This document shows positions 1 through 64,000 of a stretch of 64,000 nt of DNA, piece by piece. Origin of the DNA: Geobacter sp. SVR. GTDB taxonomy: Bacteria; Desulfobacterota; Desulfuromonadia; Geobacterales; Pseudopelobacteraceae. The notes beneath the pieces are model-generated. The model had not been told where the DNA came from. It saw only the letters and a list, made by a program, of their open reading frames with translations, and did not search any database. Every line of letters starts with the position of its first letter. The stretch's first letter is position 1. Position numbers and translations under genes: made by a program. The stretch spans positions 3,626,501-3,690,500 of the forward strand of contig NZ_AP024469.1 in the NCBI RefSeq assembly GCF_016865365.1, read 5' to 3'.

Positions 1-547
1 AGCCGAAACCGATGGTAGGTCGTGCCGAGATCCGGCCAACGATATATTCGCCGGATGAGAACCGCCCCGTTGTGAGGGCGTTCTGAAAGGTACGCGAGTC
101 TTTGAGGGAGAAGGAGACATTCCTGGGCAGGCCGGACGCCCATACTTCCCCGGTTCGGTCAGTGATAACGACATTTCCGTACTGGGGGCTCTTCCTGAGT
201 ATGTCGGCCAGGATGGTATTGGTTGCCGCAACGTTGTGGCTCTTTATCTCGGGCAATTGGGCGAGAATGGTCAGGAGCTGTTCCGCATCACCTGCCAGAT
301 TGTACTGTTCCGTCGCGATGTTATAGACCAGCTTCTTTCCATCGACGATGGCTTCGTTGATGGAATCCCTGCTCTGCCTTACCGCTGAATGGATTATCAG
401 CGCGAACGCCGGCATGGCAAGAAGGATGGCCATAAGAAACAGGTGTGTACGAAATGACAGTGCGGAGAGACGATGGAGCAGTCTTTTACCTATATCGTTA
501 CACTTCCGTTTCATACGTTGTGTCCGGAAAGAAGGTCTACGAGTCAT
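1..547 (-). CDS. Membrane sensor protein, N-terminal part (truncated by window edge)
   Basis: This gene is open to the window edge, so only its first 182 codons are present. Translation of the minus strand shows a basic N-terminus, a hydrophobic membrane segment at about residues 37-53 (LFLMAILLAMPAFALII), and then a soluble stretch with the pattern of a periplasmic dCache/PAS-like sensor (NVVITDRTGEVWASG at about residues 125-139). A second transmembrane helix and a histidine kinase or diguanylate cyclase output would be expected beyond the edge, but that is inference. The ATG at 547 has an AAGGTG ribosome site 11 bases upstream; an in-frame ATG at 514 has none. It may instead be a chemoreceptor. 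No partner gene is visible. Confidence 0.7.
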   Translation of the reverse strand, partial: MTRRPSFRTQRMKRKCNDIGKRLLHRLSALSFRTHLFLMAILLAMPAFALIIHSAVRQSRDSINEAIVDGKKLVYNIATEQYNLAGDAEQLLTILAQLPEIKSHNVAATNTILADILRKSPQYGNVVITDRTGEVWASGLPRNVSFSLKDSRTFQNALTTGRFSSGEYIVGRISARPTIGFG

Positions 548-598
548 TTGCAAGAGAACACCTTGCAAGTCGTGCAGAGGTAACGTGAATCGCTGCAT

Positions 599-628
599 AG
601 TATCAGAATTGAACCTAAAATGGCACAA
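599..628 (-). promoter_or_regulatory. Candidate sigma-70 promoter of the truncated sensor gene
   Basis: On the minus strand TTGTGC and GATACT are separated by 18 bases, about 50 bases before the sensor start at 547. This is pattern only. The rest of 629-769 shows no gene; it holds a small inverted repeat (GGCT/AAGCC) at about 650-662. Confidence 0.3.
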
Positions 629-769
629 AGTTCTACCCCGGGCGATCGGCTAAGAAAGCCCTCCCCTGTCCGGCACTATATGTGAAACCCTGACAAGTTT
701 TATAGAGAGATCCGGCAGGAGGCAGCGATTCAGCAGAGGGCAAGAAAATCAGAGGGGGCACAGAAAGGC

Positions 770-810
770 GTACAAAAGAAAAAGGGTTTAAGCATTTTCT
801 GCTTAAACCC
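770..810 (-). terminator. Rho-independent terminator of tRNA-Gly
   Basis: On the minus strand a perfect 10-base stem GGGTTTAAGC/GCTTAAACCC with a seven-base loop is followed directly by a T-rich run (TTTTTCTTTT). It lies 11 bases after the tRNA 3' end. Confidence 0.9.
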
Positions 811-821
811 TTGGTTTCTTA

Positions 822-896
<75 letters not shown>

Positions 897-909
897 TTGG
901 GAGCTTTGT

Positions 910-938
910 TATTTACCAAATTGCCTCGGCCCTGTCAA
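910..938 (-). promoter_or_regulatory. Sigma-70 promoter of tRNA-Gly
   Basis: On the minus strand TTGACA and TAAATA are separated by 17 bases, ending 13 bases before the mature tRNA 5' end. Box quality and spacing are close to ideal. Confidence 0.7.
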
Positions 939-1014
939 CCAATTTGTTTCATTTTTTTGCATCCGATATTTTACTCACCTCCGGCACTGCTTATCCGGAC
1001 ACCGGCAAACCGCC

Positions 1015-2235
1015 TCAGGCCTTGAGGGAGAGGAGCTTGCGGTAGCTGGCAACCAGCTGCAGGGCGCGCACATCCCATGAGTGCGTGCCGACCGCCCGCT
1101 CCCGGGCACGACGTCCCAGTTCCGTGCACAAACCGCGATCCTTCAGCACGCTGACGATGCAGGCGGCAAGCGCCGAGGCACTGCCGTATTCGGCGTAGAC
1201 AGCATCCTCGCCGAGGATTTCGCGGTTGATCTCACTTTCGAAAGCCACCACCGGCAGGCCGCAGGCCATGTAGTTGAAAAGCTTGCCATTGGCCTCGGTA
1301 CGCGCCAGTTTCGGCGAGACTGCCAGATCCCCCGCACTCAGCATGAGAGGGGCACGATCATAGGGGACGCGGCCGGTGAAGATGATGCAGTCATCGATTC
1401 CCATCCGGGCGGCCTTGCGGCGGTATTCCTCGTCCGGAAACCCCATCAGGAGGAATCGCGCATCTGCCATCCCGGCCCTGACCAGGGGTATTGCCTCCAG
1501 GAGCAGATCAACTCCCTGGTAACGGTTGAACAGCCCCAGATAGACCACCAGGGGAACGCCGTCCGGAATGCCTAGGTAGCGGCGAGCCTCTGCGCGCGGG
1601 TAAGGTCTGAACTCTTCCGTGTCCACGCCATCCATGAGGGTGTCGACGCTGCCGGAAGCCATGCCCCAGCCGCTGACGAGTTCGTTCGTCCCCTCCCCGG
1701 AGCTGGTAATGATGGCGTCGGCGCTTCTGTTTATGGCCCCTTCCAGGAACGTAAAAAGACGGTGGCGCTTTGATCCCTGCCGAAAGAAGGCATGGTTGAG
1801 CACCTCACCGGTAAGGCTTCCCTGATAATCGAACAGGAGGGGAATACGGAGCATCCGTTTGAGGATACTGCCGACAAATGCTCCTTCATGGAGATGGGCG
1901 TGGATCAGATCGGGCCGGAATGAACGAGCAACCGAACGGGCTTTCTGCAGTAGCAGCAGATCGAGGTAGGGCTTGTGCCAAGAGGGACCCGCTTCCAGCT
2001 TTTTGTACCAGGGGACCGGCGGAATCCTGAACACCGGGATATCCGGCATGTCACGTCCCAGATGGTACGTGACGATGCACACCTCATGGCCGAGCTTCTT
2101 CAGCGCCCTGGCCTCTTCGTAGATCCTGACATGGCAACCCCGGTCGGAAAAATACGGCGTGGGGGCCAGCATAAGGATGCGCAGGGGCTTGGGGCTTGGG
2201 GACTGGGGACTGGGGACTGGGGGAAAGCTACTCAT
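1015..2235 (-). CDS. Glycosyltransferase family 4 (GT-B, WcaJ/RfaB type)
   Basis: This 406-residue protein has the two-lobed GT-B pattern. The N-terminal lobe contains LRILMLAPTPYFSDRGCHVR and DLIHAHLHEGAF, and the C-terminal nucleotide-sugar lobe contains VPLVVYLGLFNRYQGVDLLL and the ESEINREIL region that in GT4 enzymes carries the EX7E motif (here SPKLARTEANGK followed by FNYMACGLPVVAFE). It probably adds a sugar to a lipid-linked surface glycan in the cytoplasm, together with the two GT2 genes upstream. The first 17 residues (SSFPPVPSPQSPSPKP) are translated from the heptamer repeat at 2184-2223. The start codon overlaps the stop of the four-helix-bundle gene, so the original N-terminus was probably near the internal Met at LRILMLAP. 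Donor and acceptor cannot be told from sequence. Confidence 0.9.
   Translation of the reverse strand: MSSFPPVPSPQSPSPKPLRILMLAPTPYFSDRGCHVRIYEEARALKKLGHEVCIVTYHLGRDMPDIPVFRIPPVPWYKKLEAGPSWHKPYLDLLLLQKARSVARSFRPDLIHAHLHEGAFVGSILKRMLRIPLLFDYQGSLTGEVLNHAFFRQGSKRHRLFTFLEGAINRSADAIITSSGEGTNELVSGWGMASGSVDTLMDGVDTEEFRPYPRAEARRYLGIPDGVPLVVYLGLFNRYQGVDLLLEAIPLVRAGMADARFLLMGFPDEEYRRKAARMGIDDCIIFTGRVPYDRAPLMLSAGDLAVSPKLARTEANGKLFNYMACGLPVVAFESEINREILGEDAVYAEYGSASALAACIVSVLKDRGLCTELGRRARERAVGTHSWDVRALQLVASYRKLLSLKA
2184..2223. repeat. Left arm of heptamer inverted-repeat element (five tandem units)
   Basis: On the plus strand five heptamers run in phase: GGGGCTT twice then GGGGACT three times, ending in GGGGG. 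It is the inverted partner of 2595-2625. Together they enclose the four-helix-bundle gene. This arm is translated as the N-terminus of the GT4 gene. Confidence 0.9.
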
Positions 2236-2593
2236 GTGTGACCATTTTGCTTCGATAATACCGGATCAGGCCGTTTAATAACTTTTTTAACGAAGATAAC
2301 CGCATCAGGAGTTGATCGGAGTTTTGCAGATAGTTCAATTTTTCCGAGATGATTATCTGGGTTTCCAGCTCTGATGCCGATCCTAAAGCAATAAAGAGAA
2401 ATTGGATAAATTCCTTGCCTGTCTGTCGTGCAGCGCCTTCTGATATGTTTGATGGTATGGAAACCGCTGCCCGGCGCATTTGCGCAGTTAATCCAAAAAG
2501 TTCTTCCTTGGGAAATCGCCGCGTCAGCTCGTATACCTCTTTTACCAAGTCAATTGAGAGCTGCCAGACTTCAAGATCCTTGTGATCTCTCAC
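2228..2593 (-). CDS. Four-helix-bundle protein, 23S rRNA intervening-sequence (S23/IVP) family
   Basis: The 121-residue protein matches the family known as four helix bundle protein or 23S rRNA intervening-sequence protein: KDLEVWQLSIDLVKEVYELT at the N-terminus, then FGLTAQMRRAAVSIPSNISEG and a run of amphipathic helix with GSASELETQIIISEKL. The family was first found in insertions of 23S rRNA and is related to the Avd accessory protein of diversity-generating retroelements; its own activity is not established. The gene begins with GTG at 2593, three bases from the right heptamer arm, and the GGGGACT unit there is the only ribosome-site-like sequence. It stops four codons before the left arm and overlaps the GT4 start. 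It thus fills the element exactly and is probably its cargo or helper, not part of glycan synthesis. Confidence 0.88.
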   Translation of the reverse strand: MRDHKDLEVWQLSIDLVKEVYELTRRFPKEELFGLTAQMRRAAVSIPSNISEGAARQTGKEFIQFLFIALGSASELETQIIISEKLNYLQNSDQLLMRLSSLKKLLNGLIRYYRSKMVTHE

Positions 2594-2594
2594 G

Positions 2595-2625
2595 CCAGTC
2601 CCCAGTCCCTAATTCCCAGTCCCCA
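2595..2625. repeat. Right arm of heptamer inverted-repeat element
   Basis: Four in-phase units AGTCCCC, AGTCCCT, AATTCCC and AGTCCCC form the reverse complement of the array at 2184-2223. The stop codon of the upstream GT2 gene lies in this arm. Confidence 0.9.
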
Positions 2626-3562
2626 CATTGATTCGTTCACGCACAACGTAAATCGGCTTGCTCTGGGATTCGAAATAGGTGCGGGCGTTGAGTTCGCCCA
2701 AAAGCCCCATCACGATGAACTGGATTCCCATGAACAGCAAAAAGGCGGTCAGGATCAACAGTGGATTGCGATTCATGCTGACATGCTCGAACAGCTTCAT
2801 ATAGACGGTGGCGGTTCCGCTGGCAAGTCCCGCCAGAAAGGTGTAGACCCCCCAGCGGCCAAAGAGCTGGATCGGCTTGGTGGAATACGCCAGAAGAAAC
2901 TTGACGGTCATCAGGTCCAGGATGACGCGCAGCGTCCGGGAGATTCCGTATTTACTGCTCCCGTGGCGGCGGGGATGATGGCTGACCTGCAGCTCGGCTA
3001 CCCTGGCCCCCACCTGGGATGCCAGCGCCGGTACGAAGCGGTGCATTTCGCCGTACAGATTGATGCCCTCGAGCACCTCGCGGCGGTACGCCTTCAGCGT
3101 GCAGCCGTAATCGTGGAGATGCACGCCGGTAAAGGACGAGATGAGGGCATTGGCCAACAGTGAGGGGATTTTCCGGGTGATGAAGGTGTCCTTGCGATCG
3201 TGCCTCCAGCCGGAAACGACGTCGTACCCTTCCTCCAGCTTGGCGACCAGACGGGGGATGTCCGCAGGGTCGTTCTGGAGATCACCGTCCATCGGGATGA
3301 TGATGCCGCCGGTTGCAGCATCGAAGCCGGCCGACATGGCTGCCGTCTGGCCGAAGTTCCTGCGCAGCCTGATCACCTTGAGCCGGGCATCCTTGCCGGC
3401 CAGGCGCTGCAGGGCACCAAAGGAACCATCCGTGGAGCCGTCGTCCACCATGATGATCTCGTAATTCGGATCGAAACCGTCCAAGGCACCGACAATCGCC
3501 TGGTACAGCTCGTCGATGTTATCCTGCTCATTGTAAATGGGGACAACGACACTGAAATTCAC
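2609..3562 (-). CDS. Glycosyltransferase family 2, polyprenyl-phosphate sugar transferase type
   Basis: This 317-residue enzyme has a GT-A domain (about residues 1-220) with FSVVVPIYNEQDNIDEL, VDDGSTDGS and the DXD-like MDGDLQNDP, followed by two membrane helices at about residues 240-260 and 275-295 (LLILTAFLLFMGIQFIVMGL). This is the architecture of dolichol- or undecaprenyl-phosphate mannose/glucose transferases, which load a sugar onto a lipid carrier at the inner membrane. The GTG at 3562 has GGAG five bases upstream and gives the expected N-terminus; a TTG at 3574 is less likely. The last residues (NVGTGN) and the TAG stop come from the heptamer array, so the true C-terminus was altered by the element. 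Confidence 0.9.
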   Translation of the reverse strand: MNFSVVVPIYNEQDNIDELYQAIVGALDGFDPNYEIIMVDDGSTDGSFGALQRLAGKDARLKVIRLRRNFGQTAAMSAGFDAATGGIIIPMDGDLQNDPADIPRLVAKLEEGYDVVSGWRHDRKDTFITRKIPSLLANALISSFTGVHLHDYGCTLKAYRREVLEGINLYGEMHRFVPALASQVGARVAELQVSHHPRRHGSSKYGISRTLRVILDLMTVKFLLAYSTKPIQLFGRWGVYTFLAGLASGTATVYMKLFEHVSMNRNPLLILTAFLLFMGIQFIVMGLLGELNARTYFESQSKPIYVVRERINVGTGN

Positions 3563-3650
3563 ACGATACTCCAAAATCTGCTCTGAATCCGGGATTTCCC
3601 TGCTCCAGCCTGGGATTATAGTTCAAAAAAGGGAAACCGTCTGCGCTTTT

Positions 3651-4604
3651 TTACCAGGTTTGATCCTCAAACGACTTGAGTTTCCGGATGACGACAACAG
3701 TGTCATCAGTGGCAACGACCGGCTTGCCGCAGACAAAACCCTTCAAGAGACCCAAACCGTTGCAGATATGCATGATCGGAAATATCAGCAGCACGGCTGC
3801 GGCCCCGGGCTTGCCAGAGCCGAATGCGGCCGCCACCGCCGAAAACAGCGCTGCGAGGCCATAGAGAGCCAGAGGGAAGCGCCATACCCAGAAATCCGAA
3901 AGAAACGGGACCACAACCAGGTAGAACACAAAGAGGAGCGGCAAAAAGCTCATCAGCGAACGCGGCCCGGCCAGCAGCGTCTGCTGGGCGCGCCCCCGGC
4001 CGTAGGAAAACATCTGCCGCATGAAAGCCCTCAATGTGCTCCGCTGGCTTCTCCAGACCGCCATACCGGGATCATGGACCAGCCGATGAGCGCTGTTAAT
4101 GCGGTCAAGCAGCTCGTTCTCCTCATTCGGGTACAGACGCTCGTCAAAGCCTCCGGCTTCCAGAAAGATGTCGCGCCTGACCGCCAGATTGCACAGAATC
4201 AGTTCCTGCTCGGTCGTCTCACGTGCGGTGCCGACGGCCCGGTAGCGGTTGCGCATGGCACCGGCCCCGAATGGCGAGGACAAGGCAAAACCGAAAAGCC
4301 GCTGCAGAAAAGAATCCGAAGGGGGGGTCAAGGATGGTCCTCCGGCAACGGCAACCGAAGAATCCCGCACTACAGCAGCGCAGCGGGGGAGATTGGCATC
4401 CGTCACCAGCGAGTCGTCATCCAGAAAATAGATGATCTCACCGTGGGCCTGCCGGGCAGCGAGATTCCGCTGGCGGCTCGGCATGGTCCCCTCGGCCACG
4501 AAAACCTCGAAGGGATACTCGTCGGTCGGAAGCCTGCGCAGCGCTTCCAGCGCTTTGATCGCTCCGGACGGCTTGACCGGGATGATGATGGAAAAAGTGG
4601 GCAT
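3651..4604 (-). CDS. Glycosyltransferase family 2 with C-terminal membrane helices
   Basis: The 317-residue protein starts with the GT-A pattern (TFSIIIPVKPSGAIKALEAL) and has ARQAHGEIIYFLDDDSLV with a DDD metal site, the acceptor-side NEENELLDR motif and a hydrophobic C-terminus with two or three membrane segments (SLMSFLPLLFVFYLVVVPFL; AAAVLLIFPIMHICNGLGLL). This is typical of membrane-linked GT2 enzymes of surface polysaccharide synthesis. It lies 88 bases ahead of the second GT2 gene on the same strand. The ATG at 4604 gives the family N-terminus. It follows closely behind a terminator hairpin and has no clear ribosome site; an in-frame ATG at 4661 would require reading through that hairpin. 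Confidence 0.87.
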   Translation of the reverse strand: MPTFSIIIPVKPSGAIKALEALRRLPTDEYPFEVFVAEGTMPSRQRNLAARQAHGEIIYFLDDDSLVTDANLPRCAAVVRDSSVAVAGGPSLTPPSDSFLQRLFGFALSSPFGAGAMRNRYRAVGTARETTEQELILCNLAVRRDIFLEAGGFDERLYPNEENELLDRINSAHRLVHDPGMAVWRSQRSTLRAFMRQMFSYGRGRAQQTLLAGPRSLMSFLPLLFVFYLVVVPFLSDFWVWRFPLALYGLAALFSAVAAAFGSGKPGAAAVLLIFPIMHICNGLGLLKGFVCGKPVVATDDTVVVIRKLKSFEDQTW

Positions 4605-4616
4605 GAACGGGCGCCA

Positions 4617-4642
4617 TAAAAAAACCGGGGCACGCCCCGGTT
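4617..4642 (-). terminator. Rho-independent terminator after the resB-ccsA unit
   Basis: On the minus strand a nine-base stem AACCGGGGC/GCCCCGGTT is followed by seven T. It separates the cytochrome maturation genes from the glycosyltransferases. Confidence 0.85.
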
Positions 4643-4741
4643 CGGCTGTCGATCGAATCATGAGAGAGCCGTCCCCCTTCTTCCCTTTCGCCGGATGTGC
4701 GCAGTTTCAGGGGCAAAGGTTTCCGGCTCTCTCACCGTGTT

Positions 4742-5599
4742 CTACATCTTGGAATTGCCGTAGCTGTGCAGACCGGAAAGGAAGAGATTCACACCCAGGT
4801 AACAGAATATGGTCGCACCGAAGCCGATGATGGACAGCCATGCCGCCCTTTTCCCGACCCAGCCCCTGGTGAAGCGTGCATGAAGAAAGGCCGCATACAC
4901 GAACCAGACGATCAGCGACCAGGTTTCCTTGGGATCCCAGCTCCAGTAAGTGCCCCAGGCGTAGTTGGCCCAGGCGGCGCCGGTGATGATGCCGAGGGTG
5001 AGCAGCGGAAAGCCGATCATGATGGCCCGGTAATTGAGGTCGTCCAGCACCCGTGTCGGGGGAAACATCGACATCAGCCCGCCGGCGGCGACAACCGTGC
5101 TCCCCTCCTCGTGTCGGGCCCTGAGAATGTACATGATCGAGATGCCGCACGCCACGGCAAAGGCGGCATACCCGAGGAAGCAGGTAACAACGTGATACAG
5201 AAGCCAGTTGCTCTGCAGTGCGGGAACGAGCGGCTCGATGCCGGTATTCAGCCCGAGCTGCGCCCAGGCCATGCCGAGCATGGCAAACGGCACCACGAAT
5301 GCGCCGACGACCCGATATTTGTATTTCAGGTCAATGAACAGATAGAGCAGGACAATGGTCCAGGAGAAGAAAACCACCGACTCGTACAGGTTGGAAAGGG
5401 GCGCATGGCCTACCCCCATGTCGTACGATTCTTTCCAGCGCAGGGCAATGGCGACCGTCTGGAGGACAAGGCCGACAAACGCGGTGCAGGTCCCGGCCAG
5501 ACCGACGGTCTTGTGCTTGCCGGCCAGAAAGGCGAAGAAAATAATCATCGAAGCCAGGTAGGCAAGCGTGGTGAGATTGAAAAGCATGGAGCTGGTCAT
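4742..5599 (-). CDS. ccsA: Cytochrome c biogenesis protein CcsA/ResC (CcsB family)
   Basis: The 285-residue integral membrane protein has about eight hydrophobic segments and the WWD-type heme-handling motif of the HMA family, WGTYWSWDPKETWSLIVW, at about residues 219-236. Conserved histidines occur in LLYHVVTCFLG and HARFTRGWVG. In system II maturation it carries heme across the inner membrane and, with ResB/CcsB, attaches it to CXXCH motifs of periplasmic cytochromes. It follows resB with a 16-base gap and has GGAGGT eight bases before its ATG, so the two are one operon. A triheme cytochrome lies just upstream and is a plausible substrate. Confidence 0.93.
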   Translation of the reverse strand: MTSSMLFNLTTLAYLASMIIFFAFLAGKHKTVGLAGTCTAFVGLVLQTVAIALRWKESYDMGVGHAPLSNLYESVVFFSWTIVLLYLFIDLKYKYRVVGAFVVPFAMLGMAWAQLGLNTGIEPLVPALQSNWLLYHVVTCFLGYAAFAVACGISIMYILRARHEEGSTVVAAGGLMSMFPPTRVLDDLNYRAIMIGFPLLTLGIITGAAWANYAWGTYWSWDPKETWSLIVWFVYAAFLHARFTRGWVGKRAAWLSIIGFGATIFCYLGVNLFLSGLHSYGNSKM

Positions 5600-5615
5600 A
5601 CGGTGGTAACCTCCG

Positions 5616-6980
5616 CTAGATTTTCAGGTCGTTCAGTTTACCGGTCAAATCGTCGAACTGCATCTGGAATGCCGCCTGATTCTTGCTGGCATTGCCATAC
5701 ATACGAACCTGCCCCTTGGATACGATGATCCAGACCCGCTTGTGGGACATGAAAAATGCAATGAACAGGCCCACTACCATCAGCAGGCAGCCCAGCCACA
5801 CGACCCATACGCCGGGGTCCTTGGCAACCTGCAGGCCGGTGTACATCTTGGCGTCGGTGCCCTCATAGTGAACTATCAGCTCGTCACCGCGCTGAGCGCT
5901 CAGATCGGGGAAATTTTTCATGACGATGAAGGTCTGGGGCGCTTTTCCGCGCGGAGTGAGTTCGATACGCGCGGCAGGTCCCGAATACTCAGGCATGAAC
6001 TGGCGCACTTCCTGGGTGCTTTCCAGAAGTTTGAGCGTGCTGCCGTCCTTCAGGGGCACCTGCTCACCCTCGTGCATGGTGATATGCTGTTCATTGCCGC
6101 CGCTGCGTGCGGTCACGGTCAGGGAATGTTCGCTGCCTTCGTTCGACTGCCCATAGCTCGACTGGTAAAACGTGATCCCCTTGTAGCTAAGAGGCTTGTT
6201 CACGATGACCTTGACATCCTTGTATCCCGGCACCGGCTTGCCGTTCTCGAGAACGGTCAGAATGCTGCGAAACTCCTTGGGTGCGCCGGTCGGATAAAAA
6301 TCGACGTTGAATTTTTCGCACCGCAGCTCAAAGCCGAGGGGCATCGGCATGCCGCTGCGCGTTTGAATTGTGGAGGCGCCGGTCCCCTCTACGATCGCCA
6401 CGAAGCCTTTGTATCCGAACAGGGATCCGATAATGGCGCCCACAAAGATCACGAGTATGCTGAGGTGGACTACATAAACGCCGAGCCGGCACCAGGCATT
6501 TTTCTGTGCGAAGAGGTGATATTCACCGTTGTGCTCCGTCACTACCGGTGCAGCCACTTCCGACTTCAAAAAAGCCGCCAGCGCGTCCCTGCCGCTCTCC
6601 AGAGATCCTGAAAAGGTGACATGGTGTTTGAGGGGAAAGGAGTTGCGCAGGGAATCGCCCAGCACGAGCATCGGCTCGCTGATGAACTTGAACACGTGCG
6701 GCAGACGCTTGATCGAACAGGCGGTCAGATTGAGGCTGAACACGTACAACAGCGCTATGAACCACCAGGAGTGGTACATGTCGAAGAAACCGAGCTTGGA
6801 ATAGATCTGCAGTTTCAGGGCGCTGATAGACGCCACGTATTCGGGAGCCAGCTGTCCCTGGGGTAACACGGTTCCTATGATGGAAGTCAGCGCGAGTGAG
6901 ATAAGCAGAAAGATCGTGAGTTTGAGCGAACAGAAAAAGTCCCAGACCGATTGGGCGAAACTGCGATGGGTTGTTGCCAA
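5616..6980 (-). CDS. resB: Cytochrome c biogenesis protein ResB (Ccs1)
   Basis: The 454-residue protein shows the ResB layout: three N-terminal membrane helices (LTIFLLISLALTSIIGTVLP; WWFIALLYVFSLNLTACSI; LGVYVVHLSILVIFVGAIIG), a large periplasmic domain at about residues 190-390 and a last helix (VVWLGCLLMVVGLFIAFFMS). It forms the system II cytochrome c synthetase with CcsA, keeping the CXXCH thiols reduced and ligating heme. The KGITFYQSSYGQ motif is characteristic of the family. The start is TTG at 6980 with GGGAGA eight bases upstream. Confidence 0.93.
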   Translation of the reverse strand: MATTHRSFAQSVWDFFCSLKLTIFLLISLALTSIIGTVLPQGQLAPEYVASISALKLQIYSKLGFFDMYHSWWFIALLYVFSLNLTACSIKRLPHVFKFISEPMLVLGDSLRNSFPLKHHVTFSGSLESGRDALAAFLKSEVAAPVVTEHNGEYHLFAQKNAWCRLGVYVVHLSILVIFVGAIIGSLFGYKGFVAIVEGTGASTIQTRSGMPMPLGFELRCEKFNVDFYPTGAPKEFRSILTVLENGKPVPGYKDVKVIVNKPLSYKGITFYQSSYGQSNEGSEHSLTVTARSGGNEQHITMHEGEQVPLKDGSTLKLLESTQEVRQFMPEYSGPAARIELTPRGKAPQTFIVMKNFPDLSAQRGDELIVHYEGTDAKMYTGLQVAKDPGVWVVWLGCLLMVVGLFIAFFMSHKRVWIIVSKGQVRMYGNASKNQAAFQMQFDDLTGKLNDLKI

Positions 6981-7102
6981 TGAAATGTCTCCCGGTATCT
7001 GAATCTTGTGTGATTGTCCTGGCTGGCCAGGTTCGTTGACGGTAGGATACTAAATCAAATCGCCGCAAAGGCATAGATTTTTTTGCGGCCTGCATCATGC
7101 AT

Positions 7103-7136
7103 GAGAAAAGGGGTAACAGTTTTGAATTGTTACCCC
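7103..7136 (-). terminator. Rho-independent terminator of the triheme cytochrome gene
   Basis: On the minus strand a perfect nine-base stem GGGGTAACA/TGTTACCCC with a nine-base loop is followed by TTTTCT, 30 bases after the cytochrome stop. Confidence 0.85.
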
Positions 7137-7166
7137 TTCAAGCACATCATTCCTTTGTAATGCCGA

Positions 7167-7427
7167 TTACTGCTTGTGGCATTCCTTGCAGGAGGTGGGC
7201 CCTTTTTTCATGTCGGCGTGGCAGCCTTTGCAGTTTTTGTGTGCCCAATCCTTGCCGAAGCCCTCGATCTTGCCCGGGCCTTTTTCATGGCACTTCTTGC
7301 AGTCCTTCAGCAGTTCCTGGTGGGCCTTGTGGTTGAACTTCACCCCTTTTTTCAGCTCGATCACATCGGCGGCGAAAGCGGACCCTGCAAACGCAACAAG
7401 AGCAAACATAACGATGACCTTCTTCAT
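7167..7427 (-). CDS. Periplasmic triheme cytochrome c7 (PpcA family)
   Basis: The 86-residue protein has a signal peptide (MKKVIVMFALVAFAGSAFA) and a mature part of about 67 residues with three heme-attachment motifs (CKKCH, CKGCH, CKECH) and the additional axial histidines of FNHKAHQELL and WAHKN. These match the cytochrome c7 fold of Geobacter PpcA-type proteins, which carry electrons through the periplasm between inner- and outer-membrane reductases. The many lysines fit that family. The ATG at 7427 has GGAGG seven bases upstream; an upstream ATG at 7442 would spoil the signal peptide. Promoter and terminator show a one-gene unit. Which Ppc paralogue it is cannot be decided here. Confidence 0.93.
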   Translation of the reverse strand: MKKVIVMFALVAFAGSAFAADVIELKKGVKFNHKAHQELLKDCKKCHEKGPGKIEGFGKDWAHKNCKGCHADMKKGPTSCKECHKQ

Positions 7428-7457
7428 AATTCCCTCCTTCATAAGAAAATTTTGCTT

Positions 7458-7487
7458 TATTTACTATAACCTGTCCGCGGGTGTCAA
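7458..7487 (-). promoter_or_regulatory. Sigma-70 promoter of the triheme cytochrome gene
   Basis: On the minus strand TTGACA and TAAATA are separated by 18 bases and lie 31 bases before the ATG at 7427. Confidence 0.5.
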
Positions 7488-7511
7488 GGAAAAGCGAATA
7501 CGAAAACCAGG

Positions 7512-8021
7512 TCAATTACCGAGCGAAGCCTGCAGTTCTGCGTCTTTAAGCTCTACCTCCCGCTCCATTTCGTGGCGGTATTCCGTGAGCGCCCCGGCCA
7601 GGCCAGCATCGTTCAGCGCGAGAACCTGAACGGCGAAAAGACCGGCATTCTTGGCTCCCGCCTTACCGATGGCCATGGTGGCGACCGGAATGCCCCCCGG
7701 CATCTGCACTGTGGCATAGAGGGCATCCACCCCGTTCAGGGCGCCTCCCGGCATGGGAACGCCAATGACCGGCAGCGTCGTCTCCGAAGCGACAACCCCT
7801 GCCAGATGGGCCGCCATGCCTGCCCCGGCAATAATGATCCTGACCCCCCGGCCGGCAGCCTCGGATGCCAGTTTCGCCGTTTTGACCGGGGAACGGTGGG
7901 CCGAGGAAACGTGCATCTCCCAGGCAATATTGAATGTATCCAGGATGCCGGCCGCCTCCCGCATTACCGGAAGGTCGGAGTCACTGCCCATCAGAATGAG
8001 AACCTGCGGTGCATTTTTCAT
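7512..8021 (-). CDS. purE: N5-carboxyaminoimidazole ribonucleotide mutase, class I PurE
   Basis: The 169-residue protein matches class I PurE in length and motifs: GSDSDLPVMREA near the N-terminus, HVSSAHRSP with the catalytic histidine, GAGMAAHLAGVVA, and LPVIGVPMPGGALNGVDAL. It moves the carboxyl group of N5-CAIR to C4 to form CAIR in purine synthesis. The ATG follows GAGGT. It lies 90 bases after purD on the same strand, with purH beyond, so three purine genes cluster, although repeat elements separate purD from purH. Confidence 0.96.
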   Translation of the reverse strand: MKNAPQVLILMGSDSDLPVMREAAGILDTFNIAWEMHVSSAHRSPVKTAKLASEAAGRGVRIIIAGAGMAAHLAGVVASETTLPVIGVPMPGGALNGVDALYATVQMPGGIPVATMAIGKAGAKNAGLFAVQVLALNDAGLAGALTEYRHEMEREVELKDAELQASLGN

Positions 8022-8111
8022 TGCAATACCTCTTTTGGTGTAAATGATGAAGATTGGAATCCGCGGTCCTCGTTACGGAAACCGTGAGCCAGCGGATGTC
8101 GCAGGCCCTGG

Positions 8112-9386
8112 TCAGATCCTGCCGATCGCCTTTTTGCCAATGTCCCTTCGGTACTGCACGCCGGGCCACGTGATACAGGAAACCGCCTTGTAAGCCCTGT
8201 CAATGGCTGCCTGAACGTTTTCTCCCGAAGCGGTGACCCCCAGTACCCGCCCGCCGTTGGTGACGCAGCGCTGGTCCTTCATGGTCGTGCCGGCATGGAA
8301 GACATAGACGCCGTCCAGCACTGCAGCGGCCTCCAGTCCCTCGATGGCGTCACCGGAGCGGATCTCGCCCGGGTACCCCTCGGCAGCCATGACCACACAG
8401 ACCGTTGCCTGCTGATGCCATTCCAGCGAAAGCCCCGACAGGTCGCCGTTGGCAACCGCCAGGAGCACCGGCACGATGTCCGACTTCATGCGCATCAGCA
8501 GCGGCTGGCATTCGGGATCCCCAAAGCGGGCGTTGAACTCCAGCGTCTTGACCTGGCCGTCCCTGACCATCAGCCCCGCATACAGCACCCCCTGGTAAGG
8601 GCGCCCTTCGGCCGCCATGCCGTCCACGGTCCTGCGCAGCACTTCACGCATGGCGATTTCATGGACCTCGGCCGTAACGACCGGTGCGGGGGAATAGGCA
8701 CCCATGCCGCCAGTATTGGGGCCCTGATCACCGTCGTAGATGGCCTTGTGATCCTGCGCGCTTGCCAGCGGCAGAATGACCGTGCCGTCGGTAATGGCCA
8801 GAAAGGAGGCTTCCTCTCCGGTCAGAAATTCCTCTATGACCACTCGCGAACCAGCCGCACCAAAGGCATTGCCGCTGAGCATGTCGGTAACGGCCTCCAT
8901 GGCCTCTGCGCGGGTCTGGGCGATAATGACCCCCTTGCCTGCCGCCAGGCCGTCGGCCTTGACCACGATCGGCACACCGGTACGGTCGATGAATTCTTCG
9001 GCAGCGGCGATTTCCGTGAAAACGCCGTACGCGGCGGTCGGCACGCCGTATTTCTGCATCAGGTCCTTGGAAAAGGCCTTGCTGGCCTCGATGATGGCCG
9101 CATCCTTGCGCGGTCCGAAGATCTTCAGCCCGTGCTCCTTGAACAGATCGACGATTCCGAGAGAAAGCGGCTGCTCCGGTCCCACCACCGTCAGATCGAT
9201 GCCATTTTCCAGAGCAAATGCCAGCAGTTTTTCGAGCTGGTCCACCTTGATGGGGACATTCTCAGCCAGATCCGCAATGCCGGGGTTGCCCGGTGCGCAG
9301 TAAACTTTTTCAACCAGCGGTGACTGGGCGATCTTCCAGACCAGCGCATGCTCGCGGCCACCGCCGCCGATAACCAGGACCTTCAT
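8112..9386 (-). CDS. purD: Phosphoribosylamine-glycine ligase PurD
   Basis: The 424-residue ATP-grasp enzyme starts KVLVIGGGGREHALVWKI and contains VGPEQPLSLG, VVKADGLAAGKGV, the ATP-grasp FLTGEEASFLAITDG and FNARFGDPECQP. It joins glycine to phosphoribosylamine to give GAR. The ATG at 9386 follows a GGGGG stretch. An apparent 21-residue N-terminal extension (reading FCLCSSLCLCASV) is only the translation of the ACAGAG repeat at 9404-9440 and should not be annotated. Confidence 0.96.
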   Translation of the reverse strand: MKVLVIGGGGREHALVWKIAQSPLVEKVYCAPGNPGIADLAENVPIKVDQLEKLLAFALENGIDLTVVGPEQPLSLGIVDLFKEHGLKIFGPRKDAAIIEASKAFSKDLMQKYGVPTAAYGVFTEIAAAEEFIDRTGVPIVVKADGLAAGKGVIIAQTRAEAMEAVTDMLSGNAFGAAGSRVVIEEFLTGEEASFLAITDGTVILPLASAQDHKAIYDGDQGPNTGGMGAYSPAPVVTAEVHEIAMREVLRRTVDGMAAEGRPYQGVLYAGLMVRDGQVKTLEFNARFGDPECQPLLMRMKSDIVPVLLAVANGDLSGLSLEWHQQATVCVVMAAEGYPGEIRSGDAIEGLEAAAVLDGVYVFHAGTTMKDQRCVTNGGRVLGVTASGENVQAAIDRAYKAVSCITWPGVQYRRDIGKKAIGRI

Positions 9387-9403
9387 GTATACCCCCTGAA
9401 CTT

Positions 9404-9525
9404 CTGCCACAGAGGCACAGAGACACAGAGAACTGCAAAGACAAAACAAAGGAAGAACAAAACCCGGGGCTTAAACAGAGCTTTGCTCTCTTGTTTTTCC
9501 TTTGCGCCTCTGTATCTTTTGGCAG
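9404..9525. repeat. ACAGAG-type inverted-repeat element, copy 1
   Basis: The left arm CTGCCACAGAGGCACAGAG continues with ACACAGAGAACTGCAAAG; the right arm ending at 9525 is its reverse complement with changes (CTTTGCGCCTCTGTATC then TTTTGGCAG). The arms consist of a repeating ACAGAG unit and enclose about 45 bases with no gene. Similar copies lie at 13872-13996, 37321-37449 and 46988-47118. Confidence 0.8.
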
Positions 9526-9559
9526 ATTTTTTAAAAATTAACAGCCTGGTGAAATTTTC

Positions 9560-9759
9560 AGGTTGTTCAAAAATGGGTAGATCGTCGCACCCGCAGGAAG
9601 CCCCGCGGAGGCGTAGTACCCAAGGGCATAAACAGCGCTACGCCGCACAATTTCACTTGTGAAATTGGACCGCGGAGGCGCCCGAAGGGTGAGGCCGCAG
9701 GCCGAAGTCACAAGAGGGCTGACGAGGACGGCGGCGAGATGCCCGTTTTTCAACAACCT
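9560..9759. mobile_element. 200-bp MITE-like palindromic element
   Basis: Nearly identical inverted ends (AGGTTGTTCAAAAATGGG on the left, AGGTTGTTGAAAAACGGG read inward on the right) bound 200 bases with no true gene. The centre is a perfect palindrome CAATTTCACTTGTGAAATTG at 9650-9669, flanked by subsidiary stem-loops (GGCGTAG/CTACGCC) and by two direct copies of CCGCGGAGGCG. A 72-codon open frame covers it on the minus strand but follows the repeat, not codon logic. It has no transposase, so any movement would need a helper in trans. It lies between purH and purD, next to ACAGAG copy 1. Confidence 0.8.
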
Positions 9760-9761
9760 TC

Positions 9762-11315
9762 TTAGTGCCGGAAATGCCGCATGCCGGTGAAGACCATGGC
9801 TATACCGTGCTCATTGGCCGCCTTGATGACCTCTTCGTCGCGCACGCTGCCACCCGGCTGTATGATGGCGGTCACCCCCGCTTCGGCGGCGGCGTCCACC
9901 CCGTCCCGGAACGGGAAAAAGGCATCCGAAGCCAGCACCGTGCCGCGGGTCGGCAGCAGCGCTTTCTGAACGGCGATGCGGGAGGAATCGACCCGCGACA
10001 TCTGGCCGGCACCGATCCCCACGGTCTGGTCGCGGCTGGTGAAGACGATGGCATTGGACTTGACGTGCTTGCAGACCCTCCAGGCGAAATCCAGTGCCTC
10101 GTATTCCGAAGCGGTGGGAGTGCGTTCGGTAACAACCCGGCATTCGGCCGCCCGCACCATGCCCAGGTCGCGCCCCTGCACCAGCAATCCGCCAACCACC
10201 TTCTTCAGATCGTAGCCGCCGGGGCAGTACTCGCCCAGGAGGGGTACCTGCATGACGCGCACATTCTTCTTGGCCGTAAAGATATCCAGGGCTTCCTGGC
10301 TGTAGCCGGGGGCAATCACCGCCTCCAGGAAGGTGGAGGTCAGTTCTTTGGCCGTGTCGGCATCCACCTCGCGGTTGAATCCGACGATGCCGCCAAAGGC
10401 CGAGACCGGATCGCATTCCCGCGCCTTCAGATAGGCGCTGAGCGGCGACTCGGCCAGGGCGGCGCCGCAGGGATTGGTATGCTTGATGATAACCGCGGCC
10501 GAGGCTTCGAATTCCTTGACCGTCTCGATGGCGGCATCCAGGTCGATGATGTTGTTGAAGGAAAGTTCCTTGCCCTGCAGTTGGACGGCATTGGACACGC
10601 ACGGTTCGCTGATGTCCCGATCGACATAGAAAGCGGCGCTCTGCTGGGGGTTTTCGCCGTAGCGCAGGTCCTGGGCCTTTTTGACCTGAATGGTGAAGGT
10701 GGCCGGATAGCTCTCGACCGCCTCCCCAAGGCGTGCCCCCAGATAGTTCGAGATGGCCCCGTCATAGGCGGCCGTATGCTGGAAAACCTTCACTGCCAGG
10801 CCGAAATTGGTCTTGGACGACACCGCGCCCCCGGCTGCCTTCATCTCGTCCAGCACCAGGGCATAATCGGCGCAGTCCACCAGCACGGTCACATCCGGAT
10901 AGTTCTTGGCAGCCGACCTGAGCATGGTCGGCCCGCCGATATCAATGTTCTCGATGGCGTCCTCAAGCTCGCAGCCTTTGGCAACCGTGGCTTCGAAGGG
11001 ATAGAGGTTGACCACCACCATGTCGATGTTCTCGATGCCGTGTTCCTTCATCTTGGCCACATGCTCCGGATTGGAGCGCATTCCCAGCAGACCGCCGTGC
11101 ACCTTGGGGTGCAGGGTCTTGACGCGTCCATCCAGCATCTCCGGGAATCCGGTGAACTCGGAAACATCCTTGACGGTCAGCCCCGCCTCGCGCAGCAGCT
11201 TGGCCGTTCCGCCGGTGGAAAGGATCTCGACGCCGTAGCCGGCCAGTTCCTTCGAAAATTCGACAACGCCGGTCTTGTCGGAGACGCTGATGAGCGCCCT
11301 GGTTATTTTTGCCAT
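9762..11315 (-). CDS. purH: Bifunctional AICAR transformylase / IMP cyclohydrolase PurH
   Basis: The 517-residue enzyme has the N-terminal IMP cyclohydrolase (MGS-like) domain, with [19 protein letters not shown] and [14 protein letters not shown], and the C-terminal AICAR transformylase domain carrying the catalytic Lys-His in [13 protein letters not shown]. It catalyses the last two steps of IMP synthesis. Length is normal. The ATG has AAGGAG nine bases upstream. The stop is two bases from the end of the MITE-like element. Confidence 0.97.
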
Positions 11316-11396
11316 TGGTGCCTGCTCCTTCTGGTGATGTAGTGGGGTATTGAAACGACAAAATCTGCCACGGAACCGTGGAGGAATTGTTTTCGA

Positions 11397-12677
11397 TTAC
11401 GGATGCGGGAAGTCGATATTCTCCATGAACTTCGTTTCAAACAGCGGCGTTCCGGAAAGAGGTACCACCCGGAAGCGTTCGGCTAGGCGTTCCACGACGG
11501 AAAAGCCATCCTTCTCCGTCAGGGCCCGTTCCACGCCGGCCAGCGCCCCCTCGGGGGCAAAGCGGGTAATATGTACCATGGCTGAATCGAAAATTCCAAC
11601 GCTTTTAAGCCATTCGGGGCGTAAAACCGTACCGAATGATCCGGTCAGAACCACTTCCTGCATGCTCTGACACTGTATACGCGCCCGTTCCGCAAGCACA
11701 TCCAGGCCGGCCCGGATGGCACTTTTGGCCAGCTGGATCTGGCGGATGTCCCCCTGGGTCAGCAACAGCAGGTGCCGGGCATCACGGTGAAGTACAAAGG
11801 CGTTCTCATCATTGTGCCGGACAATCCGGGCAGCCAGGTTGGAAGGGATCTCGCCGCCGTCCCGCAGGCGTCCGCTCGATTCGAGCAGCCCCTTCTCGAG
11901 CAGTTCCGAGACCACCTCAATGGCTGCGGACCCGCAGATGCCGATCGGCGGCACATTGCCGATCACCGTGCAATGAACCCGTTCACCTGCGATGGTTACG
12001 GAGTTGATCGCACCGGGCAAGGCGGCCATGCCGCACGAGAGGTTGCCCCCTTCGAAGGCGGGACCGGCAGCAGCCGCGGTGGCCCAGATGTCATCCCCAG
12101 CCACCAGGGCCATTTCGCCGTTGGTGCCCAGATCGAGAAACAGGGCCTGGGAACTGGGGACTGGTGATTGGGAAAAGCCGTTACCAGTCCCCAATCCCCG
12201 GTCCCCAGTCCCAAATAAAAACGCCACCGTATCCCCCCCCACAAAACCGCCCGGCATGGGAAACAGGTAGACCGCCGCGGCGGGGTCCCAGCCGAGGTCG
12301 GAACCGTTGAGCCGCACGCCCTGCGTGTAAAGGGGCCGGAACGGGGGAAAGGCCAGGGAGCGTACCGGCAGTCCCAACAGAATGTGCTGCATGGCGGGAT
12401 TGCCGGCGATTGCAATCTGCTCGACATCGCTGCGCACAAGCCCGGAGTCCCGCAGAAGCCCGTCCGACAACCTCCACAGCTCCGCCCGCGCCAGGCCCGA
12501 CATCTCCCGCAGGGCTTCCTCGGATCTGACGGCAGCATCCAGTCGCGACACGACATCGGCCCCGAACCGGCGCTGCGGATTCAGGGAGCCTGCCACGGCC
12601 AGCCGCCGGCCGCTGCGGAGATCAACCAGGGAAACGGCCAGAGTGGTGGTGCCCAGGTCGATGGCAAGTGCGTACAT
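11397..12677 (-). CDS. ASKHA-domain protein related to corrinoid-protein reductive activators (DUF4445/RACo C-terminal type)
   Basis: The 426-residue protein starts with the ASKHA phosphate-binding motif (ALAIDLGTTTLAVSLVDL) and contains NPQRRFGADVVSRL, AGNPAMQHILLGL, GGFVGGDTVAFLF, LDLGTNGEMAL and GICGSAAIEVVSEL. These are the marks of the C-terminal domain of RACo/RamA-type activators, which reduce inactive Co(II) corrinoid proteins with ATP. The N-terminal 2Fe-2S ferredoxin domain of that family is absent. Between FLFG and ALFLDLGTNGE an extra segment of about 22 residues (GTGDRGLGTGNGF and SQSPVPSSQ) is encoded by a heptamer palindrome at 12148-12213 and interrupts a normally short loop. 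The partner corrinoid protein is not in the window. The neighbour selD is co-directional, 102 bases upstream. Confidence 0.8.
   Translation of the reverse strand: MYALAIDLGTTTLAVSLVDLRSGRRLAVAGSLNPQRRFGADVVSRLDAAVRSEEALREMSGLARAELWRLSDGLLRDSGLVRSDVEQIAIAGNPAMQHILLGLPVRSLAFPPFRPLYTQGVRLNGSDLGWDPAAAVYLFPMPGGFVGGDTVAFLFGTGDRGLGTGNGFSQSPVPSSQALFLDLGTNGEMALVAGDDIWATAAAAGPAFEGGNLSCGMAALPGAINSVTIAGERVHCTVIGNVPPIGICGSAAIEVVSELLEKGLLESSGRLRDGGEIPSNLAARIVRHNDENAFVLHRDARHLLLLTQGDIRQIQLAKSAIRAGLDVLAERARIQCQSMQEVVLTGSFGTVLRPEWLKSVGIFDSAMVHITRFAPEGALAGVERALTEKDGFSVVERLAERFRVVPLSGTPLFETKFMENIDFPHP
12148..12213. repeat. Heptamer palindrome inserted in frame in the ASKHA gene
   Basis: Left arm units GGGAACT, GGGGACT and GGTGATT face right arm units AGTCCCC, AATCCCC, GGTCCCC and AGTCCCA across a spacer of 16 bases. 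The total is 66 bases, or 22 codons, so the reading frame is kept. Unit and arrangement are the same as at 2184-2625. Confidence 0.85.
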
Positions 12678-12717
12678 GAAGAATCAACCTTTTCGGGAAG
12701 TATGGAACGTGCCGTAC

Positions 12718-12745
12718 AGAATCCCTCCCCCGCTGGGGGAGGTCG
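12718..12745. repeat. Short G/C-rich palindrome between selD and the ASKHA gene
   Basis: CCTCCCCC and GGGGGAGG are separated by three bases. No T-run follows on either strand, so it is not a clear terminator. It resembles a half copy of the palindrome at 31056-31175. Confidence 0.4.
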
Positions 12746-12779
12746 GCGCTGCCGGTGTGCAGAGCTTGAAGCGGAGAAG

Positions 12780-13805
12780 TTACACTATCTCGATCACATG
12801 CTGCTGTGCCGGGAGCACCGTGCCGATCTCCCGGGCAAAGATTCCCCGTTCAGCCGCCTGCCGCATAAAGTGCCCCGCCTGCTCCGGCGCCAGTGCGATC
12901 AGCATGCCGCCGGAGGTCTGGGGATCGAACAGCGGCAGCAGCTCCTCCAGCCCGGATTCAACGTTGACCGACGGACCGTAGTGGTCGCGGTTGCGGTAAC
13001 AGCCGGCAGGCACCATACCGTCCATCATCAGTTCGGCAACGGAATGCATCAGTGGAACAGCGGCCAGCTCCAGCCGGAACGTCACCCCTGCCCCGCTGGC
13101 CATCTCCACGGCATGGCCGATCAGGCCGAAGCCGGTCACATCGGTGGCGGCACTGGCACGACACTCGCGCATCAGCTCCGTTGCCTGGCGGTTGAGAGTC
13201 GTCATCCAGCCTGCCGCTTCGGCAACAGCCGCCTCAGGTGCCAGCTCTGCCTTGATGGCAGTGGCGATGATCCCGGTGCCGAGCGGTTTGGTCAGTACCA
13301 GCACATCACCCGGCCGGGCGGTGGAGTTGCGGATAATCTCCTCAGGGTCGATCAGGCCGGTCACGGACAGGCCGTATTTCAGTTCGTCATCTTCAACCGT
13401 GTGTCCCCCCACCAGGCAGACACCGGCCTCCTGCAGCACGCTCTGCCCTCCGGCCAGTATCTCCCGCAGGACATCCCCCGGCAGCGAACAGGCGGGGAAA
13501 AAGACCAGGTTCATGGCGGTGACGGGCCGCCCCCCCATGGCATAGACATCGGATATGGCATTGGCCGCGGCAATCCGCCCAAAGGTGAAAGGATCGTCCA
13601 CCAGCGGGGTGATGATGTCGGCTGTCTCCACCAGGGCGCACGACGGCCCTATCCGGTAGACCCCGGCATCGTCCGATGTCTCCGGTCCCACCAGCAAATC
13701 TGCATCGCGGTATGCCCAAAGCCCGTCCAGGGCTTTCGCCAGGCCCGCCGGGCCCAGTTTCGCGGCTCAACCGGCGGCTTTTACCAGCTGCGTCAGTTTG
13801 ATCAT
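12780..13805 (-). CDS. selD: Selenophosphate synthetase SelD, selenoprotein with in-frame UGA
   Basis: The reading frame from the ATG at 13805 to 12780 is 341 residues, with one in-frame TGA at 13769-13767 (codon 13). The N-terminus reads [19 protein letters not shown], with the Sec exactly where SelD enzymes have their catalytic Sec or Cys before the conserved lysine. Downstream are [13 protein letters not shown], the [14 protein letters not shown] active-site region, [26 protein letters not shown] and [12 protein letters not shown]. The enzyme makes selenophosphate from selenide and ATP for Sec-tRNA synthesis. AGGAGAT precedes the ATG. Automatic callers that treat TGA as a stop would start at 13697 and lose the catalytic residue. 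Confidence 0.95.
13728..13769 (-). promoter_or_regulatory. UGA Sec codon and candidate bacterial SECIS hairpin of selD
   Basis: The G/C-rich stretch just after the UGA can fold (GGCCC/GGGCC on the minus strand at about 13744-13757) at the distance where bacterial SECIS elements bind SelB. The exact fold was not computed. Confidence 0.4.
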
Positions 13806-13871
13806 GCGGTCAATATCTCCTGTAACACTCATACCACCACTACAACTCGAATCAACAAAATCCCGAAAGCG

Positions 13872-13996
13872 TTCACCCACGGAGGGCATGGAGGGACACA
13901 GAGGAAACCCGAAGAACGAGGCGCTGGATGTACAAGCAAAGACCTTTTAAGGACCTTGTTTTCCTCCGTGTCCTCGTTGTCTTTTTTTATCTTGGC
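13872..13996. repeat. ACAGAG-type inverted-repeat element, copy 2
   Basis: The left arm (CACCCACGGAGGGCATGGAG, then GGACACAGAGGAAA) and the right arm (TTTTCCTCCGTGTCCTCGTT to GGCG) are inverted relatives of copy 1. It lies between alr and selD; the right arm touches the alr stop codon at 13998. Confidence 0.7.
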
Positions 13997-13997
13997 G

Positions 13998-15131
13998 CTA
14001 TTTCAGGTACACCCGCGGGACCCGCTTGCTGATCCCGCAGAAGATCTCGTAGGGGATCGTGCCGGCCGCCTGGGCCAGCTCTTCGGCAGGGATGCAGTTT
14101 CCAGCCGCATCGTTACCGATCAGTACCACTTCGTCCCCTACAGCAACATCCCTGATACCGGTCACATCCAGCATGATCCAGTCCATGCAGACCGTGCCGG
14201 CCACCCGTGCCCGCTCCCCCCTGACAAGCGCCTCTCCGCGGTTGGTCAGAGAACGGGGATACCCGTCGGCATAGCCGACCGGAACGCTTGCGATCAGGCA
14301 TCTGTCGCCGGCAGTGAAGCGCCGGGCATAACTGATGGTAGTGCCCGGTTCGACCCATTTCAGCATCGCGATGCGGCTCTTCAGGCGCATGACCGGACGC
14401 AGATCCAGCTTGCCCTTGAAATCGGGCGAAGGGACAGCTCCATACAGGGCAATGCCCGGCCGCACCAGGTTGCAGTCCGGGATATCTCTGAGCAGTGCCG
14501 CAGCACTGTTGGCGATATGGACATAGCGGGGGGCGAAGCCGGCCTTGCGGGTCTCGGCCAGCGCCCAGGCAAAGCGCTCAGCCTGAAGCCTGGTGTAGTA
14601 CTGACCCGATTCGTCGAGTTCATCGGCGCTGGCGAAGTGGGAGACAAGTCCCTCCATGGTGATGCTGGACAACTTTTTCAGCTCCATCAGAAAGGCGGGC
14701 ACGTCGGCATGGGGAATGCCGAGACGTCCCATGCCGGTATCGACCTTGAGATGGATCCGGGCCTTGCGGAAAAGTTTGTGGGCAGCCTGATTGAGCGCCT
14801 GGGCCTGTTCAAGAGAGAAAATGGTGGTCGAAATGTTGTAGCCGACGCATTTGCGCTCCTGCCCCGGATAGATGCCCCCCAGAAGCAGGATCGGCCTGTC
14901 GATGCCCGCCTTCCTGAGCTGGATCCCTTCGGCCAGAAAGGCCACCCCAAAGGCATCCACGTCCAGGTTCTCGAGCTCGCGGCAGATGTCCATGAATCCG
15001 TGCCCATAGGCGTCGGCCTTGACCACCGCCAGGATCTCCGTCCGGGGCGGAATGGAGCTCCTGATGGTCCGAAAATTATGGTGAAGTGCGCTCAGATCGA
15101 TCTCGGCGAATGTGGGGCGGCTGTCGTACAA
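13998..15131 (-). CDS. alr: Alanine racemase
   Basis: The 377-residue protein has the fold-type III PLP barrel motif [12 protein letters not shown] with the PLP lysine at residue 38, DTGMGRLGI, and [11 protein letters not shown] with the catalytic tyrosine of the C-terminal domain. It interconverts L- and D-alanine for peptidoglycan. The start is TTG at 15131 with GAGGAG nine bases upstream. Length is normal for the family. Confidence 0.95.
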
Positions 15132-15458
15132 ACTGTGGTGCTCCTCGTGGTATGCGGATGGCGGGCGTGCGGTCAGGTTCGATTAGTACCACAGTCCGGT
15201 TGCGGGTGTAAAGACGGTGCAATAAATGGAGCCGCCGGTCCCGGGAAGCGGGAAGTCCTGATAATTCGGGCAGATGGGGCTGAATATGCATGCACCGGAT
15301 AACCAGCTTGCATGACAAAAAAACAGCAAATCCTCAGCTTTTCTGTCAGCGTTTTCAGCCAATTCTCAGTTTTTCTGTCAGTGCTCTTTTTGCGTTGAAA
15401 TCGGGGGGACGAGTCCCTAAAATGCCGCACATTGAAGGCTGTCAACCGGAGATTCTTC
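15132..15458. promoter_or_regulatory. Divergent intergenic region between alr and the LuxR gene, with paired direct repeats
   Basis: These 327 bases hold no gene. Two near-identical 21-base direct repeats lie at 15331-15351 and 15363-15383 (shared core CTCAG, then TTTTCTGTCAG), 32 bases apart from start to start, which is close to three turns of the helix. They lie about 75-130 bases before the LuxR start, a fitting place for a transcription-factor site. Nothing else stands out. Confidence 0.5.
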
Positions 15459-16199
15459 ATGAAAGCCTACACCGAGACAACGCAACGTTTGCTGCAGGCA
15501 AGCAGCAAAGAGGAAATTGTCGCAGTCATTAAGGACATATGCGATAGATTTGGTCTTGATAATTACCTGTATTACCGGCTGGTTTCCATCGACTCCTGCC
15601 AGCCCCCCCATTGTGCGGTCCTGAACGGGTATCCCCCTGATTGGGCCGAAAGGTACCTGCAACAGAACTATATTGCCATAGACCCGGTAGCGGCTTTTTG
15701 CTTCAACAATGCCGTTCCCCTGTTGTGGCACGACCTCCAACTCTCCGATCCGCAGCATGCCCAAGCCCGCAGATTCATGGCCGAAAGCCGTGAATTCGGA
15801 CTGAGCGTCGGGGCCACGATTCCTTTTCACGGCGCTTCCGGCGATCTGTCCGGATTAAGTTTCACCAGCACGAGAAACCTCTCCCAGGCTCTACCCAGGA
15901 TAAAGCGGGCGATCCCTTTCCTGCAGGCGCTCGTTCCCTATATTCACGAGGCCGTGAACCGTGTCGAAGCCTTCTATCAGGTCGAGCCGCTGGTACTCGA
16001 ATTGAGCATCCGGGAGACGGAATGCCTGAAGTGGGCGGCCGAAGGGAAAACAGCGTGGGAAACCTCCATGATCCTCGGAATCTCCGAGCGGACGGTCATC
16101 TTCCATCTGCAAAATGCCGTGAAAAAACTCAAATGCGCCAATCGGACCCAGGCCGTGGCGCGTGCCATATCTCTCAAGCTGCTCCTCCCCGTATTCTGA
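15459..16199 (+). CDS. LuxR-family regulator with autoinducer-binding domain (LuxR solo)
   Basis: The 246-residue protein has an N-terminal autoinducer-binding-type domain (about residues 10-160). Key residues of acyl-homoserine-lactone receptors are recognisable: YYRLVSID, GYPPDWAERYLQQNYIAIDP with the W/Y/D signature, and SVGATIPFHGASGDLSGLSF. The C-terminal LuxR helix-turn-helix (about residues 178-240) has LSIRETECLKWAAEGKTAWE and TVIFHLQNAVKKLKCANRTQ. The ATG at 15459 has CGGAGA eight bases upstream; a TTG at 15432 lacks one. No luxI gene is near, so it is a solo that may sense a foreign or other signal. It lies 122 bases upstream of the giant surface-protein gene, which it probably controls (inference). 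Confidence 0.9.
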   Translation: MKAYTETTQRLLQASSKEEIVAVIKDICDRFGLDNYLYYRLVSIDSCQPPHCAVLNGYPPDWAERYLQQNYIAIDPVAAFCFNNAVPLLWHDLQLSDPQHAQARRFMAESREFGLSVGATIPFHGASGDLSGLSFTSTRNLSQALPRIKRAIPFLQALVPYIHEAVNRVEAFYQVEPLVLELSIRETECLKWAAEGKTAWETSMILGISERTVIFHLQNAVKKLKCANRTQAVARAISLKLLLPVF

Positions 16200-16321
16200 C
16201 TCCCCGGGGCGTCTCGTTACACGGCACTGCTCTCCTGCAATTTCTTACAGGTTGTTCGGTGCCGGCGAATTGCAGTAGTTGTTTGATTAGTAATTTACGA
16301 ACTAGTTAGAAGGAGCCACCC

Positions 16322-19300
16322 ATGACATCCCTTCGAAAACGTCTGGACATACTCTTTGCCCTTGTCGCCGTACTTTGCCTTCTCCTCGGCGCATTGCCCG
16401 CAGGGGCTGCCGTGGGTCGGCACGAGGTCGTCTTCATTGATGCAGCGGTGCAGGACGCCCAGGCACTGGCGGATGGGATCAGGCCGGGGGTGGAGGTGGT
16501 CCGGCTTGACGCCGGACGGGACGGATCGGAACAGATGAGTGAGGTATTGGCCCACAGGCGGAATTTACAGGCAATTCATGTGATTTCTCACGGTGGGGAT
16601 GGCGAAATACAGCTGGGTACTCTGAAACTTTCCAATACCACTATCAATGATAAAAAAGCTGCGCTTGCTGCCATTGGTCAAGCATTGGTACCGGGAGGAG
16701 ACCTGCTCATTTATGGTTGTAATGTGGCCAAAAGTGCTTCGGGCAAGGAATTGATCAGCTCGCTGGCCAAAATAACAAAGGCGAATGTGGCTGCATCCAG
16801 TAACAACACCGGGGGGCTTGCAGGCGCGGATTGGGTTCTGGAGTATGCAACCGCTCCGGTTTCCTCGCCGGTCGCCATCGCCAGCACGGTAACCGATGCT
16901 TACAGATATAACCTGACGGCGCCGTACAGCGGAACCATCGATTTCGACAACAATGGAACCATAATAAATGCAGGCGGGGGGATTCCTGCGACCTTGGCGT
17001 CCTATAGTATCGGCGGGTATCTACTGACCGCAACGGACAACGGCGATATTGATATTTTTGACGCTGGCAGCGGCTCCGGCAACGAGCTTTTATTTGGTAC
17101 GAGCACTAGCGACGCTACAAATGTCGTCGTCAAGTTTTCCAACGACGAAGTCTTCAACATCGCCTCGCTCCGTATAAATGTTTTTCCTGGCGTGGATGTA
17201 GCTCATGGTCAGACTCCATATAATGCGGTATACACCATTTCGGGCTACAACGGGAGCACTCTGGTAAGTTCGGTCAATACGAACACTCTTTACGACCCCG
17301 GATACACTGTTAATTATGCAAACAGTATCCAAGTCGTAACCCTGAATTTCACCAATATCACCAAATTTACCATATCCAGATATTCCAGTAACGCGCCGGG
17401 AACAGGTATCGGTTGCACCATCGACAATCTGGTCGTGAGCAACGTCCACGCCGCCGCCACCCACACCGTCACCTTCGACGCCAACGGCGGCAGCGGCAGC
17501 ATGACCGTACAGACCTCCGGCAGCGCCACCGCCCTTACGTCCAACAGCTTTACGCGCACAGGTTACGCCTTTGCGGGCTGGAATACCGTTTCCGGCGGTG
17601 GTGGCACTGCCTACGCCAACGGCGCCAGCTATGGATTCGGCGCAGACGTAACGCTGTACGCACAGTGGACGGCTGTTGCCGCTGCTCCTACCGTTACCAC
17701 CCAGGCGGTATCGTCAATAGCCGCGACCACGGCTACCGCTAACGGCAACATAACCAGTCTCGGTTCACCCAACCCTACCCAGTATGGCGTGGTGTGGAAT
17801 ACCTCCACCGGCCCGACCACGGCTAACTCTAAAACCACCCAGGGGGCCATAGCCGCCACCGGCGCATTCACCAGCAGCATGACCGGACTCTCTCCCAATA
17901 CCACCTATTATGTCAGGGCATATGCCACCAATACGGCAGGTACCTCGTATGGTACTGAGGTTTCATTCACCACCAGCGGCGCTGCTCCAACTATCACCTC
18001 CGCCACCTACGACGCCAGCACCAACGCCCTGACCGTCACCGCCACCGGCATGACCACCAGCGATACCATCAATACAACCAAGCTGACCCTGACCGGCGAA
18101 GGCGGCAACACCTACACGTTGGCCGGCAGCTATACAGTCACGGCCAGCAACGCCACCTCCTTCTCCGTTACTCTCGATGCTACCGACCAACTCAACATCA
18201 GGGGCCTGCTGAATAAAAACGGCGCGACCGCGGCCGGCGGCACCACGTACAACCTGGCCGGCGCGGCCGGTTGGGACTCGACCCAAAGCGCCCCAGCCGA
18301 CCTGACCGGCAACGGGGTAACGGTCAGCAACGTACAGACCCCCACCATCACCTCCGCCACCTACGATGCCGGCACCGGGGTGCTCGTGGTCACCGGCGCC
18401 AACCTAGTCAAACAACCGGGCGCAACCAACGACATCGACGTGACAAAACTGGCCCTGACCGGACAAGGGGGCAGCGTCACCCTGACCGGCAATACCGCCA
18501 ATGTGGAAATCACCTCCGCCACCTCGTTCTCCGTGACCCTGGGCAGCACCGACAAGGCGGCGGTCAACGCCAAACTGGACAAGAACGGCACTTCTTCCAC
18601 CGGTAGTGTGACCTATAACCTGGCCGCCGCCGACGACTGGAACGGGCCGATTACCGGGGGCAGCATTGCCGATACGACCGGCAACGGGGTGACGGTGAGC
18701 GGGGTAGTGACAACCCCGAATGTGCAGGTCTATTACATCAGCAGCGATGGCAACGGATCTACCTTGGGCGCCACCGATGCTTTGAACCGTATCAACTCAG
18801 ACGGTAGCGGCGATACCGTTATTGCAAGTTCGATCAATCCAACACCGGGAGATTTGGCGTTGGATGTTGCTAATAACCGTGCCTTTTTCATCGGTGCGAC
18901 CACGACCAGCGCAAGCCAAGGTGTCTATCGTGTTGATCTGACCACCGGGGTAGTTTCCACCATCAAATCACTGACGACTGCCCCTAGTTATGGGGGAATC
19001 GCTTACGATTCGATAAACGACTATGTCTATTACATCGGCAGCGATGGTTCGACATCTACGCTCGGCGCAACCGATGCCCTGAATCGCATCAAGCCGGATG
19101 GCAGCGATGATACCGTCATTGCAAGTTCGATCAATCCGGCGCCAGGCGACCTGGCATTAGACATTGCGAACAATCGCGCTTTTTTCATCGGCGCGACCGG
19201 CTCAACACCAGGAGTTTATGGTATCGACCTGTCCTCCGGGACGGTTTCTACCATCAAAACGCTGACGACTGCTCCTGTTTATGGCGGCATTGCTTATGAT

Positions 19301-22300
19301 TCGATAAACGACTATGTCTATTACATCAGCAGCGATGGGGTATCTACGCTCGGCGCTACCGACGCCCTGAATCGCATCAAGCCGGATGGCAGTGGCGATA
19401 CCGTCATTGCAAGTTCGATCAATCCGGGGCCCGGCGACCTGGCATTGGACCTTCCGAATAATCGCGCCTTTTTTCTCGGTGCGGCCGGCTCGGCGCCAGG
19501 TGTCTATAGTATCAATCTGTCCTCCGGGGCGGTTTCAACCATCAAAACGCTGGCGGCGGTTCCAGCGTATGGCGGCATTGCTGTTACGGATGGCACTACT
19601 CCGACTTTCGATCCGGCAAATTCGTCACCTGTCGGCAACGCGACCGGCGTCAGCGGAACCGCCAATCTGTCCTTGCGTTTTAGTGAGGCCGTTATCAAAG
19701 GAACCTCGGGCAATTTCGTGATCCGCGACGTCACGGCCAATACGACGCTTGAAACCATTGCCTATAACGATGCCCGCGTGACCGGCTGGGGCACGAATAC
19801 GTTGACCATAGACCCCACGTCTACGTTGCCGTCGGGGCATGCGGTTTCCGTCCAATGGAGTGCGGGCGTAATCCAGGATTATTACGCTAACTTCGTCGCA
19901 GCCAACGCCACGGATACGCTTTACGACCTTACGATTGGCGGTTCTGCCGGTCCTGCCATTACCTCCGCCACTTACGACGCCAGCACCAACGTCCTGACTG
20001 TCACCGCAACCGGAATGAGCGCCGGCGACGTAATTGACACAACGAAACTGACCCTGACCGGAGAAGGCGGCAACACCTACACGTTGGCCGGTAGCTATAC
20101 GGTCACTGCCAGCAGCGCCACCTCCTTCTCCGTTACTCTCAATGCTACCGACCAACTTAATGTCAGGGGCCTGCTGAACAAGAACGGCACGACCGCGGCC
20201 GGCGGCACCACGTACAACCTGGCCGGTGCGGCCGGTTGGGACTCGACCCAGAGTGCCCCAGCCGACCTGACCGGCAACGGAGTGACGGTCAGCACCGTAC
20301 AGACCCCCACCATCACCTCCGCCACCTACGATGCCGGCACCGGGGTGTTGGTGGTCACGGGCGCCAACCTGGTCAAGCAACCGGGCGCAAGCAACGACAT
20401 CGACGTGACCAAATTGACCCTGACCGGACAAGGGGGCAGCGTCACCTTGACCGGCAACACCACCAATGTGGAAATCACCTCCGCCACCTTGTTCACCGTG
20501 ACCCTGGGCAGCACCGACAAGACGGCGGTCAACGCCAAGCTGGACAAGAACGGCACTTCTTCCACCGGCAGCGTGACCTATAACCTGGCCGCCGCCGACG
20601 ACTGGAATGGGCCGATCACGGGTGGCAGCATTGCCGATACGACCGGCAACGGCATCACGGTGAGCGGGGTGGCGACGCCCAACACCGCCCCTGTCATAAC
20701 CAGCTTAAACGGCGATGCGATGGCGTACACAGCGGGAACCGGGGCGCGGGTGATCGATCAGGGGACGGCGGTTGCCGTCACCGACAGCGACAGTGCCAAT
20801 TTTGATACCGGCACGTTAACCGTATCGGTCAGTGGCGCAACGGCGGCTGACGTGCTGGGCATCCGCAACCAGGGAAACGGTAGCGGGCTGATCGGCGTCA
20901 GCAGCGGCAACGTGACCTATGGCGGCACGACCATCGGCAGCTTCTCCGGCGGCAGCGGCTCCAATCTGGTGGTGACATTTAACAGCAACGCTACACCGAC
21001 AGCAGCTTCCGTGCTGCTTGCCAACATCACCTACAGCAATGCCAGTGCGGTCAGCGCCACAACGCGCTCAGTCAGTTTCACGATCACCGACGGCGACGGC
21101 GGCACCTCGACCGCCAGCACCGTTACCATCAGCGTCACACCCGCCAGTGTCGGCACGATTTACACCGTAACCAACCTCAACGACAGCGGCGCCGGTTCTC
21201 TGCGTCAGGCCATTATTGATTCCAATGGTCACACCGGTGCGGACACGATTGTCTTTACCCCCGGTTTGTCCGGCACGATTCATCTGCTTAGCAGGCTTGA
21301 CATCACAGACAGCGTCACGATCCAAGGCCCTGGTGCCGATGTCGTGACTATTGACGGCGCCAGTGCCACGCAGTTTCTGAAAACTGAAAATGGGGATGTT
21401 ACTACCAATATAAAAGTCACTATCACTGGTTTGGCCTTCGATCATGGCCGGATGGTTGATAACGACCCTGACCTCGGCTATGTCGGTGCGATTGATAACC
21501 GTGAAGACCTGACGCTTTCAAATGTTATCGTGAAAAATACTGCGGTAGGCACCCAATATCACGATGCCGCTTTTGCTGTTTCGACAATAGCTTCTGATTA
21601 CGCCACGTATGTGCCTAAACTGACCATACGTAACAGTGTAATTACCGGCAACGCGGGAACAGCGATTTTCTCTATTGCCGCAGCGTTGGTGGATATTGAA
21701 AACTCGACCATATCGAACACCAGCTTTATCGAAGGATCAGCGGGAGGAGGACTGAGTATCAATGGAGTGAGTTCAACGGTTATCAAGGGCAGTTATATTG
21801 CCGGCAATTCAGCCAAGTCTGGATCGGCACTATATTTCAGCCCGAGCAATAACTCCAGTGAAACGCTCTGGATCGAAAATTCCACCATTACCGGAAATAT
21901 CTCCGACCCAACAGGCTCGGGAGCTGGCGATGTCGATGGTGCGCTGGGGATTAACGCTTCCCTTGTCACCGCAGGCATGATCACAATCAAAAACTCCACA
22001 ATAGCAGGTAATCCCGGATACAACGGTGCTGCCAAACAAATTACCACCCCCTTGGGTAACGGCACCGATATTCCGATGCAGATAACCAACTCGATCGTGT
22101 ATTACGATGGCACTGGTGATGTGAAGTTTTCTACGGATCAGAACATCACTGCCAGCTACAACGTGATCGAAAACGTCGCGACCATTGACACGGCCATAGG
22201 CAATGTGACCGCGAACCCCAACCTTGTGGCGGCGGCGGCCAATGGCGGTCCTACTGAAACTTTGGCACTCAATTCAAGCAGTAACGCGATTAATTTGGGA

Positions 22301-25300
22301 GCTGCTTCCGCACCCACGACTGACCAACGCGGCTTCGTCCGCAACCCGGCGTCTGGAGTGGATGCTGGCGCTTACGAATACGGTGCTACGCAGTTTCAGT
22401 TCATCGGCCAGTCCAGACCGCTTGATGGAGCGGTAAATGTGGCGGTAAACTCAGGCATTACTCTGGATTTCGGAAGTACAATATCTGCCGGCACTGGAAG
22501 CATGCGTATCTACAATGCCGACACAAACGCACTGATTGAAACCATTTCGGTCGCAAGTGCCACCGTTTCCGGCAGCAGGGCGACATTCACACCTTCGTCC
22601 TCTCTCCCTGGCAGTACTAATATCTATGTTGAGGTGGATGCCGGAACTTTCACCGCCAGTGTTGACGGCGGCACCAACAACGCCGGCTCGGTTGCCATGC
22701 GTGATGCAACGGGCATCAGCTTCAAAACCGCATCCGCATCATCCACCTACACCGTCACCTACAACGGCAACGGCAACACCGGCGGCAGCGTGCCGACGGA
22801 CAGCAACAGCTACGCTAACGGCGCCACGGTCACCGTGCAAAGCAACAGCTTCGGCCTCACCCGGAGCGGTTATGTCTTTGCCGGCTGGAACAGCCTGGCC
22901 GACGGCACCGGCACGGACTATGCCGCCACCGGCAGCGCCACCTTCACCATGGGCAGCGCCAATAGGACGCTGTATGCCAAGTGGACGGCCGTCACCGGTC
23001 CCGGCGCCACCACCAGCGCCGCCACCGGTGTGGGACCCGACAGCGCCACCCTGAACGGCACCGTGACCGGCAGCGGTTCGTGGACCAGTGTCGGCTTCGA
23101 ATACGGCACAACCACCAGCTACGGCAGCTTCTCCAATGCAAGCCCCCGCATCCTCACCACCGGAGGAGCTACGGCGGTGACCGCCACGGTTACCGGACTC
23201 AGTTGCAGCACCACCTATCATTTCCGCGTTAACGGACAAAACAACGGGGGCGATCTGACGAACGGCTCCGACCTGACCTTCACCACAAGCGCCTGCACCG
23301 TCCCCGGTGCCCCCACCATCGGCACCGCTACGGCAGGCGACACCAAGGCAGTCGTTTCTTTCACCCCCCCGGCCGGCACCGGCGGCTCCGTCATTACCGG
23401 CTATACCGTTACTTCATCCCCCGGAAACATCACTGCCACCGGCACTGCCAGCCCCATCGTGGTGTCCGGCCTGACCAACGGCACCCCCTACACCTTTACG
23501 GTGACCGCCACAAATGCGCCGGCAGTGGCAGGCCAGAGCGCAGCTTCCGCAGTTTCCAATGCGGTCACCCCCTCGGCCTCCAGCCTGGGCATTGGAAGTG
23601 TAAAGATCATCAAGTTCGCCCTTAACGGCAGCAACCAGCCCACCGATGCCACGATCCAGGTAGCCGCCACCAACGCGGTACTCGGCGCCGGCGCCTTTAC
23701 CGTCACCAACAATGCGAATCCCTCCGCCACCATAACCGTGACCGGCGCTTCCTATGCCAATGGGGTGTATACCCTTACCGTCAGCGGCATGAACGTGATT
23801 GACACCTACACCCTCGCCGTCGCAGCCAACGGATACACGACCTACACCAATACCGGCGTCATCTATGGCCGGCCGTCGGAAGCCGGTGATCTCGACCTGG
23901 TGAATGAACCGAATATTTTCACCACCTACACCCGCACCCTCACCTCCGACGGAGTAGTGACCATCGGTAATGCCACCTACGCAGCCGGCGCGGTGCTCTA
24001 CTCCGGCGCAGCCTACGATGCCATCGACGGCAACAACGGCAATCCGGACAATGGAACCGTAACGCGCCTGATCGGCATCTTCGGCAAGGCGCCCAGCGGG
24101 GCAGCCTGCGTCAAAACCCTGCGGACCGACGGCACGATCCTGCAGGTGGCGAACGACTCCCTCATAGACGCCAACCCCAATTTCATGGAAACCATCCAGG
24201 GGGGCAAGGCGGCCTACGACGCAAACGCCAGCAACACCATCTATTGGCAGACCCTGGCCCTGCTTCCCATGTACAGTCAGATCGCTACGGCCCGCCAGCC
24301 GGACAACTCCCGTATTCTGGTGGACCCGGCCGACCGGTTCCGCATCATCGAGTGGTACGACACTGTGGACGTCAACGGTAACTGCACCGGCACACCCATG
24401 GATGTTCAGCGGCTGACAGTCAAGGTGGAATACACCGGCACTGCCGTTGGCCAGACCTCGGGATCAACGACCAGCATCGCCACCCAGCCGGCCGATGCCT
24501 CGGTCAGCGTCAACGGGACCGCCACCCTCACGGTGGGCGCAAGCACCACCAGCGGTTCGCTCTCCTACCAGTGGTACAGCAGTGCCACCAACAGCACCAG
24601 CGGCGGTTCCGCCATTAATGGCGCCACCTCCGGCAGCTACTCCCCGCCGACCGCATCGGCAGGCACCACCTACTATTACTGCATGGTGACCAACTCCGCC
24701 GGCAGCACGGGTACAAGCCGCGCCGCCCAGGTGGTGGTCTTGGCCCCCCAGACCATCGGCACGGTTTCCTTTACTCCCGCCTCCCTGCTGCCGAACGGCA
24801 CGGCTACGGTCAGCGCCACAGCCACTTCCGGCGGTGCGGTGACGTTCACATCCCTGACTCCGTCGGTATGTAGCGTCAGCGGAACTACTGTAACCGCCCT
24901 CACGGCCGGGGTCTGCAGCATTGCCGCCAACCAGGCGGGGAACACCACCTACGACACCGCACCCCAGGTGATCGGCACCATCACCGTCGCTGCTGCCGCC
25001 AACCGGGTGCACCTGACCCACAATTCGGCAACGACCGCGTACAACACCATCCAGGAGGCGGTCAACGCCTCGGCGGATGGCGATGTCATTGCCCTTGATT
25101 CCGGCACGTTCATCGAGCAGGTGACCATCACCACCAATGTCACCATTCAAGGGGCCGGAATCGGCCAGACCATCATTCAGTCCCCCTCTGCCGCAAGCCT
25201 GCTGCAAAACGGCGGCACCTGGAGAAACCTGAGAAACAAGAGCGTGTACGCGATCGTTGGCATCAAAACCGTGACCCCGGGCACCGTTACCATCACCGGC

Positions 25301-28300
25301 CTCACCGTGGACGGCCAAGTCCAGGGCAACATAAACCAGCCGGCCAACACCTACGGGTTCATGGGCATTGCCGCCATCAACTCGAACCTCACCGTGGACG
25401 GCGTGCGCATAACCGGCGTCAGGGATCTCAACCTGAACGCCGCCAGCATGGACCCCATCCCTGATTCGAGCTACGGCGCCACCCACACCTCGGGAGCGGA
25501 CAGCGGCGAGAGTATCTTCGCGGAAAGCGCCGCCGGCGCCGGCGAACATACCCTGGTGGTGAGAAACAGCACCATGGACGACATCCAGAAAGATGGCATC
25601 CTGGCCTGGGGCCCGACCCTGACGGTCGATATCCACGACAATACCATCCAGGGGCGCAAGACCTTCTACCAGTCGATAAACGGGATACAGATCGGCAGCT
25701 CGGACTACACCTCTTCCGGCGGCGGCGACCGGCGGGGCACCAAGGGGAGCGTCTCCAACAACACCATCCTCGATCTGGGCATGGTCATCCCGGTGGGACA
25801 CACCACCAGCGGGCTCTGGTTCAACGGCTGGGTCGGCGGCTCCACCGGCATCCTGGTATGGGAGGCCGGCAACGGGGTGACAGTTACGGGCAACACGATT
25901 ACCCGCACCGGCGACAAATCGTGGAAACTGGAATGGTACGCCAACCAGGGGATCGACTTCTACCTTTCACCGAACCCCACCGTAAGTAACAACACGGTTT
26001 CCGGGTTCGATTACGGCATCCTCGAAGAGGGCGCATCAAACGGCTCGGTCCTGACCGCGAGTGGAAATATCCTGTCAGCCAATACCGTTGACCTGTGGGC
26101 TTCTTCCGGCAATGACCAGATCACCCTGAACAATGCCAATAGTGAAGTGATCGGTTATCTGCTTTCCGGAAACGGCACCGATACGCTGACCAATTTCGGC
26201 ACGGGTGATGCCATCTACGTCAACAGCCTGGATGGCAGCAGCAGTTGGAACTTCACCGGCGGCACGGTAACGAGCGGCAACGGAAGCAACGTGGCCGCGC
26301 ATTCGGTACAAGTATCGGTTTCAGGTAACACCACGACTCTGTACATCGATACGGACGGCAATGCCGGTCCGGCCGAACTGCAAATCAACCTTGTCGGAAC
26401 GTATCTTCCGGCCAACTTTGTGCTGAGCGGCGCCTACATCCAATTCACCAAGGCCGGTCAGACCATCACCTTTGCCAATCCGGGCAGCCAGACCTACGGT
26501 ACGACGCCGACGCTGAGTGCCAGCGCCAGTTCCGGCCTTGCTCCCATATTCACTTCGTCCACCTCCGGCGTCTGCACCATCACCCCGGAAGGTGCCCTGA
26601 CTCTTGTCAGCGGCGGCACGTGCACCATCAACGCCAACCAGGCGGGCAACGCCTACTACAATGCGGCACCTCAGGTGACGCAGAGTTTCACTGTGAATCA
26701 GGCGGGCCAGACCATCGGCTCCATTTCCTTCACCTCCTCTTCCCTGACCGTATCGGGCACCACCACGGCCAGCGCCACCGCCACCTCCGGCGGTGCAATA
26801 ACCTTCAGCTCTCTGACGCCGTCGGTATGCACCGTGAGCGGCAGCACTGTTACCGGTATCGCGGCCGGTGTCTGCACCATTGCCGCGGATCAGACGGGCA
26901 ATGGTGGCTATGGCGCTGCACCGCAGGTAACAAAGAGCATTACGGTCGCTGCAGCGGCCAACAAAATACACCTGATCCACAACACCACCACGACCGATTA
27001 CACCACCGTTCAGGGGGCCGTGGATGCGGCTGCGGACAATGACGTCATCATGCTTGATGCAGGCACCTTCATCGAGCAGGTGACCATCACCAAGCCGCTC
27101 ACCCTGCAGGGGGCCGGCGTCGATCAGACCATCATCCGCTCCCCTGCCCGGGACAGCCTGATACAGAGCGGCGGAAACTGGAAAAACCTCAAGGATCAGG
27201 ACGTCATCGCCGTGGTGGGCATCAAGACCGCTTCGCCCGGAACCGTCATCCTCAGGAACCTGACCGTGGACGGCAATGATCAGGGCTATCTTGCCGACCT
27301 GCGGTATCCGGACAAGGGCACCTATACCTTCCAGGGAATCGGGGCATACCACACTACCGTCACCATCGACACGGTGAAGGTGACCGGTGTGCGCGAACTG
27401 AACACGGACTACGGCAATGACCCGGCCCACATCGTGCCCGCCGATTACCTCCCGGCAGACCAGCCTGCGGGCATGAACCACAACGAGGGCATCTTTGCCG
27501 AGAGCGCCGCTGGAGCCGGTGCACATACCCTGACAGTGAAAAACTCCACCGTCACCAAGTTCCAGAAGACCGCTATCCTGGCCTGGGGGCCGACCCTGAC
27601 GGTGGACATCGACAACAACACCATCCAGGGTTACGGCAAGAGCCTCTGGAGCACCGGCAACGCCATCCAGGTCGGATCTTCCGACAGAAGCGCCATGGGA
27701 GGCGCCAACGGAGACCGCCGCGGTACGGCGGGAACGGTCACCAACAACCGGATTCTGGACATCGGTATCGTCATACCGGAACCGGGACAGGACGGCTCCT
27801 ACCTGAATCTGGGACTGGCCGGCCCCTCCGGCGTCCTGCTGTGGGAGGTCGCCGACAGCTTCCGGATCACCGGCAACACCATCACCGGCCCCGGCATTTT
27901 CTCCTGGCACAGCAACATTTCTTCCAACGACGGCGGGTTCGGCAACATGGGGATCAATGTCTATAAAGGCCCCAATGTCACCATATCCGGCAACACGATT
28001 TCCGGGTTCGACGTCGGCATTATCGAAGAGAGCGCTGCCGTTGCCTCCAGTCTGGCCATTTCGGGCAACACCATGTCGAACAACACCGACGACATCTGGA
28101 CCTCAGCGGGCAATGACCACGTTTCGCTGGGCAGCGGCAGCGAAACCATCGCATTCAACCAGAGCGGCAACGGCATCGATACCATCACCAACTTCGGCAC
28201 CGGCGACAAAATTCATGTCATCGGCTTTACCACCGTCGGCGGAGTGGACTCGGTCAATGGCCTGATCAACGGTCAACCGGTGGTGGATTTCACCGGCGGT

Positions 28301-31018
28301 TCCGTGACAGCCGGGGACGGCAGCACTGTGGCAGCCAGATCGGTGCATGTCTCGGCGAGTGGGAACACCACCACGCTGTATGTGAATACCGACGGTGTTT
28401 CCGGCTCGCAATTGCAGATCACCCTTGACGGGACCTACACGCCCGCCAACTTCGTCCTGAACGGCGGGTACATCCAATTTACCAGGATTAACCAGACCAT
28501 CACCTTCGGCAACCCCGGCAACCAGATCTACGGATCAGGGGGAACACTGGCCGCAACCACTTCGTCCAATCTGGCTGTCACCTTCACATCCGCCACCCCC
28601 GGCGTCTGCACGGTGAGCAGCGACGGGACAATTACCTTCGTCGGTACCGGCACCTGCACCATCGTGGCCGACCAGACCGGTAATACTTTCTACAATCCCG
28701 CGTCTCACATGACACAGTCCTTCATCGTGGGCAAAGCCACTGCTTCCGTAACCCTCGGCGGTCTCAGCCAGACCTACGACGGCACGGCAAAATCGGCCAC
28801 CGCCACCACCACTCCCGCCGGCAGGACCGTCACCTTCACGTACGACGGCAGTTCCACTCCTCCGGTCAATGCCGGCAGCTACAACGTCGCGGCCGCGATC
28901 AACGACCCCAATTACAGCGGCAGTGCCAGCGGCACGTTGGTGATCGCCAAGGCGGGTCAAACCATCACGTTCGGCGCCGCTCCGTCGATCGTGGTGGGGA
29001 GCACCGGTACGATGAGCGCCACAGGCGGCGCATCCACCAGTGCCGTCAGCTTCAGCTCCACCACCCCGTTAGTCTGCACCATCAACGGCACTACCGTCAC
29101 CGGTATCGCAGCCGGCACCTGCATCGTCGCAGCGGACCAGGCAGGCAATGCCAACTATAACGCCGCACCCCGGGTGACGCAGACCATTACCGTCGGCAAG
29201 GGCAGCCAGACCATCACCTTCGGGGCGGCACCCAGCGTAGTGGTGAACGGCATCGGCACGCTCAGCGCTGTGGTCTCGTCCGGGCTCACGGTTTCCTATA
29301 CTTCCGTGACTCCCACGGTCTGCACCGTTAGCGGCGCCACTGTAACCGGCGTTGCGGCCGGTACCTGCACCATCGCCGCTGACCAGGCGGGGGACAATAA
29401 TTATAATGCCGCGCCCCGGGTGACGCAGAACATCACCGTTGGCAAGGGAAGCCAGACCATCGGTGCCATTGGCTTCACCTCCTCTACCCTCACCGTGGGG
29501 GCCACTGTCACGGCCAGCGCCACCGCCTCTTCCGGCCTGGGGGTCACTTTCAGTTCCCTGACGCCTGGTGTGTGCAGCGTAAGCGGAAGCACGGTTACCG
29601 GCATCACGGCCGGCATCTGCACCATCGCCGCCAGCCAGGCCGGTGATGCCAATTACAACGCCCCCACCCAGGTGACGCAGAACATCACCGTCGGCAAGGG
29701 AAGCCAGACCATCGGTGCCATCGGCTTCACACCCTCTACCCTCACCGTGGGGAGCACTGTCACGGCCAGCGCCACCGTCTCCTCCGGTCTGACCGTCGCC
29801 TTTGCCTCCACCACCCCCGCGGTCTGCACCGTCAGCGGCACCACGGTCACCGGGGTGAGCCCGGGCACCTGTACCATCACTGCCACCCAAACCGGCAACA
29901 GCGACTACACCTCCGCCACCATCAGCCAGACCCTGACCGTGGCCTACGGCACCAATCCGCCGCTGCTGACCGTATCCGCCCTCTCCGATGGGGCGACCAC
30001 CACCGACACCACCCAGAACATCAGCGGTGTGGCCACGGACCCGGCCGGCATCAGGTCCCTCACCATCAACGGCACGACCGTCCAGGTCAATGCGGACGGC
30101 AGCTTCAGCTTCCCGGTGCAACTGCTGGCCGGCGCCAACACCGTCACCGTAGTGGTCACCAACAAGGCCGGCATAACCACCACCGACACCCGCACCATCA
30201 CCCTGGACAGCACCGCACCACGCCTGTCGGTCACCTACCCGCCCGACAACGCCGTGGCTGTCCAGCAGAGCGTTACCGTAACCGGTACCATTGAATCCCT
30301 GTTCAGCGGGGGGTCGTCCAAGACCGCAGCCAAAACTGCTGCCGCTACGGTCGACCCCACCCTGGTGGTCACCTGGTCGGCCAACGGTTCGGCCCCCCAG
30401 ACCGCCAGCCTGACCGACACCACCTACTCCTTCACCACCAGCCTGGGCACCGGCATGAACACCATCAAGGTCTTCGCAGCCAATGCCGCCGGCCAGAAGG
30501 TGGAGGCCAAGCGCACCGTCAGCTACCAGCCGGCCTTCTACCTGGCAGTCACCGACCCGGCCGCTGACATCCGCACGGCACTGGGCTCCTACACCCTGAC
30601 CGGGAACGTAACCGACAACACCACCCCGGTCAGCGTCACCATCACCATGGACGGCCAGACCTACACCCCCGCGGTGACCAACGGTGTCTTCAGCCAGACC
30701 TTGAACTTCAGCGAAGCCCAGGTCTACCAGGTGGCGGTCACCGGCACGGACCAGAACAGCAACAGCCTGACCGTACAGCGCAACATCATCTACACCGTGC
30801 CCAAGGCAGCCTCCGGATCTGCCGACAGCACCCCCTTCACCATCGTGGATGCCCTGCAGGCCCTTCAGATGTCCGTTGGCATCATCACTCCCGATGCCGG
30901 GCAGATTACTCGCATGGATGTGGCCCCCATGGTGAACGGCGTCTCCGTGGGAGACGGCAAAGTGGACATCGAGGATGCCGTGGTGATCCTGCGCATGGTC
31001 GTGGGATTGATACGGTGA
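16322..31018 (+). CDS. Giant exported multidomain protein: DUF4347, beta-helix and Ig-like repeats, C-terminal dockerin-like domain
   Basis: At 4898 residues this is by far the largest gene. Order seen: signal peptide (1-30); DUF4347 (34-193) with HVISHGG (His90) and LIYGCNVA (Cys133); an anchor-type beta domain (200-377); InlB-type B-repeat (379-453); Fn3-like (454-550); repeat A1 (555-798); three propeller-like repeats (800-1093); Big_5-like (1094-1210); repeat A2 (1212-1456); cadherin-like (1457-1613); parallel beta-helix (1613-2023); Big_5-like; second B-repeat (2140-2223); two Fn3; Ig-like; second beta-helix (about 2895-3375) with a short RTX-like GNGTDTLTNFGTGD; third beta-helix (about 3545-4055); a run of Big/MBG repeats; and a dockerin-like end (about 4837-4898) with DAPMVNG-type and GDGKVDIEDAVVILR calcium loops. 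AAGGAG precedes the ATG. It is probably an adhesin or glycan-binding surface protein; ligand unknown. Confidence 0.9.
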   Translation: MTSLRKRLDILFALVAVLCLLLGALPAGAAVGRHEVVFIDAAVQDAQALADGIRPGVEVVRLDAGRDGSEQMSEVLAHRRNLQAIHVISHGGDGEIQLGTLKLSNTTINDKKAALAAIGQALVPGGDLLIYGCNVAKSASGKELISSLAKITKANVAASSNNTGGLAGADWVLEYATAPVSSPVAIASTVTDAYRYNLTAPYSGTIDFDNNGTIINAGGGIPATLASYSIGGYLLTATDNGDIDIFDAGSGSGNELLFGTSTSDATNVVVKFSNDEVFNIASLRINVFPGVDVAHGQTPYNAVYTISGYNGSTLVSSVNTNTLYDPGYTVNYANSIQVVTLNFTNITKFTISRYSSNAPGTGIGCTIDNLVVSNVHAAATHTVTFDANGGSGSMTVQTSGSATALTSNSFTRTGYAFAGWNTVSGGGGTAYANGASYGFGADVTLYAQWTAVAAAPTVTTQAVSSIAATTATANGNITSLGSPNPTQYGVVWNTSTGPTTANSKTTQGAIAATGAFTSSMTGLSPNTTYYVRAYATNTAGTSYGTEVSFTTSGAAPTITSATYDASTNALTVTATGMTTSDTINTTKLTLTGEGGNTYTLAGSYTVTASNATSFSVTLDATDQLNIRGLLNKNGATAAGGTTYNLAGAAGWDSTQSAPADLTGNGVTVSNVQTPTITSATYDAGTGVLVVTGANLVKQPGATNDIDVTKLALTGQGGSVTLTGNTANVEITSATSFSVTLGSTDKAAVNAKLDKNGTSSTGSVTYNLAAADDWNGPITGGSIADTTGNGVTVSGVVTTPNVQVYYISSDGNGSTLGATDALNRINSDGSGDTVIASSINPTPGDLALDVANNRAFFIGATTTSASQGVYRVDLTTGVVSTIKSLTTAPSYGGIAYDSINDYVYYIGSDGSTSTLGATDALNRIKPDGSDDTVIASSINPAPGDLALDIANNRAFFIGATGSTPGVYGIDLSSGTVSTIKTLTTAPVYGGIAYDSINDYVYYISSDGVSTLGATDALNRIKPDGSGDTVIASSINPGPGDLALDLPNNRAFFLGAAGSAPGVYSINLSSGAVSTIKTLAAVPAYGGIAVTDGTTPTFDPANSSPVGNATGVSGTANLSLRFSEAVIKGTSGNFVIRDVTANTTLETIAYNDARVTGWGTNTLTIDPTSTLPSGHAVSVQWSAGVIQDYYANFVAANATDTLYDLTIGGSAGPAITSATYDASTNVLTVTATGMSAGDVIDTTKLTLTGEGGNTYTLAGSYTVTASSATSFSVTLNATDQLNVRGLLNKNGTTAAGGTTYNLAGAAGWDSTQSAPADLTGNGVTVSTVQTPTITSATYDAGTGVLVVTGANLVKQPGASNDIDVTKLTLTGQGGSVTLTGNTTNVEITSATLFTVTLGSTDKTAVNAKLDKNGTSSTGSVTYNLAAADDWNGPITGGSIADTTGNGITVSGVATPNTAPVITSLNGDAMAYTAGTGARVIDQGTAVAVTDSDSANFDTGTLTVSVSGATAADVLGIRNQGNGSGLIGVSSGNVTYGGTTIGSFSGGSGSNLVVTFNSNATPTAASVLLANITYSNASAVSATTRSVSFTITDGDGGTSTASTVTISVTPASVGTIYTVTNLNDSGAGSLRQAIIDSNGHTGADTIVFTPGLSGTIHLLSRLDITDSVTIQGPGADVVTIDGASATQFLKTENGDVTTNIKVTITGLAFDHGRMVDNDPDLGYVGAIDNREDLTLSNVIVKNTAVGTQYHDAAFAVSTIASDYATYVPKLTIRNSVITGNAGTAIFSIAAALVDIENSTISNTSFIEGSAGGGLSINGVSSTVIKGSYIAGNSAKSGSALYFSPSNNSSETLWIENSTITGNISDPTGSGAGDVDGALGINASLVTAGMITIKNSTIAGNPGYNGAAKQITTPLGNGTDIPMQITNSIVYYDGTGDVKFSTDQNITASYNVIENVATIDTAIGNVTANPNLVAAAANGGPTETLALNSSSNAINLGAASAPTTDQRGFVRNPASGVDAGAYEYGATQFQFIGQSRPLDGAVNVAVNSGITLDFGSTISAGTGSMRIYNADTNALIETISVASATVSGSRATFTPSSSLPGSTNIYVEVDAGTFTASVDGGTNNAGSVAMRDATGISFKTASASSTYTVTYNGNGNTGGSVPTDSNSYANGATVTVQSNSFGLTRSGYVFAGWNSLADGTGTDYAATGSATFTMGSANRTLYAKWTAVTGPGATTSAATGVGPDSATLNGTVTGSGSWTSVGFEYGTTTSYGSFSNASPRILTTGGATAVTATVTGLSCSTTYHFRVNGQNNGGDLTNGSDLTFTTSACTVPGAPTIGTATAGDTKAVVSFTPPAGTGGSVITGYTVTSSPGNITATGTASPIVVSGLTNGTPYTFTVTATNAPAVAGQSAASAVSNAVTPSASSLGIGSVKIIKFALNGSNQPTDATIQVAATNAVLGAGAFTVTNNANPSATITVTGASYANGVYTLTVSGMNVIDTYTLAVAANGYTTYTNTGVIYGRPSEAGDLDLVNEPNIFTTYTRTLTSDGVVTIGNATYAAGAVLYSGAAYDAIDGNNGNPDNGTVTRLIGIFGKAPSGAACVKTLRTDGTILQVANDSLIDANPNFMETIQGGKAAYDANASNTIYWQTLALLPMYSQIATARQPDNSRILVDPADRFRIIEWYDTVDVNGNCTGTPMDVQRLTVKVEYTGTAVGQTSGSTTSIATQPADASVSVNGTATLTVGASTTSGSLSYQWYSSATNSTSGGSAINGATSGSYSPPTASAGTTYYYCMVTNSAGSTGTSRAAQVVVLAPQTIGTVSFTPASLLPNGTATVSATATSGGAVTFTSLTPSVCSVSGTTVTALTAGVCSIAANQAGNTTYDTAPQVIGTITVAAAANRVHLTHNSATTAYNTIQEAVNASADGDVIALDSGTFIEQVTITTNVTIQGAGIGQTIIQSPSAASLLQNGGTWRNLRNKSVYAIVGIKTVTPGTVTITGLTVDGQVQGNINQPANTYGFMGIAAINSNLTVDGVRITGVRDLNLNAASMDPIPDSSYGATHTSGADSGESIFAESAAGAGEHTLVVRNSTMDDIQKDGILAWGPTLTVDIHDNTIQGRKTFYQSINGIQIGSSDYTSSGGGDRRGTKGSVSNNTILDLGMVIPVGHTTSGLWFNGWVGGSTGILVWEAGNGVTVTGNTITRTGDKSWKLEWYANQGIDFYLSPNPTVSNNTVSGFDYGILEEGASNGSVLTASGNILSANTVDLWASSGNDQITLNNANSEVIGYLLSGNGTDTLTNFGTGDAIYVNSLDGSSSWNFTGGTVTSGNGSNVAAHSVQVSVSGNTTTLYIDTDGNAGPAELQINLVGTYLPANFVLSGAYIQFTKAGQTITFANPGSQTYGTTPTLSASASSGLAPIFTSSTSGVCTITPEGALTLVSGGTCTINANQAGNAYYNAAPQVTQSFTVNQAGQTIGSISFTSSSLTVSGTTTASATATSGGAITFSSLTPSVCTVSGSTVTGIAAGVCTIAADQTGNGGYGAAPQVTKSITVAAAANKIHLIHNTTTTDYTTVQGAVDAAADNDVIMLDAGTFIEQVTITKPLTLQGAGVDQTIIRSPARDSLIQSGGNWKNLKDQDVIAVVGIKTASPGTVILRNLTVDGNDQGYLADLRYPDKGTYTFQGIGAYHTTVTIDTVKVTGVRELNTDYGNDPAHIVPADYLPADQPAGMNHNEGIFAESAAGAGAHTLTVKNSTVTKFQKTAILAWGPTLTVDIDNNTIQGYGKSLWSTGNAIQVGSSDRSAMGGANGDRRGTAGTVTNNRILDIGIVIPEPGQDGSYLNLGLAGPSGVLLWEVADSFRITGNTITGPGIFSWHSNISSNDGGFGNMGINVYKGPNVTISGNTISGFDVGIIEESAAVASSLAISGNTMSNNTDDIWTSAGNDHVSLGSGSETIAFNQSGNGIDTITNFGTGDKIHVIGFTTVGGVDSVNGLINGQPVVDFTGGSVTAGDGSTVAARSVHVSASGNTTTLYVNTDGVSGSQLQITLDGTYTPANFVLNGGYIQFTRINQTITFGNPGNQIYGSGGTLAATTSSNLAVTFTSATPGVCTVSSDGTITFVGTGTCTIVADQTGNTFYNPASHMTQSFIVGKATASVTLGGLSQTYDGTAKSATATTTPAGRTVTFTYDGSSTPPVNAGSYNVAAAINDPNYSGSASGTLVIAKAGQTITFGAAPSIVVGSTGTMSATGGASTSAVSFSSTTPLVCTINGTTVTGIAAGTCIVAADQAGNANYNAAPRVTQTITVGKGSQTITFGAAPSVVVNGIGTLSAVVSSGLTVSYTSVTPTVCTVSGATVTGVAAGTCTIAADQAGDNNYNAAPRVTQNITVGKGSQTIGAIGFTSSTLTVGATVTASATASSGLGVTFSSLTPGVCSVSGSTVTGITAGICTIAASQAGDANYNAPTQVTQNITVGKGSQTIGAIGFTPSTLTVGSTVTASATVSSGLTVAFASTTPAVCTVSGTTVTGVSPGTCTITATQTGNSDYTSATISQTLTVAYGTNPPLLTVSALSDGATTTDTTQNISGVATDPAGIRSLTINGTTVQVNADGSFSFPVQLLAGANTVTVVVTNKAGITTTDTRTITLDSTAPRLSVTYPPDNAVAVQQSVTVTGTIESLFSGGSSKTAAKTAAATVDPTLVVTWSANGSAPQTASLTDTTYSFTTSLGTGMNTIKVFAANAAGQKVEAKRTVSYQPAFYLAVTDPAADIRTALGSYTLTGNVTDNTTPVSVTITMDGQTYTPAVTNGVFSQTLNFSEAQVYQVAVTGTDQNSNSLTVQRNIIYTVPKAASGSADSTPFTIVDALQALQMSVGIITPDAGQITRMDVAPMVNGVSVGDGKVDIEDAVVILRMVVGLIR
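17985..18715 (+). repeat. Long internal direct repeat A, copy 1
   Basis: About 730 bases inside the giant gene, encoding two paired Ig-like units beginning TITSATYDASTNALTV and TITSATYDAGTGVLVV. It is nearly identical to 19954-20690, differing by scattered substitutions. Confidence 0.85.
18720..19590 (+). repeat. Three tandem propeller-like repeats in the giant gene
   Basis: Three units of roughly 290 bases each encode YYISSDG, STLGATDALNRI, DTVIASSINP, PGDLALD and NNRAFF in the same order. They resemble the blades of a beta-propeller (LVIVD/YncE-like). Confidence 0.8.
19954..20690 (+). repeat. Long internal direct repeat A, copy 2
   Basis: This is the second copy of the repeat at 17985-18715, separated from it by the propeller and Big_5-like domains. 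The close DNA similarity indicates a recent duplication or gene conversion. Confidence 0.85.
25005..28490 (+). repeat. Paired beta-helix modules (two diverged copies)
   Basis: Segments 25005-26450 and 26955-28490 share the order IHLTHN-like start, TTVQ.AVD, DAGTFIEQVTIT, IQGAG..QTII, LTVDG, AESAAGAG.HTL, ILAWGPTLTVDI and GTGD. Each is a pectate-lyase/NosD-like right-handed beta-helix followed by a Big-type domain, so the whole unit was duplicated. Confidence 0.8.
28490..29945 (+). repeat. Tandem Big/MBG-type repeats
   Basis: Six units begin QTITFG or QTIGAIGFT and end with GTCTIAADQAG followed by VTQ and VGKGSQT. One MBG-type unit (VTLGGLSQTYDGTAKSATAT) lies at 28735-28955. Adjacent units are close at DNA level, favouring copy-number change by recombination. 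Confidence 0.8.
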
Positions 31019-31055
31019 GACGAAGACGGCTTGAAGGATGAGGAATGATTTTTCG

Positions 31056-31175
31056 TAACCCCACCTGTCCCCTTAACCTAAGGGGAGAAACGCTCCGGAA
31101 CGGTGGCAGTGGAGCTTTCGACTAAACAGCCGGCAGCACGTTCCCCCCTCTTAGAATAAGAGGGGGACAGGGGGA
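31056..31175. repeat. CCCCTGTCCCC-type palindromic element
   Basis: The left half (TAACCCCACCTGTCCCCTTA, then ACCTAAGGGGAGAAACG) and the reverse complement of the right half (TAACTCCCCCTGTCCCCCTC, then a longer TTATTCTAAGAG stem) match along about 40 bases. Each half has its own small stem (CCCCTTA/TAAGGGG and CCTCTTA/TAAGAGG). It fills the gap between the giant gene and the lipoprotein gene and may also act as a transcription barrier. Confidence 0.65.
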
Positions 31176-31207
31176 GTTATTACCCTGACTTTCACAAGGA
31201 GGAACAT

Positions 31208-31762
31208 ATGATGAGGTACCTGAAGACGACAATTCTGGCAGCGGTAGTGACGGCAGCCCTTTCCGGTTGCGGCGATGGCGGCGACGGTGGCGGCGGCTCC
31301 GTGCCGGACACCTATCGATTTCCGCCCGGCAAGGCGACCGTGACCTTTAGTGCCATAAGCTCGGCCCACCTGCCAGCTCCGATCAGCGGAATCGTCCTGT
31401 CCGTCATCTTGCCGCAAGGAATGAGCGTAACCACGGACCAAGGTTCATCTGGCACAATTGCGACACAATCGATAACACCCGGCTCGGCACTGCTGCCGGG
31501 AACCAGCATAGCTTACGGCACCTATTCGGCATCAAATGGCAAAACGCGGTTAACCACGAATACCCCCAGCGACACCTTTCGTTCGGGCGAATTCCTGCGC
31601 CTGACCTGCGTGGTTGCCTCCAACACGAACATCACTCTGGGAAGTCTCAAGGCCCAGAACTCACCGGTGACCGTGCTGAAGGCCGTGGGATATGATTCAA
31701 CCACCAACAGCACCGTGGACCTGACCGGCAAACTCACCGCAACCCTGGGGGCGATCAGGTAA
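31208..31762 (+). CDS. Small lipoprotein with cohesin-like beta domain
   Basis: The 184-residue protein has a lipoprotein signal peptide with lipobox LSGC (Cys21) followed by a flexible GDGGDGGGG stretch. The mature part (about residues 38-184) is all-beta in character: ATVTFSAISSA, ISGIVLSVILPQGMSV, FRSGEFLRLTCVV and NSTVDLTGKLTATLGAI. This pattern resembles cohesin-type or carbohydrate-binding jelly-roll folds, but no family-specific motif proves it. AAGGAGG lies six bases before the ATG. Its place right after a protein that ends in a dockerin-like domain suggests that it may be the membrane-bound partner; that is inference. Confidence 0.7.
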   Translation: MMRYLKTTILAAVVTAALSGCGDGGDGGGGSVPDTYRFPPGKATVTFSAISSAHLPAPISGIVLSVILPQGMSVTTDQGSSGTIATQSITPGSALLPGTSIAYGTYSASNGKTRLTTNTPSDTFRSGEFLRLTCVVASNTNITLGSLKAQNSPVTVLKAVGYDSTTNSTVDLTGKLTATLGAIR

Positions 31763-31808
31763 ACCGAACGAAAGTGGATACTGGGTTAACCCTATGGCAG
31801 TATCAATA

Positions 31809-31854
31809 CAACAGGCAGGCGGGCGCCGACGCAGGGCAGTCCGCCTGCCTGTTG
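31809..31854 (+). terminator. Strong hairpin after the lipoprotein gene
   Basis: A perfect 14-base stem (CAACAGGCAGGCGG with CCGCCTGCCTGTTG) around an 18-base loop. No T-run follows, so it may stop transcription poorly or act as an RNA-stabilising structure. Confidence 0.55.
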
Positions 31855-31863
31855 TCATGACCA

Positions 31864-31893
31864 TTGACAGGAAGGAACAAGTTCCAGTACCGT
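31864..31893 (+). promoter_or_regulatory. Candidate promoter P1, duplicated leader
   Basis: TTGACA and TACCGT with an 18-base spacer. The sequence from the preceding hairpin through TTCCAGTACCGT is repeated at 32225-32253, ahead of the TPP riboswitch. The leader after P1 (to 31965) ends ATGCCGG, then GGTAAGAGAACGG and TCATG, resembling the 3' part of the riboswitch that follows P2. Confidence 0.45.
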
Positions 31894-32181
31894 GCAGCCC
31901 ATACGATTCCGGGTAAGTCTACGAACCGCCCGTGCAGCGATGCCGGAACGGGTAAGAGAACGGTCATGCACTGGATACCCCGCAGCACGCCATTCCTTTT
32001 TATCATCTGCATCCTTACCGCTATCTGTCGGCCCTGCCTGGCCGCGACCCCTCTCGTCATAGGCGCCGCCGACAGCTATCCCCTCGTCGGCGCCACGGTG
32101 GAGGTACTGGAAGATCCTGGCCGGCGCCTCACCATCGAGGATGTCGTTTCTCCCCGGTATCATTACAAGAAGGAGCAGAAG

Positions 32182-32210
32182 GGCGGACGCCGCAGAGGTG
32201 TCCGCCTTTT
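32182..32210 (+). terminator. Rho-independent terminator upstream of the thiamine operon
   Basis: A seven-base stem GGCGGAC/GTCCGCC is followed by TTTT. It ends transcripts from P1 before the P2 promoter. Confidence 0.6.
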
Positions 32211-32224
32211 CGCGGTCATAGACA

Positions 32225-32253
32225 TTGACAGAGGGGAGGAATTCCAGTACCGT
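32225..32253 (+). promoter_or_regulatory. Promoter P2 of the thiamine operon
   Basis: TTGACA and TACCGT with a 17-base spacer, about 15 bases before the TPP riboswitch. It is a near copy of P1. Confidence 0.6.
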
Positions 32254-32267
32254 AGACACGATACAAG

Positions 32268-32355
32268 GCCCTGGGGGAGTTCTGACGAACTGAGATGATT
32301 CCGCGGAATCAGACCCTTTGAACCTGAACCGGGTAATGCCGGCGGAGGAAAGCGG
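32268..32355 (+). ncRNA. TPP riboswitch (THI element)
   Basis: The conserved core is complete: CTGGGGGAG near the 5' end, GAACTGAGATGATTC, ACCCTTTGAACCTGA and GGGTAATGCCGGCGGAGGAA. It binds thiamine pyrophosphate in the nascent leader and would switch off thiED-thiC when TPP is plentiful. The following terminator at 32379-32421 is the likely expression platform. Confidence 0.95.
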
Positions 32356-32378
32356 CTCATGTGGTATTGCCCCTTGCG

Positions 32379-32421
32379 GCCGCCTGAGATCCGTCTTCAT
32401 CAGTGCGGCTGTTTATTTTTT
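32379..32421 (+). terminator. Riboswitch-controlled terminator
   Basis: The stem GCCGCCTGA with TCAGTGCGGC (one bulge) is followed by TGTTTATTTTTT, eight bases before the thiED start. The position fits a transcription-attenuation platform of the TPP riboswitch. Confidence 0.65.
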
Positions 32422-32428
32422 CGGGACC

Positions 32429-33901
32429 ATGTCAATGAGTGATCGCAACAGATCGTTTCGTCTTGTCGTCAACAAGGGAGCCCAGCCCCTCTCTATAGCA
32501 GGCCTCTACCTGGTGACCGACCAGGGTGAAAACCTGGTGGAGCGCGTCAGGTCCGCACTGAGAGGAGGCGTGTCGGTGCTGCAGTATCGGGCCAAGCACA
32601 AGCCGCCCGAACTGTGCCGCTCCGAGGGGAGCGAACTGAAGCAGCTGTGCCGCAGTTTCGGCGTGTCCTTCATCGTCAATGACGATGTGTCTCTGGCCAG
32701 GGACCTGGACGCCGACGGCGTACACCTGGGCCAGGACGACGAAAGTGTCGGCAGAGCCCGGGAACAGCTGGGGCCGGGGAAGTTCATCGGCAAGTCGACC
32801 CATAACCTGGATGAGGCGCTGCAAGCTGAACAGGAGGGTGCAGATTACATCGGCTTCGGCGCCATGTATCCCACCGGCAGCAAGAACGTCACCCATATCC
32901 CCGGCACCGCCGGCCTTTCGGCCATTCGCGACCGGGTACGGCTTCCGGTGGTGGCCATCGGCGGAATCACGACCAGCAATGCCTGCCGGGTCATCGATGC
33001 CGGTGCCGACGCGCTGGCCGTTATCTCTTCGGTGCTCTCCAGTCCCCGTCCCGATCTGTCGGCCTGCGAACTCAGGCTGCTGTTCAATCGGCAGCGTCCC
33101 TTTCCCCGCGGCACCGTCCTGACTGTGGCAGGCAGCGATTCCGGCGGTGGTGCCGGCATCCAGGCTGACATCAAGACAATTACGCTGCTGGGGAGCTATG
33201 CCGCCAGCGTGCTGACCGCCCTGACCGCCCAGAACACCCGCGGAGTCTCGTCAATCCACGGCCTGCCACCGTCGTTCGTGATGGACCAGTTGGATGCGGT
33301 ACTGGAAGACATTCCGGTCGATGTGATCAAAACCGGCATGCTGCATACTCCGGCCATCATTGCCGCACTGGCGGAACGCCTGACGGAACGCCAGACCATG
33401 ACCGCCCTGGTGATCGACCCGGTCATGGTTGCCAAGGGGGGAGCGGCGCTGATGGAGTGCGATGCCACCCAGATTTTCCTCAAGCAGCTCCTGCCGCTGG
33501 CCTACCTGCTGACACCGAACATCCCCGAAGCGGAGCGGCTGCTGGGGACGCGGATCAGCTCGGAAGCTCACATGGAACAGGCTGCCCGAGACCTGCACCG
33601 GCTGGGGGCAGCCAACGTCCTCATCAAAGGGGGGCATCTTGCCGGGCAGCATTCCACCGACATCCTCTTTGACGGAACGGAATGCCGGAGCTTTACGGCT
33701 GAGCGGATATTTACCAACAACACCCACGGGACCGGCTGTTCCTACGCCTCGGCCATTGCCGCTTTTCTGGCCCAGGGGGAACCGCTGGGCTGTGCCGTGA
33801 AAAAAGCCAAGGATTTCATCACCGCCGCCATCCGCATGGCCCGCCCTTTGGGCAAAGGGCACAGTCCGATCAATCACTTTGCCGCTGTTCGGCAACGTTG
33901 A
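32429..33901 (+). CDS. thiED: Bifunctional thiamine phosphate synthase / HMP-P kinase (ThiE-ThiD fusion)
   Basis: The 490-residue protein joins two enzymes. ThiE (about residues 18-205) has GLYLVTDQGENL, GGVSVLQYRAK, VNDDVSLARDLDADGVHLGQ and GFGAMYPTGSKNVTH. ThiD (about 225-485) has LTVAGSDSGGGAGIQADIKT, IDPVMVAKGGAAL, LTPNIPEAERLLG and the NNTHGTGCSYASAIAAFLAQ anion hole. ThiD phosphorylates HMP-P and ThiE couples HMP-PP to thiazole phosphate, giving thiamine phosphate. The ATG at 32429 lies just after the attenuator; a longer frame from 32318 would start inside the riboswitch and is not real. The ribosome site is weak. thiC follows. Confidence 0.95.
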   Translation: MSMSDRNRSFRLVVNKGAQPLSIAGLYLVTDQGENLVERVRSALRGGVSVLQYRAKHKPPELCRSEGSELKQLCRSFGVSFIVNDDVSLARDLDADGVHLGQDDESVGRAREQLGPGKFIGKSTHNLDEALQAEQEGADYIGFGAMYPTGSKNVTHIPGTAGLSAIRDRVRLPVVAIGGITTSNACRVIDAGADALAVISSVLSSPRPDLSACELRLLFNRQRPFPRGTVLTVAGSDSGGGAGIQADIKTITLLGSYAASVLTALTAQNTRGVSSIHGLPPSFVMDQLDAVLEDIPVDVIKTGMLHTPAIIAALAERLTERQTMTALVIDPVMVAKGGAALMECDATQIFLKQLLPLAYLLTPNIPEAERLLGTRISSEAHMEQAARDLHRLGAANVLIKGGHLAGQHSTDILFDGTECRSFTAERIFTNNTHGTGCSYASAIAAFLAQGEPLGCAVKKAKDFITAAIRMARPLGKGHSPINHFAAVRQR

Positions 33902-33927
33902 CTCAACCTTAATCTCAACCTTATCTG
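33902..33927. repeat. AAGGTT-type repeat, single arm between thiED and thiC
   Basis: The sequence CTCAACCTTAATCTCAACCT plus TATCT is, in reverse complement, the same AAGGTTGAGATTAAGGTT array that forms the palindrome at 54136-54197. It lies in the 36-base gap between two genes of one operon. Confidence 0.65.
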
Positions 33928-33937
33928 GAGTTCGCGC

Positions 33938-35266
33938 ATGACCCAACTGGAATATGCCCGCAGGGGCGTTGTCACCGAAAAAATGCAAATCGCCGCCAAC
34001 GCGGAGCAGGTATCTCCCGAACTGATCCGCGAAGGGATTGCGGCCGGCACGATCGTCATCTGTCATAACGTCAAGCATGCCAACGGCACTCCGCTGCCGG
34101 TCGGCACCGGGCTGCGCACCAAGATCAATGCCAACATCGGTTCGTCCTCCGACGACACGGACATGCAGAAGGAGCTCGAAAAGGCACGCGTGGCGGTGAA
34201 ATATGGCGCTGACGCCATCATGGATCTTTCCACCGGCGGTCCGGTGGATGAGATCCGCCGGGCGGTGATTGCAGAAACCTCCGCCTGCATCGGCAGCGTT
34301 CCGCTCTACCAGGCCGCCCTGGACGCGGTGCGGGTCAAGAAGAAGGCCATTGTCGACATGACCGTGGACGACATCTTTGCCGGCATCATCAAGCATGCCG
34401 AGGATGGGGTCGACTTCATCACCGTTCATTGCGGGGTGACGCGCAGCACCGTCGAACGCATGAAAAACGAGGGGCGGCTGATGGATGTGGTCTCCCGCGG
34501 CGGCGCCTTCACCATCGAGTGGATGGCCTACAACAACAAGGAAAACCCGCTCTACGAACACTTTGACAAGCTGCTGGAGATAACCAAGGAATACGATATG
34601 ACCCTGTCGCTAGGGGATGGCTTCCGCCCCGGCTGCCTGGCCGATGCCACCGACCGCGCCCAGATCCACGAGCTGATCCTGCTGGGGGAGCTGACTCAGC
34701 GCGCCCAGAGTGCCGGCGTTCAGGTAATGATCGAAGGCCCCGGCCACGTGCCGCTCAATCAGATCCAGGCCAACATCCTGCTGCAGAAACGCCTCTGCCA
34801 CGGCGCCCCTTTCTACGTGCTGGGGCCGCTGGTAACCGACATCGCACCCGGCTATGACCACATCACCTGCGCCATCGGCGGTGCCATTGCCGCAGCGGCC
34901 GGTGCCGACTTCCTCTGCTACGTGACCCCCAGCGAGCATCTGCGTCTGCCTGACGTCCAGGATGTACGGGACGGGGTAATCGCTTCACGCATCGCAGCCC
35001 ATGCGGCCGACATCGCCAAGGGAGTCAAGGGGGCCATGGAAAAGGACATTGCCATGGCAAAATGCAGAAAAAAATTGGATTGGGAAGGACAATTCGCCCT
35101 GGCCATGGATCCCGAACGCGCCCGCTCGCTGCGTGAAAGCTCAGGGGTTGCGGACCACGGCGCCTGCACCATGTGCGGAGAGTTCTGCGCCTACAAGGTC
35201 ATGGATGACGCCATGGCCAGGGATAATCAGGGACCGGGGGCTGGGGATCGGGGACTGGTGGGTTAA
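33938..35266 (+). CDS. thiC: Phosphomethylpyrimidine synthase ThiC (short anaerobe type)
   Basis: The 442-residue protein is a non-canonical radical SAM enzyme that rearranges aminoimidazole ribotide into HMP-P. Seen are MTQLEYARRGVVTEKMQIAA, SDDTDMQKELEKARVAVKYG, MDLSTGGPVDEIRR, VMIEGPGHVPLNQIQ, ITCAIGGAIAAAAGADFLCY and the C-terminal cluster-binding CTMCGEFC. It is the short form without the long N-terminal domain of the enterobacterial enzyme. The paralogue BzaF is similar, but the TPP riboswitch and thiED neighbour favour ThiC. The final 15 or so residues (DNQGPGAGDRGLVG) come from a heptamer array at 35230-35260 and replace the original C-terminus. Confidence 0.93.
   Translation: MTQLEYARRGVVTEKMQIAANAEQVSPELIREGIAAGTIVICHNVKHANGTPLPVGTGLRTKINANIGSSSDDTDMQKELEKARVAVKYGADAIMDLSTGGPVDEIRRAVIAETSACIGSVPLYQAALDAVRVKKKAIVDMTVDDIFAGIIKHAEDGVDFITVHCGVTRSTVERMKNEGRLMDVVSRGGAFTIEWMAYNNKENPLYEHFDKLLEITKEYDMTLSLGDGFRPGCLADATDRAQIHELILLGELTQRAQSAGVQVMIEGPGHVPLNQIQANILLQKRLCHGAPFYVLGPLVTDIAPGYDHITCAIGGAIAAAAGADFLCYVTPSEHLRLPDVQDVRDGVIASRIAAHAADIAKGVKGAMEKDIAMAKCRKKLDWEGQFALAMDPERARSLRESSGVADHGACTMCGEFCAYKVMDDAMARDNQGPGAGDRGLVG
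35230..35262. repeat. Heptamer array, single arm forming the ThiC C-terminus
   Basis: Units GGGACCG, GGGGCTG, GGGATCG, GGGACTG and a partial GTGGGTT run in phase, followed by the stop codon. No inverted partner is visible in the next 100 bases, so this is a half element. Confidence 0.75.
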
Positions 35267-35302
35267 ACCGTACGTTCGGACCTTCCTGCACGAAAAAGAA
35301 AA

Positions 35303-35340
35303 ACGGGTAGAAGCCTTGCGGCTCCTACCCGTTTTTTTAT
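35303..35340 (+). terminator. Rho-independent terminator of the thiamine operon
   Basis: The stem CGGGTAG(A)AGCC with GGCT(C)CTACCCG is followed by seven T. From 35341 to 35580 no gene, RNA or further repeat is evident. Confidence 0.88.
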
Positions 35341-35580
35341 CTCTCCGTCCTGCCGCCTGCTATAAGGACCTCCGGCGAGTTCCTTAACAGGTGGGCGACC
35401 ATATACTGCTTCAGGCAATTCCCGCGCAATGGGGCAGCACACCACAGTAGAGAAGGTCCCCCGTTCTTATGTTTATTCCGCCCGGGTACTGCAGCCGACA
35501 AACAGGACAGAGAGAATGTTTGTTGTATTATCACATCCGGCCATGGCCTTTACAAGCGATTTAAGATTAATATCCAGCCA

Positions 35581-36591
35581 TCAATATCCCAGAAAGCCGC
35601 TCAGGCTGCGGACATCCTTCATCAGCGCCTCGAAGCCCGGGAAATTCAGCGATTGGGGGCCGTCGGACAGTGCTTTCTCCGGTTCGGGATGGACCTCCAC
35701 CAACACGCCGTGGGCGCCGGCAATCAGTGCCGCCAGGGTCATGGGGGGCACCAGGCTGCGTTTGCCGGTGGCATGGGACGGATCGACCATGATCGGCAGG
35801 TGGGACATCTCCTTGATCAGCGGCACGACCGCCAGGTCGAGCGTGTTGCGGGTAGCGGTTTCATAGGTGCGGATCCCGCGCTCGCACAGTATGACCTGCT
35901 CATTCCCCTCGGCCAGGATGTACTCCGCCGCTGCCAGGAATTCCTCGATGGTAGCGCTCATGCCGCGTTTGAGCAGAACCGGCTTGCGGATTCGCCCCAA
36001 CTCGCGCAGCAGATCGAAATTCTGCATGTTGCGCGCCCCTACCTGCAGCAGGTCGGCATGTTCGGCCACCAGTCCGACATTGTCGGGGCTCATGACTTCG
36101 GTCACGATCGGCAGGCCGCTTTCTTTGCCGGCCAGGGCCAGCAGGCGCAAGCCCTCTTCCCGCATACCCTGAAAGGTATGGGGACCGGTGCGGGGCTTGA
36201 AAGCCCCCCCACGCAGCATATCGGCGCCCGCCTGCTTGACGAACAGGGCGGTCTTCACAATCTGCTGCTCGCTCTCCACGGCGCACGGACCGGCCACCAC
36301 CACCGGCCGGCATCCCTGGCCCACCTGCACGCCGGCCACGTTCACGACAGTGTTTTCAGGATGAAAATCGCGGGAAACCAGCTTGTAAGGCTTGGACACG
36401 TGGATTACCCTCTGTACGCCGGGCATTTCCAGAATTTTACTGTCATCAACGTACCCCTGATTCCCCAGCACCCCAATGGCTGTACGTTCCCTGCCCGGTA
36501 TGGGCGCTGCGGTGTAACCCATCTCCCGGACGATCCGGGTGATGGCGTCAATCTCAGTCTGGCCGGCGTTATGATTCATGACGATCAACAT
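35581..36591 (-). CDS. aroF: 3-deoxy-7-phosphoheptulonate synthase (AroF/AroAII-beta type with N-terminal FeS-ACT-like domain)
   Basis: The 336-residue protein has an N-terminal ferredoxin-like regulatory region ([20 protein letters not shown] to about residue 70) and the DAHP synthase barrel (about 85-335). The barrel contains [88 protein letters not shown] and [14 protein letters not shown]. It condenses PEP and erythrose 4-phosphate in the first step of the shikimate pathway. It lies 24 bases after the Crp/Fnr regulator on the same strand. The start ATG has only a weak ribosome site. Confidence 0.94.
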
Positions 36592-36615
36592 GGTGGTTTC
36601 CGTTCCGATCCCGGT

Positions 36616-37305
36616 TCATTCGTGACGTTCGCACAGTTTCTGCAGCTTTTCCATCTGGTGAATTACCACGCGGTTTCCCTGCACCTCGATTATGCCCTCG
36701 TCCTTCAACTTGCGCAAGGTGCGGGAGACCGTTTCGCTGGCGGTGCCGAGCCGTGAAGCCAGTTCACCCTTCTTGATTCCCAGGTCGATATAGGTGATGC
36801 CGCCGTAGCTGGTGGACTTTTCATCCGCCCGCCGGACCAGGAACGATGCCAGCCGGGAGGTGACATCGGCAAAGGACAGCTCTTCGATCTGCCGGGCGAA
36901 TTGACGCAGCATCAGCGAGAGAGAGATCACCAGGTTGAGCGAGAAGTTGGGATTCCTGGCCATCAGCTCCATGAATCCCTGCTTGGGGAGGTACAGCACC
37001 TCGCCCGCCTCCAGGGCGCGCGCTTCGGCCGGATATTTACCGTCACCGAAGAAGGCCGCCTCGGCAAAAGTCTCTCCCGCTCGGACGAAGTGCAGTACCT
37101 TCTCTCGCCCATCCGGCGCAATGCGACAGAGCTTGATGCTGCCCACCACCAGCAGGTAGAAACCGGTGGCAACGTCCCCTTCGCTGAAGAGCGCCTCACC
37201 CTTTTTGAATTTGCGGCGCACCGTGATGGTCGCCAGCTCGGCCAAGTCTCCATCGGCCAGACCAGAGAAAAGCAGGGATTTTTTTAGCAGTTCGATCAGT
37301 TCCAT
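36616..37305 (-). CDS. Crp/Fnr family transcriptional regulator
   Basis: The 229-residue protein has a cyclic-nucleotide-binding-type beta-roll (about residues 15-115: KFKKGEALFSEGDVATGFYL, GREKVLHFVRAGETFAEAAF), a dimer helix and a Crp-type helix-turn-helix (about 150-225: KKGELASRLGTASETVSRTL). There is no N-terminal cysteine set, so it is not an Fnr-type 4Fe-4S oxygen sensor; the ligand is unknown. The ATG at 37305 has AAGGTG six bases upstream. A longer frame from 37356 is only the translation of the ACAGAG repeat. Confidence 0.9.
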   Translation of the reverse strand: MELIELLKKSLLFSGLADGDLAELATITVRRKFKKGEALFSEGDVATGFYLLVVGSIKLCRIAPDGREKVLHFVRAGETFAEAAFFGDGKYPAEARALEAGEVLYLPKQGFMELMARNPNFSLNLVISLSLMLRQFARQIEELSFADVTSRLASFLVRRADEKSTSYGGITYIDLGIKKGELASRLGTASETVSRTLRKLKDEGIIEVQGNRVVIHQMEKLQKLCERHE

Positions 37306-37320
37306 ACAGTACACCTTACA

Positions 37321-37449
37321 TCTGCCACAGAGACACGGGTACACAGAGAACGGCAAAAGAGAGAAACCAGATACTCACCAAAACTTTTGATTTACGGTCC
37401 TGTCCGGCTTCTGCTTTTCCTCCGCGTCTCTGTGTCTCCGTGGCGGATG
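37321..37449. repeat. ACAGAG-type inverted-repeat element, copy 3
   Basis: The left arm TCTGCCACAGAGACACGGGT, then ACACAGAGAACGGC, and the right arm CTTTTCCTCCGCGTCTCTGT to GGCGGATG are inverted relatives across about 60 bases. It fills the gap between tkt and the Crp/Fnr gene. Confidence 0.8.
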
Positions 37450-37455
37450 TTGACG

Positions 37456-39465
37456 TTAGGCCTTTCCCAGGAACGCCGCGATCTTCTCGGCCACCTGCGG
37501 GGCAGTGAAGCCGAACTTCTCCGCCAGCACCTCGCCCGGAGCCGAAGCGCCGAAATGTTCGATGCCAATGAACAGCCCCTCGCAGCCGAGCACCCGTCCC
37601 CAAGACTCGCCACGCCCCGCCTCGAAGGCGATGCGCGGTACTCCGGCCGGCAGGATTTCGTCACGGTAGGACTGGGGCTGTGCCATGAACTGCTCCAGGC
37701 AGGGGACCGAAATCACGCTCAGCTTGATGCCCCGTGCTGTCAGTGTGGTCGCCGCCTCCACCGCCACGTGCACCTCGGAACCGCTGGCCATGATGACTGC
37801 ATCCGGTGTGCCGTCTGTTGTGACAACCGGGTAGCCCCCCTTCAGTACGTCGGCCTTGTCGAAACCGGCCGGACGCGCAATCACCGGCAGCTTCTGGCGG
37901 GTCAGGATCAGAGTGGTCGGCCCTTGGGCATATCGCAGGGCAGCCACCCAGGCCATGGCGGTTTCGAGACCGTCAGCAGGCCGGATCACCTGCAGGCCGG
38001 GGATCATGCGCAACGAGGCGACATGCTCGATCGGCTGGTGGGTCGGCCCGTCTTCTCCCACGAAAAAGGAATCATGGGTGAAGATATAGATGGCCTGCTG
38101 CTTCATCAGGGCCGAGAGACGAATGGTAGGACGGCAGTAGTCGGAAAAGACCAGGAAGGTGGCACCATACGGGATGAAGCAGCCGTACAGCGCCATGCCG
38201 TTCATGACCGCACCCATGGCGTGCTCACGGATGCCGAAATGCAGGTTGCGTCCGGCAAAGGCGCCTGCTTGCACCGAAGGTGAACCTTTGATATCGCTGT
38301 TGTTGGAAGGAGCCAGGTCGGCCGAGCCGCCTGCCAGAGCCGGCACCAGGGCAGCAACCTTCTGCTGGACGGCGCCGGACAGCACGCGGGTGGCACCATC
38401 CTTGCCGGCCACGGCTGCCACCAGTTCGTCCGCCAGTTCGGGCCCCAACGGCTTGTTCCACATCTGATCCCATAGTACCGCACGTTCCGGGTTGGTGGTG
38501 TACCACACCTCAAAACCATCCTGCCAGGCCTTGTGACGCAGTTTCAGGTCCTCCACGCGCTGGGCGCAGACATCCTTCACCTCCTGCGGGACCTCGAACG
38601 GGGCATGCTGCCAGCCCAGATTGGCCCTGGTGGCGGCCACCTCATCCTTGCCCAGCGGGGCGCCATGGGCGCCGGACGACCCCTGGCACTTGGGGCTGCC
38701 ATAGGCGATATGGGTAGTGGCGATGATCAGCGACGGCCTGCCGGTCTCGGCCTTGGCTGCTGCGATGGCTGCGGTGATCTGACCATAGTCGTGGCCGTCG
38801 ATGCTCTGCACATGCCAGCCGCAGGCGTTGAAACGGCCGGTCACATCTTCGGACCAGGCCAGATCGGTCTTGCCTTCGATGGTAATGCTGTTGCTGTCGT
38901 AAATGTAGACGATGTTGCCGAGCTTGAGGTGACCTGCCAGGGCGGTAGCTTCGTAGCTGATCCCCTCCTGAAGGCAACCGTCCCCCACCAGGCCGTAAAT
39001 CGTGTGGGTGATGGGGCTGAATTCGGCCGTATTGAAACGCTCGGCCGCCATTTTGGAGGCAATGGCCATGCCGACGCCATTGGCAAAGCCCTGGCCGAGC
39101 GGACCGGTGGTCACCTCGACCCCGACGGTGTGCCCGAATTCGGGGTGTCCGGGCGTTTTGCTGTCCCACTGACGGAAATTTTTCAGTTCGTCGAGCGGCA
39201 GATCATAGCCGAACAGGTGCAGGAGCGAATAGAGCAGCATCGAACCGTGGCCTGCCGAGAGTACGAAACGGTCCCGGTTCGCCCAGCGGGGCTCGGACGG
39301 GTTGAAATTGAGAAAATTGCCCCACAGCGCAAAGGCACAATCGGCCGCTCCCATGGGGAGGCCGGGATGACCGGAATTGGCCTTTTCAACTGCATCAACG
39401 GCGAGAAAACGGAGGGCATCGGCGCAAAGCCGTGCCTGGGGCGCTGCAATTACTGGCTGCTGCAT
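37456..39465 (-). CDS. tkt: Transketolase
   Basis: The 669-residue enzyme has the TPP domain ([70 protein letters not shown]), the pyrimidine domain ([38 protein letters not shown]) and a C-terminal domain. It transfers two-carbon units between sugar phosphates with TPP as cofactor. GGAG lies eight bases before the ATG, and the gene follows thiL with a 28-base gap, so a TPP-dependent enzyme sits directly behind the gene that makes TPP. Confidence 0.97.
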
Positions 39466-39493
39466 TACGTACTGCTCCTTTCAAGACACATCC

Positions 39494-40527
39494 TCAGGGA
39501 ATGAAATGATTGAAACCGGAGGTCGGGAGATGATAATGGGTGCCGTCGGCGGTGAAAGCGGTTATATCCGGCTGGGTCGTTACTATACCAACAGGTGCGG
39601 CATCAATGCCACAAGTTTTCATGAGGTCGGCTATTTTTTTACGATCGGCAGGCAGTGCCGTAAAGGCCAGTTCGTAGTCTTCGCCGCCGGCCAATGCCAG
39701 GTGATAGGGGAAGTCGGGGAGATGCTGCACAGCATCGCGAAACGGAGGGGAAAGCGGCAGCGCATCCAGAAAAATGCTGCCGCCGACAGCGGACAATTCT
39801 GCAATGTGGCCGAAATCGGCCAGCAAGCCGTCGCTGATGTCGATCATGGCGGAGACGAGCCCCGACTCGGCCAGCATACGACCAGCTCTAGTGCGGGGAA
39901 CCGGATCGAGCAGGCGGGAAAGAAGAGGATCGTTCTCCTCACGATTTTCCGGGTAATTGCTTGGCGTTCCGGCGGAACGTGGAACCGTCAGGCGGCCTTC
40001 CAGCAGTTCGAGCGCCAGGGCGGCGTCACCCAGCGTGCCGCTGACCCAGATCTCGTCTCCCGGTCTGGCGCCGCTGCGCCGGACAATCAGCCCGGGGGCC
40101 TGTTCCCCCATGATCGTGACCGAAACGATCAGGCCGTTGCGTGAGGCGCAGGTGTCGCCGCCGATCAGGGCAACGCCATGTTCTTCTGCCAGGGAGAGAA
40201 ATCCGCGGGTGAAGGTATCGACAAAGGCAAGGGGGAGATCATTGGGCAGTGCCAGCGAGAGCAGGGCCCAGCGGGGGATGCCGCCCATGGCGGCGATATC
40301 GGAAACGCTGACCGCCAGGGACTTGCGTCCCAGGCGGTACGGGTCATGCCAGTCGCGGCGGAAATGCACCCCTTCCAACAGCATATCAGTGGAGGTCAAC
40401 AGCTGCATGCCGGGTGCAGGGGCAGTCACCGCGGCATCGTCACCGATACCGGTAACGACCCCTTCGGAGGGGGCCACCCTTGCGGCAATGCGGGAGATCA
40501 GACCGAACTCGCCGACCTCGCCAAGAT

Positions 40528-40531
<4 letters not shown>
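39494..40531 (-). CDS. thiL: Thiamine-monophosphate kinase ThiL
   Basis: The 345-residue protein has the PurM-like fold of Thi[92 protein letters not shown] and [12 protein letters not shown]. It phosphorylates thiamine phosphate to TPP. The GTG start overlaps the lon stop in GTGA, so translation is probably coupled. The HMP and thiazole-coupling genes thiED-thiC are about 5 kb away on the other strand. Confidence 0.95.
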
Positions 40532-42971
<2,440 letters not shown>

Positions 42972-42975
<4 letters not shown>

Positions 42976-43406
42976 AGCGTAATCTCCTTTATAGGTACCT
43001 TCAGATCAGCGGCTTTCGGGCAAACCACCCTCAAGACGCCCAACCGGTATTCGGCCACAACCAGACGCGGATCGAAAATGCCGGGAAGCTGGATGACATA
43101 ATTGAAGTGACCGAAACTGCGCTCCATGCAAATGAAGCATCCCTCGATCTGCTCCCGGGGTTTATGCGCTTCCAGCACCAGAGTGACGCCGTTAACCCTG
43201 ATGGCGATATCCTCCAGCCGGAACCCCGGTAAATCGAATTCGAGAACGACCTCGTCGGACGATTCGTACATGTCCATTCGCGGGCGATTCTCCGCCTCAT
43301 CCAACCCTTCCCTCATCTCAAGGGCATGCAGCAAGGCTCTGATCTCTCCGACCTGGCGACTGATAAGCTCCTGGTGGTAAGGCTTCTTGCCCGAAAAACG
43401 TGGCAT
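42972..43406 (-). CDS. Hsp20 / small heat-shock protein
   Basis: The 144-residue protein has an alpha-crystallin domain (about residues 42-140): [53 protein letters not shown] and the closing GVLRVVCPK. The C-terminal extension carries a VPI motif like the IXI anchor of small heat-shock proteins. It probably holds unfolding proteins, and its location directly ahead of lon in a coupled operon joins holdase and protease. Confidence 0.92.
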
Positions 43407-43459
43407 GGCTGGTATCCGTTTTGAATAGATGGAGGCTGGGAGTTTGCCGGTTTAAAAAA

Positions 43460-43488
43460 GATGTAACCATTCCTGCCGCACTTGTCAA
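43460..43488 (-). promoter_or_regulatory. Sigma-70 promoter of hsp20-lon-thiL-tkt
   Basis: On the minus strand TTGACA and TACATC are separated by 17 bases, about 54 bases before the hsp20 ATG. Confidence 0.5.
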
Positions 43489-43528
43489 GTTTGACTGCCC
43501 AAAACAAATCCTGTATACCAAAAAAGCA

Positions 43529-43557
43529 TTGACATGGGGATGGTATTGCAGGATATT
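43529..43557 (+). promoter_or_regulatory. Sigma-70 promoter of speA
   Basis: TTGACA and GATATT are separated by 17 bases. About 140 bases of leader follow, including a small hairpin (CCGGG/CCCGG) near 43600-43625, with no recognised riboswitch. Confidence 0.55.
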
Positions 43558-43699
43558 TTTAAACCTTTGTGCAGTTGATGGCAGTAAGAAACCGGGCTCT
43601 TTCCGGGTAGTTGTTCCGCCTCCCGGAAGGCAGCTTTACACAAACGCAGCAACCACACCCGCCTGGTGGCGCATAAACCGAAAGCTGGGGAACCGACCT

Positions 43700-45607
43700 A
43701 TGGAGCGCTGGTCAAGCAACGATTCCGCCAAAATATATAATCTCGATAACTGGGGTGCAGATCTTTTCTCCATCAACAAGAAGGGCAATATCTGCGTTCA
43801 TCCCTCCTCGAATTCCAAGCATTCCATCGATCTGCGGGTGCTGGTGGACGACCTGATCAAACGCAAAATCAAGCCGCCGATTCTGCTGAGGTTCATGGAT
43901 GTCCTTCAGGGGCGCATCGCCAGCATCAATCGCGTCTTCAGGAACGCCATCCAGGAAAACGATTATCCGGCCAAATACCAGACCTTCTATCCCATCAAGG
44001 TCAACCAGCAGCGCCAGGTGGTCGAAGCGATCGCCAGCTACGGCAAACGCTACAACATCGGATTGGAAGTCGGCTCGAAACCCGAGCTGGTGGCAGCCAT
44101 CTCCATCTCCACCGGCAACGGCCTGCCGATCATCTGCAACGGCTACAAGGATGCCGAATATATTGAAACCGTCCTGTATGCCACCAAGATCGGCTACGAT
44201 ATCACCATTGTGATCGAAAAGCTGTTCGAGCTTGAAAAGATCGTCGAGATCGCCAAGAGAACCGGGATCCAGCCGAAACTGGGCATCCGGGTCAAACTCT
44301 CCTCCAAAGGAACCGGCAAGTGGGCCACCTCAGGCGGTGAAGACGCCAAATTCGGTCTGCGCATGACCGAGATCATCGCCGCCATCCGCATCCTTGAGGA
44401 AAAGGGTATGCTGGAGTGCGTCAAACTGCTGCACTCCCACATCGGCAGCCAGATCACCAAGATCGACAAGATCAAGTCGGCCCTGATCGAAGGGGCACGC
44501 ATCTATACCGAAATGCGCAAGATGGGGGTGGGGATCGAGTACCTTGACATCGGCGGCGGTCTGGGTGTCGACTACGACGGTTCCAAGTCGAGCTATTTCT
44601 CCAGCGTCAACTATACGGTCGAGGAATACGCCAATGACGTGATCTACCAGATCAAGAACATCTGCGACGAAGCCGGCGTGGAATGTCCCAATATCATCTC
44701 CGAGTCGGGCCGGGCCACGGTTGCCCATTACTCGCTGATGGTCACCAACGTACTCAATACCAATACCCAAAACCTGATGCCGGACTTCGAAGAGATCCTG
44801 GCCCAGTCGGAAAAGCTGGCACCCACGGTCAAGAAGCTGATGGACATCTACAAAAGCATCGACCGTTATTCTCTACGAGAGGATTACCACGACACCCTGC
44901 AGCTGATCAACGAGGCGGTCAGCCTGTTCAACCTGGGCTATCTGACCCTGCACGACCGGGCCGTCGCGGAATGGCTCTACTCCAAGATTATCAAGAAGAT
45001 CAACAGCATCGTCGAAAAGATCAAACCGATCCCGGAAGAGCTGCAGAACTTCCAGCTTTCGCTGCGCCAGACCTATTTTGCCAATTTCTCGCTGTTCCAA
45101 TCCATTCCCGACTCCTGGGCCATTGATCAGCTGTTCCCGATCATGCCGATCCAGCGGCTGAACCAGAAGCCGGACGTAATGGCCTCCATCGCCGACATCA
45201 CCTGCGATTCGGACGGCGAGATCACCAGCTTCGTGGGTGAACAGGGACGCACCAAGTCGCTGCCGCTGCACAAGATCAGGAAGGACGAGGATTACTACAT
45301 CGGCTTTTTCCTGATCGGGGCCTACCAGGAGATCCTGGGTGACCTGCACAACCTGTTCGGCGACACCAACGCGGTCCATATCACCTTCAACAAGAAGACC
45401 GGCTACATGATCGACACGGTCATCAACGGCGACGCCACCTGGGAAACCTTGAAATACGTGCAGTACAAAGGCCCCGAGATCCTGAAGAACGTGCGCGACA
45501 ACCTGGAGAAGAGCGTGGCCATGAAGAAGATCTCCATCGAAGAGAGCAGTCACTTCATCGAGCTTCTGGACCGGACGCTGCTGGGATACACCTATTTCGG
45601 GGAATAG
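43700..45607 (+). CDS. speA: Biosynthetic arginine decarboxylase SpeA
   Basis: The 635-residue enzyme has the fold-type III PLP barrel: TFYPIKVNQQRQVVEAIASY with the PLP lysine, YNIGLEVGSKPELVAA, SHIGSQITKIDKIKSAL, EYLDIGGGLGVDYDGSKS, and the C-terminal FSLFQSIPDSWAIDQLFPIM and YIGFFLIGAYQEILGDLHNL. It decarboxylates arginine to agmatine. The ATG at 43700 gives the usual N-terminus; a frame open from 43400 has no support. The next two genes turn the pathway to spermidine through carboxyspermidine. Confidence 0.96.
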   Translation: MERWSSNDSAKIYNLDNWGADLFSINKKGNICVHPSSNSKHSIDLRVLVDDLIKRKIKPPILLRFMDVLQGRIASINRVFRNAIQENDYPAKYQTFYPIKVNQQRQVVEAIASYGKRYNIGLEVGSKPELVAAISISTGNGLPIICNGYKDAEYIETVLYATKIGYDITIVIEKLFELEKIVEIAKRTGIQPKLGIRVKLSSKGTGKWATSGGEDAKFGLRMTEIIAAIRILEEKGMLECVKLLHSHIGSQITKIDKIKSALIEGARIYTEMRKMGVGIEYLDIGGGLGVDYDGSKSSYFSSVNYTVEEYANDVIYQIKNICDEAGVECPNIISESGRATVAHYSLMVTNVLNTNTQNLMPDFEEILAQSEKLAPTVKKLMDIYKSIDRYSLREDYHDTLQLINEAVSLFNLGYLTLHDRAVAEWLYSKIIKKINSIVEKIKPIPEELQNFQLSLRQTYFANFSLFQSIPDSWAIDQLFPIMPIQRLNQKPDVMASIADITCDSDGEITSFVGEQGRTKSLPLHKIRKDEDYYIGFFLIGAYQEILGDLHNLFGDTNAVHITFNKKTGYMIDTVINGDATWETLKYVQYKGPEILKNVRDNLEKSVAMKKISIEESSHFIELLDRTLLGYTYFGE

Positions 45608-45689
45608 CTGATTTCGTATTCCGAGAGCCGTTCAGATAGCATTCAAGTTTATCCAGTACACAAAAAACGTTTCCTTTGTAAAATTCATG

Positions 45690-45724
45690 TTACGGGTATT
45701 GTGCTGCAAAGCGAATACCCGTAA
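45690..45724 (+). terminator. Inverted repeat after speA
   Basis: A perfect 11-base inverted repeat TTACGGGTATT/AATACCCGTAA around a 13-base loop, followed by a weakly T-rich TATGTTT. It may be a terminator or an operator for the next gene. Confidence 0.45.
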
Positions 45725-45777
45725 TATGTTTGGGCTCTGATACGATCCGATCAAATATTAAGGAAGGAACCATACAC

Positions 45778-46974
<1,197 letters not shown>

Positions 46975-46987
46975 CAATCAAAAGCTT

Positions 46988-47118
46988 TACCACAGAGGAC
47001 ACAGAGGAAAGGCCTCATGGGATTTGTTCTCGAACTCTAAATTATGGGTAAATTGGGGATTAATTATATCCCCATAGATTTTTTGTTTACTCTGCGTTCT
47101 CTGCGCCCTCTGCGGTGA
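46988..47118. repeat. ACAGAG-type inverted-repeat element, copy 4
   Basis: The left arm TTTACCACAGAGGACACAGA, then GGAAAGG, faces the right arm TTTACTCTGCGTTCTCTGCG, then CCCTCTGCGGTGAATA. The 70-base centre is A/T-rich, unlike the flanking genes, and has no open frame of note. It fills the gap between the dehydrogenase and nspC genes. Confidence 0.8.
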
Positions 47119-47139
47119 ATACTCCTAATAGGTTGAAAC

Positions 47140-48318
47140 GTGCCCGGTATCGATATCGAAAAAATTCTTGAGCTGGCCCCCTCCCCCGCCTATGTGGTGG
47201 ATCTGGGGCGGCTGCGCCATAACCTGGCAATCCTGGATCATGTCCAGCAGAAGAGTGGCGCCAAGATCCTTTTGGCACTGAAAGCCTTTGCCATGTGGGG
47301 TGTCTTCCCGATCATCCGGGAAACGCTGCACGGCGTCTGCGCCAGTTCCCCCTGGGAAGCGCGCCTGGGGCGCGAAGAATTCGGCCGCGAGGTGCACAGC
47401 TTCTCGGCCGCGTTCAAGGAAAGCGACATCGTCGAGCTGCTGCAGCTATCCAATCACCTGGTGTTCAACTCTTTCAACCAGTTTGAGCGTTTCCGTCCGC
47501 TGTGGGAAAAGGAGGCAAGCCGCGTCTCGATCGGCCTGCGGGTCAACCCCGAGCACACCGAGGGGCACACCGCCATCTACGATCCCTGTGCCCCCAAGTC
47601 CCGCCTCGGCATTCCTCTGGCGGAATTCGAACGGCGCATCTCAGAGGTGGGAACCGAGGCGGCCCTGCGGGGAGTCGAGGGGTTGCACTTCCACACACTC
47701 TGCGAGCAGCTGTTCGAGCCGCTGGAGCGCACGGCACGGGTGTTCGAGGAAAAATTCGGGCGGTTTCTGCCCAAGATGAAATGGCTCAACCTGGGTGGCG
47801 GACACCACATTACCCGGGAAGGCTACGACATTGATGCACTGGTGGAGTTGGTGACGTATTTCAGGGAAAAGTACGGGGTGGAGGTCTACCTGGAGCCGGG
47901 GGAGGCCATTGCGATCGGCACCGGCATCCTGGTCAGCGAGGTGCTGGACGTGGTGCACAACCAGATGGATATCGCCATTCTGGACGTCTCGGCCACCTGC
48001 CACATGCCGGACATTCTGGAAATGCCCTACCGCCCCGGCCTCAAAGATGGCTTTGATCCCGATCAAAAGCCCCACACCTATCGCCTGGGGGGCCCCTCCT
48101 GCCTGGCAGGGGACATCATCGGCGACTGGTCCTTTGAGCGACCGCTCGCAGCAGGGGACCGCCTGGCCTTCCTGGACATGTCCCACTACACCATGGTTAA
48201 AACCACTACCTTCAACGGCATCCAGCATCCGGCCATCTGCACCTTCGAACCGCAGACAGGAGAATTGAGGGTGGTGCGTCGTTTTGGTTATGAAGACTTC
48301 AAAGTGCGGCTTTCGTGA
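47140..48318 (+). CDS. nspC: Carboxynorspermidine/carboxyspermidine decarboxylase NspC
   Basis: The 392-residue protein is a fold-type III PLP decarboxylase: PSPAYVVDLGRLRHNLAIL, KILLALKAFAMWGVFP with the PLP lysine at residue 48, LRVNPEHTEGHTAIYDPCAP, LHFHTLCEQLFEPLERT, LNLGGGHHITREGYDIDAL, LEPGEAIAIGTGILV and GGPSCLAGDIIGDW. It decarboxylates carboxyspermidine to spermidine. The start is GTG at 47140 with a weak AGG upstream. The ACAGAG element lies between it and its pathway partner. Confidence 0.95.
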   Translation: MPGIDIEKILELAPSPAYVVDLGRLRHNLAILDHVQQKSGAKILLALKAFAMWGVFPIIRETLHGVCASSPWEARLGREEFGREVHSFSAAFKESDIVELLQLSNHLVFNSFNQFERFRPLWEKEASRVSIGLRVNPEHTEGHTAIYDPCAPKSRLGIPLAEFERRISEVGTEAALRGVEGLHFHTLCEQLFEPLERTARVFEEKFGRFLPKMKWLNLGGGHHITREGYDIDALVELVTYFREKYGVEVYLEPGEAIAIGTGILVSEVLDVVHNQMDIAILDVSATCHMPDILEMPYRPGLKDGFDPDQKPHTYRLGGPSCLAGDIIGDWSFERPLAAGDRLAFLDMSHYTMVKTTTFNGIQHPAICTFEPQTGELRVVRRFGYEDFKVRLS

Positions 48319-48362
48319 GAGAGGGTACTCCTGCCCTTACCGCCCGCCTGTCTCAGCCTTTC

Positions 48363-48890
48363 TCAGTTTTTCTTTGATGTTTTTCTTTCCTGTTGTGAGA
48401 GCCTCTTCCGGCATTCCCCCGGAGGTTCGGGATTCTGCTGCTTCCACATCCCCCGATGCGCCTTGCGGGCCTCACCTTCGGCATCCGCCAACTCGGTATC
48501 GATTCCGGCATCGAGACCGGTCTTCACTGCCCACGCCCATCCTTCTGCAACCATGTCCCGGTTGATGCTCCGGCCATTATAACGGACAATGGAAATCATC
48601 TGCTTTGACGATGTCTTTTCGTGAATATCCACTGTCACGTTTTTCCCCAGGATCTTTCTTTTCAGCATCGCGAAAGCTTTAGCGCCACATGGCTGGCTCA
48701 TGTGCGGCGGTTCAACCCCATAAAGCCGCAGGGTCATTTTCATGGAACGGGTCGGGAGATCGACGAGGACCGTGCTGGCATCGATGACCTTTTCAACCTT
48801 TCCGGAAACGATGAATTTCGGCCCTCCCGCCAAGGCGGGAGCAACCAGCAGGAACAAAACCAGCACTATAACCGCTATGATTCTATACAT
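48363..48890 (-). CDS. Secreted staphylococcal-nuclease-like (SNase fold) protein
   Basis: The 175-residue protein has a signal peptide (MYRIIAVIVLVLFLLVAPALA) and one SNase-type OB-fold domain (about residues 28-150): GKVEKVIDASTVLVDL, MTLRLYGVEPPHMSQPCGAK, LGKNVTVDIHEK and SINRDMVAEGWAWAV. GGAGA precedes the ATG at 48890. The canonical active site DAPE after RLYGI reads EPPH here, so the general-base glutamate is replaced by histidine while arginine positions remain. It may be catalytically weak or a binding protein. The C-terminus is lysine-rich (RKRLSQQERKTSKKN). Confidence 0.8.
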   Translation of the reverse strand: MYRIIAVIVLVLFLLVAPALAGGPKFIVSGKVEKVIDASTVLVDLPTRSMKMTLRLYGVEPPHMSQPCGAKAFAMLKRKILGKNVTVDIHEKTSSKQMISIVRYNGRSINRDMVAEGWAWAVKTGLDAGIDTELADAEGEARKAHRGMWKQQNPEPPGECRKRLSQQERKTSKKN

Positions 48891-49116
48891 GACATCTCCA
48901 GAGCAGAAGCCATTCGTACATGAGATTGGTCCAGGCACTTCTGGATACGCACATTGTCCGGCGATTTTACCCAACGATCGCCTCCAGGCCGGATCACACC
49001 GGTTCGGCACTATTTTCCACTCTTCCTGGTCCGGCGCAGCGCGTTGAATTATATGCCATTAATACACATTTATCGATCAAAAATCAACAGGCAACACATA
49101 TCATCCAATGCGGTAG

Positions 49117-49143
49117 TTGACGATCAATACGGTCTGCTATAGT
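49117..49143 (+). promoter_or_regulatory. Candidate promoter directly before the XRE gene
   Basis: TTGACG and TATAGT with a 15-base spacer end only six bases before the ATG at 49150, which would put the transcript start at or next to the start codon. The rest of 48891-49116 contains no gene. Confidence 0.35.
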
Positions 49144-49149
49144 TCCTCC

Positions 49150-49509
49150 ATGCCAGCGGACATCATTACAAGCGGTGAGATGGGGGCTGCAATCAGGGCA
49201 CGCCGAAAAGAACTCGGCCTTTCCCAGGAGCAGTTGGCCGAGAAGGTCGGAGTTTCCTATCAGCAGATACAACGTTATGAGAGCGGATACAGCATGCTCA
49301 ACGTCGAAAATATCCAGCGGATCGCCAGAAGCCTCCAAATACCGGTGACAGCCTTTTTCGTGCCCGACCGGCCCCCTACCGTGGCCGAGCCTCCCCTTCC
49401 CTACGACTCCCCGGAAGAAAAGATTCTGCTCAGGCACTTCAGGGACCTGGCTACCAAGACCGACAGAAACCTGGCCATCAGCATCGTGCGCAAAATGGTG
49501 CGGAAATAG
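49150..49509 (+). CDS. XRE-family helix-turn-helix regulator
   Basis: The 119-residue protein has a single HTH_3 domain at about residues 10-68: MGAAIRARRKELGLSQEQLA, EKVGVSYQQIQRYESGYSML and NIQRIARSLQIPVTAFF. A proline-rich linker and a C-terminal helix (SPEEKILLRHFRDLATKTDR) follow. It probably binds DNA as a dimer; the target is unknown. The ATG at 49150 has no ribosome site and the gene may be read from a leaderless transcript. An alternative ATG lies at 49180. Confidence 0.85.
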   Translation: MPADIITSGEMGAAIRARRKELGLSQEQLAEKVGVSYQQIQRYESGYSMLNVENIQRIARSLQIPVTAFFVPDRPPTVAEPPLPYDSPEEKILLRHFRDLATKTDRNLAISIVRKMVRK

Positions 49510-49701
49510 TCACCCAGTCATCCGCTGTCGCGGACATCGTGGTAAATTCCTGTCTGGCCAATCCGCTGCTCTCCCGTCTCTGACCTGAGCGTCCCTATTG
49601 CCCCGGCCGCGCCCCCTGAACACACTCGATCAACTTTAGATTTTGCATACTCCCCTGGAACATGGTAAGTAACCATGAAGCCAGAGAACAAGGAAAACAG
49701 C

Positions 49702-49911
49702 ATGGAACTTAAAACCAGGATTTGGATGACCGGCAACCTGGACTGGTTTGCTTATATCGGTGATGAGGAAGTGTTTCTCGGAAGGCGCGAAGTGCCCATG
49801 CCGCTGGACGAAGGCGATGCCTGGACGAACGAGATCGGTGATATGTTCAAGGTGATAGACGGTGAAATACGGCTGGTAGGAAAGACCGAACCGCCCAAAA
49901 AATTCTGGTGA
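49702..49911 (+). CDS. Small hypothetical protein upstream of priA
   Basis: The 69-residue protein is acidic and aromatic-rich (TRIWMTGNLDWFAYIGDEEV, FLGRREVPMPLDEGDAW). No known family is recognised. The ATG at 49702 has AAGGA seven bases upstream; the in-frame ATG at 49675 has none. Its stop overlaps the GTG start of priA (GTGA), so the two are probably translated together. It has no signal peptide or membrane segment. The 192 bases before it (49510-49701) show nothing else. Confidence 0.7.
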   Translation: MELKTRIWMTGNLDWFAYIGDEEVFLGRREVPMPLDEGDAWTNEIGDMFKVIDGEIRLVGKTEPPKKFW

Positions 49912-52175
49912 CCATTCCGGACGAGATTCGACGAGTGCCGTCCCTTGCCCAAGTGATCGAAGTCGCAGTACCCCTTCCCCTGGAGAAGACCTACCACTAC
50001 CTGGTTCCGGCCGGCCTGGTGCACCGCATTGCAACCGGCAGGCGCGTTTTCGTCCCCTTTGGCGGCAGACGCCTGAGCGCCTATATCCTCGGCACCGTCG
50101 AATGCGATGAAACCGGCGGCCTGAAAGAGATCATCGACGTCATCGATGATGAGCCGCTCTGGACCGAGAACGAACTCGATTTTTTCCGCTGGATCGCCTC
50201 CTACTATCTGCATCCCCTGGGAGAGGTGCTCAAGACCGCCCTGCCGTCCGGCATCAACCTCAGCTCCCGCAAAGGATCCGCGCGCGAGCCGGAGACCATA
50301 ACCGGCGGGCACACGATCCGCTTCGAAACGCTCTACCGCCCCGCTCCGTCCCCCCCCGTGCAGGATACGCTCGGCCCCAAGGCGGCCGAAGTGCTGGAAC
50401 TGATCCGCCGCGAACAGGAAGTACCGGCAGCCGAATTGCGGAGCCGTTTCGGACAGTGTTCAACCCAGCTCAAACGTCTGGCGGAGCTGGGGCTGATCCA
50501 ACAGGAGCAGCGCGAGATCTACCGCGATCCCTTCCGTGAGCAGGTCACCCGGCGAGACTCCCCGCGGGAACTCAACCTCCATCAGCAAGCTGCCCTGGAC
50601 ATTCTGAATCAGGCGGCCGACCGGCAGGCATTCGCTCCGTACCTGCTGCACGGTGTTACCGGCAGCGGCAAGACCGAGGTGTACCTGCAGGCCATCGCCC
50701 ATGTCCTGGAAAAGGGGCGCACCGCCCTGGTGCTGGTTCCCGAGATTTCCCTGACCCCCCAGCTGGTGCAGCGCTTCCGGGCCCGCTTCGACAGCGGCGA
50801 CATCGCCATCCTGCACAGCGGGCTTTCAGACGGCGAGCGCTTCGACGAATGGCGCCGCATCCGGCGCGGCCTGGCGCGAATCGTGATCGGCGCACGCTCC
50901 GCTGTTTTCGCACCCCTGGAGCGGATCGGGATCATCGTGGTTGACGAGGAACACGAGGCCTCCTTCAAACAGGGGGAGGGGCTGCGCTATAATGCCCGCG
51001 ACCTGGCGCTGGTCAGGGGCCGAATGGAAGGGGCAACGGTCGTGCTCGGTTCTGCCACGCCGCTCATCACCAGCCTGCATGCAGCGGATCAGGGGCGCCT
51101 GGGTTTGATCAGACTGCCGGAACGGGTGCGGGGAAACCCCATGCCGATGGTTGACACGGTAGCCATGCAGGGAGTCAACGCCGCCATCTCGCCCCAGCTT
51201 CACCAGGCGCTGCAGGAAACCGTGGCCGGCGGCGGCCAGGCCATCGTCTTTCTCAACCGCCGCGGCTTCGCCACCTTCCTGGTATGCGGCGAATGCAACC
51301 AGCCCCTGGCCTGCCCCAACTGCTCGGTCACCCTCACCTACCACAAAAGCCGCGGCCGCAGCGTCTGCCATTATTGCGATTACGCCGTCCCGGCACCCGG
51401 CACCTGCCCCGCCTGCGGATGCCTGGAGCTGAAAGAACTGGGCGCCGGCACCGAACGGATCGAGCACAGCCTGCAGGACCTGCTGCCCGGAGCCAGGGTG
51501 CTGCGCATGGACAGCGACACCACCTCCGGCAAGGGCAGTCATGGCCGTCTGCTGTCCCGCATGGCTGATGGATCGGCGGATATCCTGATCGGCACCCAGA
51601 TGATCACCAAGGGACATGACTTTCCCGGTGTGACTCTGGTAGGGGTGATCAATGCGGAAGCCAGCCTGAACATACCGGACTTCAGGAGTGCGGAACGCAC
51701 CTTTCAGGTACTTTCCCAGGTAATCGGCCGGGCCGGCCGGGGCGATGCACCCGGACGGGTGCTGCTGCAGGCGCTCAATCCGGGCCACTACGCCATTCAA
51801 TGCGCCATTGCCCACGATGGAGAAAGCTTCTATCGCCAGGAGCTGGAGTTCCGCCGGGAAGCCGGCTATCCCCCCTTTGCCTTTCTGGCCCGAATCGGCT
51901 TTTCCGGCACGGCCGAACGGGCAGTGGAGGAGCGCGCAGAAGCAGGCGCCCATGTGCTGCAGCAGCTCAGGCGCGAACTGAAACTGCGCCTGGAGGTGCT
52001 GGGCCCCGCACCTGCCCCGCTCTACCGTCTGCGGGGGCGCTACCGCCGCCAGATCCTGCTCAAGTCCCCTATCCGGGGCGACCTGCGGCGTTTGCTCGCC
52101 GCCTGGTTCACCCGCCGCACCTCCGTTGCCACTGTCCGTGAATTTGTCGATATCGATCCGGTCGATATGACCTGA
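49908..52175 (+). CDS. priA: Primosomal protein N' (replication restart helicase PriA)
   Basis: The 755-residue protein has the N-terminal 3'-DNA-end-binding domain ([38 protein letters not shown]), a superfamily 2 helicase core with Walker [19 protein letters not shown] and the DEEH box, helicase motifs [13 protein letters not shown], and the zinc-binding insertion with eight cysteines ([33 protein letters not shown]). It reloads the replisome at stalled forks. The GTG start overlaps the upstream small gene. Confidence 0.96.
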
Positions 52176-52420
52176 CCGTCTCTCCCTCCTGCACCCGCCT
52201 CGATACTGCCGGAAAAGGCGGGGGGCCGGCAGGAATACCCGAAGTTGCCCCGTCATACCCCGCTGCCCCGACCGCAGCCGCTATGCAAGCACCACCCGAT
52301 TCCCCCATAGGGCCTCCATCATGCCCGAAAACCTGTTATATTTTTTTTGCTCAGCGCCATACTTCATGGTATATACACATACCTTTAATGACAGATGATC
52401 CACAGGCTGGAGAGTCTCCC

Positions 52421-53155
52421 ATGATCACATTTTCGGGCGTGCATAAATGGTTCAAGGCTCTGCACGTCCTCAACGACATCAACCTGCATGTGGTGCCGGG
52501 CGAGGTGCTGGTGGTCTGCGGCCCCTCCGGCTCGGGCAAATCGACCCTGATACGCACCATCAACCAGTTGGAACCGATCGATCACGGCACGCTGATCGTG
52601 GACGGCATGGACCTTTCCGACAAAAAGACCGACATCAACAGGCTACGGGCCGAAATCGGTTTCGTCTTCCAGCAGTTCAACCTCTATCCCCACCTTTCAG
52701 TGATCGGCAACATCACCCTGGCACCGATCAAAATCCGCAAAACACCCCGCAAAGAGGCGGAGGAGCAGGCCATGCAACTCCTGGCCCGGGTGGGTTTGAG
52801 TGAAAAACGGGATGTCTACCCGGCCCAGCTCTCCGGAGGCCAGCAACAGAGGGTGGCAATAGCCCGCGCCCTGGCCATGAAACCGAAGATCATGCTGTTC
52901 GACGAACCGACCTCAGCCCTGGATCCCGAAATGATCGGGGAGGTTCTGAGCGTCATGCAGGATCTGGCAAAGTCCGGCATGACCATGGTGACCGTCACCC
53001 ACGAGATGGGCTTTGCCCGTGAAGTGGCCGACCGGGTGGTGTTCATGGATGCCGGCACCATCCTGGAAGAGGCACCGCCCGAGGAATTCTTCCTCAATCC
53101 GCAGCACGACCGTGCCAAACAGTTCCTGAAACAACTGCTGTCCCCCATGCATTGA
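52421..53155 (+). CDS. Polar amino acid ABC transporter, ATP-binding subunit (GlnQ family)
   Basis: The 244-residue ATPase has Walker [17 protein letters not shown], the Q-loop [14 protein letters not shown], signature [15 protein letters not shown], Walker [16 protein letters not shown] and the H-loop [17 protein letters not shown]. These are typical of the polar amino acid uptake family. GGAGAG lies eight bases before the ATG at 52421; the longer open frame from 52283 is not supported. The binding protein and two permeases follow on the same strand, forming a complete importer. The gap 52176-52420 has an A/T-rich stretch near 52338-52380 that probably holds the promoter. Confidence 0.94.
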
Positions 53156-53307
53156 GCGGAGGAGGCGCAGCTTTTCCGGGATGCCGTCGCTGTCCCCGGA
53201 ATTCCTTATGCGACGCCGCCTGGCTGCGCTCCATCGTGTAGGCGACGCAGCTTCACGAAAAACCACGCTCCATTGTTCTGCACAACCCATCAAAAAGGAG
53301 GATGTAC

Positions 53308-54129
53308 ATGAAGAAACTGGTAACGATGTTCATGCTGGCCGCCTTGGCTGCGGTCTCCACCAAGGCCCTGGCTGCCGCCCCGGCCGACACCCTGGCAGAA
53401 ATCAAGAAAAAGAAGGTCCTGGTAGCCGGCGTCAAGGATTCGCTGCCCCCCTTCGGCTACATTGACGAAAAGACCCGTACCATCGTCGGCTACGACATCG
53501 ATTTCGTCAACGCCATTGCGGCCCGGTTGGGCGCCAGGGTCGAGTTGAAGCCGGTCACCTCCGCCAGCCGCATGCCGCAACTGCAGGAGGGCAATATCGA
53601 CATCATCGCCGCCACCATGACCAAGAACCCCGAGCGGGCCAAACAGATCGACTTCAGCCACACCTACTTCTTCACCGGCCAGAAGTTCATCACCAAGAAG
53701 GGCACCGTCAAGAGCCTGAAGGACCTGGAAGGCAAGAAGATCGGTACCGCCAAGGGTTCCACCTCGGAGCAGAACGTGAAGAAGGCCATCCCCAGCGCTA
53801 CCGTGCTCTCCTTCGACGACTATCCCCAGGCCTTCCTGGCCCTGCAGCAGGGTAAAGTACAGGCCGTGACCACCGACGAGGCCATCCTGGCCGGCATCCT
53901 GTCCAAGGCCCCCAACAAGGAGCAGTTCGAGATCCCCAGCCTTCAGATCTCCGATGAGCCCTACGGCCTCGGCATGCGCAAAGGCGACAAGAACTTCGTC
54001 GATTTCGTGAATAAGACCATCCTGGAGATGGAGAAATCCGGCGAAGCCAAGAAGATCTTCGAGAAGTGGTTCGGGCCGGGCACTCCGTTCCATCTGCAGC
54101 GGACCTTCAAGATCACGGCTGACAAGTAG
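53308..54129 (+). CDS. Polar amino acid ABC transporter, periplasmic binding protein
   Basis: The 273-residue protein has a signal peptide (KKLVTMFMLAALAAVSTKALA) and an SBP_bac_3 domain: VLVAGVKDSLPPFGYID, IVGYDIDFVNAIAARLGARV, LQEGNIDIIAATMTKNPERA, DLEGKKIGTAKGSTSEQN and YGLGMRKGDKNFVDFVN. It delivers the ligand to the permeases. The conserved arginine that grips the ligand carboxylate is in the MTKNPER region. AGGAGG lies six bases before the ATG at 53308. Ligand identity (glutamine, glutamate, aspartate, arginine or similar) cannot be read from sequence. Confidence 0.94.
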   Translation: MKKLVTMFMLAALAAVSTKALAAAPADTLAEIKKKKVLVAGVKDSLPPFGYIDEKTRTIVGYDIDFVNAIAARLGARVELKPVTSASRMPQLQEGNIDIIAATMTKNPERAKQIDFSHTYFFTGQKFITKKGTVKSLKDLEGKKIGTAKGSTSEQNVKKAIPSATVLSFDDYPQAFLALQQGKVQAVTTDEAILAGILSKAPNKEQFEIPSLQISDEPYGLGMRKGDKNFVDFVNKTILEMEKSGEAKKIFEKWFGPGTPFHLQRTFKITADK

Positions 54130-54135
54130 GAAAAC

Positions 54136-54197
54136 AGGGTGAGGTTAAGGTTGAGATTAAGGTAGCAATCCTTTTCTCAACCTTAACCTTGACCTGT
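54136..54197. repeat. AAGGTT-type palindrome between binding protein and permease genes
   Basis: The left arm ACAGGGTGAGGTTAAGGTTG, then AGATTAAGG, and the right arm CCTTTTCTCAACCTTAACCT, then TGACCTGT, pair almost fully around a seven-base loop. The arms repeat an AAGGTT/GAGATT unit. One half occurs again at 33902-33927. Confidence 0.75.
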
Positions 54198-54209
54198 AAA
54201 GGGTTTCGT

Positions 54210-54917
54210 GTGCTTAACTACCACTTCGACTGGTCCGTAGTACTCTCCGGGCAATATCACGAATGGCTCGTCTCGGGGCTGAAGGTCACCCTGCAGCTTT
54301 CGGCGGCCGGCATCGTCCTCTCCTTCATTCTCGGGCTGATCGTTGCGGTCATGCGCATGAGCCACTTTGCCCCGCTGCGCTGGCTGGCCTGCGCTTTTCT
54401 GGAATTCACCCGCAATACGCCGCTGCTGGTGCAGATTTTCTTCTGGTATTTCGGCTCGTACAAGCTGCTGCCGATGGCGGTCAACGAATGGCTCAACAGC
54501 TGGAATTTCGAGTTCGCCGCCGGCCTGATCGCACTGACCATCTATACCTCGGCCTTTATTGCCGAAGATATCCGCTCCGGCGTGCTGTCGATACCCAAGG
54601 AACAGATGGAAGCGGCACGCAGCGCAGGCTTCTCCTACCTGCGCTCGATGCAGTACATCATTCTTCCCCAGGCGGTGCGCCTGACCGTCCCCCCCCTGAT
54701 CAACCAGTTCCTCAACCTGGCTAAAAACTCATCCCTGGCCATGACGATCGGCGTGATGGAATTGACATACCAGGCCCGCCAGGTGGAAAGCTACACATTC
54801 AAAGGCTTCGAGGCCTTTACTGCCGCTACCGTGGTCTACCTGGCCCTTTCGACCGTCATCACCTTCCTGGTGGATCAGTACAACGAGCGGGTCCTCAAGA
54901 TCCACAAGGCTGCCTGA
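54210..54917 (+). CDS. Polar amino acid ABC transporter, permease subunit 1
   Basis: The 235-residue membrane protein has about five hydrophobic segments and the HisMQ-type permease pattern: LVSGLKVTLQLSAAGIVLSF, FLEFTRNTPLLVQIFFWYFG, YTSAFIAEDIRSGVLSIPKE and the EAA loop QMEAARSAGFSYLRSMQYII. The start GTG at 54210 has AAAGGG six bases upstream, just after the AAGGTT palindrome. It heterodimerises with subunit 2. Confidence 0.93.
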   Translation: MLNYHFDWSVVLSGQYHEWLVSGLKVTLQLSAAGIVLSFILGLIVAVMRMSHFAPLRWLACAFLEFTRNTPLLVQIFFWYFGSYKLLPMAVNEWLNSWNFEFAAGLIALTIYTSAFIAEDIRSGVLSIPKEQMEAARSAGFSYLRSMQYIILPQAVRLTVPPLINQFLNLAKNSSLAMTIGVMELTYQARQVESYTFKGFEAFTAATVVYLALSTVITFLVDQYNERVLKIHKAA

Positions 54918-54918
54918 T

Positions 54919-55620
54919 ATGAGCATTTTTTCCGATTTCAAGGTCATTGCCGACAACTTCACCTACTTCATGATCGGCCGCTACCCGGACGGTCCCCTGG
55001 GAGGAGTGGGACTGACCATCTACCTGGCAGTGGCTTCGTGCGTCCTGTCGTTCTTCGGCGGCCTGATCCTGGGGCTGGTGAGCGTTTCGCGCCGCGCATG
55101 GATCAGCCGGCCGGCAATGCTGGTGATCAATACCATCCGCGGGGTGCCGCTGCTGATGGTCATCTTCTGGATGTACTTCCTGCTGCCGGCATTATTCGGC
55201 AAAGGTTTTTCCGAAACCCGCACCGTCATCCTGGGTTTGACCTTCTTCACCTCTGCCTATATGTCGCAGATCGTGCGTGCCGGCATCGAGGGCATTCCCA
55301 AGGGGCAGATGGAAGCCGCCCTCTCCACCGGGCTCAAGCACTGGCAGGCCATGGCCTTCATCATTCTGCCCCAGGGGCTTCGCAACATGATTCCGTCGTT
55401 CGTCAACCAGTTCGTGTCGCTTATCAAGGACACCTCGCTGGCCTTCATCGTGGGCGTCTCGGAACTGACCCACGTCGGAACCCAGATCAACAACCGCACC
55501 ATGGCCTACCCTACCGAGATTTTCTTCTTTATCGCCGCTGTCTACTTCATCCTCTGCTACGCCTTTACCTCCCTTTCCCGCTGGCTGGAGCGGCGCCTGT
55601 CCTGGCGCAAGGCAATCTGA
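54919..55620 (+). CDS. Polar amino acid ABC transporter, permease subunit 2
   Basis: The 233-residue protein repeats the permease pattern: GVGLTIYLAVASCVLSFFGG, INTIRGVPLLMVIFWMYFLL, FFTSAYMSQIVRAGIEGIPK and QMEAALSTGLKHWQAMAFII. The ATG is one base after the stop of subunit 1, so translation is coupled. Confidence 0.93.
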   Translation: MSIFSDFKVIADNFTYFMIGRYPDGPLGGVGLTIYLAVASCVLSFFGGLILGLVSVSRRAWISRPAMLVINTIRGVPLLMVIFWMYFLLPALFGKGFSETRTVILGLTFFTSAYMSQIVRAGIEGIPKGQMEAALSTGLKHWQAMAFIILPQGLRNMIPSFVNQFVSLIKDTSLAFIVGVSELTHVGTQINNRTMAYPTEIFFFIAAVYFILCYAFTSLSRWLERRLSWRKAI

Positions 55621-55712
55621 CATTTCTCCCGATACCAGTTGCGCCTCCCCGAACACGTGGTACAATAAATTATTTGACCGTATGGCCGTCAAAACCGGAG
55701 CAAGGAGATGCC

Positions 55713-57215
55713 ATGCAAGACCCTCTGGCGCCGAAAGACTTTACCGTGCTGCTGGTGGAGGATGAGGCAACAACACGAGAGCAACTGGCCCGCATGATCG
55801 CCACCCGGGGCTATCGGCTCATCATTGCTGAAAACGGACAGCAGGGGCTGGATATCTTCCGCAACAATCCGGTCGATCTCGTCCTGTCCGACGTGATGAT
55901 GCCCTTCATGAACGGCTTGAGCATGGCCCGGGAAATACGGAGGGAAGCGCCAACCGCCCAGATCATTATCCTGACTGCCTTCAATGACACGGAACATCTG
56001 CTGGATGCCATCGAGATCGGAATCAACCAGTTCCTCTTCAAACCGCTGCAGACGGAGAAACTTTTCGCCGTGCTCGAACGTTGCTGTGAAACGGTTCAGA
56101 TGCATCGGCTGCTGGACAGGCAACACGAGCAGATACGTATGCTTTCCAACGCACTGGAACAGAGTCCGAGCATTTCGATCATAACCGGAACGGACGGCAC
56201 CATTGAATACGTAAACCGCAAGTTCTGCGAGATAACCGGTTATGCCGCCGAAGAGGTCATCGGCTGCACCCCGCGGATCATCCAGTCGGGCCAGACTGCG
56301 GACACGACATACGAAATGCTGTGGGATTCGATCCTGAATGGGGAGGAATGGCGCGGTACCCTGCGGAATCGCAGGAAAAACGGGGAGTTTTACTGGGAGA
56401 ACTGCAGCATTTCACCGCTCTTTACACCAGACGGAACCATTGCAAAGTTCATCAAGACTGCGGAAGACATTACCGAACGCCGCAAGTTGGAAAGCGCGGC
56501 ACAACGGACCAGACACCTGGAGGCGCTCAGCATTCTGGCTGGAGGCATGGCCCACGACTTCAACAACCTGCTCCAGGTCATCCTGGGCAGTATTGCTCTG
56601 GCCAAATCAAGAACCGAGCAGGGGAGCGGCCTTCATGACCTGCTCGATATGGCGGAGCGGAGTTCCGGCGAGGCGCGGACACTCAGCCGGCGGCTTCTGG
56701 AGCTGGTCAGGGAAAGTGAACCGGTCTCTTACCCGGTTGCGGTAGCCCCCCTGATCCTGTCGGGCATAGAGTCAGTGCTCAACGGTACGGGTATTACCTG
56801 CGAGCTGGATCTGCCGGCGAATCTTCCCATGGTGAACGGGGATGAACACCAACTGCGGCAGGTGATATGCCAATTGGTCCGAAATGCGATGGAAGCCATG
56901 CCGGGCGGCGGGACGATCCGCATTGCAGCGCACAGGCAGGTTCTCGAACAGTTCGGTCATCCGCCGATGAAAGCCGGCAACTACATCCATATCATCTTCA
57001 GCGACACCGGCACAGGCATCGCGCCGGACAAGCTGGAACGGATCTTCGAACCGTATTTCAGCACCAAGGAAATGGGTAGCCGCAAAGGGCAGGGACTGGG
57101 CCTGGCCATCTGCCACTCGGTCATCGACAAGCACGGAGGCAGCATAACGGCTGAGTCGGAGAAAGGGCACGGCGCCACGTTCCACATCTGGCTGCCGATT
57201 GTCGCAGCACAGTGA
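55713..57215 (+). CDS. Hybrid two-component protein: receiver, PAS, histidine kinase
   Basis: The 500-residue soluble protein has a receiver domain first (about residues 8-125: FTVLLVEDEATTREQLARM, LVLSDVMMPFMNG with the phospho-acceptor Asp), then a PAS/PAC domain (about 145-255: NALEQSPSISIITGTDGTIE, KFCEITGYAAEEVIG), then a kinase core with phospho-acceptor His in LAGGMAHDFNNLLQVIL and the ATPase motifs DTGTGIAPDKLERIFEPYFS and GQGLGLAICHSVIDKHGGS. A receiver at the N-terminus suggests that it is itself controlled by another kinase, perhaps the convergent neighbour. AAGGAG precedes the ATG at 55713; the frame is open far upstream but unused. Confidence 0.92.
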   Translation: MQDPLAPKDFTVLLVEDEATTREQLARMIATRGYRLIIAENGQQGLDIFRNNPVDLVLSDVMMPFMNGLSMAREIRREAPTAQIIILTAFNDTEHLLDAIEIGINQFLFKPLQTEKLFAVLERCCETVQMHRLLDRQHEQIRMLSNALEQSPSISIITGTDGTIEYVNRKFCEITGYAAEEVIGCTPRIIQSGQTADTTYEMLWDSILNGEEWRGTLRNRRKNGEFYWENCSISPLFTPDGTIAKFIKTAEDITERRKLESAAQRTRHLEALSILAGGMAHDFNNLLQVILGSIALAKSRTEQGSGLHDLLDMAERSSGEARTLSRRLLELVRESEPVSYPVAVAPLILSGIESVLNGTGITCELDLPANLPMVNGDEHQLRQVICQLVRNAMEAMPGGGTIRIAAHRQVLEQFGHPPMKAGNYIHIIFSDTGTGIAPDKLERIFEPYFSTKEMGSRKGQGLGLAICHSVIDKHGGSITAESEKGHGATFHIWLPIVAAQ

Positions 57216-57218
57216 CTG

Positions 57219-58628
57219 TCAAAGCGGGGATCGCCACCTCCGGGCCTGCTCCGGCTCTTCCCGCTCCTCCCCTTCCGCTTCCCTCCCCTGCTCCACCAAC
57301 GGCAGATATATCTGAAAGGTGCTGCCCCTGCCGGTTTCGCTCTCCACGGCAATCCAGCCATTGTGTTGTTTGATGATGCCATACGCCATCGACAGCCCCA
57401 GGCCGGTACCCTTGCCCACCTCCTTGGTGGTGAAAAAGGGCTCGAAGATACGCTTGCGATCCTTCAAGGCGATACCTTCACCCGTATCGGTTATCTCCAG
57501 CCGGGCATACTTCCCCGAAACCACGTTACCATCTTCCAGCGCCTGTCCGTTCAACTGAACGATGCTGGTCCGGATCGTCAGAACTCCGCCATGAGGCATG
57601 GCATCGCGGGCATTTCCCACCATGTTCATCACCACCTGCTCGACCTGGCCGCGATCGGCCATTACGCTCACGCCGGCCCCGGACAACTCGGTGGCAAGCA
57701 CCACATCCTCTCCGATGATCCTTTCCAGAAAAGCCTGCAGGGTGATTACAATCTGGTTGAGATCGATACTGCGTGTGACGATCTGCTGCTTGCGGCTGAA
57801 AGCCAGCAGGCTGCTGGTCAGATTGGCCGCCCGCCGGGACGCCCCCTCGATCTGATCGATCAGCTGTTTTGAGCGCTCCGCATCTCCGGCTCGCACCCTC
57901 AGAAGCGAAACGCAACTCAGGATGACCGTCAGAATATTGTTGAAGTCATGGGCCACACCGCCGGCCAGCGTGCCGATCGACTCCATCTTCTGCGCCTGGA
58001 GCAGGTGTTCCTCCAGGCGGCGATGGTCCGTCACATCGATGCCGAGGCCGGCAATTCCGGTTACCGATCCGGCACCATCTCTCAGCACGGTATTGTTCCA
58101 GACAATCAGCCGCTCTGTGCCTGTTCGCGTGAGGATGGCGTTTTCATAGTGAGTCACGATTTCGCCGGCCGCAAGCCCCTGATTGAAGGTGGTCCGGAGA
58201 TCGTTTCGGATCGGCTCGGGAACAAAGGTGTCGAACCAGTTACTGCCCATGATCTCCTCACGGGACCAGCCGCTCAACTGCAGCAGAAAATCGTTGCAAA
58301 ACACGATCTGTCCCTGCCTGTCCAGCATCACCGCAATCATGCGCACCTGTTCCATCAACTCCCTGAAGCGCCGCTCGGATTCCTGGAATTTTGAGTTGAA
58401 GTCCCGCAGCTGTTTCACGGTGCGCCGGATCAGGAAAAATAGCAGGGTCGAAGTGACCAGGACAAACACCCAGCCTTTTACCATGCCGATCCGTGCCATG
58501 GTCCTGGGATCATCGACCAGCAGATCAAGCAGGGAGTCGGAGAAAAATATCCATACGCCGCTGACTATGGCATAGATCGCAACGATCCTGGTCGGGATTG
58601 AATATGCGTCAGGTCTGCCTGATTCCAT
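57219..58628 (-). CDS. Membrane-bound PAS sensor histidine kinase
   Basis: The 469-residue protein has two N-terminal membrane helices (RIVAIYAIVSGVWIFFSDSL; GWVFVLVTSTLLFFLIRRTV) with a very short periplasmic loop, a PAS/PAC domain (about residues 95-210: MIAVMLDRQGQIVFCNDFLL, LSGWSREEIMGSNWFDTFVP) and a kinase core (LAGGVAHDFNNILTVILSCV; NMVGNARDAMPHGG; DTGEGIALKDRKRIFEPFFT; GTGLGLSMAYGIIKQHNGW). It signals from the inner membrane. It ends three bases from the stop of the convergent hybrid kinase. No response-regulator-only gene is adjacent. Confidence 0.92.
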   Translation of the reverse strand: MESGRPDAYSIPTRIVAIYAIVSGVWIFFSDSLLDLLVDDPRTMARIGMVKGWVFVLVTSTLLFFLIRRTVKQLRDFNSKFQESERRFRELMEQVRMIAVMLDRQGQIVFCNDFLLQLSGWSREEIMGSNWFDTFVPEPIRNDLRTTFNQGLAAGEIVTHYENAILTRTGTERLIVWNNTVLRDGAGSVTGIAGLGIDVTDHRRLEEHLLQAQKMESIGTLAGGVAHDFNNILTVILSCVSLLRVRAGDAERSKQLIDQIEGASRRAANLTSSLLAFSRKQQIVTRSIDLNQIVITLQAFLERIIGEDVVLATELSGAGVSVMADRGQVEQVVMNMVGNARDAMPHGGVLTIRTSIVQLNGQALEDGNVVSGKYARLEITDTGEGIALKDRKRIFEPFFTTKEVGKGTGLGLSMAYGIIKQHNGWIAVESETGRGSTFQIYLPLVEQGREAEGEEREEPEQARRWRSPL

Positions 58629-58655
58629 GTTCTGGCTGCTCCTCGGTTTCCTTGA

Positions 58656-59663
58656 TTACGGTATGGAAATGACCACTTTGCCCATATGGCTGCCGCTCTG
58701 CAGATGTCGCAGAGCATCCCTGGCCTCATCGAAGGGGAAGACCCGATCGATAACCGGATGGAGACGGTGCAACACAATCGAACGGTTCATGGCTTGAAAC
58801 ATTTCACGCGAACCGACGTAAATGCCGGCGATCAGGATGCCCTTCATAACTGCCGGCAACGGATTGACCTCCCCCTGTTGACCAGCCAGCACACCGATCA
58901 GGCTGATATGCCCCCCAATGCGGGTGGCCCGGATGGACCGGGCCAGAGTCCCGGCCCCTCCAACCTCAACCACGATGTCGACCCCTTCGCCTGCGGTCAG
59001 AGCCGTTACCTGTTTCTCCCAATCCGGATCATGGTAATTGATTACGTCACTGGCACCCAGCGCCTTCAATCGCTCTGCCTTGGCATCGCTGCCGCTGGTG
59101 GCGATTACCCGGGCCCCGGCCGACCTGGCGAACTGCAGAGCAAAGCAGGAGACCCCTCCACTGCCCATTACCAGTACCGTATTGCCGCAGGTTAAATTTC
59201 CGCTGTAGAGGCAATTCCAGGCGGTCAACGCCGCGCAGGGGAGCGTCGCCCCCTCTTCGAACGAGAGATGGGTCGGCAATTCGACCAGCCCCTCTTCCTC
59301 GAACAGGGCATACTCGGCCAGCACACCGTCCCGGGCACCTCCCAGCGCAGAGGCGGGTGCTTCCCTTGTAATACCGCCCGCCAGCCAGTTCTGGAAAAAG
59401 GTAGGGATCACGCGGTCGCCACGTTTCCAGCGAGTCACCCCCTCCCCTACGCCGACTATTTCGCCGGCGCCGTCAGAGAAAGGGATCAGGGGCTGCGGGA
59501 TATTTCTGGAGTACGCGCCGGTCACCATCAGCACATCACGGTAGTTGAGCGAGGCTGCCCGCACGCGCACCAGCACCTGCCGGCAGCCCGGACGGGGAAT
59601 GTCCGCTTCTTCCTGCACCAGCCCATCGATGGAAAAGACACCGTTTATGACGTAGCGTTTCAT
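58656..59663 (-). CDS. Zinc-independent quinone oxidoreductase / alcohol dehydrogenase (MDR family)
   Basis: The 335-residue protein has the MDR layout: GroES-like N-terminal part (VLVRVRAASLNYRDVLMVTG, PLIPFSDGAGEIVGVGEGVT) and Rossmann part (VLVMGSGGVSCFALQFARSA, VIATSGSDAKAERLKALGAS). The structural and catalytic zinc cysteines of classical alcohol dehydrogenases are missing, which points to the quinone oxidoreductase type using NADPH. The substrate is unknown. It ends 27 bases upstream of the kinase start on the same strand. Confidence 0.9.
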   Translation of the reverse strand: MKRYVINGVFSIDGLVQEEADIPRPGCRQVLVRVRAASLNYRDVLMVTGAYSRNIPQPLIPFSDGAGEIVGVGEGVTRWKRGDRVIPTFFQNWLAGGITREAPASALGGARDGVLAEYALFEEEGLVELPTHLSFEEGATLPCAALTAWNCLYSGNLTCGNTVLVMGSGGVSCFALQFARSAGARVIATSGSDAKAERLKALGASDVINYHDPDWEKQVTALTAGEGVDIVVEVGGAGTLARSIRATRIGGHISLIGVLAGQQGEVNPLPAVMKGILIAGIYVGSREMFQAMNRSIVLHRLHPVIDRVFPFDEARDALRHLQSGSHMGKVVISIP

Positions 59664-59693
59664 GATGAACCTCCGTCCCCGTTTTGAATTTTA

Positions 59694-59722
59694 ATTATAC
59701 ACAATACACACTGTTAAAACAG
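59694..59722 (-). promoter_or_regulatory. Candidate promoter and operator of the oxidoreductase gene
   Basis: On the minus strand a perfect TATAAT lies at 59699-59694, with a small dyad CTGTT/AACAG at 59711-59722 where the -35 region would be. The -35 box is weak, so an activator or a repressor at the dyad is possible. From 59723 to 59876 no gene is seen. Confidence 0.35.
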
Positions 59723-59876
59723 AAAGAATCGCAAGAACTATGCGTTCCGCGGGAGCGACCATGTCCCCGTGCCGTGCTTTTGCGCCGAAAACGAAAGAAT
59801 CACCTGACGCTGTTTCACTTCCACTCTGGTTCTGGTATTCTTGATCGTTACAGTAATGGCCTCACCGGGAGCGAAC

Positions 59877-61754
59877 ATGCAGCATGGTGGCAGCATCTAC
59901 GCAGAAGAAATCATGGGAAAAGCCTATGACAGGCGCATCCTGGCCCGTTTCTCACAGTACCTTAAGCCCTATCGCCTCCCGATCGCCGTCGTGGTCCTGA
60001 TCCTGCCGCTGGTTGCGGCCTGCCGGCTGGCGCAGCCGTGGCTTATCAAGCAGGCCATCGACAACCATATCACCACCGGCAGGCTCCAGGGGCTGGAAAC
60101 GATTGCCGCCCTTTTCACGGTAATGCTTCTGGCCGAATCCCTGCTATCCTATCTGGAGATCTACCTGCTGCAGTCGGTCGGACAGCGTGTCATGGCCGAC
60201 ATGCGGGGCACCCTGTACCGATACGTCATGGGGCTGCCCGCCTCATGGTTCGACCATACCCCGGTCGGCAGCGTCGTTACCCGCCTTACCAGCGATGTAG
60301 AGGTTCTGGGCGAGATGTTCGCCGCGGGGATCATCATGATTATCGGGGACATCCTGCTGCTGATCGGGATCGTCTCGGTCATGTTGTACATGAACCTGAA
60401 ACTGTCGCTGGTCACCTTCTCGGTCCTGCCCCTGCTCTTTTACATCGCCTGGGCCTTCCGCCGCAAGATGCGCCAGTCATTCCGCGAGGTGCGGGCCCGC
60501 CTGGGGCAACTCAATGCATATCTGGCAGAGAGTATTGGCGGCATGTCGATCATCCAGAGCTTCAACCGGCAACGTTCCGAGGAGCGGAAGTTCAGCGACC
60601 TGAACGCCTCCTACCGGGATGCGAACATGCCGGTGATCTTCTGGGATGCCTCGCTCTATGCCCTGGTAGAAGCCATCTCGTCGGTGGCGGTGGCGCTGAT
60701 CATCTGGTACGGGGGTGGGGAAATCACCCGCGGTCTGCTGACCTTCGGGGTGCTGGTGGCCTTTGTACAGTATATCGAAAAGTTCTTTGGACCGATCCGC
60801 GATCTGTCCGCCAAATACTCGGTCATGCAGGGCGCCATGGCCGCTCTGGAGCGCATCTTCGCGCTGCTGGACGTGAAAACCGGGGACCAGGGACCATGGA
60901 CCGGGGACCGGGAAACCGAAGGTGCGGACATGGTAGCTGGCGGTCAGGGTCCGGATGCCAAAGAAGCGGAGATGGAGCATCTCTCAGCGTTGCCCTTCCG
61001 GTCCCCGGTCCCTGGTACCTGGTCCCCGCCTCTGATCGAGTTCAGGGATGTCTCCTTTGCCTACCGCGGCAGCGAAAAAGCGCTGGAGCATTTCAGCCTG
61101 TCGGTCCGGCGGGGCGAACGGGTGGCCCTGGTCGGCGAAAGCGGTGGTGGCAAGACCACCATCACACGGCTGTTGACCCGTCTATACGAGATCGACGGGG
61201 GAAGCATCCTCATCGATGGCAGTGATGCGCGTAACATGCCGGCATCCGACCTGCGCCGACGCATAGGCATCGTGCTGCAGGATCCCTGCCTTTTCGCCGG
61301 CAGCGTTGCCTTCAACATCTGTCTTGGCGATCCCCGGGCCAGTTCCCGGGTGAAGTTCGCAGCCGATGCAGTAGGGGCCGGCAATTTCATCGAACGGCTG
61401 CCGGCCGGCTATGACGAACAGATCAGGGAGCGTGGCAGCAATTTATCGGTCGGAGAGAAACAGCTGATCTCATTTGCCAGGGCAGTGGCATTCGACCCCG
61501 AGATACTGGTACTGGACGAGGCCACCGCCAGCATCGACACCGCCTCGGAGCAGATGATCAGGAGCGGCCTGGCCGGATTGATGCAAGGACGCACCTCGCT
61601 GATCATCGCACACCGGCTCTCTACGATCCGGGACGCCGATCGGATCGTGGTCGTGAAAAACGGCCGCAAGCAGGAGGAAGGCACCCACCAGGAGCTGATG
61701 CAGAAAAAAGGGATCTACTACCGGCTCCACCAATTCCAGTTCAACGGCATCTGA
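59877..61754 (+). CDS. ABC exporter, fused membrane and ATP-binding domains (MsbA/LmrA type)
   Basis: The 625-residue half-transporter has six membrane helices (about residues 25-310; for example PIAVVVLILPLVAACRLAQP) and an ATPase domain (about 385-620) with Walker A LVGESGGGKTTITRLL, signature LSVGEKQLISFARAV, Walker B ILVLDEATASID and the H-loop IIAHRLST. It probably flips a lipid or exports a hydrophobic substrate as a homodimer. GGGAG lies six bases before the ATG at 59877. The linker between the domains is about 49 residues longer than usual because a heptamer palindrome with a 90-base centre (60882-61027) is translated in frame (TGDQGPWTGDRE to FRSPVPGTWSPP). Confidence 0.92.
   Translation: MQHGGSIYAEEIMGKAYDRRILARFSQYLKPYRLPIAVVVLILPLVAACRLAQPWLIKQAIDNHITTGRLQGLETIAALFTVMLLAESLLSYLEIYLLQSVGQRVMADMRGTLYRYVMGLPASWFDHTPVGSVVTRLTSDVEVLGEMFAAGIIMIIGDILLLIGIVSVMLYMNLKLSLVTFSVLPLLFYIAWAFRRKMRQSFREVRARLGQLNAYLAESIGGMSIIQSFNRQRSEERKFSDLNASYRDANMPVIFWDASLYALVEAISSVAVALIIWYGGGEITRGLLTFGVLVAFVQYIEKFFGPIRDLSAKYSVMQGAMAALERIFALLDVKTGDQGPWTGDRETEGADMVAGGQGPDAKEAEMEHLSALPFRSPVPGTWSPPLIEFRDVSFAYRGSEKALEHFSLSVRRGERVALVGESGGGKTTITRLLTRLYEIDGGSILIDGSDARNMPASDLRRRIGIVLQDPCLFAGSVAFNICLGDPRASSRVKFAADAVGAGNFIERLPAGYDEQIRERGSNLSVGEKQLISFARAVAFDPEILVLDEATASIDTASEQMIRSGLAGLMQGRTSLIIAHRLSTIRDADRIVVVKNGRKQEEGTHQELMQKKGIYYRLHQFQFNGI
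60882..61027. repeat. Heptamer inverted-repeat element inserted in frame in the ABC exporter gene
   Basis: Left units GGGGACC, AGGGACC, ATGGACC and GGGGACC face right units GGTCCCC, GGTCCCT, GGTACCT and GGTCCCC. They surround about 90 bases without a gene. The frame stays open throughout. The unit is a GGGGACC variant of the GGGGACT family. Confidence 0.85.
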
Positions 61755-61869
61755 GCCCTGGCCTGCGTTCCCGGACTCCTGCCTGCTTGCATAACTATCG
61801 TCAACCTGCTAGTTTAACGGCCATCCACGCTGTGATGCCGGAAGCATCCAGTATTCCAAAGGAGGACGC

Positions 61870-62643
61870 ATGTGTACCACCTGCGGTTGCAGCCCCCATC
61901 ACCATCATGACCATGATCATGGACATACCCATGACCATTCCCATACCCATGACGGCCATGGCCGGCATGAGCATCCCGCGCCGGCCCAGCGGACGACCAT
62001 TGCCATAGAAGAGGACATCCTGGCGAAGAACAACCGTCTGGCCGCTTTCAACCGCGCCCTCTTCAGGGAGAAAGGGATCTTTGTCCTCAACCTGGTAAGC
62101 TCCCCCGGTTCCGGTAAAACGTCCCTGCTGGAACGGACGCTGCGCGATCTTTCCGGGACCCGCCGTTTCGCCGTCATCGAGGGCGACCAGCAGACCGACA
62201 ACGATGCGCAGCGCATCGCCGCCACCGGTGTACCGGTCCGGCAGATCAATACCGGCGCTGGCTGTCATCTGGATGCCCACATGATCATGCATGCCACCGA
62301 AGAATTCGATCTCGACAACCTGGACCTGCTGATGGTCGAAAATGTCGGCAATTTGGTCTGTCCGGCCGCCTTTGACCTGGGAGAGCACCACAAGGTAGTG
62401 GTCCTGAGCGTTACCGAGGGAGAGGACAAGCCCCTCAAGTATCCCCAGATGTTTCACAATTCCACGGTCCTGCTGCTCAACAAGACCGACCTGCTGCCGC
62501 ACCTGGACTTCGATCTGGAAGCCTGCCGGGAATTCGCCCGCCGCGTCAGCCCCGGCATCACGATCTTCGAAGTCTCGGCCAGAACCGGCGAAGGCATGGA
62601 ACAGTGGTACAATTGGCTGGCCGCCCAGACAGCGGCGTTGTAA
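61870..62643 (+). CDS. hypB: Hydrogenase nickel incorporation GTPase HypB
   Basis: The 257-residue protein has the N-terminal high-affinity nickel site CTTCGC, then a histidine-rich stretch (about residues 10-33) for nickel storage, and a SIMIBI GTPase domain with Walker A NLVSSPGSGKTSLLERTL, GDQQTDNDA, TGAGCHLDAHM, VENVGNLVCPAAFDLGEH and NKTDLLPHLD. It inserts nickel into [NiFe]-hydrogenase precursors with HypA. hypF overlaps its end, so a hyp operon continues past the window. Confidence 0.97.
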   Translation: MCTTCGCSPHHHHDHDHGHTHDHSHTHDGHGRHEHPAPAQRTTIAIEEDILAKNNRLAAFNRALFREKGIFVLNLVSSPGSGKTSLLERTLRDLSGTRRFAVIEGDQQTDNDAQRIAATGVPVRQINTGAGCHLDAHMIMHATEEFDLDNLDLLMVENVGNLVCPAAFDLGEHHKVVVLSVTEGEDKPLKYPQMFHNSTVLLLNKTDLLPHLDFDLEACREFARRVSPGITIFEVSARTGEGMEQWYNWLAAQTAAL

Positions 62644-64000
62644 CGCGCCGGCGGTTCGCCATCGGCGGCATCGTTCAGGGGGTCGGTTTTCGCCCTTTTG
62701 TCTATCGTCTTGCCCGCGATCTGTCCCTGACCGGCTGGGTGCGCAACACCACGGCGGGGGTGGAGTTGGAGGTACAGGGCAAAGATGCCGCGCTGGCCGC
62801 ATTTGAACGGTCACTGCGGGAGGAGACGCCCCCCCTGGCGGTAATCGCTTCCCTGGCTGCCGAAGAGGTGGCTCCCTGCGAAGAAACCGGCTTCAGGATC
62901 CTGGGCAGCGCAGGGGGGGCCAGCACAATTCAGGTGGCGCCCGATTCGAACCTGTGCAGCGACTGCCTGAGGGAGCTGTTCGATCCGGCAGACCGGCGCT
63001 ACCGCTATCCCTTCATCACCTGCACCAATTGCGGCCCGCGCTACAGCATCATCACCGGTATTCCCTACGACCGGCCCAAGACCACCATGGCCGGCTTTCC
63101 GATGTGTCCCGCCTGCCTGGAGGAATACCACGACCCGGACAATCGCCGTTTCCATGCCCAACCGGTGGCCTGCCCGGCCTGCGGACCACAGGTGCGTCTT
63201 CAGGGTTCCCCCCATGCTTCCGCTTCGCAGCCGGGGCAATCCGGAAGGGGTGAAAACGCCGTCGGCAGTGCCGTGGAGCTGCTTGAGAACGGCCTGATAC
63301 TGGCGATCAAGGGTATCGGCGGCTACCATCTGGCAGTGAATGCCTGCGACCATTCGGCGGTACAGCGCCTGCGGGAACGGAAAAAACGGGACGAAAAACC
63401 GTTCGCCGTCATGGCGGCCGATCTTGCTGCGGCCCAGCGGCTGGCTTTGCTGAACGAGACGGAGAGACGGTTGCTGACTGCGCCGGAGAGCCCGATCGTC
63501 ATCGCCCGCAAAACCCGCGACTGTCCGGTTTCACCGCTGGTAGCACCGAACAACGGCTGGCTGGGGCTGATGCTCCCCTATACCCCCCTGCACCACCTGC
63601 TGATGCGGGGAAACTTCGAAGCGCTGGTGATGACCAGTGCCAACGTGTCAGACGAGCCGATTGCCTTCGAAGACGATGATGCCCTTGAACGCCTGGGAGG
63701 CATTGCCGACTGCTTTCTCGTCCACGACCGCCCCATCCACATACGCAGTGACGACTCCGTCATCCGCGTTTTTCAAGGCAGCCCGCTTTTCTACCGCCGC
63801 GCCCGGGGCTATGCACCGCGAACCGTACGACTCCCTTTCGAGACGCCGCCGCTCCTGGGAGTAGGCGCGGAGCTGAAAAATGCCATCTGCCTGTCCAACG
63901 GACGCGAGGCATTTCTGAGCCAGCATATCGGTGATCTGCAGAACAGCTCCACCTATGACTCGTTTCGCCGAATCATCGGCCACCTGGCGGGTCTGCTCGA
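62604..64000 (+). CDS. hypF: Hydrogenase maturation carbamoyltransferase HypF (truncated by window edge)
   Basis: The frame is open to the last base, so the gene is partial (about 465 codons seen). Order: acylphosphatase domain (RRFAIGGIVQGVGFRPFVYR; GWVRNTTAGVELEVQG), two zinc-finger pairs (CSDCLRELFDP with CTNCGPRYS; CPACLEEYHDP with CPACGP), then a YrdC/Sua5-like domain (AIKGIGGYHLAVNACD; RKKRDEKPFAVMAAD; MLPYTPLHHLLM; MTSANVSDEPIAFED), and the beginning of the Kae1-like domain (LLGVGAELKNAICLSNGREA). HypF makes the carbamoyl group that becomes the active-site cyanide. No ATG is available: GTG at 62604 or TTG at 62613 inside the hypB end are the candidate starts. Confidence 0.95.
   Translation, partial: MVQLAGRPDSGVVTRRRFAIGGIVQGVGFRPFVYRLARDLSLTGWVRNTTAGVELEVQGKDAALAAFERSLREETPPLAVIASLAAEEVAPCEETGFRILGSAGGASTIQVAPDSNLCSDCLRELFDPADRRYRYPFITCTNCGPRYSIITGIPYDRPKTTMAGFPMCPACLEEYHDPDNRRFHAQPVACPACGPQVRLQGSPHASASQPGQSGRGENAVGSAVELLENGLILAIKGIGGYHLAVNACDHSAVQRLRERKKRDEKPFAVMAADLAAAQRLALLNETERRLLTAPESPIVIARKTRDCPVSPLVAPNNGWLGLMLPYTPLHHLLMRGNFEALVMTSANVSDEPIAFEDDDALERLGGIADCFLVHDRPIHIRSDDSVIRVFQGSPLFYRRARGYAPRTVRLPFETPPLLGVGAELKNAICLSNGREAFLSQHIGDLQNSSTYDSFRRIIGHLAGLL

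Follow-up and report, generated by a model that had tools for sequence, protein, structure and literature searches.

A heptamer palindrome within a RACo-type activator gene of Geobacter sp. SVR, probably a gene-less copy of a repeat-armed element bearing a PF05635 gene

The STRR1 sequences of cyanobacteria are heptamer repeats, and the palindromic elements of Rickettsia are small palindromes read in frame in unrelated protein genes; the latter are not known to have tandem heptamer arms. The palindrome described in this work resembles the Rickettsia elements in being read in frame, and differs from them in organism and sequence. In Geobacter metallireducens and G. bemidjiensis, multicopy elements composed of four tandem heptanucleotides (GGGACCG, consensus GGACCGG) occur both in intergenic and intragenic positions, one family of G. 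bemidjiensis lying within genes without causing frameshifts, and they were interpreted as regulatory RNAs or regulator sites (PMC2700814, PMC2996986); four-helix or S23 genes are mentioned in neither of these two papers. G-rich heptamers are also described in Xanthomonas (GGGAATC) and Nostoc (GGGGAYT), with a preference for four units; those of Xanthomonas stand in inverted pairs, some of those of Nostoc are intragenic, and both are treated as G-quadruplexes generally not associated with mobile elements, the parts of that report consulted containing no link to PF05635 (PMC4692102). In the 23S rRNA IVS of Coxiella, an S23 ORF is preceded by tandem GACAGAT heptamers and the element has a 28-bp terminal stem (PMC4990558). 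The PF05635 accession is mentioned in the open-access literature in the context of Avd, the protein of diversity-generating retroelements, which has a related four-helix-bundle fold and gave a weak NCBIfam match here. An association of PF05635 with heptamer arrays was not found in the literature searched, which was mainly open-access with few preprints or subscription papers. Intragenic, non-frameshifting heptamers of Geobacter are already known, and the link to PF05635 appears to be new.

The locus compared here with these systems lies in a stretch of 64,000 nucleotides of Geobacter sp. SVR, referred to below as the window. The ORF at 11397-12677 (minus strand) encodes a 426-aa RACo-type ASKHA protein, similar to corrinoid activators, in which a Pfam profile search recovered both the RACo middle and the C-terminal ASKHA domains (Raco_middle, 2.3e-40; RACo_C_ter, 1.7e-58) and reported no N-terminal 2Fe-2S domain; its relatives in the PDB are 4c1n and 3zyy (E about 1e-52). 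A palindrome without any gene occupies 12148-12213 on the same strand and is read in frame as 22 residues, positions 157-178 of the protein. Its first arm (12184-12212, coding strand) is GGGACT GGGGACC GGGGATT GGGGACT GG, its second arm (12149-12170, coding strand) contains the inverted units AATCACC AGTCCCC AGTTCCC, and the apex between them on the coding (minus) strand is GGTAACGGCTTTTCCC; the 66 nt comprise the G-rich arm from 12149, the C-rich arm to 12212 and a flanking T/A pair. The ORF crosses the palindrome free of stops, reading FLF-GTGDRGLGTGNGFSQSPVPSSQ-ALFLDLGTNGE, with GLGTGNGFSQSPVPSSQ as the predicted peptide at the insert. A sequence-only reading of this DNA had announced a palindrome of GGGGACT-type heptamers at 12148-12213, in frame, without a stop and directly before LDLGTNGE, in a corrinoid-activator-like protein of the ASKHA type, and in all of this it was right, the units being of the form GGGGAYY.

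The palindrome is far from a chance arrangement of its letters, since its RNA hairpin (-44.2 kcal/mol, z -5.65) was equalled by none of 200 shuffles, and the window contains 27 occurrences of 13-mers of the GGGGACYGGGGAC type, the expectation being 7.1, with 0 of 100 shuffles reaching 27. AlphaFold2 gave the host protein an overall pLDDT of 88.9, falling below 50 at residues 160-170, a stretch placed between a helix (148-157) and a strand (178-182). The insert is thus predicted by the model to be a disordered surface loop on an intact fold, in line with the earlier suggestion that the enzyme may tolerate it. None of the six reading frames of a GGGGAYY array contains a stop codon, and because 7 and 3 have no common factor, every frame gives one and the same cyclic peptide; as about half of all 7-mers share the stop-free property, it permits such insertions and does not explain them. 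The copy would have persisted because the unit is stop-free, the length keeps the frame and the loop tolerates the insert, which most likely contributes nothing to the enzyme.

RACo matches were found in 43 of 57 related genomes, and 30 proteins, including that of the window, were aligned. Eleven of the 30 (genera g5-g8) have at this site a loop of seven residues, GAxPGEA or a close variant, so that the short loop, supposed beforehand to be usual in the family, belongs to many relatives and not to all. These short-loop orthologues measure 407-410 aa as against 426 aa here, and the earlier statement that 22 residues were added goes too far, the loop having 22 residues in place of seven and the net gain being about 15-16 residues. 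Repeat palindromes of 22-34 residues stand at the same site in seven proteins, five of them with GGGRAYY heptamers, each different (G000, which is the present genome, G001, G002, G018 and G012), and two with GGTAGA/GGTAAA hexamers (G021 and G009); other repetitive loops were seen in some more distant relatives (L033, L034, L036). For five of the seven inserts the predicted folding is much stronger than that of shuffled versions (z -3.7 to -5.7), as compared with a weak effect for G001 (z -1.9) and none for G009 (z -1.1). Neither a target-site duplication nor an exact empty site was found, and where short-loop orthologues exist the loop has been replaced rather than being simply empty. Since an ancestral-looking seven-residue loop was replaced and relatives carry their own, differing palindromes there, the event does not look like a clean 66-base insertion in a single lineage, and the idea that just these 66 bases were inserted once is not supported. 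The opposite pattern, one 22-residue segment common to distant genera, which the same reading had named as contrary to an insertion, was not seen in the orthologue alignment. The RACo protein tree leaves the branches among insert-bearing genera without resolution between one old and repeated insertion. Judged from the orthologue sequences, the loop would be a tolerant site that has been colonised or turned over repeatedly.

The heptamer is not confined to the RACo gene. Two consecutive GGGGAYY units gave 29 exact pattern matches in this genome and none for the reversed control, and the pattern was multicopy wherever RACo has a G-rich insert (29 in G000, 15 in G001, 12 in G002, 20 in G018 and 7 in G012), as against 0-2 matches in five genomes without such an insert (G009, G026, G016, G007 and G019). 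The AGGTARAG-type hexamer had 13 matches in G021, whose RACo insert is made of that unit and which carries both the heptamer and the hexamer families, and two in G009, whose insert resembles it. In a census built from the listed pattern matches and retrieved stretches, about 27 copies among the matches listed share the order (GGGGAYY)~4, GGTAAA, a loop of a few to about 100 nt, CTTTTACC and an inverted arm, with GGTAAA and CTTTTACC exact or similar between copies. In these arms of 3-4 GGGGAYY units, and in the spread of the roughly 27 listed loci over intergenic and intragenic positions, the family is like the heptanucleotide elements of other Geobacter. None of the heptamer elements matched an Rfam family.

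Most copies are intergenic, and at least three lie in frame within genes, whose names (ABC exporter and glycosyltransferase, as well as CobJ and CobQ below) were read from translations and not from a family search. The second in-frame element (60881-61028, plus strand), with heptamer arms and an 86-nt interior, lengthens the TMD-NBD linker of an ABC exporter (ORF 59841-61754), and the third is in a glycosyltransferase gene elsewhere in this genome (L169). In-frame elements in two other genes indicate that the event is not special to the RACo enzyme. In the exporter linker, heptamer or related arrays were also present in G001, G012 and G005, array-type inserts in L172, L178 and L190, and, in other genera, unrelated palindromic repeats (L173, L185, L187, L188), for example CCTGAGCGAAGCCGAAAGG. 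A linker that holds repeats of several kinds points to tolerance of such sites rather than to strict targeting, and disordered loops and linkers of enzymes may be regarded as places in which repeats land or are retained, bringing additional peptide segments. A single heptamer array also provides C-terminal codons of the ORF at 33938-35266 (35229-35256, plus strand). At G000 3411020-3411047 (L166), a four-unit array links CobJ-like and CobQ-like regions that share a single open frame, which may be a gene fusion made by the repeat. A tandem repeat of about 8 nt, of the CACAGAGA/CACGGAGA type, has inverted copies at 9399-9430 and 37420-37451 and occurs in L163; it is possibly a second family of like kind.

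The alternative that survives best is that the loop grew in place: slippage during replication, together with hairpin-templated (quasi-palindrome) correction, would have given the tandem and inverted units without a mobile element. The units are short and tandem, the arms vary in length, the arrays of the RACo loop differ between relatives, and disordered loops and linkers also gather the unrelated palindromic repeats just mentioned, all of which this process could produce. Slippage alone is nevertheless insufficient, because one unit with the inner motif GGTAA...CTTTT recurs at about 27 unlinked sites among the matches listed in this genome and because the RACo units usually agree with the multicopy family of the genome concerned; we consider this alternative unlikely.

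What a mobile form might look like is suggested by another locus of the window. A gene at 2228-2593 (minus strand) encodes a four-helix-bundle protein of the 23S rRNA IVP family (PF05635, 6.2e-38; TIGR02436, 5.3e-38), to which the PDB entries 2gsc and 2rld belong. It is accompanied on one side by a heptamer arm, GGGGCTT GGGGACT GGGGACT GGGGACT (2184-2224, plus strand), and on the other by an inverted arm (2597-2625, minus strand), and is probably the gene-bearing form of the heptamer element. In having a PF05635 ORF within an inverted-repeat stem, it is like the 23S rRNA IVS. The RACo copy, in contrast, has no ORF of its own, and whereas the IVS lies in 23S rRNA and is excised by RNase III, the present elements are intergenic or in mRNA, Rfam having detected no rRNA in the window. 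The position of this PF05635 element matches that of G012 and G047, with the same flanking sequences, which makes it an old resident; the three syntenic PF05635 elements (L039, L049 and L050) look old and vertically inherited, a point against the mobile-element reading given below. Phage carriage was considered and discarded, the protein of the element having no match among 50,697 phage records. The arrays at 2184-2235 and 2609-2625 extend neighbouring genes: a glycosyltransferase-like ORF ends ...INVGTGN in one of them, and the next ORF starts MSSFPPVPSPQSPSPKP in the other.

The gene-less and gene-bearing forms resemble each other in unit and inner ends. In a few loci, the inner ends of gene-bearing elements (GTAAAGGCAAAACC/GGTTTTGC in L047; GGTAAATGC/GCTTTTCCCC in L049) match those of gene-less copies, and the gene-less copies have the same unit and inner ends similar to those of the PF05635 elements L039 and L049, as is expected of a MITE. 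We consider it probable that the 66-nt palindrome of RACo derives from a repeat-armed element, complete copies of which have a PF05635 gene between inverted arrays, and that it is a MITE-like form lacking the gene. In Rhodanobacter, 85 matches were counted for the unit that flanks the PF05635 gene, often arranged as close inverted pairs, and five other genomes gave 0-3. That the flanking unit is amplified in every such genome was rejected, since in 400-kb samples amplification was absent in G056 and weak in G040. G018 and G002, in which GGGGAYY is multicopy, have no clear PF05635 gene. Transposition of the heptamer element was not observed, and its mobility and the mechanism thereof are inferred.

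The flanks of PF05635 genes elsewhere are consistent with this arrangement. Of the PF05635 genes inspected in related genomes, the majority have inverted short tandem arrays on their flanks, with a unit that varies by locus. For a wider view, 80 PF05635 loci from many phyla were taken as the best matches to a query alignment in the genome collection, and so are not a random sample; the inverted-arm score exceeded the 99th percentile of controls at 58 of them. Periodicity passed the threshold in 60% of flank segments as compared with 4% of control segments, the period being predominantly 7 and then 8, and most control segments above the threshold were themselves of period 7; no periodic flank was present on either side at 26 of 111 loci. 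Among 110 loci, the median arm match was 19 within a locus versus 9 between loci and 9 in direct orientation (p=1.6e-55, an indicative value that assumes independent between-locus pairs), and 38 different period-7 units were counted among 42 loci. Across more than 10 phyla, inverted 7- or 8-nt arrays thus border the majority of the PF05635 genes tested, nearly every locus having its own unit. On cyanobacterial plasmids, four of six PF05635 loci have inverted heptamers (GGGAGTA, GGGAACA, GGGTGTA, GGGAAAA). Ten PF05635 loci, the majority lacking clear arms, were also scanned for rRNA in their surroundings, and none was found.

As a broader hypothesis, to which we would give slightly less than an even chance, inverted 7- or 8-nt arrays with a PF05635 gene may constitute one class of mobile element in more than 10 phyla, of which the 23S rRNA IVS, the cyanobacterial and xanthomonad heptamers and the Geobacter heptanucleotides would be forms; the unit would be free to change, and the arms would be kept complementary by copying that involves the four-helix-bundle protein. 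If so, the heptamers of cyanobacteria, Xanthomonas and Geobacter, the S23 ORFs of IVS and the 'four helix bundle proteins' to which no role is assigned would be one element, and the orphan PF05635 family would have, in its own repeat arms, a substrate that can be tested. In the RACo gene, a palindrome copy would either have inserted into the disordered loop or have taken its place. It may be speculated that the element spreads with the help of the four-helix-bundle protein, itself related to Avd, through binding of this protein to the hairpin, and that the arms stay complementary by mutual copying, which we propose because units match within loci and differ between them.

The arrays could instead be selected regulatory RNA elements or regulator-binding sites, the RACo copy controlling expression from inside the gene, as its stable hairpin and the proposal made for the heptanucleotide elements of G. 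metallireducens (PMC2700814) would allow. This seems improbable, given that most orthologues have no palindrome, that the units show no conservation, and that the copies are scattered over intergenic sites and unrelated genes and match no Rfam family. Mobilisation as REP-type palindromes by a Y1 (RAYT/IS200) transposase is disfavoured and very improbable: Y1 transposase genes (PF01797) number 17 in this genome, and short G-rich palindromes have a general likeness to REPs, yet a GGGGAYY array lies within 1.5 kb of none of the 17, and the tandem 7-nt architecture is unlike REP hairpins. Hardly more credible is a selected, functional extension of the activator, such as a docking loop for which the repeat only supplied the material: seven genomes do maintain an open frame here, but length (22-34 aa), sequence and even the unit vary by genus and the model shows disorder.

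Some other features were noticed. Rfam located a tRNA (825-896), a TPP riboswitch (32263-32367) and a 6S RNA (35338-35516) in the window. At G000 208616-236763, five Y1 transposase genes with equal scores are spaced by ~6.95 kb, which suggests a tandem amplification or an assembly repeat. Finally, a 4898-aa ORF with many repeated segments extends over 16322-31018 of the window and probably encodes a giant surface protein.

Follow-up and report, generated by a model that had tools for sequence, protein, structure and literature searches.

A selD gene of Geobacter sp. SVR whose in-frame TGA is in all likelihood read as selenocysteine

We have analysed a window of 64,000 nucleotides (nt) from the genome of Geobacter sp. 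SVR (contig NZ_AP024469.1, positions 3,626,501 to 3,690,500) and find that its selD gene carries an in-frame TGA at the position of the catalytic residue. The SelD of the window is almost certainly a normal selenocysteine (Sec)-containing selenophosphate synthetase whose UGA is decoded by means of a SECIS element, SelB and Sec-tRNA-Sec, with the actual insertion of Sec being what we infer. The finding is very probably real and correctly read, and of a kind already published for this bacterial group. For annotation the finding amounts to a correction, in that the real selD starts 108 bases upstream of the plain open frame and contains Sec.

Background

SelD was listed in 2006 among the selenoproteins of Geobacter sulfurreducens, G. 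metallireducens and 'G. uraniumreducens' (name as printed; PMC1794560, Table 3). These species belong to the same bacterial group as the window and their SelD is likewise a selenoprotein, a likeness drawn from the listing. The window's genome adds one more member to the group, and its SelD shows no departure from what is listed. Elsewhere in the available part of that source, FdhA and SelD are described as the most widespread selenoproteins, Sec-to-Cys changes in SelD are reported, and it is suggested that the Sec trait may persist for the sake of SelD, an enzyme supporting both itself and selenouridine synthesis. In the SelD/SPS2 family, according to the available part of PMC4561486, Sec always occurs at one position, Cys is found in the other prokaryotic forms, and bacterial SECIS elements have been found in Sec-SelD genes. 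The window's gene shares the Sec position and, probably, a SECIS with the forms described there, and no difference from that part of the source was found. A literature search for Pelotalea together with selenocysteine found no paper.

Methods

SelD sites were read via tblastn in fetched loci, including the window's own genome (one contig of 4,717,360 bases); many genes are present twice, having been reached by two routes. The translation start was analysed in 65 distinct sequences, namely the window and 64 relatives with more than 60% identity and a TGA at the site. For the folding sample, near-identical genes were removed, which reduced 141 sites to 116 (93 TGA and 23 Cys); the 93 TGA genes comprise 28 distant Sec genes and 65 close ones, among which the window is counted. 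Local folding was tested in 23-nt windows, with windows from the same gene, synonymous shuffles and Cys genes as controls; the results for distant Sec and for Cys genes serve as a check on the test. The codon-usage comparison used 22 Cys genes, the fusion L018 being left out. A quick maximum-likelihood tree was built from 127 of 159 rows; identical proteins and rows shorter than 250 residues (L169 among them) were left out, and long branches were flagged. The Cys-SelD loci of the window's family used for neighbour counts were L023-L026, L028-L030, L033-L040, L042-L044 and L046-L047, and L018, L110 and L111 were also counted.

Results and discussion

The selD gene and its in-frame TGA

The features of the selD region are collected in Table 1.

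Table 1 Features in and around selD, in window positions
Feature	Position	Strand	Remarks
RACo-like ASKHA gene (Raco_middle + RACo_C_ter)	11397..12677	-	downstream of selD; frequent neighbour of close Sec-type selD
selD, selenide, water dikinase	12780..13805	-	341 codons + stop, TGA read as Sec
Probable SECIS hairpin	13739..13757	-	8-bp stem, GGC loop (13747-13749), -12.9 kcal/mol in 23-nt fold
In-frame TGA, Sec codon	13767..13769	-	codon 13 of selD; catalytic Sec/Cys position of the family
AGGAG, likely ribosome-binding site for ATG 13805	13817..13821	-	spacing 11 nt; by eye
Alternative in-frame ATG, disfavoured as start	13830..13832	-	relatives' upstream region without coding pattern
Alanine racemase (alr)	13998..15131	-	upstream of selD; frequent neighbour of close Sec-type selD

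On the minus strand the gene begins ATG(13805)-ATC-AAA-CTG-ACG-CAG-CTG-GTA-AAA-GCC-GCC-GGT-TGA(13769-13767), and past the TGA its frame is open and intact to the stop at 12780. The plain list of open reading frames opens this frame only at TTG 13697. The original prediction had placed the start 108 bases upstream of that codon and had described 13767-13805 as a SelD N-terminus followed by TGA at codon 13, and this is what the sequence holds. SelD membership was judged by a full-length match above the equivalog cut-off and by a catalytic Sec or Cys with Lys three residues on, and both were found. Against the SelD equivalog TIGR00476 (cut-off 125), the read-through protein reaches 379.2 bits over model positions 1-311 of 311, the match beginning at residue 13 of the translated stretch, and it contains the AIRS and AIRS_C domains. 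The context of the site is AAG-U-AAK, which aligns with the Cys of the solved SelD chains 3u0o and 2yye (the two best are given); the Sec or Cys of this N-terminal loop and the Lys three residues on are presumably the catalytic residues. The gene is a selenide, water dikinase (selenophosphate synthetase) gene, with activity predicted from these matches.

That codon 13 is the catalytic Sec/Cys site had been part of the original prediction, and it is borne out by all 158 SelD sites that were read (own genome and duplicates included), at which the codon is TGA (128), TGT (17) or TGC (13).

Selenium machinery in the genome

A bacterial selenoprotein gene is expected in a genome with SelA, SelB and tRNA-Sec, and the original prediction had held that the organism must have them. 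All were found: SelA at 497.7 bits, SelB at 353.7 bits across its frame, where the cut-off is 242.25, and with two winged-helix domains of the SelB type, and tRNA-Sec at 77.8 bits, which ARAGORN reports as tRNA-SeC with anticodon tca. As these are present, the objection that had been named beforehand, a genome with neither tRNA-Sec nor selB, does not apply. SelU/YbbB was also found (346.7 bits). Two formate-dehydrogenase-like frames of the genome, whose matches to the Fdh-alpha model do not reach its cut-off, have one in-frame TGA each, in the contexts EHQARI-TGA-HSATVA (C1:521430) and EHQARL-TGA-HSATVA (C1:537975); we take this motif to be the FdhA Sec site.

A candidate SECIS hairpin

The hairpin in Table 1 is 19 nt long and begins 12 nt beyond the UGA's first base; its loop starts 17 nt after the UGA. 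For bacterial SECIS elements, the legend of Fig. 2 of PMC13188914 gives a loop of 3-9 nt, a spacing of 16-37 nt, a G in the first two loop positions and an MFE under -7.5. The hairpin lies just 3' of the UGA, as is required of a bacterial selenoprotein gene, and falls within these four constraints in loop length, loop G's, spacing and MFE (-12.9 kcal/mol). It resembles the consensus of that legend in its 3-nt loop, the G in the first two positions, the 8-bp stem, the spacing and the MFE, although its loop and spacing lie close to or at the lower limits given there. It is a probable SECIS, and the check that had been proposed for the region 13720-13770 has thus turned up a structure that fits the bacterial SECIS model.

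No other scored window within the window's selD folds as strongly. The median local MFE was -12.9 for the 65 close Sec genes, -6.1 for the 28 distant Sec genes and -3.2 for the 23 Cys genes, with Mann-Whitney p-values against the Cys genes of 1.1e-12 (close Sec) and 3.6e-8 (distant Sec), which are descriptive because the 23-nt window had been selected with the folds already in view. The hairpin was among the lowest 5% of the windows of its own gene in 55 of 65 close Sec, 10 of 28 distant Sec and none of 23 Cys genes. The 5% level of the synonymous shuffles was reached by 19/65, 16/28 and 1/23, respectively, the window's hairpin standing at exactly 0.05. When the whole region was folded (48 nt, synonymous shuffles), neither the window (z +0.38) nor the close Sec group (mean z -0.07) stood out; the mean z was -0.74 for distant Sec and -0.12 for Cys genes.

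Of the cells in the Sec alignment (93 sequences giving 88 distinct rows), 87.1% were paired, as compared to a shuffled mean of 83.3, and none of 500 shuffles was as high; in the Cys alignment (23 sequences) 44.6% were paired, no better than shuffles. In 23 of the 88 rows, one stem pair of the Sec alignment is U-A instead of C-G. Changes on both sides occur in only one of its eight stem pairs, which is not above shuffles, and by the 'further pair types' measure its helix does not exceed shuffles either. In the 65 Sec genes, codon usage would predict more variety than is seen at codons 4, 5 and 7-9 downstream of the UGA (codon 4 is CTG in 61 and codon 5 GGC in 60), and likewise at the two codons preceding it. 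Among the 22 Cys genes the excess of uniformity is smaller at codons 4, 5, 7 and 9, and at codon 8 the commonest residues differ. Rfam, which may or may not hold a bacterial SECIS model, listed no SECIS in the window at gathering scores.

Start site and other readings of the TGA

Translation could also begin at ATG 13832, giving a Sec-SelD with nine more residues from nine codons upstream, and this ATG is in frame, with no stop between it and ATG 13805 in the window. In the 65 sequences, however, variation at codon positions 1/2/3 is 0.097/0.066/0.386 over codons -11 to -1 before the TGA, a coding pattern, whereas over codons -32 to -17 it resembles that of non-coding DNA (0.686/0.647/0.663). 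As the coding pattern is found at codons -11 to -1 and is absent from -32 to -17, translation is taken to begin near codon -12, which in the window is ATG 13805. This start is further favoured because 19 of the 65 sequences have a stop at most 21 codons before the Sec codon. The ribosome site that had been claimed ahead of the SelD start is likely the AGGAG read there by eye, which looks better than what precedes the upstream ATG. The longer form is accordingly unlikely, and we retain ATG 13805.

The TGA itself might be a real stop, either in a pseudogene or ahead of a short protein that starts at TTG 13697 and lacks the catalytic residue, and the plain list of open reading frames shows exactly such a frame. 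This reading is extremely improbable in view of the 128 SelD sites, out of 158 read, that have TGA there, the codon-position pattern upstream of the TGA, the intact remaining frame and the presence of SelA, tRNA-Sec and SelB. We give hardly any credence, too, to a TGA read as an amino acid other than Sec, through near-cognate read-through or a reassigned code. Such a reading could appeal to the fact that Sec has been read here from sequence, but across the 158 sites no codons other than those for Cys take the place of TGA, the hairpin conforms to the SECIS model, and the Sec-specific tRNA is present together with SelA and SelB. The claim that SelD is itself a selenoprotein is therefore upheld by the TGA at codon 13, the machinery in the genome and the SECIS-like hairpin.

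Predicted dependence of SelD on its own product

In the Sec reading, ribosomes would start at ATG 13805 and meet the UGA at codon 13, where the hairpin just 3' of it would recruit SelB with Sec-tRNA-Sec, so that Sec would enter the catalytic loop of SelD. Selenophosphate is used by SelA in the synthesis of Sec-tRNA and by SelU in the formation of tRNA selenouridine, and the window's SelD would make it for SelA and probably for SelU. When selenophosphate is lacking, the UGA would act as a stop after 12 residues, and SelD would therefore depend on its own product for its own synthesis, as judged from the pathway. A self-dependent enzyme is neat biology, but it is already established. It is conceivable, though doubtful, that the dependence forms a selenium-sensing, switch-like positive feedback in these bacteria, and that the patchy distribution of SelD types in the family reflects escape from it, the native Sec-SelD being replaced by a distant Cys-SelD that was taken up, often together with selU.

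Sec and Cys forms of SelD among relatives

In a class-wide search, 245 of 277 genomes had a SelD match above the cut-off. Among the 76 genomes of the window's family there were 41 with Sec-SelD, 28 with Cys-SelD and seven without a match at E 1e-20 or a readable site (G206, G209, G214, G217, G218, G244 and G270). SelA and tRNA-Sec were both found in 33 of the Sec-SelD genomes, one of the two in six and neither in two; for Cys-SelD genomes the counts were 20 with both and eight with neither. By the search, the two were thus missing together in 10 of the 69 family genomes with a SelD site read, and all eight of these that are at least 92% complete have Cys-SelD. Seven of the eight Sec-SelD genomes for which the search lacked SelA or tRNA-Sec are at most 88% complete. 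The other, G203 (98% complete), has Sec-SelD and SelA and no tRNA-Sec above the cut-off, which is possibly an assembly gap (220 contigs). With Sec and Cys forms side by side, this one family would offer a good natural experiment for asking why certain lineages retain Sec in SelD.

In the quick tree, 28 of 29 Cys rows (26 from the window's family and two others) lie on one starred branch among distant SelDs, apart from the branch of 70 rows that holds the Sec forms of the Geobacter group. The nearest rows to the remaining one, L018, are Sec-type SelDs in long frames. By their place there, those Cys-SelDs of the family that the tree includes appear to be of a distant type and not codon variants of the native gene. 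Gene neighbourhoods (counted with duplicates, in flanks of at most 1.5-3 kb) differ as well. At the 89 close Sec-type loci, alr was seen upstream in 75 and a RACo-like gene downstream in 73; the RACo-like protein of the window apparently lacks the N-terminal ferredoxin part usual in such proteins. Within such flanks neither gene was seen at the 23 Cys loci, 12 of which have selU downstream, and alr, the RACo-like gene and selU were all unseen beside the 28 distant Sec loci. The simplest reading is that the native gene may have been displaced by a transferred selD-selU pair.

Some SelD loci were unusual. SelD lies within long open frames of 407-760 aa at L019-L022 and L027 (same order) and at L018 (same family), with TGA at the site in five and TGC in one; these are perhaps the known NADH-dehydrogenase-like fusions mentioned in the available part of PMC4561486. 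One genome, G247, for which 6% contamination is given, has several SelD pieces, namely a plain Cys main copy with TGC (C721), another Cys copy inside a frame of 747 aa (C586) and, on C597, a pair of pieces of which one has a TGA. A Cys-SelD with one in-frame TAG was found at G222:C142:830-1828 (L169).

Elsewhere in the window, positions 16322-31018 on the plus strand form a single open frame of 4898 aa that is repeat-rich by eye, and Rfam places a TPP riboswitch at 32263-32367 on the plus strand and a 6S RNA at 35338-35516 on the minus strand.
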